The notes below the pieces were generated by a model that did not search any database, was not told where the DNA came from, and worked only from the letters and a program-made list of their open reading frames with translations. A stretch of DNA of 64,000 nt from Apostichopus japonicus (taxonomy: Eukaryota > Echinodermata > Holothuroidea > Aspidochirotida > Stichopodidae). Positions 1-64,000 of this stretch are shown here, in pieces. Each line of letters starts with the position of its first letter. The first letter of the stretch is position 1. Both the position numbers and the translations under genes were made by a program. The DNA lies in contig NC_092569.1 of NCBI RefSeq assembly GCF_037975245.1, positions 11,381,001 to 11,445,000 of the forward strand. Reading direction: 5' to 3'.

Positions 1-1354
1 TGTGCATGGACGCTGTGTCGTCTGTTTCTTTCGATGTTATTGGTCACCATCAACGAACCCTTTGATGAGCAATACATTTGTTACCTTGCCTGCCTTCATT
101 GACGTAAACTTCATAACATGCGAATGTATCCTGGCAACATCCGTAACCAATGGTAACGTAACTGTTAGGAAAGCCCTTACCCAAACCCTTGCTGACGTCA
201 TCATTACCTTCCCTTGGGAGACTTACACATTGAATGAAAACAAATCTGTTTCAAAGAGTCGATGTTGAATTGCAACACGAAGCTTACTGGGATATATAAT
301 AATATGTCATTGAGAAAAAGTGATGTCTATCTATCAAGCTCTAAACTGAGTTATTATTCTTGTTGATGCCCCGTTATCATTGCCTTGAGTGGTTCAACCC
401 TCCCATCCCTCTTCGTTTCTGTCTCTCCCCCTACCTCATCCCCTACTTTCCTTCTTCTCATTCCTTCGTTTTTAAAGAGGAGAGATTTAAACAATTAAGT
501 TTAAAACATGTTTGTCCTTAATTAGGCATAAACGGTACTCGGATTTCCTTCATAGGCCAGTAAATAATCACATCTTTATTTGGGTCGCAAAATGAGTACA
601 CCACGGCACGACGCATATCTAGGGCACGTGTCACAATGGTCAATGTTAACGTTACCAGCAGGTCTAATGGAATGTTCAGAGAGAATCGATTCATTCGCGT
701 TTTAGCTGTGTGAGATTCGGACGGTAATTTGATGTAAATATATTGAAAGAAGTAGACGTTGTGTATTGTAACGCACAAACAGTTTCCTTATGGGGAAAAC
801 AGCTAATTTTTCTGTTTAAGATTGGCATAATATTGGGAAAATAAAATAAGATTGGCAAAATAAACAAAATTTGAATTGTTTACAATCTGATGCAAACTCA
901 ATAAATTATTACGTTGCAAAAGTTTCAATTGACTAGGCTCATGAAATTAAATTAATCTATGTATGATTTTCCTGCAGATTGCTGAAATGGTTACTAAATT
1001 GATACCATTTGATATATAATTAATTTGCACCACAATGTTGATTTTTTTCATTGAAAACTGTTAATACAAGTAACCATAGTGTTGAAATTGCAATGCAACA
1101 GAATATTAACAAAGAGTTCTTAATATTAAAACGACACTTCTACGGTTCCGTATTTTCTGAAACCAACGATTTAAACGTTCCAAGATGACACAAGGAGAGT
1201 AACAATTTCTACTGTCAGTATTTAGGCCATTATCACGTAACAAATTGTGTTATTACAAATGCTACACAAAATGTTATGAAATAAAATTGTCACACGATGT
1301 TTCGAAGAACACAATATTTAAATCAAGTTGTTAAGTGGCAGTGTCGGTGTGTGA

Positions 1355-1381
1355 GGGGGTGGGTTGGGTGGTTTGGGTGGG
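1355..1381 (+). other. G-quadruplex-like G-rich run
   Basis: A run of one five-G tract and four GGG tracts separated by 1-6 bases on the plus strand. It fits the G3+N1-7 quadruplex pattern and lies about 470 bp beyond the stop of gene A, on the strand opposite its coding sense. Whether it folds in vivo is unknown. Confidence 0.5.
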
Positions 1382-1503
1382 TGCTAAAACCATACGGATA
1401 CCTTGCTCGTTTCTGTCATTTTCAGGTCACACCGGGCTTTATCCATCATCCAGTGTAATTAGGATTTGAAATAAATAACTTGGTAAATATGAGAAAAGAA
1501 GTG

Positions 1504-1537
1504 TTTATTTTTCTCAAGGTTGTAATTTCAATTTATT
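1504..1537 (-). promoter_or_regulatory. candidate polyadenylation signals of FREP gene A
   Basis: Two AATAAA hexamers on the minus strand (seen as TTTATT at 1504-1509 and 1532-1537), about 315-345 bp downstream of the gene A stop codon. The distance is reasonable for a 3' UTR, but AATAAA is common by chance in DNA this AT-rich. Confidence 0.3.
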
Positions 1538-1851
1538 GTTTAGAATATTCAACGTTATATTTCTTTTAAATGAGCAAACATTGATAATAGAACAAGAAAC
1601 ATGTCCATTACTACGGTGCATTGCGTTGATATATCTTGATATACATTAACGTCATCACTGGAGTATTTTCATTGTTTTCCTGTACTTTATTGTGACGTCG
1701 ATGTACTTTTCTTCAATATCAGTCACGTGATTTTTCTATCCATATTTCAAGTAAGATGATTTCTATATACTTATTGAAGAAAAGGAAACAACTTCGATCT
1801 GCTGAAATATTTGTATACGCATTTTTGTCTAGAAATCCCTCGTACTCTCTG

Positions 1852-4800
1852 CTAAAAGGGACGAATCTTCATTTCTGTATATTTGATGTTGAAATAACTG
1901 CCGGGTAAGTAATACCAATAAGGACTGCTATAACTACCTCGGCTGGCATGGTAGTTTCCATTGAGGTTGGAATAATGACAACTCTTGTACCACCAGGCAC
2001 CGTGATAATTAACAGCACAGTTAGAACTATAAACATCGTTGTCACTGTCCTTGGTACTGAACTGGTAGTTGAGGTGATATCGAAGAGCATAACCATCAGG
2101 GTTGCTGCGAGAGTCTGCAAAGAAGAACGAAGAACAGATATATAAACATTCTATCTAATGTCACTGAAATACAGACATATTGATTAGCTTGAAATGAGAG
2201 TTTAATTTATTAAGAGTTTCATTAAGAATTATCGTTTATGGTTCATTATTCCACTTATTGCAAATTAAATGTTATCTTTTTTTTTAAATTTTATACCACA
2301 ATTATATTTCGGTACTGCTGAATCACATATGCTGTAATATCTAAGAACAAAATATATAAAATAAAATACAAAACATGACGTATAATAAGGTGTATCAAAA
2401 GCGTTCATACTGTTTTCAATGAAATAAACCGCAGTAAAGTATGTTAACTAATACGGCATCATTGTTGCAAGTAAATGACTCAAAAGCAAACATTGTGGCC
2501 TGAAACTTGGTTTTGCCCTTCTGATACAGTTAAATGATGCTAATTTTAATTTTGTGCAATTGTATATTCGAAAAAAAGTATTGTATACATATTGCATGAT
2601 TTTTGCGTGGACGTGTGTGCATAGGTCAGTGTATAACAGAGGTTTCTATGTGTAGGTCTGAAAGTGGACAAGAACATGGTATGAGAATGATTCACTTTGC
2701 TGTTGATGTTTAATGGATTAGGTAATCTAATTAGTGTCTTTGTTTTACTTATTTATGAAAGGAAGGATACAAATCTCAAGAAGAGAAATACGGATAAATC
2801 AATCCATCCACTCGTCATCGTGTTAATATATTATTGCATTATCACTGCAAATCATTTATTTATGTAAGTCTTCGGTCAAATATATGTAGGAAACCTTATA
2901 ATATATTCCCAAGATAACACATAATAAAGAACATTTAACTACGTACAGACCGTAGAAGCATTTATAGTTTTAGAATTGTTCAAATATCTAAATGATGTGT
3001 ATGTAACCAACTAAATTGTAACAAACCCGCTGTTCCACTGTAGGTTCCAAGTTGAGATAACCGATATTTGTCGCTTTCGTCATTAATCCGGAAGTTGTCA
3101 AACTTGGCATAGTATGGAGTACCATCTCTGTTCACCAGATCGATCCTAATTTCATATCTCTTTTGATTGGTCAAGTTAGAAAGCTTATCATTTCCAAGCC
3201 AAAACTCGTGGTCTAATTCTCCAAAACCTTCTTTGTAGCTGTCCCATCCGAGGTAGAAATCCTCGGTTCCATCCACACGACGCTGAAAAACCTTTGTTTA
3301 AAAGTGTGAATAAGAGGAATACTTTTGTCATGATCAAATATAGCAAGCGATTAACTAAATTGTCAACATTCTTAGAAACATTAGAGTTGAATATCGTAGA
3401 CTTAAACGAATTTGAAGGAACTGATAAAGAAAAACCTCTTTAAAACATTTTTATTTAATTTATTTCCATTACATAGATCGTTCGTTCTACTGCAGATATT
3501 AGCCTGTAATGAGAGTATGACAAAATGACAATTCGCTTGAAAGGGATCTTTAAATCGTGAGAGAGCAGATACATAGTAATGGCTTCAGTGTGGATATTTT
3601 TCCTGAAGGAAAATACAGTTCAGTATTTGTTCACTATAAGAATATATTATATTTGCATATTTTACTGGTCGTTTTATATTCGATATAGAATGGAACAGGG
3701 TTATTTTGATATATGGTAACTGTGGTTTAAAGTGAATTCATTAAGAACGAATATCCATTTTTATTTATAGCCTTGTATCAATAACGGTCACTACACTGGT
3801 TTGTGATTTTGTTTGTCTATTCTACTACAATCGACCAGAAGGTATATTCTATGACTGTTGTACTTGTGTGCACAACAGTGCTTTGTAGTGCAATGTAATG
3901 CATTGTATTTTCTTACGTGCAGCTAGGGTATTGATTGTGTTTGTTACAGAACAATGTAGTGTAGTATTGTGTGTTCATCGTGGTTCAATATCTAAAGTGT
4001 AGTTTAATACAGTGTATTACCGATTAAGTGTGATCAATGCGGTTATGATCAATGGAATGACTTACCGTCCATCCTCCTCCGTCAGACATGTTGCAGTAAA
4101 CCTCAAAGGCCTCGCCGGTCCACCCAGTTGGTTTGATTCTGTATATATCGTTATCCACGGATCCATCCTCGTAAATTTCCTGACAATCTTTAGGATGGCA
4201 TGCATATTCTTCATCCCATGTGATCTGCCCGTTGGTACAAACACCTTTTCTTGTACATCCAGGGTTCACGTAAGAGCCACCTTCCTGAAACACAAAATTA
4301 TTCTTTACTTTAATGTTTACAGATTATATTTAACCCTGATGTTGTTTTTCTTATCATCCATGGTAAATACTGTTCTGTATTGTAATGTCCCTTTGTAAGC
4401 ACTAAAATTCCCTACGCGGAGTAAACTATAATTTGGCAGGTATTCCTATAACTGCTTAGTTGAATGGACTCAAAAATAATTCATATATTGGAATTTTATT
4501 GAACTTATATTGCATTCATTATAAAAGATAATATTTTCAGTGACTGACTGGTTATATGGAGAAAGCTTAAACAATGCTGTTGTTTGCAGAATAGTTGTTG
4601 GAAACTGTCATAGTGAATATTCTTTGACATATAGCTCCAGATTTGACTGCCTAAAAGTTTACAAATCAAATGAAAAACAAACAACTTACTGGAATAACTG
4701 TTTGTCCCTCTGATTCGTAACATCCACACTGTTCTTGAGGTACACAGTCTGATCCCTTCATGAAGTATCCATCGGAACAAACACAGGCTTCGGCATCATT

Positions 4801-6929
4801 ACAGACCCCATCCTGACACACTTCTGGAGCACGACAAGTCCGCTGACAGGAGTTACTGCAGTTTCTATAGACCATGTTGTAGGGACAAAGTGTTATAACG
4901 TCTGCGGGAATAAATATGTCGGTAAAATTGAAACATATTGATGATGTAAACTTCGTTGTGTATTTTAACTGCAATGAATATGCTGTGAAACTTGTATCAA
5001 ATGTCAATATTACAACATACTCCATCAGAAAAACAAACACATGGCCAGGTGTAAATGATCTCTAGCGATATCATCATATATTGTTATTGTTCTTAGATAA
5101 GCTCTTAACATACGTGGCAACTGTTTACCTGACAAAACTGAATCCATTAGTTGTCAGCCTAAAAATGAAGAAGTAATTTCCTTAAGTTACTGTTTCACAT
5201 AATAGTAATACAAATAGCAAATGGAAGGTACAAGTAACACTGATGATTGGGTAAACATGGGCAGACCCACGAAGTAAACAGTAAGGCAGTGTGGCACATG
5301 GGTCGTTAAAGCTGATTCCCATGTAGAGGAATCTGCGGTCGCTCTCCCAGAAAAAAGTTTCGACTTTAGATTGCCGATTTAGGCTATAAATTATGTCTAA
5401 TATTAGACTTTTAGTTAAGAATGTGCCAATAACTACAGTTGTTTGTGTTTGCGTTGAAGGGGAGGGGGTGGGGGTGGGGGTCATCACAGGTTTCTGGATC
5501 CGCGCATGATACAGCTATATGAAGTTCAAGCTGCCAATTGTGGTGAACTAAAGGTCATCTGACCCGATAACTGGGCTAAGGGGAACAAATAGTAAGGATA
5601 TTAAGCAGAAATGTTGATATTACTTACCTGTTCTTCCAGAAAAATTTCCGAGACTGAACAACTTGAAGTTGCTGAATTCATCACTAATGCGGAAGTTATC
5701 GTAAGAAACACGGATTAAGGAACCATGTGATGATGTCATCTCAATTACCAATTGATACTTCTTTTGATTGGTCAAGTAAGAAAGCCTCTCATTACCGAGC
5801 CAGAATTCCTGAGATAAAAAGCCGAAGCCAGACTTGTAGCTGTCCCAGTCACGACTGAAGTCGATGGAGCCGTCAATGCGACGTTGTATTACCTAACAGT
5901 GTAAATGATTTAGGAAATGATATCAAAGTCATTAATGTGTGTATTGTGAATATACGTCACTAGAAATCATTCTTTTGGCAAAGATAGTCTTTAATGCTAA
6001 ATATCAGGATACGCATGCTGTGTATTATGTATGCGCATCTACATATTGTGGTATCACACGGAAAAATTGGTAAATAAAAAGGGGGAGGGAAAGAGAAACA
6101 GAATAAGAGAGAAAGAAACATGTAAAAGTAAATCGACTGTAGAGACCTACCGTCCATCCACCAGAACTGTCTGCGTTATCACAGTAAACCTCAAACGGTT
6201 CTAGATAACCATCTGGTTTGATCATGAAGACACCAGTAGAGTTATGAGATGAACATTGCTCCTGGACTTCTCTGCAATCTCTCGGGTAATTCGATTGTTG
6301 GTAGAAGAAAAACGACGAACCTAGTACGTCCAAGAAAGTAAATTGGTTTGCTTTTGAGAGTTGATAAACAGTGAAGTTTATATAAAATGTAATTGTTATG
6401 TCTAACTAGCATGCGATGAATCTAAATATTAGCGTATTATAATATTAATGTATTTAGCACGCTGTATTGCCTGCTCTAGCTGATATCCAACTTATCATTT
6501 GAAGGACACAAATCTTTCGAAATCGAAAGAAAACGAAAGGTAAATTTGTATAAAACATTCACAAGAAATGATCACTGAATGTTAATAATAATTGCTAAGG
6601 AAGTAACATCATAAATATAACATAAACCTATGTATTCAAACAATTCTAATGATATTTAATTATGACGTCTTACCTGAAGACTTCACTTACATAACATTAA
6701 AGGACTGCAAAGTTAACTTACTTAAACTATTATCACTGACCGTTTAATAACCACTGATTAGGAAATAGCATCATAATTATAACGTTAATCCACATATTCG
6801 TAAAATTGTTATGTTACTAAATCATGACGTCATATTTTGATAACTCATTTACATAAGATTAGAGGCCTGCCAAGTTCACTTACCTACACTAGTATCACCA
6901 GTGTTGTCATTGATTGTCTGTAGAGCATC
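1852..6929 (-). CDS. fibrinogen-related protein A: partial FBG - TIL - TILa - full FBG (5' exon missing)
   Basis: Seven exons on the minus strand: 6929-6884, 6320-6151, 5892-5628, 4901-4690, 4284-4066, 3291-3027 and 2114-1852. All are bounded by AG/GT and joined in phase into 480 codons including the stop. In order they encode a 15-residue linker; a fibrinogen (FBG) start (NYPRDCREV...GGWT); the FBG middle (VIQRRIDG, EFWLGNERLSYLTNQKKY); a ten-cysteine TIL domain (CPYNMVYRNC to QEQCGC); a TILa-like segment (EGGSYVNPGC) running into a second FBG start (DCQEIYEDG, CNMSDGGGWT); a second FBG middle (VFQRRVDG); and the FBG C-terminus with Ca-site DSDND, then NCAVNYHGAWWYKSCHYSNLNG, ending EMKIRPF. 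The first FBG domain lacks its C-terminal exon; the TIL exon replaces it in the same phase. No signal-peptide exon was found upstream, although the 6929 exon starts in phase 0 as expected after one. Probably a secreted lectin-like protein; ligand unknown. Confidence 0.85.
5459..5480 (+). other. G-quadruplex motif in an intron of gene A
   Basis: Four tracts of four or five G separated by single A or T bases, a textbook quadruplex pattern on the plus strand (C-rich on the coding strand). It lies in the intron between the first FBG-middle exon (ending 5628) and the TIL exon (starting 4901). This is the junction where the usual C-terminal FBG exon is absent. Confidence 0.6.
6594..6915. repeat. 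~160-bp tandem duplication containing the linker exon of gene A
   Basis: Two head-to-tail copies, about 6594-6756 and 6757-6915, share blocks such as the AT-rich region around GACGTC and the CACTTACATAA/TTTACATAAG stretch followed by ACTTAC. The right copy carries the functional-looking 46-nt linker exon 6929-6884 with a GTAAGT donor. The corresponding stretch in the left copy (about 6722-6765) keeps a TAAGT-like end but has in-frame stops on the minus strand. It looks like a decayed duplicate of the exon. Confidence 0.5.
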
Positions 6930-8092
6930 CTGTTAAAAATTAATACAAAATATAACAGCGCAGTTAATTGGCAAATTTACGTATTCAGGTGTAACTAAGG
7001 TGATGTATACTTTACTCAGTATTTTAAATGACTGATATGCTGCAGTGCAGGGTGTGGTAATTGTGTGTGTGTGTGTGTGCATGGGAGGGGTGGTGCTGGC
7101 TTGGTGACAATACCGTCGTGCCAATCTCGCCACTTATTGCTACATGCGAAAACAATCTGGGAGGTGAGTAGGTTGATGGAACGAGTTGGAACTTTCTAGT
7201 TCCCAGTGCAACAATGTAATTAATCAGGCTATTGTTTCGAATTGTAAACTCGTTTAACAAATGCTTATCCATTTAACCTCTAATTTTGAAGCTTGTTTGT
7301 TTATATCAAATACACAATCTTAACGGAGAGTATATCATTTGAAACGAATGACGATATAACGACACTGCTATTACCCTAATAAACCTAGATATATGTTACG
7401 TTTTGTAAAATAAACAAATGAATTCACAACTTCGCATATTTATGTTGAAAGCGTTACAAAGCCATTAGACGAACAAGTTTAGGAAAAGGCAATTACCCTA
7501 ACGTAGATATTCTATCTAGTACTTTGATATATATATATATGTGCCTCTTTAACATAAACGAAGTATCATTTAGCAATAATTTCCTGGTTGGCACAAATAT
7601 AACAAACATATTGCGCTACGAAAATCACTCTGGGGAAGTTGTGACAACAAAATCACAATACTTGTATTGGCAGTAATGATAAAGTCACGAAAAACAATAT
7701 TTTTAATTTAAAGGAAGAATAGTCAATGACAAGATTTCCTTGTTTTTTTAAAAGACAAAAGATTTCTCAAAAATCGTGTTTTTTGAAATAGCAGTCACAA
7801 TTAGATAAAGAAAGGCACAAAAGTTATTAAGCTGTGAGCAATTAAATATTACTGTATCTTGGAGCATTTGTAATAAGAGCTCTTCGAAGTAACATTCTTC
7901 ATCAGAAGCGAACCAGGCGGCTGCGTAGAGTACGTTTAAGATAACATCAATATTACAACGAGAACCCTAAATTAGCAAACATGTTGCGAAATGGGTTGAC
8001 AATTTTGTATATAATATTCGATGTATGTGGCCCCCCGTGCTCTCATCACCTTAGTCACCAAACTACAACTACTTAGAGAAATATTTTAGCTT

Positions 8093-8231
8093 CAAATCAC
8101 CAAGGCCTAGAGACACAAGTTAGTTACATAACCACCACTGCCTAGAGACAGACTTTAGTAACAAAACCTCCATGGCCTTAGAGACACAATTTAGTCACTA
8201 AACCACCATGGTCTAGAAACACACTCTCATC
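8093..8231. repeat. short minisatellite, ~35-bp unit, about four copies
   Basis: Four diverged head-to-tail units of about 35 bp built around the core CACCATGGCCTAGAGACACA followed by a TTTAGT-containing stretch. Units start near 8093, 8130, 8165 and 8201. They differ by substitutions and small indels, so the array is not recent. Confidence 0.6.
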
Positions 8232-10584
8232 TCTTTCCCAATAAATATTCAGCTGTATTAATTTAAAATAAAATTTTGTTAACAATTTGAAGATACACAG
8301 TCATCATCATTTCCGCGGTAGAAATGTTTTTCAAGAAAGATTAAAAGAAGTATTATTTTCTGGGCGACGGGGAGAATCCTACATCCTGTCATTTACTGTT
8401 TTTTTTTTCTTTTGTATCTGAGAATTACACTAACAAGGATATCACCATGACAAAGAAGTTAGGAATTTGTTCCCTTTTTGTTGATGATTCAAACGTTGTT
8501 AACTAATCAAACGGGAAAATCTAATTCTTGAAAAAAATATTATACCTTCCTGGTATACAATGATTGGATGGGAATATCCTGATTTTGCTCCAAACTAGTG
8601 AGTTTTGTCATTCTATAAGATCTTAGTTTGCAAAAATTTACAGTAAGGAAATATTGAAATAAATTGGAACAGATGCTTCTAAGATATTTTCCACACGTTT
8701 CAAGCAGACTTTATCAGCAATGGTGTAAATTTAACATTAACCAAACATATACGCTATGCCCGAAAGTAAAGAAGACTTTATTTTATAAAAACTAAATTTA
8801 TTTAATGTTTTTAAAATAAGTACCAATGAATTAATACCAAAGTACGGGGCTACAATTTTGTTTAAAAAAATAACAAAACATACACAGCTATCAGCTGGAT
8901 TTCCCGATGCAGATTTTTGTAACAGAGACTTGTCAAAAATTGGGTGATAATTTTCTGTGTTACGAGGTGTAAAATACATTGCAAACAAAATCTCTGCTTT
9001 CATGGTGAGGGGAGGGACTTTAATTTTGAGTTATAATTACTATTATAATATTATAATATCCCGATTCTGTTCCAGACTTGTGAATGATTTCACTCTGTGA
9101 AAGATCGATTAAAAAAAAAAAAATACTCGCACGTCGGAAAATTCTACCAGATATTTTGATTTAGTGTTATACGGTGCAAGCAGACATTTCCAACAATAGC
9201 ATAAAGTAAAAAAAAAAAAGATGTGTTCTAACATGTGTTTCATGAAATGACCATCGACCGATTTCCTGCAGTGCGAAAACTTAATGATTTGAATTTATTT
9301 CATGATTAAAAAAAAAGCATACAAAAATATGGAAAAGGGGTTATTACTAATATAGTGTCAAATATTTTCGTCCTTGAAGTTAGCTTCACAATTTCTGGCA
9401 TCGGAATGCTCCTCATAGTTATATTTCAGCAAATTACTTACGACCGTACAGCAAAATCTCAATAAATTTGAATTTAAATGAAACTTATGGATACTGGTAC
9501 AACAGTAACTACAGGGTCGGCTCCTAGGCAAGAAAACATGAGATGTAAAACAGAATTTGCTCGTGTAATATTTCGACCGATTGAAAGGTTTAAATAAACT
9601 TATATTATATAACACGTTGATCCGTTATCATGCTCTTCTAACAATACAGAGCAAATGCAGTTCTGAATGCGTTTATTTCCTACTTTGAATCGATAAATCA
9701 TTTTGTTAACACAAGACTATATTTTGGTTGGAAAGAACTGCGTCATTTGAAGTTCCAATTCAATAATGATTACAATTATAAAAGTTTAAGACAAATTAAA
9801 AATTATTTACTGGAGACGGTGTATGTCACATTACTAAAGGTAAACCGCATTTGTCTATTTTTTTACTACTGAAAAAATGCTTACGTCTTATAAAATAGCA
9901 ATGAAGAGGAAATGCTGATGGTTTTCTCAATGTATCATTTAACGTTACATGTGTCCGTAACATTGTTATCATTTACGAATCATATCTTTACAGAGCGATA
10001 ATATTCATAATTCATAATTGTGAAACATCAGTGAATAGACGTCGGAAAAAGCAACCGAAAGTAAAAATGAATTTAAATTAACGAAACACGTCTTTTTTCT
10101 AGATGTGTATTAGAAATTCTGATTTGCAATTTTTCAACATTTACGACAGATAACAGTTGAAATAATCAGACAAAACCCCTTAGAATATTTGTCACTACTT
10201 GGACAATGCACGAGTATGATAGATGCCGTTTATTTTCAATATAATTTTATGATATATATAATTCTAGTCCTTACAAAATGTTGTTTGCGACTTGATTGTT
10301 TGTTCCTCTAACCATTAAAAAATACTTTTACCTAAACTATTGATCCCAGCAAATAGAGATTATATTTACATTTTTATAACAAAATAAAACAAAAAAGTAG
10401 AGAAAAAGTGTATGTTCTGTAGGAATCATATCCTCCCAAATCCCAAATCCAGGTTTTCAGAATGGATATCGAAATTGGATTGCTTAACTTTTTTAAAAAC
10501 AAGAAACTGCTTTCAATTAAATTTAGATTTAAAGAAACAGAGTTAAAATAAGCTTTTTATTCCGATATAGAAAATTTGGAAATA

Positions 10585-12165
10585 TCAGAGTTTGACACAG
10601 GTATATCTTACGTAAACTTGCAGGTCTATGTATAACGTCACTAATTTGATTGGCTCTAAAGGTTCCATTGTTTCGTAAATTTTGAAAGTGAAGAAATAGG
10701 TAAGAAAGAAAATATTTAGATGATGATATGTGATAGCTTTTGATTATTGGCATATTATTTAGAACTGGAAGTTGTTACTAAAGTTACATGGCTTAAAGCG
10801 TATACTAATTAAATTTATGTAGAAAAGAAATTACAGTTTGAGTCAGTGATATAATTCAACATATGATTATTTTGGCTAAGCTCCACGATCGGAAATTATA
10901 TTAAATAAAACATTTAGAAAACGTTGTGTAAATAACACTAATGTATACGGTGGGATGCAATAGCTTGCTATTTTCAAATAATTTGTTACAGGCTTTTCTA
11001 TAAACTTTACATTTTTGTATCCTCTTTTAAATATGCTTGAAATAAATTTTCAGTTAGCGCTAAACATGACGGCAAAATTACTTTCATCGACTAGGTTGTT
11101 GCGCCAAAATGTTATGATAAGATTTATCGTTTAAACAAACAAATTTAGAAAGAGAGTGACATAATACAGTTTGGAGATATAACACGATTTAGTAAAAGTC
11201 CGTTTTGTAAAAAAATTGATAATAAAGACGCTACACATATAAAATTTGGTAACACAGAAATTAAATGCTTTGATAATATTCTAAACCCAAAAATTGTAAA
11301 TGCAAAGGAACCTTGTTCCTAGTTTGACTTTCAGACTTGTTTTCAATTGTAATCTTAAAAGGCAGCATATTTCATTAAAACAAATTATTGTTATATAAAC
11401 GTGAATTTGAATTAATTGACGCAGGTACATAATACTTTAACTATCCGATCTAGGTAAACGTTACTAATTTAATTTGGATCTAAGATTCCGATGTTTCGAA
11501 AATTTTGAAAGTGAAGCAAGAGGTAAGAAACACAATAGTAAGATAATGAGATGAAATAGCTTTTGATCATTGGCATATTATTTGGAACTGGAAGCTGTTA
11601 CTAAAATTAAATGACTTAAATCGTTTACTAATTAAATTTATGTAGAATAGAAATTACAGCTTGAGCCCAGTGATAGAATTTAACATATGATCATTTTGCT
11701 AAGTTCCACGATCTTAAATGATAATAAATAAAACATTTAAACAATTGTGTGTGAATACCACTAATATATCGGTGAATGCAATAGCTTGATTTGTTAGACG
11801 ATTTCCTATAAACTTTTTATTCTCTTTTAAATATGCTTGAAATGAATTTTCAGTTAGCGCTAAACATGACGGCCAAATTATTTTCGAATAGTATGTTTTA
11901 CAATTTCGAGAGAAAACACGATTTATTGAAAGTCAGTTTTGTAAACTTGAAAAAAAAAACTTGAATAAAGACGCCACACATATAATATTTGGTAACAAGG
12001 AAATTAAATGCTTTGGTAAAATTCAAACAAACTACTTGTAAATGCAAAAATACGTTGTTCTTCTTTGACTTTTCCGACTTTTATTTATTGTTATCTTAAA
12101 AGGCAGCATATTTCAATAAAAAAAATTGTTGTTATATAAACGTATTTCAGATTTGAATGAATCGA
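10585..12165. repeat. tandem duplication, unit about 0.75-0.83 kb, two copies
   Basis: About 10585-11415 and 11420-12165 are the same sequence in the same orientation with many substitutions and indels. Shared landmarks in the same order include TTTTGAAAGTGAAG, TTGGCATATTATTT.GAACTGGAAG, ACTAATTAAATTTATGTAGAA, CAGTTAGCGCTAAACATGAC and TTAAAAGGCAGCATATTTCA. No coding potential is conserved between the copies, so this is non-coding or decayed duplicated DNA. Confidence 0.75.
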
Positions 12166-14414
12166 TTAATAATTTAATTAATACTACTTAATGGTAGCTT
12201 ATCCTTTAATCCGTTATTTTGAGTTATTTAAACTGGCACAATTATGATCAATTGTCACTTTATGTAGATTTTTACTTTTATTTTCATACATTTGAGAAAC
12301 TACAATATTTCAATTGTAAAATCAAGTTTTTTGTTTGAGTGTTTCGCTCTTTATATGTAATAATACTCAATCACTGACATCTTGTTTGGAGTTGTTAAAT
12401 AAAACTAATTATTTCAAAGCGATGGTTTAATAATATTGTGGAATTTACACTCGGAAGGAAAATTAGTTTTGTTTGTGTTCAGTTATGCCAAAAAACAAAC
12501 ATAAACGTTCAGTCTTTGAAACTTACATTCTTTAACAGTTGCTATTGATTCTTACGCATGGTTGAAAAGAATATTCACTATTAATTGCTATAAAATGAAA
12601 GTGTTTGACTTTGATCGAAAGGATTCAATGAAATGTACATATAATATCAATGACATATTTACCTTAAAATGATAATAAACTGTTGACAAATTTAATTAAT
12701 TACTTGTATTTTTTCTAGTTTTCATATTTTTTCACCAAGGTAATATTGCATTTAAAATAAAAAGTATGGGCCAGAATAATTTTGCTGAATTTATTTTCCA
12801 GTGTAAAGATTAATACTAAGAACTTTTTAAACCTAAGAAGTTTTTATTAGAAATACAACAACTTTGTTTTTTTTACTGCTAGGAAGGGCAAAAGTTACTT
12901 ACATAAATTGGAATACTCTACCATGGTGACTGAGGCTTTAAAATTAACTGCAGCTAAATAACAAGTGAAGCTAATTGAATTAAATAATGCTGAGAGGTAA
13001 TAACAAAGTATTAAAATATCAAAGTTCTAAACTCACCACCCGTTGTGAAAAGAGACAGCCTGTTGTCCAAAAGAAAAGAAAAACTTCAAAAACTTTGCAC
13101 AATTTTCTGATCATCTTGATAATGGAGAGAATTGGAGTGTTCGGTGACCTGCTCTCTTCTGATGTAAGCGGTGATAATGATTTCCTCTAAGGTGAAGCTA
13201 AAAAATACTGAACCACTTAAATTAACCTGTAGCCTACAGTAGAGGAGACTGGCCATGCAGCTGGACATAACCAATGTTGCCAATTGTGTTATTTGTCATA
13301 TTATACTGATAACATACCCTTCAACATTATGACTTTGGTGATAAACGTCACTTATCCACATCGGTAGATTTTTCAACACGGATATACGTATGATAAAATT
13401 ATGCGGTGTGTATTTATGGGCTTTAATTGACAATGGTTCATGGGGTTACATAAACGTCGGTCGTGGGGGAAATCTTCATAGTATAATTATAATTTTAAAA
13501 AAGCAGGTAGAAACAGTAAATTTGTAATAATTGTCTTCTAAAATATATTTTAATCTATTTAGGGTAAGTAGAGTAGTTAATGTGAAAATAATAACACATG
13601 GACATATAATAGCTATATTGCTTCATTTGCTTCTGGTGAATTGAACACAATCAATGTACAAATCAGAGAGTTTTCTGTCTGGCTGTATTTTACAAACTAT
13701 TGAAGAAGGAAACGTGTTGAATCAATATAGTCTATGTCGTTGTAGTGACCATCACAGTTCTGGGCAAATAAATTCAATATCTTGAGCATTTTCGATATAT
13801 TATATTTGTCATCTGAATTTCTATTGTATGTCGAATTGTTAGTTGTATTTGCATTCTTAGGGCCAATTTATTTTAAACTGTATGTTTTACAAAGAACCAT
13901 TTCAACCAATAAAGTCAATTTAGATCACAAGAAGAACTTAAAATCTTCCGTATGTAATAGTTATTTCTTCTTCAAGTGTAAACGATGCGTAGACTCTGAA
14001 CCGACTCTTAACCGGTAGGGCAATATATACAGATACTTTCTTTGAAACCTTACCTTTTGTGTGTATAAATTATAATACATTCCCCTGAGGTGTAATAAGA
14101 AGTATGGAGCGGGATATGTTCTCTCTTACTTTGAACATGATCAAACCAAGTACTGGAGATACTCGTGTGCTAAACTCTATGACTCACACCGTTGCAGAAT
14201 ATGGTGGCATAAACAGGTTGGGCCGATTAACTAGTCATACGACCACCTGATGCATTTGCAGTGTAACTTATGAATACTCTAGTTCTTTGGTGAATGAAGT
14301 GGTTTAGAATAATTGACCCAATCTTCGGGCTTCCTTGACTAAGAATCTGCAAGTTTTATAATCATTTATAATAATAGTGCTATGAATGGCGAACGCTTCC
14401 GTAATCCTCTAAGT

Positions 14415-14772
14415 CAGGGGTGGGCAACCTACGGCCCGCGGGCCACATGCGGCCCGCCAATGATTACTTTGCTACCCGTGAGATGTCTCAAGAAAAAGAA
14501 AAAAATCAATATATTTTACATCATCACAAAAACGAGCTAGTTGCTTAAGTTTATCGGCACTAATGAATGCCTATTATCTCCATTAATTATCAATTGTACT
14601 GTATTGACATCATGTTTTTGTGAATACAGATTTAGTACAAACACCTATTGCTTGAAAGTCCTCGGAATGAAATATTTGAAATCAACAGCAGGTCGTTGGT
14701 TAGGTGCGGCCCAGTCAATTTTTTTTACTCCTTATATCTGGCCCATTTATTCAAAAAGGTTCCCCACCCCTG
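14415..14772. mobile_element. non-autonomous hAT-type DNA transposon (MITE), 358 bp
   Basis: The element starts CAGGGGTGGGCAACCT and ends AGGTTCCCCACCCCTG, imperfect terminal inverted repeats. It is flanked by a perfect 8-bp direct repeat CTCTAAGT (14407-14414 and 14773-14780), the target-site duplication typical of hAT superfamily elements. The ends are GC-rich (CTACGGCCCGCGGGCC, and TGCGGCCCAG near the other end), resembling Charlie-like non-autonomous hAT elements in many animal genomes. It has no transposase reading frame; the open frame across it is incidental. The identical target duplication implies fairly recent insertion. Confidence 0.9.
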
Positions 14773-15829
14773 CTCTAAGTGATCAAGTGTACCAAAAAAA
14801 AAAAAACCCATCTACAACGCGACAGAATCCGCATTCAATAAACGAAGTGTTGGTGAAATTAGGACATTGTGGGGAAATGCTTCCTGGATGGCTTCCAAGT
14901 CCGATATGACAATATTTAATCAAAGCAAAAAGAAGTTATCTCTTGTAAAGTTTAATAATCTTGTGAAGTTCGTTTAGATCATCTTCGAATTTGAGAAAGT
15001 ATACTGGACCTTACAAAGTGGTTGCTATTTTTAATTATGTACAGACACTACTATATCGGTCGTGGTTTTACTTGGGTATATATGTTCACAGTTACACAGA
15101 GCGTGTGTGATAAAATCAGCTGTCGCTTTTACAAATATCTACTTTTGTAAAAGATCATCATATGACATAACATAATTTTAAAAGAGAGACAAAAGCTGTG
15201 GTGATATAAAAATGGTAGAAGCGCCACAGTTTTAGGTTGTTGGTAATCTTATCTTATACGGATCCGCCAGTGTTTATGTGAAATGCACATCACGAGAACA
15301 AACAGAAAGTCATCATACGTGTTAATATACAGTATCCTATTTCAATGTCAAAATCTTAAATATATGTTGATTGATACAGGACAGATGGAACGCACACTTG
15401 GTTTTTCGTGTTGGTGGGTCTGGGTTGCGCTTAGATCTAAATATAAATGGAATAGATCTCTTAATTCTGAAAAGCACCAACAATCAAGAGTATGGCCTAT
15501 AGAAGACACATTCGACAGGTACCCTCTTAAAACGTTGGTTAAAAAAAGAATGATATAGGACCCCCGCTCACTTAATTGGTTAGTTTGTACCCTTAAGTTG
15601 GTTAACCGGCAGATTTTGGGCCATTCCAATAAGTATGTACATTTCACATCCCGACGTTTAACCAACTTGTTTATAACTTTACCGCTCTCTGAGTAAAAAA
15701 TTCGCGCGTACACATATATGTACACTGTACGTACATCAGTGCAGCATCTATAACACACACTACATAACACGTCATGCATAGTACGATCCCTGACAGGGTG
15801 GTTTAGTAATCAAGATTACAGCTAACGCC
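14773..15829. other. upstream region of the SAMD3-like gene
   Basis: No exon is recognised here. A 143-codon open frame on the minus strand (about 15779-15348) has no domain or splice context and is not called. A GATCCGCCAGTG fragment at about 15261-15272 matches the terminal sequence of the element at 34067-35188 and may be a solitary relic end. The last few hundred bases should contain the promoter of the gene starting at 15830, but no clear TATA element can be singled out. Confidence 0.4.
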
Positions 15830-18800
15830 ATGGCAGATATCGAAGACAGTGCTGTCTTGATTTTCTTGAAAAAATACGAGGTCGAGTCTCTACATGAAAC
15901 TTTTATCGGTAAGTGTAGCTTAACATCGGTAAAAAGTATGAACTTATGTGGGCACTGAGACCCCCAGTGACAGTATAACGTTAGGCTCATAGGCCAACGT
16001 TAGGCTTATACTAGGCTAACGTTAATACTAGTACTATACTAGTATGCCTAATACTAACACTAGTAATATTAGTAACAGTATACTACTAAACTGCCACTGA
16101 GTTTAACACAGTGCTTTAATCGATGTTAAATGTTATGAATCTTTTTCGTGTTTTTCACCATATAGTGTTGTTTGTGTAAACGACATAGGCCTAGGCCTAA
16201 TTATTAATGAAAATGTTGTATCCTATTAAAGTCCAAATACAAAAACTTCGACCTACTGTCTATAGCCTAGCCTAGTGTATACACCCTATTTTCAAGTGCC
16301 CTGGAGACCAAGAGATATTTTTAATAGAATTTATAATAAAAATTATTCAATATGGTTATGTTTCTGAATGGACTGTTTCAATTGTCAATAGATAGGCCTA
16401 GGATACAATTTGCTGTATTGTTATCAACATTTTACCTATTTCCTTTTAATCTACAGGCCAAGCTCCTTTATTAAGGCAGCGTTAGCAGCTCAGCAATTGT
16501 TGATTTGTTTCCCTTTCTGAAGGATCCAGAATCTCCCTTGGGTTATGTAAGCATGTTTATGTTCTAATATCCCTCCGCTTAGTTGTCATTAGCCATAGTA
16601 TAGACCACTTTCGTTGTTGTGTTGAGGTGACTAGTTTCCTTTTCCTGCCCTTTCAAAATGTCTCTAAAATGTGGACCACAACACACTGCCCACAATATCA
16701 CTACTTTTTGTCATCTGTAGTCAAGTAATATAATCTTCTGTGGGTTCTACCAAGTAATTTGTTCATCTCATAGAGGACTGTGATACTGAAATCTATTTTC
16801 AATACTACCAGGATTATATAGGCATCATTTAACTGAATAATTTCTAATTGAAGTCAGCACTAGGGTGACAAGGCCTTTTAATATGTTAAAAATATCAAAA
16901 TGGTTGTTCAATTGTCACATTGGGAAATCCAAAACTGTAACATAGGCACTGGTTTTCAGTGGGCTTCATCTCTCAATCTAACCAAGGTATTAATGAAGTT
17001 TGTTGTTCAGTAGGTACCCTCATTATTCCATAAAATATCAGAATTCTGCAACTTATTGATTATATGTGCAATTAGGGTCAAACCCATTACTTTTAGGCTT
17101 ATCACTTAAAATCAATTGTCATAGTGTCCCCTGGGACAATACTGTTTCATCAGTAAGCATACAATATTATGTGAGGACAGTATGGAGTGCCACAGTGTCC
17201 TTAGTCATAGCGTCCATATTGTTACCATGCAGTTGTGGACATGTACAAGACATGTTTGTGGTTTGCTGGCTAAAAGCCTATGTTTCAACCAGCTAGGAAG
17301 TTTTAAATGTTGGTGTACAACAGCTTTACATGTAGATCAATAAGTCTTTTTCTGAGTTGACTTGAATTTTGCTACCATACTTCAGTTTGATAAAAGAGTA
17401 TGCTGATTTCATGTGCAGGAACCATGGTATTGCAAAGGTGCTGCAGGACGACCGGCGACAGGGTATCTAGAAGAGCACCTACGCTACGTACGTAAAAAGA
17501 AGATTGCCATGGTGAAAGATTCCCCCGGTGCATCAAGTCCACCTACTCCTTTGACTAAAGTGTCCACTCCACCAAAATTGAGAGGTGTGTAATAGGTTTT
17601 ACCAACTATTCTCAGGATTTGACTTATCTCTCATACCATGACAATGATCAAAGACTGGCTTAGGACACGTTATACCTACCACAACCATTGGTAACTTCAA
17701 AATTTGATGTTAAGGCATCTCTGTTTAGTAGGAAATATATGTTTTTATTGTCCTTGCCAGAAGCTGATCTGGAGAACAAAGAGGAATTGGTGATGATGAC
17801 TGAGTGGCTGAAATGTAACATGGAACCAAGAGAGAAAGTATTGGACTTCATGAGGCAAACTGCAGTTTACAGACAACAGCAGATCAAAGACCACTCAACT
17901 AACATTTCAGATATTCTGAAAGAGTATCAAAGGTTGTTAGACCGTGGAATGGTAACTATCAAATTTGATTTTTTGCTGCTTAATTAAAAAGAAATACGTA
18001 GGTGATTTTGCATAAAAAATACTAAAGAAGTGAGCTCTGAATACACATATTACGAAGATACTATTCAAGACCATATCCTTTAACTCTTGAAAAAGGAAGT
18101 GGAAAAATTACTAGCAAGGTTTTGATTTAGCAGAAACACTGAAATTAATTAAGTCACTAACCTCACTGATGAGTTAATACTATATTTCACTTTGAAGCCT
18201 ATTTGGCCAATTTAAAAACAGTACTTTGATTGTCTACATATCTAGTTTGATTGGAAAGAACTAGTTTCACTGCTTTTTTTAAATGATGGCATTATATTTT
18301 AAATCATGGCATTATATTTTAAATCTCTTTTAATTTATGTCTGAAAGTTTATGACAGTTATCAGCCACACAGTGAAGAAATGTGACTGACTTTTAATTTA
18401 ACCTTAGGCATCTGGCAGATCAGTATGCTTTATAAAGACCAGATTGGGAATAAATTTTATTTTTGGATGAAAATCTTGCTTTATTCAAGGATATAGCTAG
18501 GATTTTAAGAAAGGTTGCTAAAGTTGAGTGTAAAAAAGGTACAGATTCAAGCGGTATAATATGGTTTACAATTTGTACAAAGTTTTTTTGTTTTAATATG
18601 GTGTGTTTGCCATTCAGTCCTATGGTTTTATGTGCAATGTTTGCTCTGCATTTCTTGCAATTGTGTACAAACCTAACAACTTGTCTATCATCTTGTTACA
18701 GGGAGACAAGATAAATTATTCCCATGAATATGCTTATGTTCAGTAATGATATCACAAATGTTAAATATTGAATTTTTGCAATTCAAATTTTCCCCCACCA

Positions 18801-21009
18801 CATTAAAAAAATATTTTGAAAAAAAAAAATTTTTGAGCTGTATTCTGAGATATTTTCAAAGCATGTGTCAATGAATGTTGAATACTTAATTTTCTTTCCC
18901 AGATGTTTTCTAAATGTTATTAAACTAGCCAAAGGTATCAAGCAGTTGGATTTACCACATCCAGCTTCAACAATACTTAGTGTTTGTATAGATGCATGGA
19001 ACCAGACTTTAACAAATTCAGTGAGAGGGATTTTTTAATGGATCCTAGCTGAGGATCAAAAAAAAAATACGCTTACACACATTAAAGTATTCTATTTCCC
19101 TTTGCTCTTTCAGATAGAACAAGAGTTTTCAGTGCTTTGGCCTGGGCATGAGGATCACCTGTATGAGAAATGGGACTTGTACTACAATGGGATTATAGAA
19201 TATGGCAAACAGGTTGAAAATTAGCAAGGCCTCTTGGATTGGAGTACGTTGACCTAGAGAGTTTGTCAATTGGTAAGAGTGCTTCTTATTTCAGTGCACA
19301 TAGTTGAGCTAATTTAATTTTTGTATGTTGATCATTCCTTGCAACCTTTTACCACCATCACACTAGGAACTTCTGAAAGATCAGGTTTGACCAATTATCT
19401 GTAATATATCTGATCTTGTTCTCAAAATAGCCTTAGTTTACTTTTTGTAAAGACAACAACACTTCCTTTTCTTTTTTTATAAAAATAATAAACTGAAATT
19501 TAACAAAAAGCATCAATGGGATCTGGTTCAGACAGAAACCAAGTTGGGTTGGTGCAGATATATTCCCTTGCTTAGACTCCATCTGACCCATCTTTGGGAT
19601 TTCATTTAAGCCAAAAGCTTTTAAAGGAGACATGTATTATTGAAATAAACATACACAAAATACCAAACAGATGCTAACTTATCTCATTACATTCTCATGA
19701 TATGCCATTTTCTCATTGCATTCTCATGATATGTTATTTTCTGATAAAAATGACTTGAAGGACTTCTAGTGTTAGAGACAAATAAAGGCAAGGGAAAATA
19801 CAAATAATTTGTGCGGGTACTGTACGTGATAATGACAATTTATATGTTAAGTGGTCATTAATTGTGTTATAGTTTTATGCACAAGGACTTTGTGAACCTT
19901 GGAGGGAAGATTATCTTTAGTTATGTTTTGTCACTTTCACAGATAAGAAGGAAACATTGGCATTTTTTCTTCTTCCAGTCATCTTGAGAGGGAAAGGAAA
20001 GGGAAAAAAAGGATTGTGTTCAGTAAAAGAGGCAATCACCTCCTTCGTGGACATTCAACCAGTAGGTGTTGAAGCATTCATTTGTCCACTTGTTGAAGTT
20101 CATTGACAACATGCTTATGACATATGTTTTGTAGTTTGTGATGGATTGCTTGTAAAAGTGGAATCTCAACAATTATGCTGGATATGTGTCAATGTACATA
20201 GATGCTCCCAAGCACATGAACCATATTCCGTTTGGTTCAAAATGGATAATTAATATTCATGAGTGGGCAGGGCCTACGTGATATTACTTAAATATTGATT
20301 TCACAACAACAATAGGCTTGTCAAATATTGCTCAATTTGACAGTAAATGACAGTAGTAGGATATGGGTCACACGTGAAGCTGATTTTAAGGAATAAATTA
20401 TGAGTTGGTGATAAAAAGTTAATGATAGTAAAAGTATCTTCTAAACATGATTACTAAACAGTAAATTTCAAATGTATCAAACGTTCATAGTACTTATTTT
20501 TAAACTAGCATGTCATTGTAAGCATAGATATGGGTGGTTATGAAGTTTGGCTGTGCCAAGTATAATTTCATATAAAGTTTTTTCTAAATACAAATCTGCT
20601 AGAATGCAGGGCTTTTTGCTGTCACAACTTCATATTGATTGACAAAGAGCAGCTTGTGATAATTTTCCTTTTTTTTCAATTTTTCTCACAGGAAGTGGCT
20701 GATATTCTACAAATTTCAAAGGCTATTGATGCCACAAAAAAGCCGCAGCCATTTGTTGTATGCAAAGGAACTCTCTTGGCACCAACCCAAACATTTGTTA
20801 TTCTAGAACGGAGGCCAGTCCGTCAAGAATCACTACTGAAAGCTATCGATTTCTGTTTCAAAGCATTGTACATTTTGGACATGGCTTACCAACATTCATG
20901 CTGTCTTGTGTGGCAGTTCATTCAAAATGTGATTTATGAAATCAAAGAAGCACATGTGCCAAGTTGCATAAGAGATCTTAGATCATTCTTGGCCTTTAAA
21001 AGTAATTAG
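15830..21009 (+). CDS. uncharacterised SAMD3-like family protein, nine exons, possibly frameshifted
   Basis: The ATG at 15830 has good context (GCCATGG). Exons by splice sites and phase: 15830-15908, 16476-16546, 17419-17584, 17761-17951, 18419-18538, 18903-19020, 19114-19272, 19979-20061, 20692-21009 (stop TAG). Recognisable pieces include DILKEYQRLLDRGM, then a motif like LLYxDxxxxKF, VILRGKGKGKKG, and a C-terminus with TFVILERRPVRQESLLKAID, FCFKALYILDMAY and VWQFIQNVIYEI. From memory this matches a large, uncharacterised animal family often predicted as 'sterile alpha motif domain-containing protein 3-like'; its biochemical role is unknown. Exons 5 and 7 keep frame only if one base is added in a homopolymer (T5 at 18460-18464, A4 at 19217-19220). 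The join from exon 5 to exon 6 is also out of phase next to an A6 run (18532-18537). Either these are sequencing indels or the gene is decaying. Exons 3, 4, 8 and 9 are the most certain. Confidence 0.6.
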
Positions 21010-21044
21010 TGGCTTAAAAGGAAAGAATTGTAAGCAAGATATTC

Positions 21045-21385
21045 ATGGCTGATATTCTACAAAGTTCAAAGGATATTGATGCCACAAAAATACTGCAGCT
21101 ACTTTTGTATGCAAGGAGCCCTCATGGTACCAACCCAGATATTTGCTATTTTAGAACAGAGGTCAGTTTCTCACAAATCTCTTCTATAAAAGCTGTCTAT
21201 TTCTGTTTCATGGCAAATGTGCATTTTGGACATGGCTTATCGACCTTCATGCAGTCTTGTTTGGTAGTTCATTCAAAATGTGATTAATGAAATCAAAGAA
21301 GCACATATGCCAAGTTGTATTATAGCATTCTTGGCCCTGAAAAGTAAGAACTGCCTTAAAAGGAAATTGTAAGCAAGAAGCTCAT
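21045..21385 (+). pseudogene. decayed tandem copy of the last exon of the SAMD3-like gene
   Basis: The sequence repeats the final exon and its 3' flank (about 20698-21043) immediately downstream, in the same orientation. Landmarks GCTGATATTCTACAAA, GATGCCACAAAAA, GCATTTTGGACATGGCTTA, GTTCATTCAAAATGTGATTA and GTAAGCAAGA recur in order. Relative to the parental exon it has frameshifts and an early in-frame stop near 21285, and it lacks the acceptor tract. It is a non-functional tandem duplicate of one exon. Confidence 0.8.
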
Positions 21386-23162
21386 ATAATAATTGTAAGC
21401 AAGAAGTTTGTATAATATTACTATTTTAAAATTCACACACCAGCATCAGGTGAAGATAGCATCATCTTGAAGGGACATTTAATTAAAACTCATGATATGA
21501 CATATTTTTACATACCATGCTGGTACAAATCAAAACTTTCATTACTAATTTTTATTGGAATCCCGATCTGATCAACTGACCTTTCATGAGTAAGGTTTAA
21601 TGTAGCTAAATTTCACCTACACATGTATCTCTATATGTGGTGAAGATATATACTATACATCCAAATACTGGAAACGAACAATGCACTGGCTGCAATGTAC
21701 TGCATATATCATAAATATGTCTCTAAATGTAATCATGTACACCACATATGTATGTGATACTCAATGTAATTCTTAATTAACTGTATGTATAGGTAAACCT
21801 TGATTAATCAGATCATGATTGATGTTTAGTTTCATAGATTGTGTATACATCAATTGATCTATAGTTACATATGTGAGATATTTAGTGTTACAAGTTTTCT
21901 ATGAATACGGTTCTTCTTGAAGAGTAGAGGATTTTGTGTCACCTTAAAGGTCTGATAGAGCACAGCTAAGAAGTTGTTACATCCAAGCATATTTGTGTGT
22001 TGTTTTGTTTTGTTTGTATTTTATTCACATGCATGGTTCAGCTGGTTATTGTTTTCAATAAAAACAAGTTTTCAAAATGTTATCCATCTGGCTTCTGTAA
22101 TGTAACTGTTTGTTAATTTCTCAATAATTTTCAAGGAATTGTTTTGCATTGCCATATTCAGCTGATTGTTGCAAACTAGGTCTGCATGAACAAAACTTGT
22201 GAGGAGTCTTTCAACTACATTAAGTAAAATTCACTGAGGATCTTATCCATCACTGTCCAATATATTGCATTCGCCAACATATATTGGGCAATAAAGGCTC
22301 ATTTAACTGCCCAACCCTTTTGTAATGGTAAAAGCCACTGCCCAATTTAAATATAGTAATTGCCCAATACAATGATTTTTAATTCCCCAATTTAATGATC
22401 CCTACATTTGTAAGTTCACCAATGATGGGCATAATTTACACAATTAATTTAACCAACAACTGTTGGGTACAAACTTATAGTTATTTTATTGGTTAAAAAA
22501 TGTTACCCAACGGCTGGTTAAAGCCGTTAACCAACAGGTGTTGGTTAAAATATCACCAATAAGTCGAATTTGACATACGTGCCCAGTGTTGGTTAAGGTA
22601 TTGGTTAATATTTTAACCAACTGTTTTTAGAGTGTACTATGAATTGATGATGGTAAATGATAAGAGCTAACGTTAGGGGTATGTTTAAGGTAAGAGAATA
22701 GGGTGTTTAAGGTTACAGGGCTACGGGTTGGGTTAAGTAATGAGGTAAAGGGTTGAAGAGAGAGGGGTAGATTGTCGTAGGTAGAGCTACGTGAGGATTA
22801 TGTTACACCCAAATCCTGTTCACAATACTGGTCTTCCTATCCATTTAGTTCAAAATTCATATAACGTAGCTTTGATCACTTACCAGTAACTTACAAACCT
22901 GCCACACATATCACAGTCGGCATCAAATATAAGGGTAGGTATAGAATGAACAGGGGCACTGTTACAGAATGGTATGTCTAGAAGATCATTACAAGAAGGG
23001 AGCTATATCGTATTGCTTGAACAGCCAAACAGCGGAATATGAAAAGGGAACTGTTATACCGACACAACATGGATTATGTTAAGAATAAAAGTCAGATATG
23101 GGGTAGTAAGGATCCCTTATGAAGTTTAATCAGGGGTGCATAGAGGTTGGATCCAGATTAAG
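21386..23162. other. intergenic DNA downstream of the SAMD3-like gene
   Basis: No coding exon was recognised. AATAAA hexamers near 22058 could serve the upstream gene, but they lie more than 1 kb from its stop. The stretch includes GCCCAAT-type repeats near 22255-22400 and the TTGGTTAA-rich palindromic block at 22447-22628. Confidence 0.4.
22447..22628. repeat. palindrome-rich block of TTGGTTAA / TTAACCAA motifs
   Basis: Within about 180 bp the words TTGGTTAA and TTAACCAA (and one-base variants) recur in both orientations, including TTAACCAACAGGTGTTGGTTAA, a near-perfect 22-bp palindrome. The pattern resembles a foldback or MITE-like element, but no terminal repeats with a target-site duplication could be fixed. 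Confidence 0.45.
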
Positions 23163-23937
23163 GACGACAGTGCCGTCGAATTCAATACAAAACTGGAAAT
23201 GAGTATCGATTTCTTGCGGCATTGTAAAAGTATGTACCAGAGTAGGTCCATAATTCCCCATTCTGATATGGAGTTTTGTGCTTTGAAATCTCTAAGAGAG
23301 AATAAAACACATATGAAATTGCTGCACTGCCCCTTGACCCAGTACTTCCCCTCATTAGACACAGTGCCTCTAGCGATGAGGCATAGACACTTTGGCAATC
23401 ATTCAAATATTCATGAGGAAATAATAGTACCAGTTGTGATTCGTTGGTTCAATGGAAGAACAAACCCTCAACGTCAAGTTTGAATTGTCAATGACAGCTA
23501 ATAATATGTTCTGTTTAAGCATCCATTCAGCAAATTCAGAAACAACCTGCTAACAAGTGCATTCCAATTATCCTTGCGTTTATCAGCAAACTTTGCCTCA
23601 TTTCCAAACAAGAGAATGAAAACTTCTCTGGATGTCTTTTAAACCGATATACTTGTACTATAAAAGCTCAGCCTTTTATACCACGTAAAGTGTACAAATG
23701 GTTGTTATATAGGTTAAGCAGGAAACAATTCGCCATTTGTGAGTGAGATGTCATTGACAGAATAAAGGTACGAAGAGACAAAAACAAGTATACAAATTTC
23801 AGAGTCATAAATATTGATAACTCTAAGTCTTGAATAACACGAAATTTCCAGTAATATTCTGTTTAGTGTTATCGGTGTATCGAATGGTAAATGTAATAAC
23901 TTAAAGACGGAAGACTGAAAATCACATCAGACCTTCC
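23163..23937 (+). repeat. dispersed ~0.8-kb repeat, copy 1
   Basis: The sequence from GTGCCGTCGAATTCAAT to CACATCAGACC recurs in the same orientation at about 37257-38189. Many identical stretches keep their order (TTTCTTGCGGCATTGTAAA, GTAGGTCCATAATTCCCC, ACTTGTACTATAAAAGCTCA, GAGATGTCATTGACAG). A 115-codon open frame at 23136-23483 lies mostly inside the repeat but is disrupted in the other copy, so it is not called a gene. The repeat family is not recognised. Confidence 0.8.
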
Positions 23938-26030
23938 TATTTCAACATAACATAACTTTGGAGGTTTGAGTGTGTGGAATAGTTGAGAGGTAAGTGTAGA
24001 CGTGTGCGTGAGTTCGCGCAAGAGAGTGTGTGGAGTATGCGAGGGATATGATTTCCTTTTTAGCAATTCGGCGTTCTGGTTTCGATCAGACATACCCAAC
24101 AAAGAAAGAGACAACGTAAAATGCAAAGACTTGAAGTAGATACAAAATTGTAGAGGTAAGTTTAGAAGAAATCTTGAATCCTTGAAATCACGCAGATATA
24201 AATAGAAAATACCAAACAAATATGAGAAACAAAACAAAGTAAAACCGAAAGTTCATTACTACTGTTTTCTCTACAAAACTGACCGGTTACACTTCACACC
24301 TCACACAAGAAAAATTGAGAAGAACAGGCAAAAAACTTACCTAAAATACTTTCTCAGATGTATATGTGTTTAAACGTTCGACCAATAAAGCCAAACCCAG
24401 GTAGATATCATTACCTTAATCGATTTTTAAACAGTATTTCTACTCGTCAGTCACGTCATACATTCGTAACGCTCAAATCGATTACCCAATCAGCGAGACT
24501 TGTTCATCAATGTTCCAACGTTTAAAAAAAACTCCCTGATTATACACATCCCCGCTGGCAAATATCTTTCTAAAGCATACATCAATTAATGTATGCCTAA
24601 CTGTGATAATAATATAAAAGCCACTTATTACATATACATTTGGTAAGCTTTCATCATATTGATCATGCGCATAAGCTGTAGCTTAAAGTACACATTTCCT
24701 GCTGCAGTTTGGCAAGTCTAGTCATCGTTGTTGTAAGTGTGAAGAGGGTAAGCTGAAAACAGATAATGTCACCCAGGAAAAATCCTGGGCAAGAAAACCA
24801 AACAACCGAAAGACTGTTCCGCTCTGAACCCCAGTCCCCTTGCATCGAGCCTGTTAATGTGACTGTCCAAATTGAAATTGAACGACCCCCTAAATGACCA
24901 AAGCAAATTTACAATGGGTTTTTACAGACATACCAGGTAATGTCCAAATTGAAACGACCCCCTAAATGACCAGAGCACACACAATATGTCTACTACGGAT
25001 ATTGTAACAATTTTAGGTGCAGTGATAAGTACCCAATGAGTAGGTGAATTGACATTGTTTATACTTATTGAGATTGTACATTTTAATGAGTGGGAGGGGT
25101 CAAAATAAAACTTCCCCACCAGAATCTTTACTGAGATGTTTTTTTTTTTATGGGGTGGTGTTGAAGCGGGGTGAGGATGGTTGTGGGGAAAATTACAGCT
25201 ATGACATAATTGAGTGAGTGAGTATGACTTCATGTAAATTTTTTGTTTTCAGTTTATCTTACAATTAGACTAACAATTCCATCTGACTTCTCCACCTCTC
25301 CCTCATCCTCCACCCGAATATCGATTCGAAAACATAATTCAGGTGCGACAGTTAACTTCACACTCATTTGATGAAGGAGGCAGTTGCCATTCAGCACAGA
25401 ACAAGAGGAGTAAAAACAGGAGGAGGAAGGGGTAAGGTCGTAACGTAGTTTTTCTTGCAGCTCATACATTTGCCAAACAAAAAGAAGAAAAGCATGTTCA
25501 AAGATGAAAAAATCATTTCTTTTTTAAAAATTGATTTTGTGTCTTTCAAATTTGCTAGGAGGAATCATGACATATCTTAAAATGGAACAGATGCTGGTTA
25601 CTTGTTATTCAAGACAAATTGAATTCCTCTTACTGAAATTTATTTATTTTTAACGCTCGCCGAAAGGGCAAGAACTATCTGAAATGCCGCAGCTCCTAGG
25701 GATTCGTCCCACCCCTGTCTCACAGCCGATGACAGTGTACACAGTCGGATATACCTGCTGTGAGTCTGCATTAAACGATTTAACAGAAATTGACGCTTTT
25801 GTTGGCGTCTTTTTCGAAACGTTGCTAGAATAGTCAACGAGTGTCTCAAAATAGCTAGTTGGTTTTGAAATCGATCAACAACTTCAGAAAGTGTTGTATG
25901 TACGTAATATCATAATCTGTCCTGCGAGATTATCGGGACTAAGTAGGAGTGCTATCATTAAGGCTTCATAATCATAATTTGGATAGCAAATGGTAATAAA
26001 GGACACAAGGCCCTTATATCCCCAACCCCC
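23938..26030. other. intergenic DNA between dispersed repeat copy 1 and the exon satellite
   Basis: No exon is called. A short direct duplication is visible: GTCCAAATTGAAA followed by ACGACCCCCTAAATGACCA occurs near 24865 and again near 24942. A minus-strand open frame at 25469-25254 is of unknown significance and lacks domain or splice support. Confidence 0.4.
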
Positions 26031-26064
26031 AACATCGTCTATGATATTGGATGTCTCACTTGAT

Positions 26065-26531
26065 TTAACGTCCATCCTCCTCCTTCAGTCATATTATACG
26101 TATGTAAATTATCGTCTATACTATAAAGTTGTCTTACAAGATTTATCGTCCGTTCTCCTCCGTCGGCCATACTTCATAAATATACAATACATCGTCTGTA
26201 CTATATGATGCCATACTAGACTTACCGTCCATCATCCTCCGCCAGTCATATTATACTTATGTAAGTTATCGTCTATACTATAAAGATGTCTTATTTAATT
26301 TAACGTCCATCCTCCTCCGTCAGTCATATTATACTTATGTAAGTTATCGTCTATACTATAAAGATGTCTTACTAGATTTATCGTCCGTTCTCCTTCGTCG
26401 GCCATACTTCATAAATATACAATACATTGTCTATAGTATAGGATGCAATACTAGACTTACCGTCCATCATCCTCCATCAGTCATATTATTCATATACAAT
26501 ACATCGTATATGTAATAGGATGTCATACTAG
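26065..26531 (-). repeat. 78-bp satellite made of a FReD exon 3' end plus splice donor, six units
   Basis: Six head-to-tail units start at 26065, 26143, 26221, 26299, 26377 and 26455; five are exactly 78 bp and the last is 77. On the minus strand units 1, 3, 4 and 6 contain a reading like NMTDGGGWT followed by GT, the same as the 3' end of the FBG-start exons (compare 4066-4110, CNMSDGGGWT then GTAAGT). Units 3 and 6 keep GGTAAG exactly at the donor position. Units 2 and 5 are a diverged variant with CCGTTCTCC in place of CCATCCTCC. Units 1-3 and 4-6 resemble each other in order, implying a 234-bp higher-order repeat. A partial unit precedes the array near 26031. It lies about 330 bp upstream of the signal exon of gene B, on the opposite strand. 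Confidence 0.85.
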
Positions 26532-26866
26532 ACTCATTCATTTACATCTTCATTTACTTCCTCGTTTAAAATTACGTCAGTCGCTTGTAGACATGCGCAT
26601 TAGAACGCTGTCACACCCAATCATGTCACTCCGAGACATTTCGTAGCTTCTATTTACATACATTCTAACGGAAGACTAGAAGGGACTTGTCAAGATGGGA
26701 TGGGCTAGTAGTCGCAAACGTCACGTAATACGATGAAAACCTTTCAAAGTTTCCACAAGCTTCTTCGGTACTTACTTTTCGAGAATTTCCGCATTTGAGG
26801 TGAAACGGCGAAGATAATTCCTGAAGATAATCTCAGGTATTATTCGTAAAGCACAGGGCTCGCAAG

Positions 26867-27465
26867 ATGGAGTACCAAAGAAGGGAGCTTTTCTGTGTCA
26901 ACTTTTTCACATTGTTGATGGGATGGAATGTCTTTGCATTCATAACGGTAAGTTTCTCAAAAAAAAAAATGGTCTGGTTGGGTGAGATGTCTTTAGGCTA
27001 TGGACTGCATACAAAGATTTACAATTCTGTTATTTTTTACAACAAAGATCATCTTGGGTAAACTTTCAAAATTGAATCTAACAATGTGCATTTATTATCA
27101 CTGCAATGTTTGTAACACCAAGTTGCATTTACCATAACTGATACTGAAATACAGTTTACAATTTTTGGAGAAGGTATTCAATAATTTCAATAATTTGGCA
27201 TCTCAGCTTTTCAATTATCAAATGATAAAAATTAGAAATAGTAAAGGTGTTTTGATAGGTGATGTAGATTAACTATCAGTTAATTGAAATAGTTATTTAA
27301 CGAAACACTCAGATGGAGGCTTCACTTCTATTTTCTTTCGTTGAATTAGCAAAATCAACTGTTCTTTTAAAACTATTATACATTTAATTTGAATACGTCA
27401 ACACATCCACAAATTTATATTTAATATTTAATTTAATTTTTTATTTTTATCTATCTATCTATCTA

Positions 27466-27511
<46 letters not shown>

Positions 27512-30500
27512 TAAATATATATGTTTATGTATACAGTACACTATACACCTCATGTTGGTAATGTGTCAAGAAACTCATTCTTTAAAATATTACTGTTAAC
27601 GTTGACGACGCTTTATACTATTTTATGATAAAGTTAAAAATCCAATGCAGATTAAGGAAACTGTCGAAGTAATGCATTAAACACCTAGGACGTCCGTTAT
27701 ATAACTTTATAATTAATCACACACAAGACCAAACTTATTCTGATTCAAGAACGAATCATTTTTCTGGTTTAACAAAATGATATATCTGACAATCTGCAAA
27801 GCTTCACAGGCTTTCAGTTATGCTACGACAAAAATCTGTGGTTAAAATACCAAATATCAGCATCATCTTTTACCTCGGCCTTTTTGGTTACCAATTCATC
27901 CTTGTGTTAAACCCATCTCCGTAATCGCTTTTACAGATATGGCACAAGGTCACAGAAAAATTGCCTGCAGCATTGTGTTCTAAGAACATGAGAAACGTTA
28001 ACTATAGCTGTATACGTGGTGGTAAAATTTAGGGTGTTATCTTCAAGTTTATGTTTATTGTCGATTTATACAGCTTTCCTGTTCTATTGATATAGCAGAT
28101 TTTTAACTATAAGTAAAGCTACACATCAGGGGTCACTGAGCCGAGTTGTGTTCTAAGAACTTTACAAATACATGGTAAACGCATAAGTTGATGACAATGT
28201 GATGATTACATATTGAGGTTCACTCCATTGCAATTTATGTATATTTTAATAATTGACCGCTCTGTTCTGGACATACCAAACAGATTTGTAATGTTACATA
28301 AAGCTACACATCAGTAGCCACTGAGTTCACATTGTCGGTATAACTTCATTTCATGCTCGCAGAGAATATCGCAATTTGGTGGATAATGAAAAGGTTAAGA
28401 CATTAGATTTAACAAATAAATGATCAATGTGCACTTATACTTGCCAGAGCGATATTTCTCTATACAAATGACTTGTCCAAGCGGCTAAGCGTTGATTCCG
28501 TTCATATGAAACAGCATTTCCATTTTATATCCAGATACCAGATAATGGTACTGAGTTAAATTCATGCGATCTAATAAAATTCATTATTATCTTTTCCAGA
28601 ACATAGGGATTGAGCATCTGTTTTTAATTCCCACAAAGTCTTTGTTCACTGCGATAGGATCTCGTGCCAAGAATGTCTATTTAATTTTATTACGTTTTCC
28701 TGTCGAACGTTATTGACACTTTGCCTTAGTTTGTTGGGAGACTGTAGTGAGAAACTGATCTGGAAACTTCCAAACACAATGAAAATGTTGCTTCAGAAAA
28801 CAATGAAATGATAACAAAAATGAGTGAAATGAAATATAAACTATAGAGCGGTAATAGTCATCTCGCATCATATATTTTTGTGTAAGCTCTGTACATCATC
28901 AAATCGAAACGAAAAGAAATATATTTGCCTATTACAACATTGTCTTGAGAGAGAAAGAAAAGCAATCGTAGAATGTGCTGCTCACAAATATCAAATGTTT
29001 CCTACAAAAAGGAAAATCATATACCGACATGGGAATAGACAAAGAAAATATGTTTTTGGCAATTGTTGTTATTCTGAAGATACCTGAATCTGATAACGTG
29101 AATATGACCTTTGAGACGACCGAACACTTTGTCTAATATGTTGCTTTAAGAAAAGAAAAACGGTTCTTTGTTCCAGAAATGGCTTTTTAACCCGACCTTC
29201 TATACGTTAGTTGTTGCCGTAAATACTATTGTTTTGTTTAGATTATGTATTTAGAATTTGCGATCATCTCAATAGTAATGACAATTTGACGCACTTCATC
29301 ACAGAATTAATGCTTTAATATTTAATAAAGTGAAAGGAAACATAAACACATGATTGAACCTATCTTATACTCGAACAATTCATGATATTTATGTGCATTG
29401 AGGATATAAAGATCAGTATATACGTTCATTGTCTTATATGCAGGCTTCTCCTGACGTTACAGATCAATCATCGAGTAAGTTACCATTTGATATTGACTAT
29501 AAGTATTTTTGCTTACACTTTAGCTTAAAATGATTAAAAAGACCCTTAGCGATTCCAGGTGTTAGTTCTCGTATTTGAAATTATCGTTACGTTTGTTCAT
29601 TAATGTAGATCTTCAGGATAGATTTAATATCAGAAATTGGAACCAAAATTGTTATAACATTTAATACAAATTGTTGAGGTAGGTGGAAATGTAAATCAAT
29701 GACAGACACTATAGCTTTCTCGATCTTTTTAAATGTTGTTAAGGTGATTTGATTGGCCCGCTGAGTAATCGGCGTGTCAACTAACTGGGTAATTGTTTTC
29801 ATGAAGGGAAAGACCTACATGTAAAAAGGACCCAATACAAAATTAAATGAAACAATTGGATGACTCTTCCTTAGCAGAAATGCTGGTAGACATTATTACA
29901 ATTAAACATTTACAGGTTTATAATCGAAAAAGTAACCTATACATCCATAGATACTGATGGCTGCAGAAGAAAAACAGAAAGTTCATGTTGCTTTTATCCG
30001 TTATATCCTGAAATAGGTTTATCTTACTTTATATTTCCATCAACCGAGAACCCGAAAGATTGCCACGAAATCCTCAATACATGTTCAAATACCCAAAATG
30101 CATCTGGTGTCTACAAAATCAAACCTGCTGGTTTCCCAAAGGCGTTCGAAGTGTACTGTGATAACGACTTAGACAGTGATGGATGGACGGTAAGTTGAAA
30201 ACGTTAGCTAACGTTATAATTAGCTTCAAAACTTTAAAATAATGCTGCACTAGTCAATAAAATAGACCAACGGATACCTAAAACAACCAGGAACTTTATT
30301 ACTGACATTTTTTGCGTTTCTCTTCGAACAACAGGAGACCCAGTTTTGATTGTACTTCATTAAGCAGCATTAAAATGTCATACCAACGTAGTAAACGAAG
30401 TTAATGCTGTTCAAAAGCATTAATTATGTTAATCAAAATCTTGAAACCTGATAAATTTAGAATGTTAACTTAATTAAGACAAAGTTCTCCGTACTAAGAA

Positions 30501-33500
30501 TTTTCATCAAAATATATCTTTGTTGTAGAAATATTATTTTGTTCTGTAGATAATCACTTCTGCTGTTGCCAGATGGATTTGCAAATATCATGGAAACTTG
30601 AAATTATCAAGACTTTGCGTTGGAAAAATCCTATGAGTATGTGGTTTTTGGCAAAAATACTCAGAAAATTTTCATCAATTTTGCCAAACAATCAGTTCCA
30701 ACCGTCAAAAGAAAACCAAATTCTCTCCATTGTGGAAGATATGAGCATAGACCTCCTTCATTTTTATTACGACAGGTAATACAGCGACGGACGCATGGAT
30801 TCATCAACTTTAATCGGAATTGGTTAGATTACAAGCACGGTTTTGGATTTTTGGGAAGTGAATTTTGGTTAGGAAATGAAAAAATCGCTCACCTAACAAA
30901 TCAAAAGAAGTACCAACTTCGTTTGGACTTTACGAATGCTGCAGGGCACTCGTATCACGTGACCTACGACGATTTTCGTATCGTTGGTGAATGGAGCCAA
31001 TATTCTATTCAAAGTCTTGGAGACGAAGGTGGCAATGCAGGTAAAGGTCCTGTTTTAGCATGTAGGTTTTATCTCAACGAAGCACGATTTTCAATCTTAT
31101 TTCATGTTTTCGTTAGAATTATATTAAAAGAAGACAATGTAGGTACGTGCAACGTTTCTCTTCATTTGTTGAAAGATTATTTTAGAGTTTCTAGTAGAAT
31201 TATTGAAACATATATTTATCACCCAAGAAGAGAAAAAATCAGAGCACCAACATTTGAATAGAACTATTAAACTTAACGTAATAATAGAATTTAACAATGT
31301 CCTTGTCGTTGTCAAGAAGTGTTGCTTACCATAACTTTAATACGGGTTAATCTTTTCACATCCACCACTGTCTGTACTGTAGGTGATAAAGGGTTTATTG
31401 GCAGCGATTACGACATTATTTCTGAACCATAAAATAATTTCAAAGCGTCAAACCACCAAGTCAATTTTAAGATTATTTTTTCTTTTACCTTCACCCAGGT
31501 CCATTTATTAAGTGGTGTCCATCGAATACGAGGTTTGCTAACAGTACATGTGAGAGACGTTGTACCGAACCAAATACGTGTATCACTTTAGCATCTATGG
31601 AATCAGGACGATGCATCTGTCCAGACGGTTATATGATACAAGCAGAGGACTGCATACCTGAAAGTCAGTGTGGATGCTTTGTACAAGAAAAGGGAAGTGT
31701 GCTGAATGTAAGTCAATGCATCAGTGAAAAGTTTGTTTTTTCTCATTGAAGCTGCTCCAAAGATATATGCTGATTTTGTAAACTTCTTCCATAAGCTAAT
31801 AATGGTATGGAAGATTTTGCAGCACTAGTCAATTCCTCATTTCCACATGCTGTATTACTTATATTTACGATGTTCTTTCTTTGCTAAATCTTTCAGTTTA
31901 CTCTTTGCATATATTATTCTATGAACTATTAATGAGCATTACGTGAAAAAAACACTGATTATGGTAATGTGACTTTAATTCATTAGTGACAAGTGATTCA
32001 GCAAATAGGTTTTTGATAAACTGAAATTGTTAAAGTATATTTTCCACGACAGGAAGGTGACTCATATGTCAATTCTGACTGTACTTCCCGTGTAAACTGC
32101 AGCCATAATCGGCTGATTCATGAAGACAACTACCGGTGTAGTGATGATGCAACGTGTCAGGGGAGAGACGGTGTTCGAAGATGTATTTGCAACGATAGAT
32201 TTGAAGGAGATGGGATAACGTGTATTCGGAAAGAGCCCCTGAAGGATTGCTACGAGATATACAATACAGGGATCCATACCGATGGGGTTTATACTATCTA
32301 TCCTACTGGCTGGGAGGATTCTGGCTTCCAGGTCTACTGTGAGATGTCAACAGAAGGAGGAGGATGGACAGTAAGTCTTCACATTTCACAAAAGAGTGAT
32401 AACTTCTAACCGCCTTGATCGAGTTGAACGCAGGCCTTCGGGCAGTACAGATCTAAATATATATTAAAACAAGGCACAACGAAGCTTCTTCTCGATTAAA
32501 CATTACAATTTAGTCGATATATCGAGTAGATTGTGTCTCAGCGTGTCTAACGTTGAATATCTATTGAACTTCACACTCACCGGAAAGATGATTTCACATA
32601 ACAAATTGGAGTGTTTTGTTTTGCTAAGTGTGTTTATTGAGCGAGATAAGTCCAATGCACTTACGATGTTTTATCGCTATTAGCTCTCAGTAGCGTAAGC
32701 CTTGTGTCGTCTTACAGGAAACAACTTCTAGACACAAATATCAGTATCTGAACAAAATGGTACTGGCTGGCCTAGCTTTCTTAGCGAGAGAAACGTGATC
32801 AATGGTCTGACACAATTTAAGAGCAATACTCTGCGGCAGAAATTGTTTGTTGGCGATAAACATCTCGATAACTTTCTCATAAAAATAGTAGCATTCTGAT
32901 CCATTTGCGCCATTTCAGATATGTGGCGATGCATGAGTTTTCCTGTTTATTTTCTTTTGTACAGTATTATACGATTTCCTCATCGTTACTACGTATTTAC
33001 AACACATACGTTTAAAACGGGTTGCGAACCAAATTCCTTGAAATGTGTGAGTGCGTTGCCATCCATCGGGTTTTGAAAAAAAATATCTGCTGGGCACTAG
33101 GTAGATATAATAAATAATATATCAGATAAAAATGTACGAGGAAACAATGACGAAAACAGCATTGGAACGATATTTAACTTTATATCATATTTATACCTTT
33201 ACATATTTCTAGGTTCTCCAGCGAAGGAGGTCTGGTTCAGTTAACTTCTATCGTGTTTGGAATGCATACAGGGAAGGCTTTGAAAGTCCAAGCGGTGATC
33301 ACTGGCTTGGTAACGACAAGATTCACGACCTTACAACTCAGAAGTCATACCAACTTAAGGTGGATCTGACAGATTCAGATGGTTTACAGTACTACGCCCT
33401 CTACTCCAGATTCAGCATTGGAGATGAGGATGACAAATATACGCTCTCTTTAGGCTCGTTCTCTGGAAATGCAGGTTGGTGTATTTTGCAACATTTACTT

Positions 33501-36261
33501 TATAAAGCTTTGGTTTGATAACTTTCGTTCTTGGTTTGGCTTACATTGCACAACACACTCCACAGGATTCACAGAAAAATGCTCGAAAAAAAGAAAGTTG
33601 CTAAGTGAAACAAAAAATATAAACATATAATATATAACCCCTTTTTACACTTGTTGTTACTCGTAATCTACTAAATCAGTATTGTCTTAAATAATGATTT
33701 TAACAAACTTCCAAGACATCGTGGCTAAATTATGTGAAGGGAATGGGAAACAAAGATGCAATCAAGTTAAATACAATTTGACCAGCCGCACGTTTGACAT
33801 CACTCACTCATTGCAAGATGCAGTTATCAAATATATCATAATTAAAACAAAACCTGTGCCTAATGCTATTCAATCCAAATGGCATAACTTGCTGATGGAA
33901 AAGACACGAACAATGATGACCTTAACTGTTCGAATCTGTAAAACTGGAAATTCAGAACAGTTTAAACATTTTAACCTTGACACAAAAACTGAATCTGCTG
34001 TAATAGATGTGGGCTAAGTTTATATCACTATAAACCAAATATCGCTTGTAGTGTGACTGTGATGCGCACTGGCGGATCCAAGAGGGGGGGGGGGGGGCAA
34101 CGGGGGCCATGGCACCCCAAAGGTGAGCCAAAAAGTGTTTCCGAACATCCGCTAAATCATATGATTGGAAATTCAAAAAATCGAGAGGAATAGCAGTGGT
34201 AGACTAGCAGTAGCAGTTGTGCTCGGCAATTCCGTGAGCTATTGCTCTGGAGTGGCTTTATGATATTTTTTTAGAAAGCTTAGTTCTTCCCAGGCTTTTT
34301 ACCAATAATAACATTCGTGTCGCGACAACGAAGGAACATTATAAAATCAAGATTAGCAATTTTAACATAAATGTATCATTCAGGCGAAAAATCCCTTGTG
34401 ACATTACCGAGTTTTATATGATAAAGAAATTCTTTCTCAAGCACATAGTGATCGCCTGCCAGACACAGACCGTGTCATTTAACACTTTGCAACTAGTGGG
34501 GTCAGGAGATTGAAGTTTAGTTTCAGGATCTGTAATTCTGCATAATTGACTGTGAATTACTACTTGCACTCTTAACATGTCGTACTATCATTTGTGAGAC
34601 AAATTCCCTTCCTTACTGGAACTTGCTGGGGGACAGGAAAAAGGCAATGCCTTGTAATAACCACCATGAACGAAAATTCCACTGCTGGGTAGCAACTAAG
34701 AAATGTTCCATGGTAATTCTTTATACCTGTCCATACTTCCAATTAGCCCCCAAAAGGTCAGGTCAAAGGTCATCAAGAGTAGACAGTCAAGAGATGTCTA
34801 CACCTATTCGTTTTCTGGTTAAAAGTAAATTGCTGTCGATATTTCATGACGACCACGCCCTTTAAATGTATGAAGATGAGGATTTACAGTTTATCACCAT
34901 TTTGCATTTACAGGCTGGTTGTAAGAAATTGATAACCTATGAAAAGTAAAATTTCTTGAGAAAGATGATCCCAACTTTGTTTTATAAATATTTTAGAAAA
35001 TTACACCTGGGAAAATTGTTTTATTAGAAGTAAATTAACATCACCCTTGTACACTTTTGTCGCACCAAATTGCATCTGAGGGCATTCAGCAATAGAAAAT
35101 TGTCCACCCCCTCCCCTAAGACCCCTCCCCCATATCACTCTAACGCCACTTTGGCCCGTCCCGAACAAAGGCCCTGGATCCGCCAGTGGTGATGTGCGAT
35201 AGAGTTGCGTGGTTTGGCGGGATCACGACCACTACACCAGTCTATATTGGTTTTAAATTCCTCTTTATTGTTATATTTAGAAGTTTTCAATGACAACGGT
35301 GTTCATATCATGTCCTATTAATCACTTTACTATGATATCATTAATCTGAACAAATACAATGATGTACATAATTTAATCGAATGTGACTCATGCACACCAC
35401 ACATTCGGAAGTGATGATATTGACACCAAATGATGTGATGTTAAATTGGTGAATGTGTCTCTCAGAGGCGAAAACAAGTTTTGAACTAATACAAAATTGG
35501 GTAGTTATAATCTCGTTGCCCAAAAGACTTCTTGAAAGATACATTTTATCCCTTTAGATTTGCCCTGAAACAAATTCATCTAATCGCACATTTCTTTCAC
35601 TTCCGATGAATTGAGTATATTGGAAAACCTTTATGTACGAACCTGGCTTACAGAAAGAATGAAAGCGTATAGTTTTCAAACCGAAGTAGCGATAAATTAT
35701 ATCCAGCCCCCCCCCCCTTCACTATAAATAACAATACTTACTTTTGCACTTAAACAAAATCATAATAATATTAACATACAAGCAAGTACTGAATACTTGC
35801 AAGCATTTTTACATATAAATTAAAGGTTAAATACGGTTATTAAATGAATTTTAGAAGATGTTTAACTGACAAGAAATTCCTACGATGTTATGGTTTGAGT
35901 TTTTCAGTTCCCTTTGTATGCGATGCTGATTAAATACGTCCTCATTTCCATCCTTTCAGGTTATAACTCTATGGGCTTGAACTCCGGAAATCCGTTCAGC
36001 ACGCGCGATAGGGACAACGATGGCACGGATGATTGCAACTGTGCACAGAGGCATCAAGGTGCATGGTGGTACCATCATCGTTATCATAATGATAACAATC
36101 ATTGCTTTAAATGGTATGGAAATGGATATTACCGCCATTGCACTTATGCTAACCTCAACGGAGACTACCAATACAACGACTACCGCGGAATCTTCTTTTA
36201 TAAACTTTCTGGGAACGATTGCGGTATCGCGGGTACAAAAATGAGGATACGACCAGTTTGA
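26867..36261 (+). CDS. fibrinogen-related protein B: signal peptide - partial FBG - TIL - TILa/EGF-like - full FBG (546 aa)
   Basis: Eight exons: 26867-26947, 29444-29474, 30017-30189, 30776-31040, 31499-31707, 32053-32370, 33213-33474, 35960-36261. The splice sites (mostly GTAAGT) and phases join into 1641 nt. Exon 1 encodes a leader (MEYQRRELF...LLMGWNVFAFIT) and exon 2 a ten-residue linker. Exons 3-4 form a truncated FBG domain (NPKDCHEIL to DGWT; VIQRRTHG, EFWLGNEKIAHLTNQKKY). Exon 5 is a TIL domain (CPSNTRFANSTC to ESQCGC). Exon 6 carries TILa (EGDSYVNSDC), an EGF-like stretch (CICNDRFEGDGITC) and the second FBG start (KDCYEIYN to GGGWT). Exon 7 is the FBG middle (VLQRRRSG, HWLGNDKIHDLT). 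Exon 8 is the FBG C-terminus with Ca-site DRDND, GAWWYHH, NLNGDY and end MRIRPV. It shares the architecture of gene A but has an added EGF-like stretch, two fewer TIL cysteines and an insertion after GAWWY. Probably secreted; ligand unknown. Confidence 0.88.
27449..27521. repeat. (ATCT)n(AT)n microsatellite in intron 1 of gene B
   Basis: About five ATCT units run into a long AT dinucleotide tract with a few interruptions. It is an intronic simple repeat and probably length-polymorphic. Confidence 0.9.
32835..33095 (+). repeat. ~260-bp duplicated segment, copy 1 (intron 6 of gene B)
   Basis: The segment from GGCAGAAATTGTTTG through TACAGTATTATACGA to TTGCCATCCATCGGGTTTTG recurs in the same orientation at 36746-37040, just beyond the 3' end of gene B. 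The copies differ by substitutions and an AT-rich indel. No coding potential is conserved. Confidence 0.8.
34067..35188. mobile_element. 1.12-kb non-autonomous hAT-like transposon in intron 7 of gene B
   Basis: Terminal inverted repeats CACTGGCGGATCCAAG at the left and CCTGGATCCGCCAGTG at the right bound a 1122-bp segment. Flanking octamers GTGATGCG (34059-34066) and GTGATGTG (35189-35196) match at seven of eight positions, as expected for an aged 8-bp hAT target duplication. A long G run and a matching C-rich region lie just inside the ends. Open frames inside are short and show no transposase motif, so the copy is non-autonomous. It lies entirely within intron 7 and should not alter the product if that intron is spliced normally. 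Confidence 0.82.
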
Positions 36262-36745
36262 TAACAAACAATATCTATCACATACATATAGATTGTGAAG
36301 TTTCGTAAAATATGGATCCTGAGATATCTTCAGCAATTAGGCAAAAACAGTTTCATCAGCTTTTCAGAATTTACTTCTCAGCCATGCATACAAAAAATTC
36401 ATTGGACAATATAATTTGTTCTCTCTGTTTCAGAGAACTATCGAGTATTACAACAACAATAAGGAGGACACATTCAAAAGCACAGGACTATTAGTCCTTA
36501 AAGACAGTTATGTGTAGAAAAATTGAAGTGGAAGAAAGATCTAGGACATTTCACATAGAAAATATAAATCTGTTGCATCCATTTTTTTTTTACCATTTTA
36601 AAGTGAAACACGAACGCAAACCAAAACGCAAAATAAAAAAATAAAAAACCCAAATAGTCTCTATCTGTCTTCATTTGAGAGTACCAACACGACACGATGT
36701 ATTCAAGTCTTCAGTTGTGTCTGCCTTGTATTATGTATGACATTT

Positions 36746-37040
36746 GGCAGAAATTGTTTGCTGACGATAAACATCTCTATACCTTACTCAAAAAAATATG
36801 GGCTTTACTTATATATTAGGCTATATTATATAAATATATTCCCATTCCCAAATTACATTTGCACCTTTCAGATCTTTGGCTTACCTTTTGATTTCTTCGG
36901 TACAGTATTATACGAATTCCTTAGCGTTACTAAGTATTGAACACACGTTTTACCGGTGAAACGAGTTGTGAACCAAATTTCGTGAAATGTGTAAGTGTGT
37001 TGCCATCCATCGGGTTTTGGAGAAAAATATTCTGTCGTAG
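36746..37040 (+). repeat. ~290-bp duplicated segment, copy 2 (3' flank of gene B)
   Basis: Same-orientation partner of 32835-33095, sharing GGCAGAAATTGTTTGCTGACGATAAACATCTC-like, TACAGTATTATACGA and CCATCCATCGGGTTTTG blocks. It starts about 485 bp after the stop of gene B and ends about 215 bp before dispersed repeat copy 2. Confidence 0.8.
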
Positions 37041-37256
37041 GAAAATTAATATAAACCTATAATATTTTTCTAGGAACCTCAGCAGGACAAATGTTATTGC
37101 AGTACTCAAGTTTGAATTTTTCATTCCTATTGTTCTTGTAAATGTATCCCTCATTGATAACGTTTGCGACACAGTGCTATAAACTGAGTTTTATAAAGCC
37201 CAATGGAATTAAATCAACCAGTTAAAGAAAACAAGATAATTGTCTCTTTTCCATCA

Positions 37257-38189
37257 ACGACAGTAACAAGTGCCGTCGAATTCAATGCAAAACTGGAAAT
37301 AATTATCGGTTTCTTGCGGCATTGTAAATGAATGTAGCAGGGTAGGTCCATAATTCCCCTTTCTGATATGGATTTTTGTGCTTTAAAAGCTCTACGAGAG
37401 AGCTAAACACATATGGAATTGCTGCAATGCCCCTCAATCCAGCTGTTCCCTTTATTCAACATATTGTCTCTAGCTATCAGGCATAAACACTTTGGTAGTC
37501 ATTCAAATATTCACAAGGGAACATGAATACCAGTTGTGATTCGTTCATTCAATATGGAAGAGCAAACATCGGTGAGCCTCTGGACTTCTGAGGCCTTGGT
37601 TCAATTAATGAATCGCTTGAACCGCATATTTCTACACCTCTTTGACAACTGATGACTGATGACGCAATCTTATTTGAAGAGTTGGTCGGTAAAGAAAAAG
37701 AACGTTAAGATTGAATTGTCAATGACAGCTAATAATATTTTCTGTTTGAGCATTCATTCAGCATATTCAGAAACAACAAATTCAGAAACAAATTCAGAAA
37801 CAACCAACAAGTGCATTCCAATTATCCTTGAGTTAATTTTATAACATCAGCAAATTTTTCTCATGTCAAACAAGAGAATGAAAACCTCACTGGGATATTT
37901 GAAACCAACATACTTGTACTATAAAAGCTCAGCCTTTTATACCACGTAAAAGTCTACAAACGGTCGTTATATATAGGGAACATTTCTGTTTGTGAATGAG
38001 ATGTCATTGACAGATAAAAGGTACAAAGAGACAAAACAAGTGAACAAATTTAGAGACATAAATATTGATAACTCTAAGCCTTGAATAACATGTAGTTTCC
38101 CGTAATATCCTGTTCAATGTAATAGGAGTATCAAATGGTAATTTTTTTAACCTAAAGACGGAAGACTGAGGTCACATCAGACCCTCAAA
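37257..38189 (+). repeat. dispersed ~0.8-0.9-kb repeat, copy 2
   Basis: Partner of 23163-23937 in the same orientation. It carries an extra ~135-bp segment at about 37572-37708 and a small internal triplication of ATTCAGAAACAA near 37760-37800. The open frame seen in copy 1 is interrupted here by stops and indels. Confidence 0.8.
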
Positions 38190-38340
38190 GAAGCCTATGG
38201 TTAAGTGTATTCAATTGTATTTTTGTACTTTGAATATTGTTTGTTAAACGAATTGAAACCTGGGATTTGCGCTATATAAGCACCGGTGTTATAATGACAA
38301 TATATGTATTTATATATATCGTTTATATACTATCGTTGTT

Positions 38341-38507
38341 CGATACAAATGGCAGGTGCCTAGAGTGGCATTACGACCGTAACGGTTTCGAAACTCGGGC
38401 CATACAATCAGCGTCCATAGCTTAGTGGGCTAGGGTGTCCGCATATAAAGCGGGAAGCCCGGGTTCGAAGTTTTCACTGTTCTTTTTTTCCAGCTCACTA
38501 CAATCTC

Positions 38508-38556
<49 letters not shown>
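38341..38556 (+). mobile_element. tRNA-derived SINE with (AT)n tail, plus-strand copy
   Basis: Box A-like TAGCTTAGTGG and box B-like GGTTCGAAG sit about 50 bp apart in a tRNA-like body (38411-38475). A tail with TTTTCACTGTTCTT and an AT microsatellite follows (38513-38556). The 5' part (38341-38410) carries the leader CATACAATCAGCGTCCATAG seen in the other copies. The acceptor arm does not pair properly, so this is a SINE rather than a working tRNA gene. Confidence 0.75.
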
Positions 38557-38559
<3 letters not shown>

Positions 38560-38755
38560 GAAAATCGTAATGAGTTGGAAAATCAAGAACAGTGAAAAAC
38601 TTTCAGCCTCCACCGGGATTCGAACCACGGGCCTTCCGCCCTGTACGCGGACACCCTAACCACTAGGCTATGGACGCTGATTGTATGTCCATAGGTTCGA
38701 AACCGGTAAGGAACGTCGTATTTCCACTGTAGGCGTTTGTCACCTGTATATGGAC
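38557..38755 (-). mobile_element. tRNA-derived SINE, minus-strand copy
   Basis: Inverse of the neighbouring element and sharing its (AT)n tract. On the minus strand it reads TGTCCGCGTACAGGGCGGAA, GTGGTTCGAATCCCGG (box B) and the TTTTCACTGTTCTTGATTTT tail. Box A is CATAGCCTAGTGGTTAGG. The two SINEs are tail-to-tail around the microsatellite, forming a foldback of about 400 bp. Confidence 0.8.
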
Positions 38756-41231
38756 TTTGAAGGAAAGAAAGATATTGTAATGATGTTGTAAAATATTCTT
38801 CAAAGCAAATATGAACTCATAAAGGTTGCAAAAGGAAAATCGTTCTGTTTTAAAAGACGGAAAGTTTACAAAATCGTTAAGTCGTAAGAAAAGGATTTCA
38901 ACCGAAATGACGAAAAAGTAAAATGTTGATTTCATTTTGCTTATTTGCAGTTGACGAGTTTCTTGCAGCAGAATGTCTTGTTGGTATTTCATTTTTTATG
39001 TGCTGTTTCAGTCAGTTGCGTTGCCAATTACGTACACCATCCATAACAATGGCGGGGATTCAATTAGTGTATATCAACGGTAAAGTACTATATAAATGAA
39101 TATCCAGTATATATGTTTAAATCATGAATATGCACCACAAAGTGTTCGAAGGAAATAATCTGTGAATTGTCTCGAATTTGAACAGAAAGCTGCCGCCATG
39201 CAGCAGATTCTATTTCAATGTAGTGTATTAATTGCATATGTTGCTCCTTAGCGTGCTGAATTAAACTGTGATATGCAGGCCTACATTAAAATAGTTGATA
39301 GCTAGGATCAAATCAAATTCATTTGTTACTCCCTCAATGGAAATTATTTGGTGAAAACATCAATGACTGAGGGGGGGGGGGGTTTCCCGTAGAAACATGG
39401 AGGGAGAGAACGACTCTAAACCAACTTTGAAAAGTGCATGGCTAAAGTATATTTATTCCCTCCTCACTTTTGCAGCTAATGATTCACTCCTCGTCAGTGC
39501 TAAATCATCGGCTGTATTAGCAGAAACAGTTGCAATAAGGAGATCTAATTTTCGTTTTTTTTTTCTTTTCATTTATTGCAATAGTCAATATTTCGATAAA
39601 GCACTGTAGTCTTGCAGCTCTCAAAACGTAGATATTTGGACATAGAATGCTAGCAAAATGTAGTTGTATGACTCAGAAGATTATGTAAAACGCAAGAAAT
39701 TAGAATTTTGCTGACATTTTTACCAATTGTATTAATCGTATAAATCGGAGATGATAAATTTAACTAAGCGTCACCAGTTAGCATTATCAAACAAGATGAA
39801 CACACATGAAAGTTCTTCGGGCAGCTTAATGTTTGCATCCTGAAAAGCTTTACGAAGTCGGTCGTAGCAGTAAGTATTAACATATTGTTTGTCGGTTCAA
39901 ATGAAATATAATATAAAGTTGAAATTTTCATGAAATCTTGCTTTGATATGTTTGTCCTGGATTAGTAAATACACCATCATAGTTAAGCTTTGCATTTTCT
40001 TTCGTATCACGAGGTAAGTTCGTTAATGTGTATAGGCAGATGTAATTCTACTGTAAGGTAGTTAATGTTCACTCATATTTCTAGTGTAAACGTGTTTTAC
40101 ATTTTTTACATTTCAATTTAATTACGTAGGATATACGTTGTACGTTTTAATGATAATAAAACCTACAATTTTATTGTATGTTATCATAATAAATATATAT
40201 GTCCGGAATGTTTTTAACTAGCAGTGTACAATGCTTACGACTCCTCTATTAAGCCTTAATAGTATTCGTGTTAATTATATCAAGGGATTATTGATATATT
40301 TATTTCTTCATTGCCGGTATATATCCGGTGTATTCTTGATCAAGGTGTTTGTGTGTTCATGCTTCATCAAGCTGACTGAATTTATAATTTAAAATTAGCA
40401 AGCGAGGGCGCGTGTGATCATCGCCAGAGCAATAGATATATATCCGGTAAAAAGTAAGTATATTTTTTATTGGATATTAACTTTGGTTGGTTAAACGAAG
40501 TGATTTATCCAAATTAACAGTGAATTCAGATTTATAACTTTCTGCTTTCATCAGTTACAAACCATATATGCATATTTTGGTACTCCGTTAAATTAATCGA
40601 ATATCATTCTGACTCCTTAACTCTTTATCTTTGAAAAGATTTGGCCAATACCGGTATTTATTTTTATTACATGATATTGTCTGCAATCAGACACAGACAG
40701 AAAAGTCGATAAATGTGCTTGATTGTTTGCCAATATATCATTTTCACATACACGACTGATATTATATTCTTTTGCTGCCGAAAGATACATGTATCAATAA
40801 ATCACTAAAAAGTGTCGTCAAAATTTGTAACAAAGTATGTTTCATTAAGAAATCAACCCCAGAATATTTAATATTTCTATTAACTATGTAAAAACACATT
40901 CTTAAATAACCCAGTTATTTCTGAAGACATTGATTGGTACTAGATAGCTGCTGCCCATATACGTATTCCTTACACAACACGATAACTTCAATACCTATGC
41001 GCTGTTGTCCACTTATTCACTTGGTAGTTCGCTAAACAGCGTTACCGTATACTACAAAGATAGTGACCGTAACGTTTTCAATATTGCAGAAGTTTAAAAT
41101 AACATGACAGTATGCGAAAACAAAGAGTCAATAATAATTTCGCCTTAAATACCGAACGGATATCTTCATTATTCTATTGTGCATAAAAAACAATTACAAA
41201 TAGGGAAAAGAACTACAGTTTTGACCTAGCC

Positions 41232-41237
41232 TTTATT
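41232..41237 (-). promoter_or_regulatory. candidate polyadenylation signal of gene C
   Basis: AATAAA on the minus strand inside a block (CTAATAAAGGCTAG) conserved in the opposite arm at 59393-59406. It lies about 790 bp beyond the stop of gene C. Conservation in both arms is mild support only. Confidence 0.3.
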
Positions 41238-42030
41238 AGCCTATGTAGAGCCGAAGAGCTAGCAGAGACCGCAGATCCAGACAGAGTCCCCAGTTTTGTG
41301 GAATACCTAAAAAATCCCACTCTGTCATTAATAAACATTTATGTAGCAAAACATATTTCCTTCTTCCAATTTTTTAATTCAAAGGAGTCATTTTGGCATA
41401 AATGAACTGACATCTTGTTTTAAAATTAAATAAATTAATACAATTATGTTTACAAAGTACTCCCCGGTGTTGAACACTTAAGAAGTTAATCTGAAAAGAA
41501 AAACAATCAAAGGTCGGAATTGGTGGCCACGGATTGCACAGAGGATCCATTTTGTGATGGCAACTTTGTCCCAGCCCCAGCCCTCCCTCCTCCTCAAGTC
41601 ACGTGCATAGATCATCTCGAAGTTTGTGCCACTCCCCCTTCACCTCTCCAAGAATTGTCCCTCTTCAACTGACTCTGAGGACCTAAGCAGTCTGCCGTGT
41701 GACGCAGGGCATGGTAATGATCAGCCTCATGGGGTATAATATAAATATAAAAGGAAAAGTGCGCAAGAAGAAGCGTATTCACTAGATTAAAATATGGGTG
41801 TGCATCAGAAGGTGTAAGATGTTCCTGGGTACAGCCTTTTTAGCTCAGTGCTGATCGTAAAATCATGTTATAGGCAAAACAAAGTGAAACAAATACCTGT
41901 TATATATTTTGCCTGCGCTCGACTCTATTTAATATCTTAAAACGGTATTTTAAATCATAAAATGTTTAATTAAGCACTACGATATCATATACCAGCTTGT
42001 ATTTTCTTTGAATAAATTGGCAAAGCAAAT

Positions 42031-45000
42031 TCAGGCTATAGAGCGAATTTTCATTTCCGTATACTTTATGTTACTTTGGCTTCCAGGAAGACCTTGCCAA
42101 CTAATACTCTGATGACATTCATCGCAGCCAAAGTAGTCACCGTTGAGGCTAGAATGGTAACAATTCTGGTACCACCAGGCGCCATGGAAATAGACAGCAC
42201 AGTTCAGACCAAAAGTAGTTGCAACATCATTGTCATTGTCATAGGTGCTGAATGACATATTTCGATGATAAGAAAGCGCGTCAAAAACTGTGGAAAACAA
42301 ACGTACTCAACTTCAACAGTTGCTATGATAAAGAAGCTATGATTGAAAGAGTTTGGGAGTCAAGTGAAACATCAATTTGACAATCTGAATGAGCAAGTAT
42401 ATTATAGTTTTACTGCTTTTACATTCTAATTGTATGTTTTAGGGGTTGTTTACCGACATACCGGCATACCTCCTTGACCGAAGTACCTTCAGGTTGAGGT
42501 ATCGATCGCGCCGTTTACATCTTCAAATTGATCGCGAATGGTGCTAGTTTTGTCCAAGCCCGGCAAAATGCATCGCTTAGTTAAGTGCCCTCGCTTCATC
42601 GGCTTGATCATTGGCCTTGATACAATCAGTTAGGCCCGGTGCTCCCTTGTTCTTATCAATATGCTTATAGGACAATTACATTATTCTGTCACAAGAGAAA
42701 TAAAAGATCTCCTCTTCAAATTAAAATACCACTCTTAACTTTGGAATTGTCCTAGAACTCATTGATAACCTTCATCAAGTGCACACACACTCAGCCCTTC
42801 ATCTTCATTTCTCCTCACTACCCCACGCGCTCATTACTTATGAGTCTGTCGCGTATAAAATAAGGAGGTATTTTTTCAGCATAGTTATTGCAAATATTTG
42901 ACACTTTAGTAACTGTGGAGATTCTAGGTTACGTTTGCCAAGGCAAATATCTGTAGAATTTCTGGCTCCACAATCCATTTCATAGTATATATAAGTTTCA
43001 TCTTGGCCAATGTATTTTCCTATCCATTTAAATTTTGAATGAATCTAAAGATACCAAGTACCAACCCTGTTTGATCTTGCTCACCCATCTTTAAAATAAT
43101 ATTAACTGTTGTATTTTGTTTGAAAATTTCGGCCGCGTTGCATGAAGCATGTAGCAACAGAAAAAAATCTAAGGGCTTCATAAAAAAGACAAAAGAGTCT
43201 TCTTACAATCACATTACGACTAAACAAAATGAAAGATCTTACTTCAACCACCTATGAAAATATTAACACACCTGCTGTACTCTCAGGCAAGAAAGAACCT
43301 AGGTCCACCATTCGGTACTTCGACCATTCGTCACTAATGCGGAAGAGGTTGTACTTTGCGTGATAGGCGTTTCCGATCTTATTAACGAGGTCGATCCGAA
43401 GTTCGTATTCCCCCTGATTGGTCAAGTAAGCCAGTTTGTCGTTACCAAGCCAGAATTCACGTTGTAAAAAGCCAAAGCCTTCTCGATATTCAGCCCATGT
43501 ACGGTTGAAGTCGACATCGCCATCCATTCGACGTTGAAATACCTTTGCAAAATCCGAAAACAAAAATTAACCGTGAAGTACATTGGGACTTGACATGGGA
43601 GATAACCGTATAAGTGAGGTTATCCGTGTTTACACCGGTTTATGTTTTGCTCACGATTACTGACACAACATTGTGACATCATCCAAACACAAAACAAAAC
43701 AAAATAACATAAAACATTAAAACACAAAAATTAGGTACTCAATGCAACATAAGAAGCAGTCATTGTCATTCATGAAAAGCTAGAAGCCAATCATATAATA
43801 GTTTGTGTTTGTTTCTTTCAATAAGGCATGTTTCTTAAAAGATGTCAATGAAATTATGTTGCTATATTGCTCGATGCGGTTGAAAATCAAATGAAAACTG
43901 TTCCTCTTCTCGAAAAAACAAAATAGATGGCAATCTTTGCAAGTGCAATGCTAGGCCAAACCGTCAGCTCTAATGGTGGATAGAACGTATGCCGCCAACG
44001 GACACCAACATAGGATCTAATCTTACAGCCTACTCACCGTCCATTTACCACCATCAACTGAATTATTACAAAACACGTTGAAAGGTTCTGGTGCACCATC
44101 AGGCTGAATCATATAAACTCCAGATTCTTGAGTTTGAAATTCGCAACGATTGTCGTAAACATCTTTGCAATCTCTTGGATATTGTGGTTCTTGATAGTAG
44201 AAACACGCGTTACCTAAAACGTTATTCAAAAATAGCAGAAACGATTTAATCAAAGATGTTGCTGATTGCCCTATTATAATATCATGTCAGTATATATCAA
44301 ATTGTTCATTTATTCAAGCCCGAATTATGTATTTCTTAATCAGGAGAGGTAATGGAAACCTTGGTCAGCAAAATGCGCTTTACATATTGTATTCTCACTT
44401 CAACAATTCTGAAGTTTGCAACAAAGTCGACCGCTTATAAAGTATACCCCTCGGTGATTCATGCATCCCTAACCAGTGAACTGCTTCTGTAAATCTGTTC
44501 ATTTTGTGTCTATCATTTTCATTGGTCTGAATATTATTGTAACTTTATTGAAATATATTGAATAACCTCAATTTCTTTCTGATTTTCACTGAGTAAAATA
44601 TTAGTTACACTTGAACACAACTTCCAGCAGAGAACTTACACTCAGAGCTTCTTCTCACACGTGAATTGCCATGATGAATTGGGTTTATCTTTGAAGGAAA
44701 AAAAAGGAAACTTGTCAACTAATGAAGGCGGTGGGATTAAAAGAAAGTACTACAAGTGGCACGGGATGAACACTCTTAGTGTCAATATTGTTTCATTTCA
44801 AGTTAACTTCCCTGAAACCACTAAAGTGCTTGATATGCCGGATAACTCCACTATGGACATATAAATATTACAATGTCTTCATATTAGATCTGATAAGGGG
44901 AAAGAAACCTGTCTGATTCCTTCATGCTACCCTCCCACTACCTGCAATCCACTGGTTTGAATCCGGGACGTAGTCCTGTAAACGTATTTTACCTGCATAT

Positions 45001-48000
45001 CATCTAATCTTGATTGCATTATTTCATGTAAAGACAGTAGCCTCTCATTTTAGTCATCCATCCCTTTGTACTCTTAGTCAAGTGTCTCTTAATTATGTCA
45101 TTGTCTGTCTTGGCTTTCAAGTCAATTATAATTGTCTTGTTGCGGCAAATTAACTGATAGTTCAAATTGGAGGGATCCACACTGCCCATGGTCCCAAACA
45201 ATAACGCCTATTACACCACTCATCAGCAAGCACCAGCGGCATAGCCATCAATAAAAACATGATTAGAAGGCTATATTGGCTAGTATGCCCCAAAGCTGTG
45301 ACCCTTGGCCATTACTCGTTTGTCCGACTAATTAGCCAGGTCTTACTCTAAATATTGGCAGGAAAGGAGGATAAAACGTCAGTTGAGGCAGAAGACAGGA
45401 ACAACAAGCTGCTATTGATTCTGTGCTGCACTGTCAATGTACTTCCTTCCGTGAATAACAATAATGAAAAGTACGATTTTAGCCTATATACGACTATAAA
45501 TGTGGGGGAAGAGGGGGGGGGGGGTATCGTCCCGGTGAATGAACAATATTGACATGAAATGGTAGGGAAAGCTATGTGTTGAAATTTTGTTAATAATGTT
45601 TACATTTTGTGACGACAAGGTTTCCTCAGGAAACTCCTCAAAACCTTGCAAACATTGAATGAGAGGATTGGCTACCTTTTGAGGCTAGGTAAACCCAATA
45701 AGGAAATGCGTGTGATTTGAAGTAAAAAAATAGCTTCTTAGATGAAGATTCCTTGCTTTTACCCTGCAGAAGGGTGGTGCTAACACGCCATGCAGAAACT
45801 ATCATATTTGGTTTATTTTGGCTGAGGGTATTATCCAGGAAACTTGTAAATTGATGCTTCAAAGACTAAACCAAATATTTGCTGAGCATACAACATTTGT
45901 ATGGTAATAGCAGCTATGGAATAAGTAGAAATATTAATATCACTTTTAAAGACTAAGTGTTAATGTCAGTCTGAGGTAAGATTTATCTTTGTCGTTTATT
46001 TAACACATTTCACTGACAAAAACTAACTTCCCTCGATATATCAAAACCGCGTGTAAAATAATACAGCAAGTAAGTAACAAACAGGAAGATTGTGGTACGT
46101 GTGTACTTAATTGTAGAAGAGTTAACTGACACTTCGAAGAACTACTGTGTGCGCAATACTTGATTCTGGTTCCTGGGTTGGTAAAAATCTTCATTATCTC
46201 ATTCTTTGGGCAATTATTACATCCTTGTAATTGGTCTATTATAACATTGAGCATAATCTTAAACGTGACATGGCAATAACCACACAAAATTGTCTCGACA
46301 TTTAACAATAGCTTGTCACGTGTATCCTTTATTGGATCATATCTTACTGTAAAAATGTTCATTTGGTGACAAAATGTTGATAAACATATCGATTGACCCT
46401 CTGAAATCTTATTTTGAGCGAAAAAGAGTGTTATCATAACATTGTTTGGTGATGCATAAGTCATCGCTTAAACCTATCAAGTCCAGAAATAAAGTTAGTA
46501 AACAGAAGAGTTGTTGAGTGTTATCATCTTTCAATAAAATTGATTCAAATGGTGAACGACTAAAATTAGTTTTTAAGCGAGAAGTAAACCCTCACCACCC
46601 ACGACCTGCTCCGCTTGGTATATATACTCTGTTAGGTTCTCCTTGGGGGAAATTGTGGAAACCGTGTCCACCTTGAATGAGAGTTCTGGCTACTCCCCTG
46701 TGTACCATCAATGACGGTAACTGTAGTGTGTTGCAGTGTTTCTACAGTTGATATAAGCTTTCACTTGAAAATCCCTATAGTGAATGTCACCATGCATCGA
46801 TTATAAATAATCAAGTACCAAAGACCATTGATATACTGCAACACGATGCGTTCGTTACAGTATTTGTAGTGCTGCTGCTATCATACATCGAATATTAATG
46901 ATCATTTACCAAAGATTATTGATATAGTGACTTCATTGCATTATTCTGAAAACGATATGTATTGATCTTGTTAAACAGCATGCATCATTCGAAATTCGTA
47001 TTACAGAGAAAATCTAATGTTGTTTTTCGTACTTTTAAAAGTTTAATGAAAATGGGAAGCATCTTGTTGAATAATTCCGTTAACATATTATATTATCTTT
47101 ACAAATAATTTTCAGTGCAGCAAATTTTGAATCACTTGTACCTCGGATATATCCATAATATAGTATTTCGTTTAAATAAGCACCGACCAAATATCAATAC
47201 AAATTATTTAACACATGGGGTTTATAATAAACCCAATTTATGTTTGAAGTAGGGAAGCATTCTCTTAAGTAATTTCATTAACATAGTATATTATCTTTAC
47301 AGATTATATTTCAGTGCCGCAAACTTTGAATCATTTGTACTTCGGAGATATCTACAATAGTATTTCATTTTAATTAGCACCGATCATAGATGAATACAAA
47401 TTTTTAACCCATGAGGTTTTATATTGATACAAATTAACTCAACATTGTCCCTTCCTTGTTCTTATAATAATATAAAAATAATAACTAAATCCAAGCTGTT
47501 GATTCAGGATTTTAGAAAGGCAAGGATGTGTTCGTGTTTTTGTTGAAGAGGCCTCTCATATAGCGGCAATTCCCAAGAAAAAAAAAGAGATTTAGACTTC
47601 ATAAGAGGCATTTTGTAGCAAATTTGGACTCTAAATTAGTTCTGATAATTAGGTTAATTAAGATTGTTCTAATCACTACGTTTCATTTTTCTCTTGTGTA
47701 TAAGTTAAATCCGCGCCTGAATCGATTCACAATTAACGATATGTCGATTATACCATATAAACCTTATAATTCCAAATTGATGATGAGTTAATTATTGTTT
47801 ACCCACATAGTAAAGGACACATTAACAAGCATTGTTTTGAAGCTGTATGTTGCTTTGAATTTTGCCATGTACGAGGTCAACCTACAGAACAATTTATGGA
47901 ATCTGGGATACCTGGAAACACATATCTGTTTATTTTGCTTACCAAATTTGAACAAGGTACTATGACCACGGTTAACCCATCAAGATATTGCAAAAGAACA

Positions 48001-48424
48001 TTAATCAATACATTCATTTTGAAAGTCGCAACATTCCCTCGTGGTGACCACCTGGTTTCCAACTATGTGTGGCTACCACGTTTTGTTTAGAATATGCTTT
48101 CAAATATAAGAGAGAAAGAGAGAGCGTGGTGTCATGAGGTATATGGTATGACACGTTAAACAAATATAAATTGCATTAAACGTTATGTCAAGCGTCGCTT
48201 ATAAATATTGAAGTTTGAATATTGGCTTTTAAGTTACCATGTTCATAGCATGGTCGGAGAGGCATTGAGCGCAGTGTATATTGTCAAAATAAGAACTAAT
48301 TATGATATCTTGGTCATGAATTGCAGGATGAACTACTTACCACCTGACTATCGCAAATCACTAGGAAGCCAGCAGCCAGTATAGAAAAAGTAAAGACTGT
48401 AACAGTTATCAGGTGATCCAGCAT
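42031..48424 (-). CDS. compact fibrinogen-related protein C (fibrinogen-like protein A type), 278 aa
   Basis: Five exons on the minus strand: 48424-48341, 44688-44640, 44213-44038, 43542-43272, 42287-42031, totalling 837 nt in continuous phase. Exon 1 is a leader (MLDHLITVTVFTFSILAAGF then LVICDSQV). Exon 2 is a 16-residue basic linker (INPIHHGNSRVRRSSE) after a strong polypyrimidine tract. Exon 3 starts the FBG domain (YPRDCKDVYDN, ESGVYMIQPDGAPEPFNVFC, GGKWT). Exon 4 is the FBG middle (VFQRRMDGDVDFNRTW, EFWLGNDKLAYLTNQGEYEL). Exon 5 holds Ca-site DNDND, NCAVYFHGAWWYQNC, SLNGDY and end EMKIRSIA. The length and single-domain layout match what I recall of the sea cucumber fibrinogen-like protein A (about 282 aa). 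Gene D in the opposite arm is its paralogue with identical exon lengths. Probably secreted; carbohydrate or acetyl-group binding is a family-based guess. Confidence 0.9.
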
Positions 48425-48889
48425 TGTTGAAGTTCTGTTCTGCCACACAAGTGATGCAAATATAGACGAGGAAACTATGATTAAATATGAGCACGTTCAC
48501 TACCCATTCTTCGAAATTAAAACTGATACTGGAAAACCTAAACATGTATCATGTCTGCATCGATGTGGTATTAACTGAGTTTGAACGCGGAAGGAAACGT
48601 AAGGAAAATAAGGAAGGTTGTTGGTGTCGCGTAATCGAATCCAATGCAATAAATGGATGAATGAGTAAATGAACGAACGAACGAATGAACACGAGAACAA
48701 AGGAATAAAGGAATTAATTAACATTTTTAGTCCCAAAGCTGGATTCCAATTCACTGGTCAGGGTGTAATATGTACGATGAATACATTGATATACAAGATG
48801 GCTAGGTTATAGCGTACATGTTCATCTGACAAGATCGTCCGCCCGAATTCAAGATTATCCGAATTCTTGGTGCATTTTAAGCCGTCATA

Positions 48890-49200
48890 GAATTTAAACA
48901 TTCTTCACAAATTTCAACAATGGCTTTCCGGTCTCTTTCATATAAATATTATTTATTCACCCGAACTATCCCCTTCTCTGCACCTTCCTCTCCTAGTGGT
49001 CGAACAGGGCTAGCATTATTGCCTTCGGCATATATACGTGTATAGGCTACACTCGTATTTCAGTAATGCAAATCAAGGAAGGAAATGGATTGGAAGTGCA
49101 GCACAGAATCAACTTTCATTTATAGGAGCATGTTATTGTTCCTGAACTTTAGCATGAAGTATATCAATAAAAGTCAGTGTTTCAAATCATCTTTATACAA
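48890..49200 (+). repeat. local repeat family member (also at ~51110-51330 and ~54350-54620)
   Basis: The plus strand contains TCAACAATGGCTTTCC, a C/T-rich stretch with GTCGAACAGGGCTA, GTGTATAGGCTACACTCGTATT and then GTGCAGCACAGAATCAACTT followed by TCATTTATAGGAGCATG. Similar sequence, same orientation, is at about 51110-51330 (front half) and 54350-54620 (most of it). A shorter inverted version is in the left arm near 45400-45560. The family is not recognised. Confidence 0.65.
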
Positions 49201-50451
49201 ACGGATAAAATGTCATACTCAAACATATTTCACTTGTTAGGGTGTTGTAAATACGATAAAATACATTGATTCAAATCAGTCTACTAGATCGATGACCGGG
49301 TTATCGCGTACATGTTTAAACATGACTTTCCGTCCACAAATTCTGGGTGCTGAAAATTAACCTGCAACGTTTTCCTTTTCAGCATTAGAATTGGCCTTAC
49401 TTAGCAACTGGTGAAAGTGTTTGTCAGTTTAATTTCACTTAAGGTTTACAGTGTGGATTTGACAGTGTCACTTGTATTGATAAGATCCATTGATACTTGA
49501 GGTACCTTTTTGATATATGTCAATATATCCATCCATATATCCATCATAAGAATGAATTCAGTGTTGCCTATATGATCCCAAGCAACCTTCAGTCTAAATT
49601 ATAATGTCTTGCATTTCGTTCCATTTCATCAGGACATGTTTCTTGGATGGAAATAACTTCTTGAGCAAATTACAACCTAGTATCGCTCTGATTTTTGCAG
49701 CCTTTTGGCAGGTAGTCCCAGCTCTTTTTGGGCATCGTCGAAAGTATTGTGCTGTGGCTGTATAATTTTTGAATTCCAAGGAAATTTCAAAACATGTTAT
49801 ACCGAATCTGTGCATTCAACGAAAGGCGTTACACAACACCAGGTTTAAGTTATGGGCACAACGGTACGAAAACATCAATATTGTTTTCTTCCTTTACACG
49901 TGTCTTCAGGCCTGAAATTTTGCAGCTCATGTTTGCAGCACCAGCATATCATTGGGTTATTATGAGGTTGATTTCTAGCTCTTAATCTGCCAACGTTCCT
50001 TATATTGAACAAATAAGGGATAGGCATCTGATTTTTTTGGCTGTAAAAAGGAGAAACTGTCTTGAACTATAAAAATTTCTTCAAATTATATCTGATACAG
50101 TAAAAGAATGGGACTCCGTGATATATCAACTGTTGAATTCATAATTACACCAAACTAATGTACCTTCTTAATCTCATCAACTATGCAATTTTTTATTACC
50201 TTTGCAATGGAATTAATAAATTGATTCTAAATTTGAGGTCAACAGTTTTTCATTAGTTCAAGAAGTTACCATCTGGTGAAGATTTTCTAAAGCATGAAGT
50301 ATTTAATCTCCGAGCACTATCGATGAATTAATTATGATCCTGAATATTAGGTTCTGTTTAACAAGAATGAGGTAGTAGCCGACATATATCTTTACGATTC
50401 TTCATCACTTACCTACCACGAGCCCGCCCGCTGTGCTCTTGGTTGACCAGT

Positions 50452-50486
50452 TTAATTGAAGTCCGTTGTCACCGGACTTCAATTAA
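50452..50486. repeat. perfect hairpin, 14-bp stem and 7-nt loop
   Basis: TTAATTGAAGTCCG (50452-50465), loop TTGTCAC, then its exact reverse complement CGGACTTCAATTAA (50473-50486). It lies within about 250 bp of the geometric centre of the inverted duplication and between the divergent genes C and D. No target-site duplication was recognised next to it. Confidence 0.85.
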
Positions 50487-52048
50487 TTGTCAGTATATAT
50501 ATATCAACGCATACAGAAGATACTACACTTCTTGAGAGCGGTAATGAGGATACAAGGAAGTGTCCATAAGCGGCAACGTTGTTCTCTAATATTGCTTTTC
50601 AGCCACAAAATACATTGAAGAAAGAGGGGTTACTCTGAAAGTTATTTTGTAGCAAGATATGAGGTAATAAACACCCTAACCCTCACTTGAGTCAGTGAGT
50701 AAAGTTTCTCTTTTAGAACGGTTTATTGAACCATTTATTTTAGTTTTCTTATTATATATACTTTAATTATGTAAGACAGAAGAACAAAAACTGCACTCGT
50801 TATCGCAACCTTGCCTATTGGAAAGTTTTTGAACACGAAATGGGAATAAAGAAACCCTTTATAATCACTGCCACATCAGCAAGAGGACTTCTATTGGTAA
50901 TTCATTATAGTATCTAAACAAGACATTTATATTTCATTTATCAGTTGATTATTACGGAAGCGATTATTTGCGCCAGTATTATTATAGCCAACCGACCAGA
51001 TCTGTTTTCTTTTACAGTGCTATGAAAAACTCAATTTCAGTTATAACATCAGTTCCTGCCTCTCCATGTATAGTTTGGGTCAACTAAAATAAATTGAGAA
51101 GCCTTTGCCGTCACAGAATATAAACATTGTTTACAAACTGTCAACTATGGCTTTCCCAATAACTTTTTAAATATTGCTTCTTCACATGAACTTCCCCCTC
51201 CCGCCCCTTCCTCTCCTAGAGGTCGAACAGGGCTAAGGCTTATTGCATTCGTTATATAGACGTGTATAGGCTACACTCGTATTACATATTTCGTATAGGC
51301 TAGACTCGCCACTGTAGTATTCAAGAAGATTTCGGACCGTTATAAGGCCAAGCCTCAATTCATTGTAAACTTAGTAGGGTTGCCACGTTTGAAGAAGAAC
51401 AGGTATGTTCATATACAAATGAATAACGCATTCGAGGATTTAGCAATATGTTTTATCAATATAGAATTTCTATCATTTACTTAAGCAAATCATGGGTCAT
51501 ACATTCAATTGTGGAACACGTGCTGTGAAAGGCAGCTTGTTTCTATCTCTGTGAATTTCTGCCTCATCTGACGTTTTATCTTACTTTCTTGTCATTATTT
51601 AGAGCAGGACATGGTTGATCAGTCGGACAAACGAGTAATTGCCGAAATCGTAAGGTCACCTGTCATTCAAACATAACATTTGGATTTGTTTTTGAGTATA
51701 GGAAGCATTGCATCAGTAATTTATCAGCCAGGTTCTGTTCTATATAATAAGTGATCAGTCCTTTGTTCATTCGTTCATGTGTTTATTGGTTTCTTCGTTC
51801 GTTTATCCATTCATCCATTTATTGCATTGGATTCGTGTACGCGACACCAACAACCTTCCTTATTTTCCTTGCGTTTCCTTCCGCGTTCAAACTCAGTTAA
51901 TATCACATCAATGCAGACATGATACATATTTAAGTTTTCCAGTGCCAGTTTCTAATCCCGAAGAAAGTTTAGTGAACGTGTTCATATTTAATAATACCTT
52001 CGTCGTCTAAATTTGCATAACTTGTGTGGCAGATACAGGACTTCAACA

Positions 52049-55000
52049 ATGCTAGATTACCTGATAACTGTTACCGTCGTTACTTTTTCTATACTGGCTG
52101 CTGGCTTCCTAATGATTTGCGATGGACAGGTGGTAAGTAGTTCATCTAGCAATTCATCACCAAGAGAGCATAATTAGTTCTTTTTTTTTATTTTGACACT
52201 ATATACACAGCGCTTAATTACTCTCCGACCATTGCAAAAAACATGATAACTTTAATGTCAATATTGAACCAGGCGTGGTAATAAGTACAATCTTAATAAA
52301 CTTAGTTATCAGAACTAATTTATAGTCTAAATTTGATACAGAATGCGTCATATGAAGTCTAAATTTAATTTTTTTCTGGGAAATTGCCACTATATGAGAG
52401 GCCTCTTCAAGAAAACAACGGCCACATCCTTGCTTTTCTGAAATCCTGATCGGTGATCATCTCTGATCGGTGATAATTAAAATAAAATACTATATAATGG
52501 ATATCTCCGATTTACAGGTGATTCAAAGTTTGCGGCAATGAAAATAATCTGTAAAGTAATATAATATGTTAATGAAATTATTTTACAGGATGCTTCCCTT
52601 CTTCGAATATAAATTTGCATTAATATAAGCCCCTTGGGTTAAATAATTTGTATTCATTCTTGGTCGGTGCTTATTTAAATGAAATACTATATTATGGATA
52701 TCTCCGAGGTACGAGTGATTCAAAATTTGCTGCACTGAAAACTATCTGTAAAGATAATATCATAATTATGTTAATGAAAATATTTAACAGAATTGCTTCC
52801 CTACTGCAAACATAAATTTGTATTAATATAAACCCCATGGGATAAATAATTTGTATTGATCTTTGATCGGTGCTAATTAAAATGAAATATTATATTATGA
52901 ATATCGCTAAGGTACAGGTGATTCAAACTTTGCGGCACTAAAAACTATATGTAAAGATAATATGATATGTTAATGAAAATACTTAACAAGATGCTTCCCT
53001 ATTCCCACAAACTTTTTAAAAATACGAAAAAAAAAACGGTTGATTCTCTCTGTAATAAGTATTTTGGAAATGATACAAGCTGTGTAACTAGATCAATACA
53101 TATTGTTTTCAGTATAATGCAATAAAGTCGCTAAATCAATGATCTTTGGTAATTGATAATTAATATTCGATGTATGATAGCTGGCATGATAGATTGCCAC
53201 ATGAAAGCTAAAATCAACAAGACAAAACTGCAGCAGCACTGCAAATACTGTAACGAACGCCTCGTGTTACAGTATATCAATGGTCTTAGGTACTTGATTA
53301 TTTATTATCGATGCATGGCGACATTCACTATAGGGATTGTAAAGTGAAAGTTAATATCAACTATAGAAACAGTACAACAGCACTGCAGTTACTGTCATCA
53401 TAGTATCGTGGTATACAGGGGAGTAGCCTCTTATTCAAGGTGGACAAAGTTGGACAATTTCTCCCAAGGATAACCTAACACTGTTTACTGACTATATCTC
53501 TGGACGTAATAAGTTTAAGCAGTGACTTTTGCATCACTAAAAAATATGATGAAAACACTCTTTTTCACTCAAAATAAGATTTCAGCGGGTCATTTGATAC
53601 GTTTGTCAACGTTTTGTCACCAAATGAACAGTTTTACAGTAAGATATGATCCAAAAAGGAAACACGTGACAAGCTTTTGTTACATTTCGAGACAATTTTG
53701 TGTGGTTATTGCCATGTCACGTTTAAGATGATGCTCGATGCTGTAATAGATCAATTAGAGGATGTGAATATCCCCAAAAAGTGAGTTAATGAAGCTTCCT
53801 ACCAAACCAGGAACCAATAACAAGTATTGCGCACACAGTAGTTCTTCGTAGTGTCAGTTAACTCTTCTACCATTAAGTACACACTTACCACAATCATCCT
53901 GTTTGCTACTTAATTGCTATATTATTTTACACGCGGTTTTGATATATCGAGGGAAGTTAGTTTTTGTTAGTGAAATGTGTTAAATAAACGAAGAAGATAA
54001 TTCATCCCTCAGGCTGATATTAACACTCAGTCTATAAAAATGTTATTCATATTTTACTTTGTACTTATTCTATAGCTGATATTACCACACAAATGTTGTA
54101 TGCTCAGCAAATATTTCCTTTAGTCTTTGAAGCCTCATTTTACAAGTTTCCTGGATAATACCCTCATCCAAAATAAACCAAATATTATTTTTTCTGCATG
54201 ACGTATTAACACCACCTTCTGCATGGTAAAAGCCAGGAATCTTCATCTGAGAAAATATTGTTTACGTCAAGTCACAGGCATTTCCTTATTGGGTTTACCT
54301 AGCTCAGGGGGTAGCCAATTCTCTCATTCAATGTTGGCAGGGTTTGGACGAGTTTCCAAAATTACAAAAAATAACAAAATTTCAACTATGGCTTTCCCAT
54401 CTATTTCATGTCAATATTGTTCATTCACCGGGACGTTGCCACCACCCACCTATATAACCGTGGATAGACTAAACTCGTATTTTTTATTATTGTTAATCAC
54501 GGAAGGAAGTAGATTGTCAGTGCAGCACAGAATCAACTTTCATTTATAGGAGCATGTTATAGTTCCTGTTCTTTAGCATGAAGCATATCCATAGAAGCCA
54601 GGGTTTCGAGTTAGCTTTATCTATCGACGGTAAATAGGTAGTAGTAGTAGTAAGTAGTAAGTAGTAAGTTGAGTCTCGTCTATCCGATATGCTCAGTGAT
54701 AAACCTCCGCCACGTATCACGATCTTGCGCAAGTTTTATTGCTTCCTCGAAATTGTTAATATTAATGCCCTTTAATTGCGATTTGATTTTTCCAAGCAAG
54801 GTAGTCACGGGCCTTCCAACTGGTTTAGCAGTATATCTCAGTGCTTCTCTTAAAGCAACCTTTGCTGGAGCGTCCTCCTGGAGTCTTGCTACATGACCGA
54901 AAAATATCAATCTTCTATGTGCGACTGGATGACCAAGGTGTTTAGTGGGTTTTGTTGTAGAGCTCATCATTTGATAACCAATTGTTATTAGTCCATCTAA

Positions 55001-58000
55001 TGTTGAGAATATTTCGAATTGAAAAGTGTCAATTTTGCGATCAAGATCCTTCGTTGTGCCCCACAGTAGATAACATAATTCAGGCACATTTCGCACCGTT
55101 AGAAGGTCAAGCCTTGAGTATATGCAAGTGCATTATGCATTAGAGGATTTATAAATATGTTCTATCTATATAGAATTGTTATCCTTTACTTAAGCAAATC
55201 ATGCGAAGTTCATTCAATTATGGAACACATGAAGTGTATGGCAGCTTGTTGTTCCTGTCTTCTGCCTCAACTGACGTTTTATCCTACTTTCCTGTCAATA
55301 TTTAGAGTAGGACCTGGCGAATAAATCGGACAAACGAGTAATGGCCAAGGGCCACAGCTTTGGGGCACACTAGCCAATATAGCCTTCTAATCATGTTTTT
55401 ATGGGCTATGCCGCTGGTGCTTGCTGATGAATGGTGTAATGGGCGTTTTTGTTTGGGACCATGGACAGTGTGGATCCCTCCATTTTGAACTATCAGTCAA
55501 TTTGCCGCAACAAGACAATTGTAATTCGAGCCAAGACAGACAATGACTTAATTAAGAGACAATTGACTAAGAGTACAAATGGATGGAGGACTAAAATGAG
55601 AAGCTACTGTCTTTACATGCACTAATGCAATCAAGATTATATTATATGAAGGTAAAATACGTTTACAGGACTACGTCCCGGATTCAAATCAGAGGATTGC
55701 AGGGAGTGGGAAGGATAGCATGAAGGAATCAGACAGGTTTATTTCCCTTTTATCATATCTAATATGAAGACATTGTAATATTTATGTCCATAGTGGATTT
55801 GTCCGGCATATCAATCTCCTTAGTGATTTAAGGGTAGTAAAATTGAAATAAAACAAAATTGACACTAGGATTGTTCATCCCGTGCCATTTGTTGTACTTT
55901 CTTTCTCTTCCACCGCTTTCATTAATTTATAAGCTTCCGTCTTTTTCTTCAAAGATAAACCCAATTCATCATGGTAATTCACGTGTGGGAAGGAGCACTG
56001 AGTGTAAGTTCTCTTGCTGGATTTGAAGTTGTGTTCAAGTGTAACTATTATTTTACTCAATGAAAATCAGTAAGAACTTAGGGGTAATTCAATAAAGTTA
56101 CAGTAATAGTCAGACCAAGTAGATTTTCAGGAGCAATTCACTGGTTAGGGATGCAGGTAACACCGAGGAGTATACTTTATTAGCGGTTGACTTTGTTGGC
56201 AAACTCAGAATTGTAGAAGTGAGAATACACTATGTGAAGTGCATTTTGCTGACCAAGGTTTCCATTTCCTCTCTTGATAAATAAACACATCATTCGGGCT
56301 TGAATAACATAACAATGTGATATCTACTGGTAGTATTATTATAGCGCAATCAGCAACATCTTTGATTGAATCGTTCCTGCTTTTTTTGAACAAAGGTAAC
56401 GCGTGTTTATACTATCAAGAACCACAATATCCAAGAGATTGCAAAGATGTTTACAACAATGGTTGCGACTTTCAAACTCAAGAATCTGGAGTTTTTATGA
56501 TTCAGCCTGATGGTGCACCAGAACCTTTCAACGTGTTTTGTAATAATTCAGTTGATGGCGGTAAATGGACGGTGAGTTGGCTGTAAGGTTATAATGGCTG
56601 CGGTAGTTCATCTATGCAGTTTATCAAGATTAATTGTGCCGTTGAAGTTCATGCTAAATCTTTTCCTTTTCACACTCGTTACATCCTTTGTTGGTGTCCG
56701 TTGGCGGTATACGTTCTATCCACCATCAGAGCTGATGGTTTGGCATAGCTTTGCACTTGCACAGATTGTCATATGTTTTGTTTTTCGGGACGAGGAACAG
56801 TTTTCATTTTGATTTTAACCGCATAGAACAACATAGCAATATAATTTGATTGACATCTATAAAGAAACATGCCTTATTGAAAGAAAAAAAACTCAAACTA
56901 TCATATGATTGGCTTCTAACTTTTCATGAATGTCAATGACTGCTTCTTATGTTGCATTGATATCCTTTTTGTGTTTGATTTTTGTGTTTAAATGTTTTGT
57001 TTGATTTTGTTTTGTTTCGTGTTTGGATGACGTCACAATGTTGTGCCAGTAATCTTGAGAAAAATAAACCTGTGTAAACTCACAATATGTTTATCCTGCA
57101 TGTCATGTCGCAATGTACTTCGCGGTTTATTTTTGTTTTTGGATATTGCAAAGGTATTTCAACGTCGAATGGATGGCGCTGTCGACTTCAACCGTACCTG
57201 GGATGAATATCGAGAAGGCTTTGGCTTTTTACAACGTGAATTCTGGCTTGGTAACGACAAACTGGCTTACTTGACCAATCAGGGGGAATACGAACTTCGG
57301 ATTGACTTCGTTAATAAGATCGGAAACGCCTATCACGCAAAGTACAACCTCTTCCGCATTAGTGACGAATGGTCTAAGTACCGACTGGTGGACCTAGGAT
57401 CGTTCTTGCCTGAGAGTACAGCAGGTGTGTTAATGTTTCATTGGTGGTTAAAGTAAGATCTTTCATTTTGTTTAGTCGTAATGTGATTGTAAGAAGACTC
57501 ATTTATTTTTTTTTATGAAGCGCTTAGATATTTTTCTGTTGCTACATGCTTCATGCAACGCGGCCGAAATTTTCACACAAAATACAACAGTTAATCTATT
57601 TTCAAAGATGGGTGAGCAAGATCAGACAAGGTCGGTATTTGGTATATTTAAATTCTTTCAAAATTTAAATGGATAGGAAACTAAATTGTCCAAGATGAAA
57701 GTGATATATACTATGAAATGGATTGTGGAGCCAGAAATGCTACATATATTTGCCTTGGCAAACGTAACCTAGAATCTTCACAGTTACAAAGTGTTAAATA
57801 TCTGCAATAACTATGATAAAAGGACACCTCCTTATTTTATACGGCGACGGACTCATAAGTAATGAGCGCGTAGGTGGGAGGAGAAATGAAGATGAAGGGC
57901 TGAGTGTGTGTGTGCACTTGATGTAGGTTATCAATGATTTCTACGATAATTCCAAAGTTAACAGAGTGGTTTTATAATTTGAAGGGGAGATCTTTTATTT

Positions 58001-58664
58001 ATCTTGTGACAGAATAATGTAACTGTCCTATAAGCATATTTATATGAACAAGGGAGCACCGGGCCTAACTGTATCAAGGCCAATGATTGATCCGATTAAG
58101 CGAGGGCACTTAACTAAGCGATGCATTTTGCCGGCCTGGGACAAAACTAGCACCATTCGCGATCAACTTGAAGAGGTTATCAGAGCGATCGATACCTCAA
58201 CCTGAAGGTAACTTCGGTCAAGGAGGTATGCCGGTTTGTCGATAAACAGCCCTTAAAACATACAATTAGAATATAAAAGCAGTAAAACTATAACATACTT
58301 GCTCATTCAGATTGTCAACTTGATGTTTCACTTGAATGACAAACTCTTTCAACCATAGCTTCTTTATCATAGAGACTGTTAAAGTTGAGTTCGTTTGTTT
58401 TCCACAGTTTTTGACGCGCTTTCTTATCATCGAAATATGTCATTCAGCACCTATGACAATGACAATGATGTTGCAACTACTTTTGGTCTGAACTGTGCTG
58501 TCTATTTCCATGGTGCCTGGTGGTACCAGAATTGTTACCATTCTCACCTCAATGGCGACTACTTTGGCTGCAACGACTGTCTGCAGAGTATTAATTGGGA
58601 AGGACTTCCTGGAAGCCGACACAACATAATGTATACGGAAATGAAAATTCGCCCTATAGCCTGA
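52049..58664 (+). CDS. compact fibrinogen-related protein D (fibrinogen-like protein A type), 278 aa
   Basis: Five exons: 52049-52132, 55955-56003, 56396-56571, 57154-57424, 58408-58664, totalling 837 nt in phase, with exon lengths identical to gene C. The leader is MLDYLITVTVVTFSILAAGF then LMICDGQV. The linker exon reads INPIHHGNSRVGRSTE. The FBG start has YPRDCKDVYNNGCDF and GGKWT; the middle has VFQRRMDGAVDFNRTW and EFWLGNDKLAYLTNQGEYEL. The C-terminus has DNDND, NCAVYFHGAWWYQNC, HLNGDYFGCNDC and end EMKIRPIA. It differs from gene C by scattered substitutions only, with no frame disruption, so both look functional. Intron 1 (52133-55954) contains a LINE fragment inserted against the gene's direction. 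Probably secreted and paralogous to C by inverted duplication. Confidence 0.9.
54632..55096 (-). mobile_element. 5'-truncated non-LTR retrotransposon (LINE) 3' end
   Basis: A minus-strand reading frame (55096-54680) carries the C-terminal tail typical of non-LTR retrotransposon polyproteins. It has RRLIFFGHVARLQEDAPAKV, then RPVGRPVTTLLGKIKSQL, then AIKLAQDRDTWRRFI, like the LGHVxRxxxDxxPxxAL...GRPxxxW...AxDRxxWR pattern after the reverse transcriptase. Past its stop, a short 3' UTR ends in a (TAC)n-like simple tail (about 54638-54668 on plus), as in RTE/CR1-type elements. The reverse transcriptase itself is absent. The fragment sits in intron 1 of gene D, opposite strand, and is missing from the left arm. 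Confidence 0.8.
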
Positions 58665-59394
58665 ATTTGCTTTGCCAATTTTTACGAGGAAATTACAAGC
58701 TGATATATGATACCGTAGTGCTTAATGAAATATTTAATGATTTAAAATACCGTTTTAAGATATTAATTAGGGCCTAGCGTAGGTAAAATATATCAAAGGT
58801 ATTTGTTTAATTTATTTTGCCTATAACATGATGTTACGATCAGCACTGAGCTGTAAGACTGCAACCAGGAACATGCTACACCTCCTGATTCACACCCATA
58901 TTTTAATCTAGTGAATACGTTTGGTCTTGCGCACCTTTCCTTTGTAAATGAAATTTCTTTACGATGTTCTTTTTATATTTATATTTTACCCCATGAGGCT
59001 GATCATTGCCACTGTGTCCACAACGCAGACTGCTTATGTGCTCGGGGCAGCGGAAGAGGGATACATCTTGCGGGAGGTGTAGGGGAGTGGTACAAACTTC
59101 GAGATGATCTAGGCACGTGACTTAAGGAGGAAAATGGCCGGGGCTGGGACAAAGTTGCCTTCCCACAAAATGGATCCTATGTGCAATCCGTGGGCACGAA
59201 TTCCGCACTTTGATTGTTTTTCTTTTCAGATAAATTTGTTCTTAATTTTCAACACCAGGGAGTACTTTGTAAACATAATTGTATTAATGTATTTAATTGT
59301 TAAACAAAATGTCAGTTCATTAATGTTAATATGAAACCTTTGAATTACTGGGGGACTCTGCGGTCTCTGCTAGCTCTTCGACTCTACATAGGCT

Positions 59395-59458
59395 AATAAA
59401 GGCTAGATCAAAACTGTAGTTCTTTTCCATATTTGTGATTGTTTTTATGCACAATAAA
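59395..59458 (+). promoter_or_regulatory. candidate polyadenylation signals of gene D
   Basis: AATAAA at 59395-59400 and 59453-59458, about 730-790 bp after the stop. The first is conserved in the left arm at 41232-41237. Low certainty in AT-rich DNA. Confidence 0.3.
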
Positions 59459-59756
59459 ATAATGAAGAAATATGTTCGGTATGTAAGTCGACATTGGTAT
59501 TGACTCTTTGTTTTCGCCTATTTTCATGTCATATTATATTTACTACAACATTGTAAACGTTACGGTCACTATCTTTGTAGTATACGGTAACGCTGTTTAG
59601 CGAACTACCAACCGAATAAGTGGACAACAGCGCATAGGTGTTTAAGTTATCGGTTTGTGTAAGGAATACGTATACGGGCAGCAGCTATCTAGTACCAATT
59701 AATGCCTTAAGTAATAACTGGGTCATTTAATGTATATATATAATGTATATATAATG

Positions 59757-59760
<4 letters not shown>

Positions 59761-59817
<57 letters not shown>

Positions 59818-59891
59818 GAAAATCGTAATGAGTTGGAAAATCAAGAACAGTGAAAAAACTTCCAACCTCCACCGGGATTCGAACCCGGGCC
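59761..59891 (-). mobile_element. tRNA-derived SINE with (TA)n tail, interrupted by a DNA transposon
   Basis: A (TA)n tract at 59761-59814 is followed by the SINE tail (AAATGAAAATCGTAATGAGT) and box B complement (GGGATTCGAACCC) on the minus strand. The body breaks at 59891 and resumes at 61230 (CCCGGGCCTCCGC...GTACGCGGACACCCTAACC), exactly where the inserted element 59892-61229 begins and ends. Confidence 0.8.
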
Positions 59892-61229
59892 GCGAATTTT
59901 TTTTTCCCAAACAGGTTTGCAATTGTGTGTAAATAGTCGCTCATGATTGGTCGGAGAAGTTACGTCATCACCATAGAAACCTTCACTTCGAGGTTCTGAA
60001 TCCATTCGTTGCAACGAAGATATACCCGTTCAAAATTACCCGCAGCTTTTCGTAAATATATGTAGATGTGTTTGGAATTGGTTTAGAAATATTGAGCACA
60101 CTAGTATTGTATGATCTACTTTGATCGAAGATTTCTGTGAAGGCATTAATCGATAACATCGCACAGTGAAAGTTTCGTACAGGGGATAACATATGCGCTG
60201 TAGGCCTATATGTATTAAAACTGTGTATAGTAAAGGCTTCATAATTGACGCACCCCGTAATTGACGCACCTTCAATTATTACTAGCAACGATACAGCAGG
60301 CCACTTAAACTTGTTGCAGTCTAGCAGAATTAGATATTTCATGAGTTTGAATCCATTTCAGCTATTTGCTGACCAAATTGTGGCACTTTTAAAGCTTTTA
60401 AAACCCTCCCCCTAGTTTTGCACGTTTTTTGGGCATTAGGAAATCTTACACCTTAAAAATAACCAACATTACCTCAATATGATAACACTACTCTCTGGGA
60501 CCTGACCTGTCAGAGCTTAGATGCTCAGAGCATAACAAACAGCATCTAAAGTCAATGGATGTATACTAAGGCCTACACTACAGTTAGCTTATCGACGAAT
60601 GTGTCAATTTAGGGGTATGAAAGAACTTGACACGGCAGACATTTTGTGGTCAAATTCTGCTGAAGTGTACGGTGCATAAGCACAGAACTTTAAATATTTT
60701 GAGATCATAACATTTCTGAGGAACTACACATATGAAAAACACATACAGTTGAGTGATTTGGATTTTTCCTTAATAGACATCGTTGATCAAATCCTTAAGT
60801 GCGTCAGTTATGAGCCCACCATGCTACACAGTGCAGTGACGGAAATATATCATACTGTACACTATACTGTTTTGCGTATATTCATTCAAGACTGTACTCG
60901 CGTCGTGAAGTTGATTTTGTTGTAGGCCTACCCATTCCACGAAACGAATTCTGATTTCAATAGAACGGCTGACGAATCTTGGATGACGTAAACACGAACC
61001 CGATAGAATGTAGCGTATGTATCATAAGTAAGGTCAACATGTTATCCAAGCATTAAAAGTAAAGTTAGGGCGTTTGCAGGGAAATCGCGTAACAAGACTT
61101 TATTAAGTGTCAGTGTGTAACTCAGTGTATGCCTTCCAAGCGATGGTCATTATTGATGCTGACGTCACGAGCAATCTGATTGGCTGAAAACTCCGTAATT
61201 GCAAACCTGTTTGGGAAAAAAAAATTCGC
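59892..61229. mobile_element. 1338-bp non-autonomous DNA transposon with 9-bp target duplication, nested in a SINE
   Basis: It begins GCGAATTTTTTTTTCCC and ends GGGAAAAAAAAATTCGC; the inverted repeats extend about 30 bp (CAAACAGGTTTGCAATT / AATTGCAAACCTGTTTG). The nonamer ACCCGGGCC occurs immediately before (59883-59891) and after (61230-61238). A 9-bp target duplication suggests a Mutator-like element, though an 8-bp hAT duplication with a chance extra match is possible. No transposase motif was seen; the longest open frame, minus strand 60342-59983, is unrecognised and runs past the left repeats' interior. Confidence 0.85.
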
Positions 61230-61344
61230 ACCCGGGCCTCCGCTTTGTACGCGGACACCCTAACCAACTATTCCAACAGTGGAATTACGACCTTCCTTAC
61301 CGGTTTCGAACCTCTGGACATACAATCAGCGTCCATATGTGATT

Positions 61345-61663
61345 TAGGAATCACAAATGATTTCGAGTTGGTTAGCATCATGGTTGATCTCTAGAGTAAG
61401 GCAAAATATGTCACCAAAAACAGAACTAGTATTGTTCGATACAGGTGTCAAACGCCTACAGTGGAATTACGACCTTCCTTACCGGTTTCGAACCTCTGGA
61501 CATACAATCAGCGTCCATAGCACTGATCTGTACACTACAGATCAGTGGTCCATAGCCTAGTGGTTAGGGTGTCCGCGTACAGAGCGGAAGGCCCGTGGTT
61601 CGAATCCCGGTGGAGGCTGAAAGTTTTTCACTGTTCTTGATTTTCCGACTCATTACGATTTTC

Positions 61664-61714
<51 letters not shown>

Positions 61715-61730
61715 TTTATATATATATATG
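61345..61730 (+). mobile_element. tRNA-derived SINE with (TA)n tail, plus-strand copy
   Basis: The leader (CGATACAGGTGTCAAACGCC, then GTTTCGAACCTCTGGACATA) starts near 61437. It is followed by box A (TAGCCTAGTGG, 61553-61563), a stem-loop with GTCCGCGTACAGAGCGGA, box B (GGTTCGAATCC, 61598-61608), the TTTTTCACTGTTCTTGATTT tail and a (TA)n tract to about 61730. A partial leader also lies at about 61275-61336. The tRNA acceptor stem is degenerate. The leader of this copy is interrupted by the 27-bp palindrome at 61521-61547. Exact 5' limit uncertain. Confidence 0.75.
61521..61547. mobile_element. 27-bp palindrome flanked by an 8-bp direct repeat (minimal hAT-like insertion)
   Basis: CACTGATCTGTA, loop CAC, then the exact reverse complement TACAGATCAGTG. 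It is flanked on both sides by GTCCATAG (61513-61520 and 61548-61555). Other SINE copies (for example 38410-38420 and 38674-38690) have a single GTCCATAG at this point and no insert. The simplest reading is a transposon-like insertion reduced to its terminal inverted repeats. Confidence 0.75.
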
Positions 61731-62505
61731 TCTTTCGGCAGCAAAATAATATAATATCAGCTGTGCTTGTGAACATGATTTCTTGGCAAGCGATCAAGCA
61801 AAGTTATCTACTGTCCGTCTGTGTCTGATTGCTGACAATATTACGTCATATACCGGTATTGACCAAAGCTTTTGATAAAATGTTGAGTAGTCAGAACGAA
61901 ATTCGATCATAGGAATTCTCAAAGATACCAATTGATTGAAGTCGTAGTTAGTTTAAAGGAGTAACACACTTTCATATATGGTTTGTCACTGATGAGAGCA
62001 TCTGAAATCACTGTTTAATTTGGGATAAAATCACTTCGGTTAACCAACCACGAAGTAATATCCAGTTACAAAGTATAAATATTTTACCACATATCTATTT
62101 ACTGCCCTCGCTTGGTTACTCTGAATTATAAATGATAAATTCAGCAAGCTTGGTGAAGTATGAACACTCAAAATCCGACACCGTCATCAAGAATACGCCG
62201 GATATATACCGGCAATGAAGAATAAACTAAACCAATAATCCCTTGATATAACTGACCGTGATTACCATTAAGGCTTAAAAGGGAAGTCGTAAGCATTGTA
62301 CACTTAGGTAGGTAGAGAATTCCAGACATTGTATTTATTATACTATAAAAACATAACATTGTAGGTTTCATGATCATAAAATCGTACAACATATATCCTA
62401 CGTAATTATATTGCAATGTAAAATATCTTAATCACATTTACCGACTAGAAATATGAGTGTTCATTTAATACCCTGCATTAGCATGACATCTGCGCTATAC
62501 ACTTA

Positions 62506-63960
62506 GATGACTTAAGAGATGAGTGAAAAGGGGTTTTGTGCTATAACTCCTCCAAGTGAAAACATTGAATTGACAAGCAACGTTTGCATGCATAGTTTAA
62601 ATGTCTCGTTGTAGTTGCCGTAATGTTAGCTGGGTCGCGTATTGCGTCATAGAATTCCGAGTAAACGGCTGGCCCTGTTTTCCCCAAATTTTGTATGCAG
62701 CTATATGTAGTTACCATGTTAACTAAGGTCAAGGTTAATGTTCAGTACTCAAAGTAGCAGAACCATAGCTTATGCTTGAACTCTTACAGGCTGCATTGGA
62801 TGGACTTGGAATCTTAACAGGTATAAGATGTCAGATAGTAATAAATATGTGGTTGCTATGGTGGCAAAATTCAGCGGTCAGAGTTAAAATATCAAAATAA
62901 GCAATAATTGAATTTTTGCTTTAATTTCAACGGGAAGCACTGAATCGACTTGCAACTTTTTGAACCATTATCGATTTAGAAAAATACAGAAATGGTATAT
63001 AAAAAAAACTATGACAAAGTAGAACAAAGTGAGGTGGCTGAAAGCCAACATTGTTTCTACAACTTTGAAACGCCAACATAGAGATAACATGGCTTGATTC
63101 TGGTTTGTACGGTCAGCACCATCGATATCATTACGGTACTGTACCTGTACCAACATTACCAATACAAGGGTTTGAAACATGAGTATGTTGGAAGTTCTGG
63201 CAATTGTTTGGGAGCCCTAGATCAATCTACAAGGGGTAACATCTCCTTTGCGAGAGCCTGTAGGACAAAACCAACTGTAGCAGCAAAACGTATGATTTGT
63301 GCATTTGTTTATTACAGTTAACCTTCCGTCCTTTTTTAACCTCAGTTTAAGTACGTATCCGCTTCTTCGCGTGTACCTCGAAGCTGAGTTACTGATACCA
63401 AGCATATTGCTCTTCTATATAAGTGTTTGTTCTCATCAAAGTACAGTTCCTCTTGAACAAATGCATAAAGCCTAGCTGTGATTAAAACAAAGAGTTAGTT
63501 CTCACAGCCATTAATGAAAATACTAACTGGTGTATTGAACACAAAAAAGCTTTATTAAAGACGATATGTTTCCTTCGATTTTTACCATGGACAGGCATGG
63601 CTATCGAGAGATTTAAAATGGTTTTGTAAATGTATCTTTGTTGCAGTTGCATGAATCAATTTTTAATATGTTCAGATGAGAATCACACCTTATTAATTAC
63701 AATTTTATTGATAGTGAATAACCGAAAATATCATTTCATTTATTACGTTGTTGATATATGATTGGATGATATGTATATCAACCTTTACTGCTGTCTCTTC
63801 ACAAGAGTTTGAGCGATAATTAATCAACGCCAATAGAATATTCTGAATGGTATATTGAACAAAAAAGAAGCTGTATATCAAAACAAATTATTAAAGATCA
63901 ACACACTCAAGAAAAGTTTGTACCACTAAGCTACGGTGGTGTATATATATATCTATATAT

Positions 63961-64000
<40 letters not shown>
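62506..64000. other. unannotated right end of the window
   Basis: Beyond the outer end of the inverted duplication no exon is recognised. Short open frames (62541-62732, 62968-63180, 63094-63321) have no domain or splice support. The window ends in an AT microsatellite with one CTATATATAG palindromic interruption (about 63942-64000). Confidence 0.45.
63942..64000. repeat. (TA)n microsatellite at window edge
   Basis: An uninterrupted TA dinucleotide tract apart from one ATCTATATATAGAT segment. It runs off the end of the window. Confidence 0.95.

Follow-up and report, generated by a model that had tools for sequence, protein, structure and literature searches.

The window, by which we mean the whole 64,000-nucleotide stretch analyzed here (contig C9 of the 671.6 Mb Apostichopus japonicus genome), holds a short tandem array that lies antisense to a + strand gene, upstream of a predicted signal-peptide exon (both the signal peptide and its link to the FReD exons from 30058 were judged by eye). 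A first-pass annotation had described this array as a satellite built from the end of a FReD exon and its splice donor. The question raised by the locus is how a row of exon/intron boundaries came to stand there, on the opposite strand. We give a probability of about 0.7 to the reading that, judging by the sequences compared below, the array is a displaced and decaying piece of a gene-borne minisatellite that was spread and homogenized by recombination.

In (-) sense the array consists of six units plus partial units at either edge. The ends given in the first-pass annotation, 26065 and 26531, therefore belong to a real array but do not mark its full extent (Table 1). Tandem Repeats Finder reported a period of 78 with 5.7 copies over 26050-26495, and a 235-bp period that fits better, with 92% matches over 26050-26489. 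The six units had been described as two trimers, and this arrangement was confirmed: the two trimers of ~235 bp match at 89% over 227 nt in the repeat search and at 88% over 235 nt when compared without gaps. A separate 203-bp tandem array of 2.7 copies was also found by Tandem Repeats Finder at 52457-53001 of the window.

The claim that each unit carries MTDGGGWT followed by GT did not hold. The motif (as MTDGGGWT or MTEGGGWT) is found in two of the six units (motif starts 26327 and 26092), and both continue with TTAAAT rather than GT. Two units (26465 and 26230) keep ACG/GTAAGT, where the slash marks the exon boundary, and in both a TGA stop replaces the third Gly. The other two (26386 and 26151) read MADGGERT or MADEGERT and continue with ATAAAT. 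Translations of the latter four units were made by eye. Thus a consensus 5' splice site is present in two of six units, and the array as a whole holds both motif and donor, yet no single unit has both intact. As a source of decoy donors, a role also proposed for it, the window array is therefore a poor candidate.

Table 1. Positions of the array and neighboring features in the window
Feature	Position	Strand	Remarks
Orphan array	26050..26534	(-)	two ~235-bp trimers, donors mostly decayed; Tandem Repeats Finder, repeat search, profile search
Unit-profile matches of the window array	26095-26032, 26171-26098, 26252-26179, 26330-26257	(-)	profile search
Unit-profile matches of the window array, remainder	26406-26334, 26487-26415, 26536-26491	(-)	profile search
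FReD exon A without array (GSVDNDIYRIKPTGWTGEAFEVYCNMSDGGGWT), donor GTAAGTC	4057..4164	(-)	27 nt identical to genome-wide unit; profile match
FReD exon A without array (YCEMSTEGGGWT, then GTAAGT)	32245..32370	(+)	exon A of the + strand gene
Predicted signal-peptide exon (MEYQRRELFCVNFFTLLMGWNVFAFIT, then GTAAGT)	26867..26947	(+)	333 bp downstream of array end; open in L009, L010
Left flank of array, common to paralogous segments of the same contig	24905..26030		flank search
Right flank of array, common to paralogous segments	26535..27440		longer rows 77-96% identity

Similarity to FReD exons was measured by aligning units to six exon ends of FReD type in the window. Scores were 58 for the genome-wide unit (see below) and 48 for the window unit obtained from Tandem Repeats Finder, both best at 4066(-), where 27 bases of the genome-wide unit are identical across the exon boundary. 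For each of the two units 1000 dinucleotide shuffles were scored; the top score was 27 and none reached the observed value. The same top score of 27 was obtained with 2132 77-mers taken from the window outside the array (8-30 kb, both strands), again with none reaching the observed values. A profile of the unit also finds the exon end at 4066(-), with a match at 4092-4057 (E 9.8e-5). The comparison with shuffled sequence was the check that could have gone against the first-pass description, and it came out in its favor (58 and 48 versus 27 or less): the unit does derive from the end of a FReD exon together with its splice donor, and by these alignments the window array is homologous to FReD exon ends. 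That an unrelated satellite should resemble a FReD exon end by chance has a negligible probability given these scores, and also given that at 30 of 40 loci the array begins directly at a FReD exon, as described next; nothing in favor of such a coincidence came to light. A chance motif was rejected because all shuffles and all non-array 77-mers of the window scored below the observed values.

The repeat is found across the genome. At least 232 matches to the window array were obtained at E <= 0.001, 39 of 88 candidates having been scored. Exact copies of a 35-base pattern comprising motif, donor and intron start number 463, as opposed to 0 for the reversed control. In long arrays the unit is mostly 77 bp, with a consensus containing AATATGACTGACGGAGGAGGATGGACG/GTAAGTC, which corresponds to an intact NMTDGGGWT and a consensus donor. 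In gene sense, 28 nt from the exon end are followed in the unit by the 5' splice donor and then by 43 nt of intronic sequence. Unit length had been stated to be a multiple of three; this is correct for the window period of ~78 but, since the genome-wide unit is mostly 77 bp, not for the repeat in general.

Forty loci, picked for the repeat, were examined (20, a further nine designated L050-L058, ten more, and the window). In 30 of them the start of the array is flush with a FReD FBG-start exon (exon A) that ends in NMTDGGGWT followed directly by the donor; AGNTTDGIYTIKPTNWTGDSFDVFCNMTDGGGWT is an example of such an exon. Flush arrays lie in the following intron with their units in gene sense, the last 28 nt of the exon and its donor serving as the first unit. 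Note that two of these 30 loci (L016 and L028) are near-identical duplicates, and that in L012 and L054 the last exon codon is altered (W-M, W-I). Eight loci are not flush: the window, L009, L010 and L076, which are promoter-like segments; L021 on C8; and L052, L053 and L057, whose arrays, as far as the 700 bases retrieved show, start in other sequence. L058 and L069 were assigned to neither class. L021 (C8:36.98 Mb) has ~48 units, with GAT and longer-unit variants of its own; no FReD exon was found in its 10-kb locus, and an exon A match lies ~50 kb off on C8.

Sixteen gene loci (L011-L020 and L022-L027) contain their array in full, with 7-67 unit-profile hits per array. Exon B lies downstream of the array in 15 of the 16, the intron is 1.0-6.0 kb long, and the array takes up 42-94% of its length. 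Two loci that were found via exon B, L043 and L040, have about 4 and 5 units, and exon A plus units are present in L061. Exon A was not found at L042/L063 or L048, nor at L038/L062, which has array units. The exon-flush arrays fetched are on contigs C2, C7, C9, C11, C18 and C21; C8 and C15 were added by a search whose query already contained exon and unit. When single exons, rather than assembled genes, were tested against Pfam PF00147 (Fibrinogen_C), exon B of array loci exceeded the curated cut-off, for example at C9:26670977 (L013), C9:28536363 (L011) and C18:8779099 (L018). A free satellite unrelated to FReD genes was rejected, because 30 of 40 loci are flush with the same kind of exon. 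Of the alternative description, a genome-wide satellite unrelated to FREP loci, the first half is correct and the second is not.

Several other sequence features were noted near these arrays or elsewhere in the genome. Other satellites adjoin FReD arrays, namely a ~105-bp family (periods 105-328; L011, L017, L024 and L025) and a ~87/173-bp family (L014 and L015). Other sequence breaks or abuts the arrays at L012, L014, L017 and L062, in L017 directly after the first donor. COX1-like pieces with in-frame TGA are present at C29:14745-31219, besides a full copy on C35, and may be nuclear mitochondrial DNA or unplaced mitochondrial sequence. The mitochondrial COX1 reads open under three genetic codes, of which the echinoderm code alone translates AAA as Asn at positions where Asn is conserved; in this respect the gene fits that code.

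Divergence of the units was compared with that of their host genes, all loci coming from the genome of one species. Among array genes, mean divergence is 26.7% at the fourfold sites of exon B and 18% over exon A (75 nt), whereas the 16 array consensuses are 0.48% apart. Unit distance is 6.9% between arrays versus 6.1% within one array. The between-array distance shows no correlation with the divergence of exon B (Spearman 0.09, p 0.39) and a weak positive one with that of exon A (Spearman 0.28, p 0.002). Only 14 of 229 distinct full units are seen in more than one array. Six of these depart from the consensus at two or more positions, and their sharing is limited to the close relatives L011, L012, L016, L024 and L025; the other eight are the consensus itself or single changes that could recur. 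Some unit variants are specific to a cluster, for example GTCTATAGTATGAC at C9 ~20 Mb. Downstream flanks of the arrays can be aligned, starting no more than 60 bp from the array, in 20 of 210 pairs, window included (E <= 1e-10).

Since silent sites are ~27% apart but consensuses ~0.5%, we infer that units are exchanged between loci. Judged by these distances, the units are younger than the host genes and derived from one common sequence. Exchange between copies, which had been suggested for this array, would be the simplest cause of unit likeness in the form of ectopic exchange, and repeated seeding would be the main alternative; between distant genes, it is the consensus alone that points to exchange. 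Selection on the whole unit would likewise preserve the consensus.

The genes that carry arrays fall within a single clade. In a FastTree phylogeny of exon B, a split supported at 0.947 has all 17 of 17 array genes on the same side, and the closest genes across that split, L041 and the window gene at 3025, are array-less. No array is present at the six exon A copies of the window or at exon A of L041, L046, L047, L049, L059 and L060. The genes of L044/L045 nest within the array clade and are array-less judging by L059/L060, which may reflect loss or a wrong branch.

A different origin would be a mobile satellite (in circular DNA, for example) that repeatedly inserts at FReD exon ends through homology to the 28-nt tail. 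Each insertion would rebuild the exon end and donor, and there would be no single ancestral array that was inherited and homogenized. We consider this unlikely, although several observations fit it: consensuses are near-identical in genes with silent sites ~27% apart, introns past the array are mostly unalignable (the 20 of 210 flank pairs above), and arrays occur outside FReD introns (L021 and the promoters). Against it are the restriction of carriers to a single clade and the diverged end units and cluster-local variants, which suggest long residence.

The history that we prefer, that of an inherited and homogenized gene-borne array, would begin with tandem duplication of the FBG-start exon/intron junction (28 nt + GTAAGT + 43 nt) in the ancestor of one FReD clade. 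Unequal exchange or slippage would have expanded the repeat within the intron to about 4-67 copies, with the first copy staying the working exon end and donor. The gene group would have spread over several contigs, with units meanwhile exchanged within and between loci, and ongoing exchange would hold the consensus constant while the host genes diverge. Pieces of array would also have landed outside introns, including the antisense piece before the + strand gene of the window. The comparisons show the anatomy of the arrays, their homology to exon ends, their flush position, the single clade of carriers, the near-identity of the consensuses and the orphan state of the window copy; unequal exchange and ectopic gene conversion are the means that we infer for these steps.

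Evidence on the displacement of the window copy comes from its flanks, a segment that is repeated on C9, and from paralogous segments at 11.0-11.7 Mb, which have antisense units at the same site. Profile hits at this site number 3-4 in each of L029-L033, four in L010 and seven in L009. By eye, L034 and L037 have one decayed unit each, at which the profile search (E <= 0.001) was silent, and no unit was seen at the paralogous site in L035 and L036. L076, a related segment at 24.2 Mb, contains two units, and the exact 35-base core is present in one of them. Exons A and B were not found at E <= 0.01 in the 10-kb L009 and L010 loci or in the window from 6.4 to 30 kb. Target-site duplications of the promoter insert were not discernible in the alignment.

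Because paralogous promoters have the same insert and no exon A or B was found nearby, the window copy looks displaced. Going by these alignments, a stretch of gene-borne array probably came to lie in inverted orientation before a gene and was duplicated together with that segment; it is now decaying, probably without function. It had been proposed instead that the array is the relic of a FReD exon lost on the spot. The minus-strand, FReD-like exon ends do adjoin FReD genes, but we consider an in-situ relic very improbable: no exon A or B was found beside the array in the window, L009 or L010; the upstream edge of the array is at the donor, not within the exon; and paralogous segments with few or no units are without a FReD exon (a short stretch, judged by eye). 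It was rejected because the search found no exon A or B nearby and because of the insert shared by paralogous segments.

The FReD exons of the window are themselves arranged in sets. Two stretches, 1855-6405 (-) and 30058-36258 (+), have a common exon order of FReD A-B, TIL-like, EGF-like and FReD A-B-C. In both, a partial FReD precedes a full one, which corresponds to one gene or two neighbors (domain labels by eye). An inverted pair of FReD exon sets is also present at 42034-44115 (-) and 56494-58661 (+), with protein identity of 96% for exon B and 88% for exon C. In a molluscan-type FREP, an immunoglobulin-type domain is joined to the FReD; the window genes have EGF-like and TIL-like exons, labeled by eye, near their FReD exons.

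To what extent intronic units could take part in splicing was judged from 428 of them. GT is kept in 414, as GTAAGT in 330 and as GTGAGT in 48, and each intact unit is, by its sequence, a good donor. In 24 of 24 genes tested, read-through of the first donor reaches an in-frame stop after 4-9 codons, and the use of later donors would therefore lead to truncated products. Divergence is 3.5% for exon-like, 4.2% for donor and 3.7% for intron-like columns, and the exon-like and intron-like columns do not differ over 17 arrays (Wilcoxon, p = 0.58). Since the three kinds of column diverge alike, there is no mark of selection on donors, and column divergence over the 428 units gives no sign that the exon or donor parts are conserved more than the rest. 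Synonymous, nonsynonymous and stop changes were observed 139, 228 and 19 times versus 102, 341 and 37 expected from intron-like columns; this nonsynonymous shortage leans on one CpG column and related units.

Functional arrays might act in two ways. Unit donors could compete with the real donor, giving unproductive truncated mRNA scaled to copy number, or they could recruit U1 snRNP and so shield the long intron from premature polyadenylation. The retention of GT, the read-through stop that would make products of later donors truncated, and the presence of this arrangement in many genes on several contigs are in keeping with such roles. Nevertheless, function appears quite improbable from these sequences, given that donor and exon-like columns are no better conserved than intron-like ones, that copy number spans about 4 to 67, and that two genes of the clade have no array. 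The arrays are explicable without any function.

The array may also affect the exon from which it starts. Across 24 array genes, the last seven codons of exon A show differences in 46 of 1335 fourfold comparisons versus 584 of 1939 for the upstream part of those exons. By parsimony on 17 genes, there were 2 changes at 5 tail sites versus 21 at 11 upstream sites (one-sided p = 0.012). Six of 12 tail fourfold comparisons differ among the closer array-less controls, which comprise three genes only, two of them outside the clade. The codons directly upstream of the unit in the exon are also fairly uniform. These counts suggest that the array overwrites coding sequence as well; the frozen silent sites may reflect conversion from the array, and constraint near the splice site may fit too. 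At the unit edge, 11 of 24 exons have AAC as the Asn codon versus AAT in intronic units, of which ~2% have a third base other than T, so the exon is not fully converted. It is doubtful, as judged from these patterns, that the array goes beyond this and serves these fibrinogen-related, probably defence-type genes as a shared template among paralogs on different contigs, rewriting the exon end while its copy number tunes productive mRNA.

No array of this kind in FReD genes was found in searches of the open-licence PMC literature. The closest precedent is the human IFI6 minisatellite. This minisatellite reportedly sits at an exon/intron boundary, and its unit is said to be shorter than 77 bp. 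It supplies multiple splice donors (Turri et al. 1995, cited in PMC4526556). The likeness is that of a tandem repeat providing donors in a defence-related gene. At 30 of 40 loci here, though not in the window copy, the repeat extends from the coding exon into its intron, and consensus 5' splice sites recur in the units (GT in 414 of 428 and GTAAGT in 330 of 428; two of six in the window). IFI6 is one human gene, whereas the 77-bp units are found in tens of FReD genes on several contigs and in displaced copies. Downstream donor use is reported for IFI6 in that excerpt (PMC4526556); donors here are known from sequence alone.

In the polyubiquitin gene UBC, splice sites are likewise repeated in register with a tandem repeat, as a tandem array of dual-specific splice sites with AGGT at each coding monomer (PMC10809524, in excerpt). 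AGGT in that gene is both a 5' and a 3' splice site, whereas our units have CG/GT, the copies are intronic and read-through leads to a stop. Dual-specific splice sites were rejected for the present arrays, as the consensus at the unit boundary is ACG/GTAAGT rather than AGGT. Expanded FREP families are described in echinoderms, for example A. japonicus (PMC5638244), which resembles the expanded and clustered fibrinogen-related family seen here; the excerpt of that paper makes no mention of an intronic exon-end array. The Sp185/333 genes of sea urchins, another family, are clustered immune genes with short tandem repeats of several kinds that are discussed as unstable regions, and repeats of an exon end plus splice donor are not described in the excerpt of that source (PMC5103432). 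The novelty lies in scale and spread: a 77-bp exon/intron boundary array occupies 30 or more loci of a single gene group, distributed over several contigs, is near-identical between loci and also has displaced copies.

For annotation, the arrays are a warning: dozens of consensus donors per intron and FReD-like repeat peptides may mislead gene models. For the gene family, they indicate that an exon/intron boundary can become a satellite, which a large gene group then carries in its introns and which is near-identical across contigs despite divergence of the genes. The system provides a test bed for how many strong decoy donors are tolerated per intron, for whether coding exons undergo ectopic gene conversion driven by intronic arrays, and for whether such arrays aid the turnover of large gene families.
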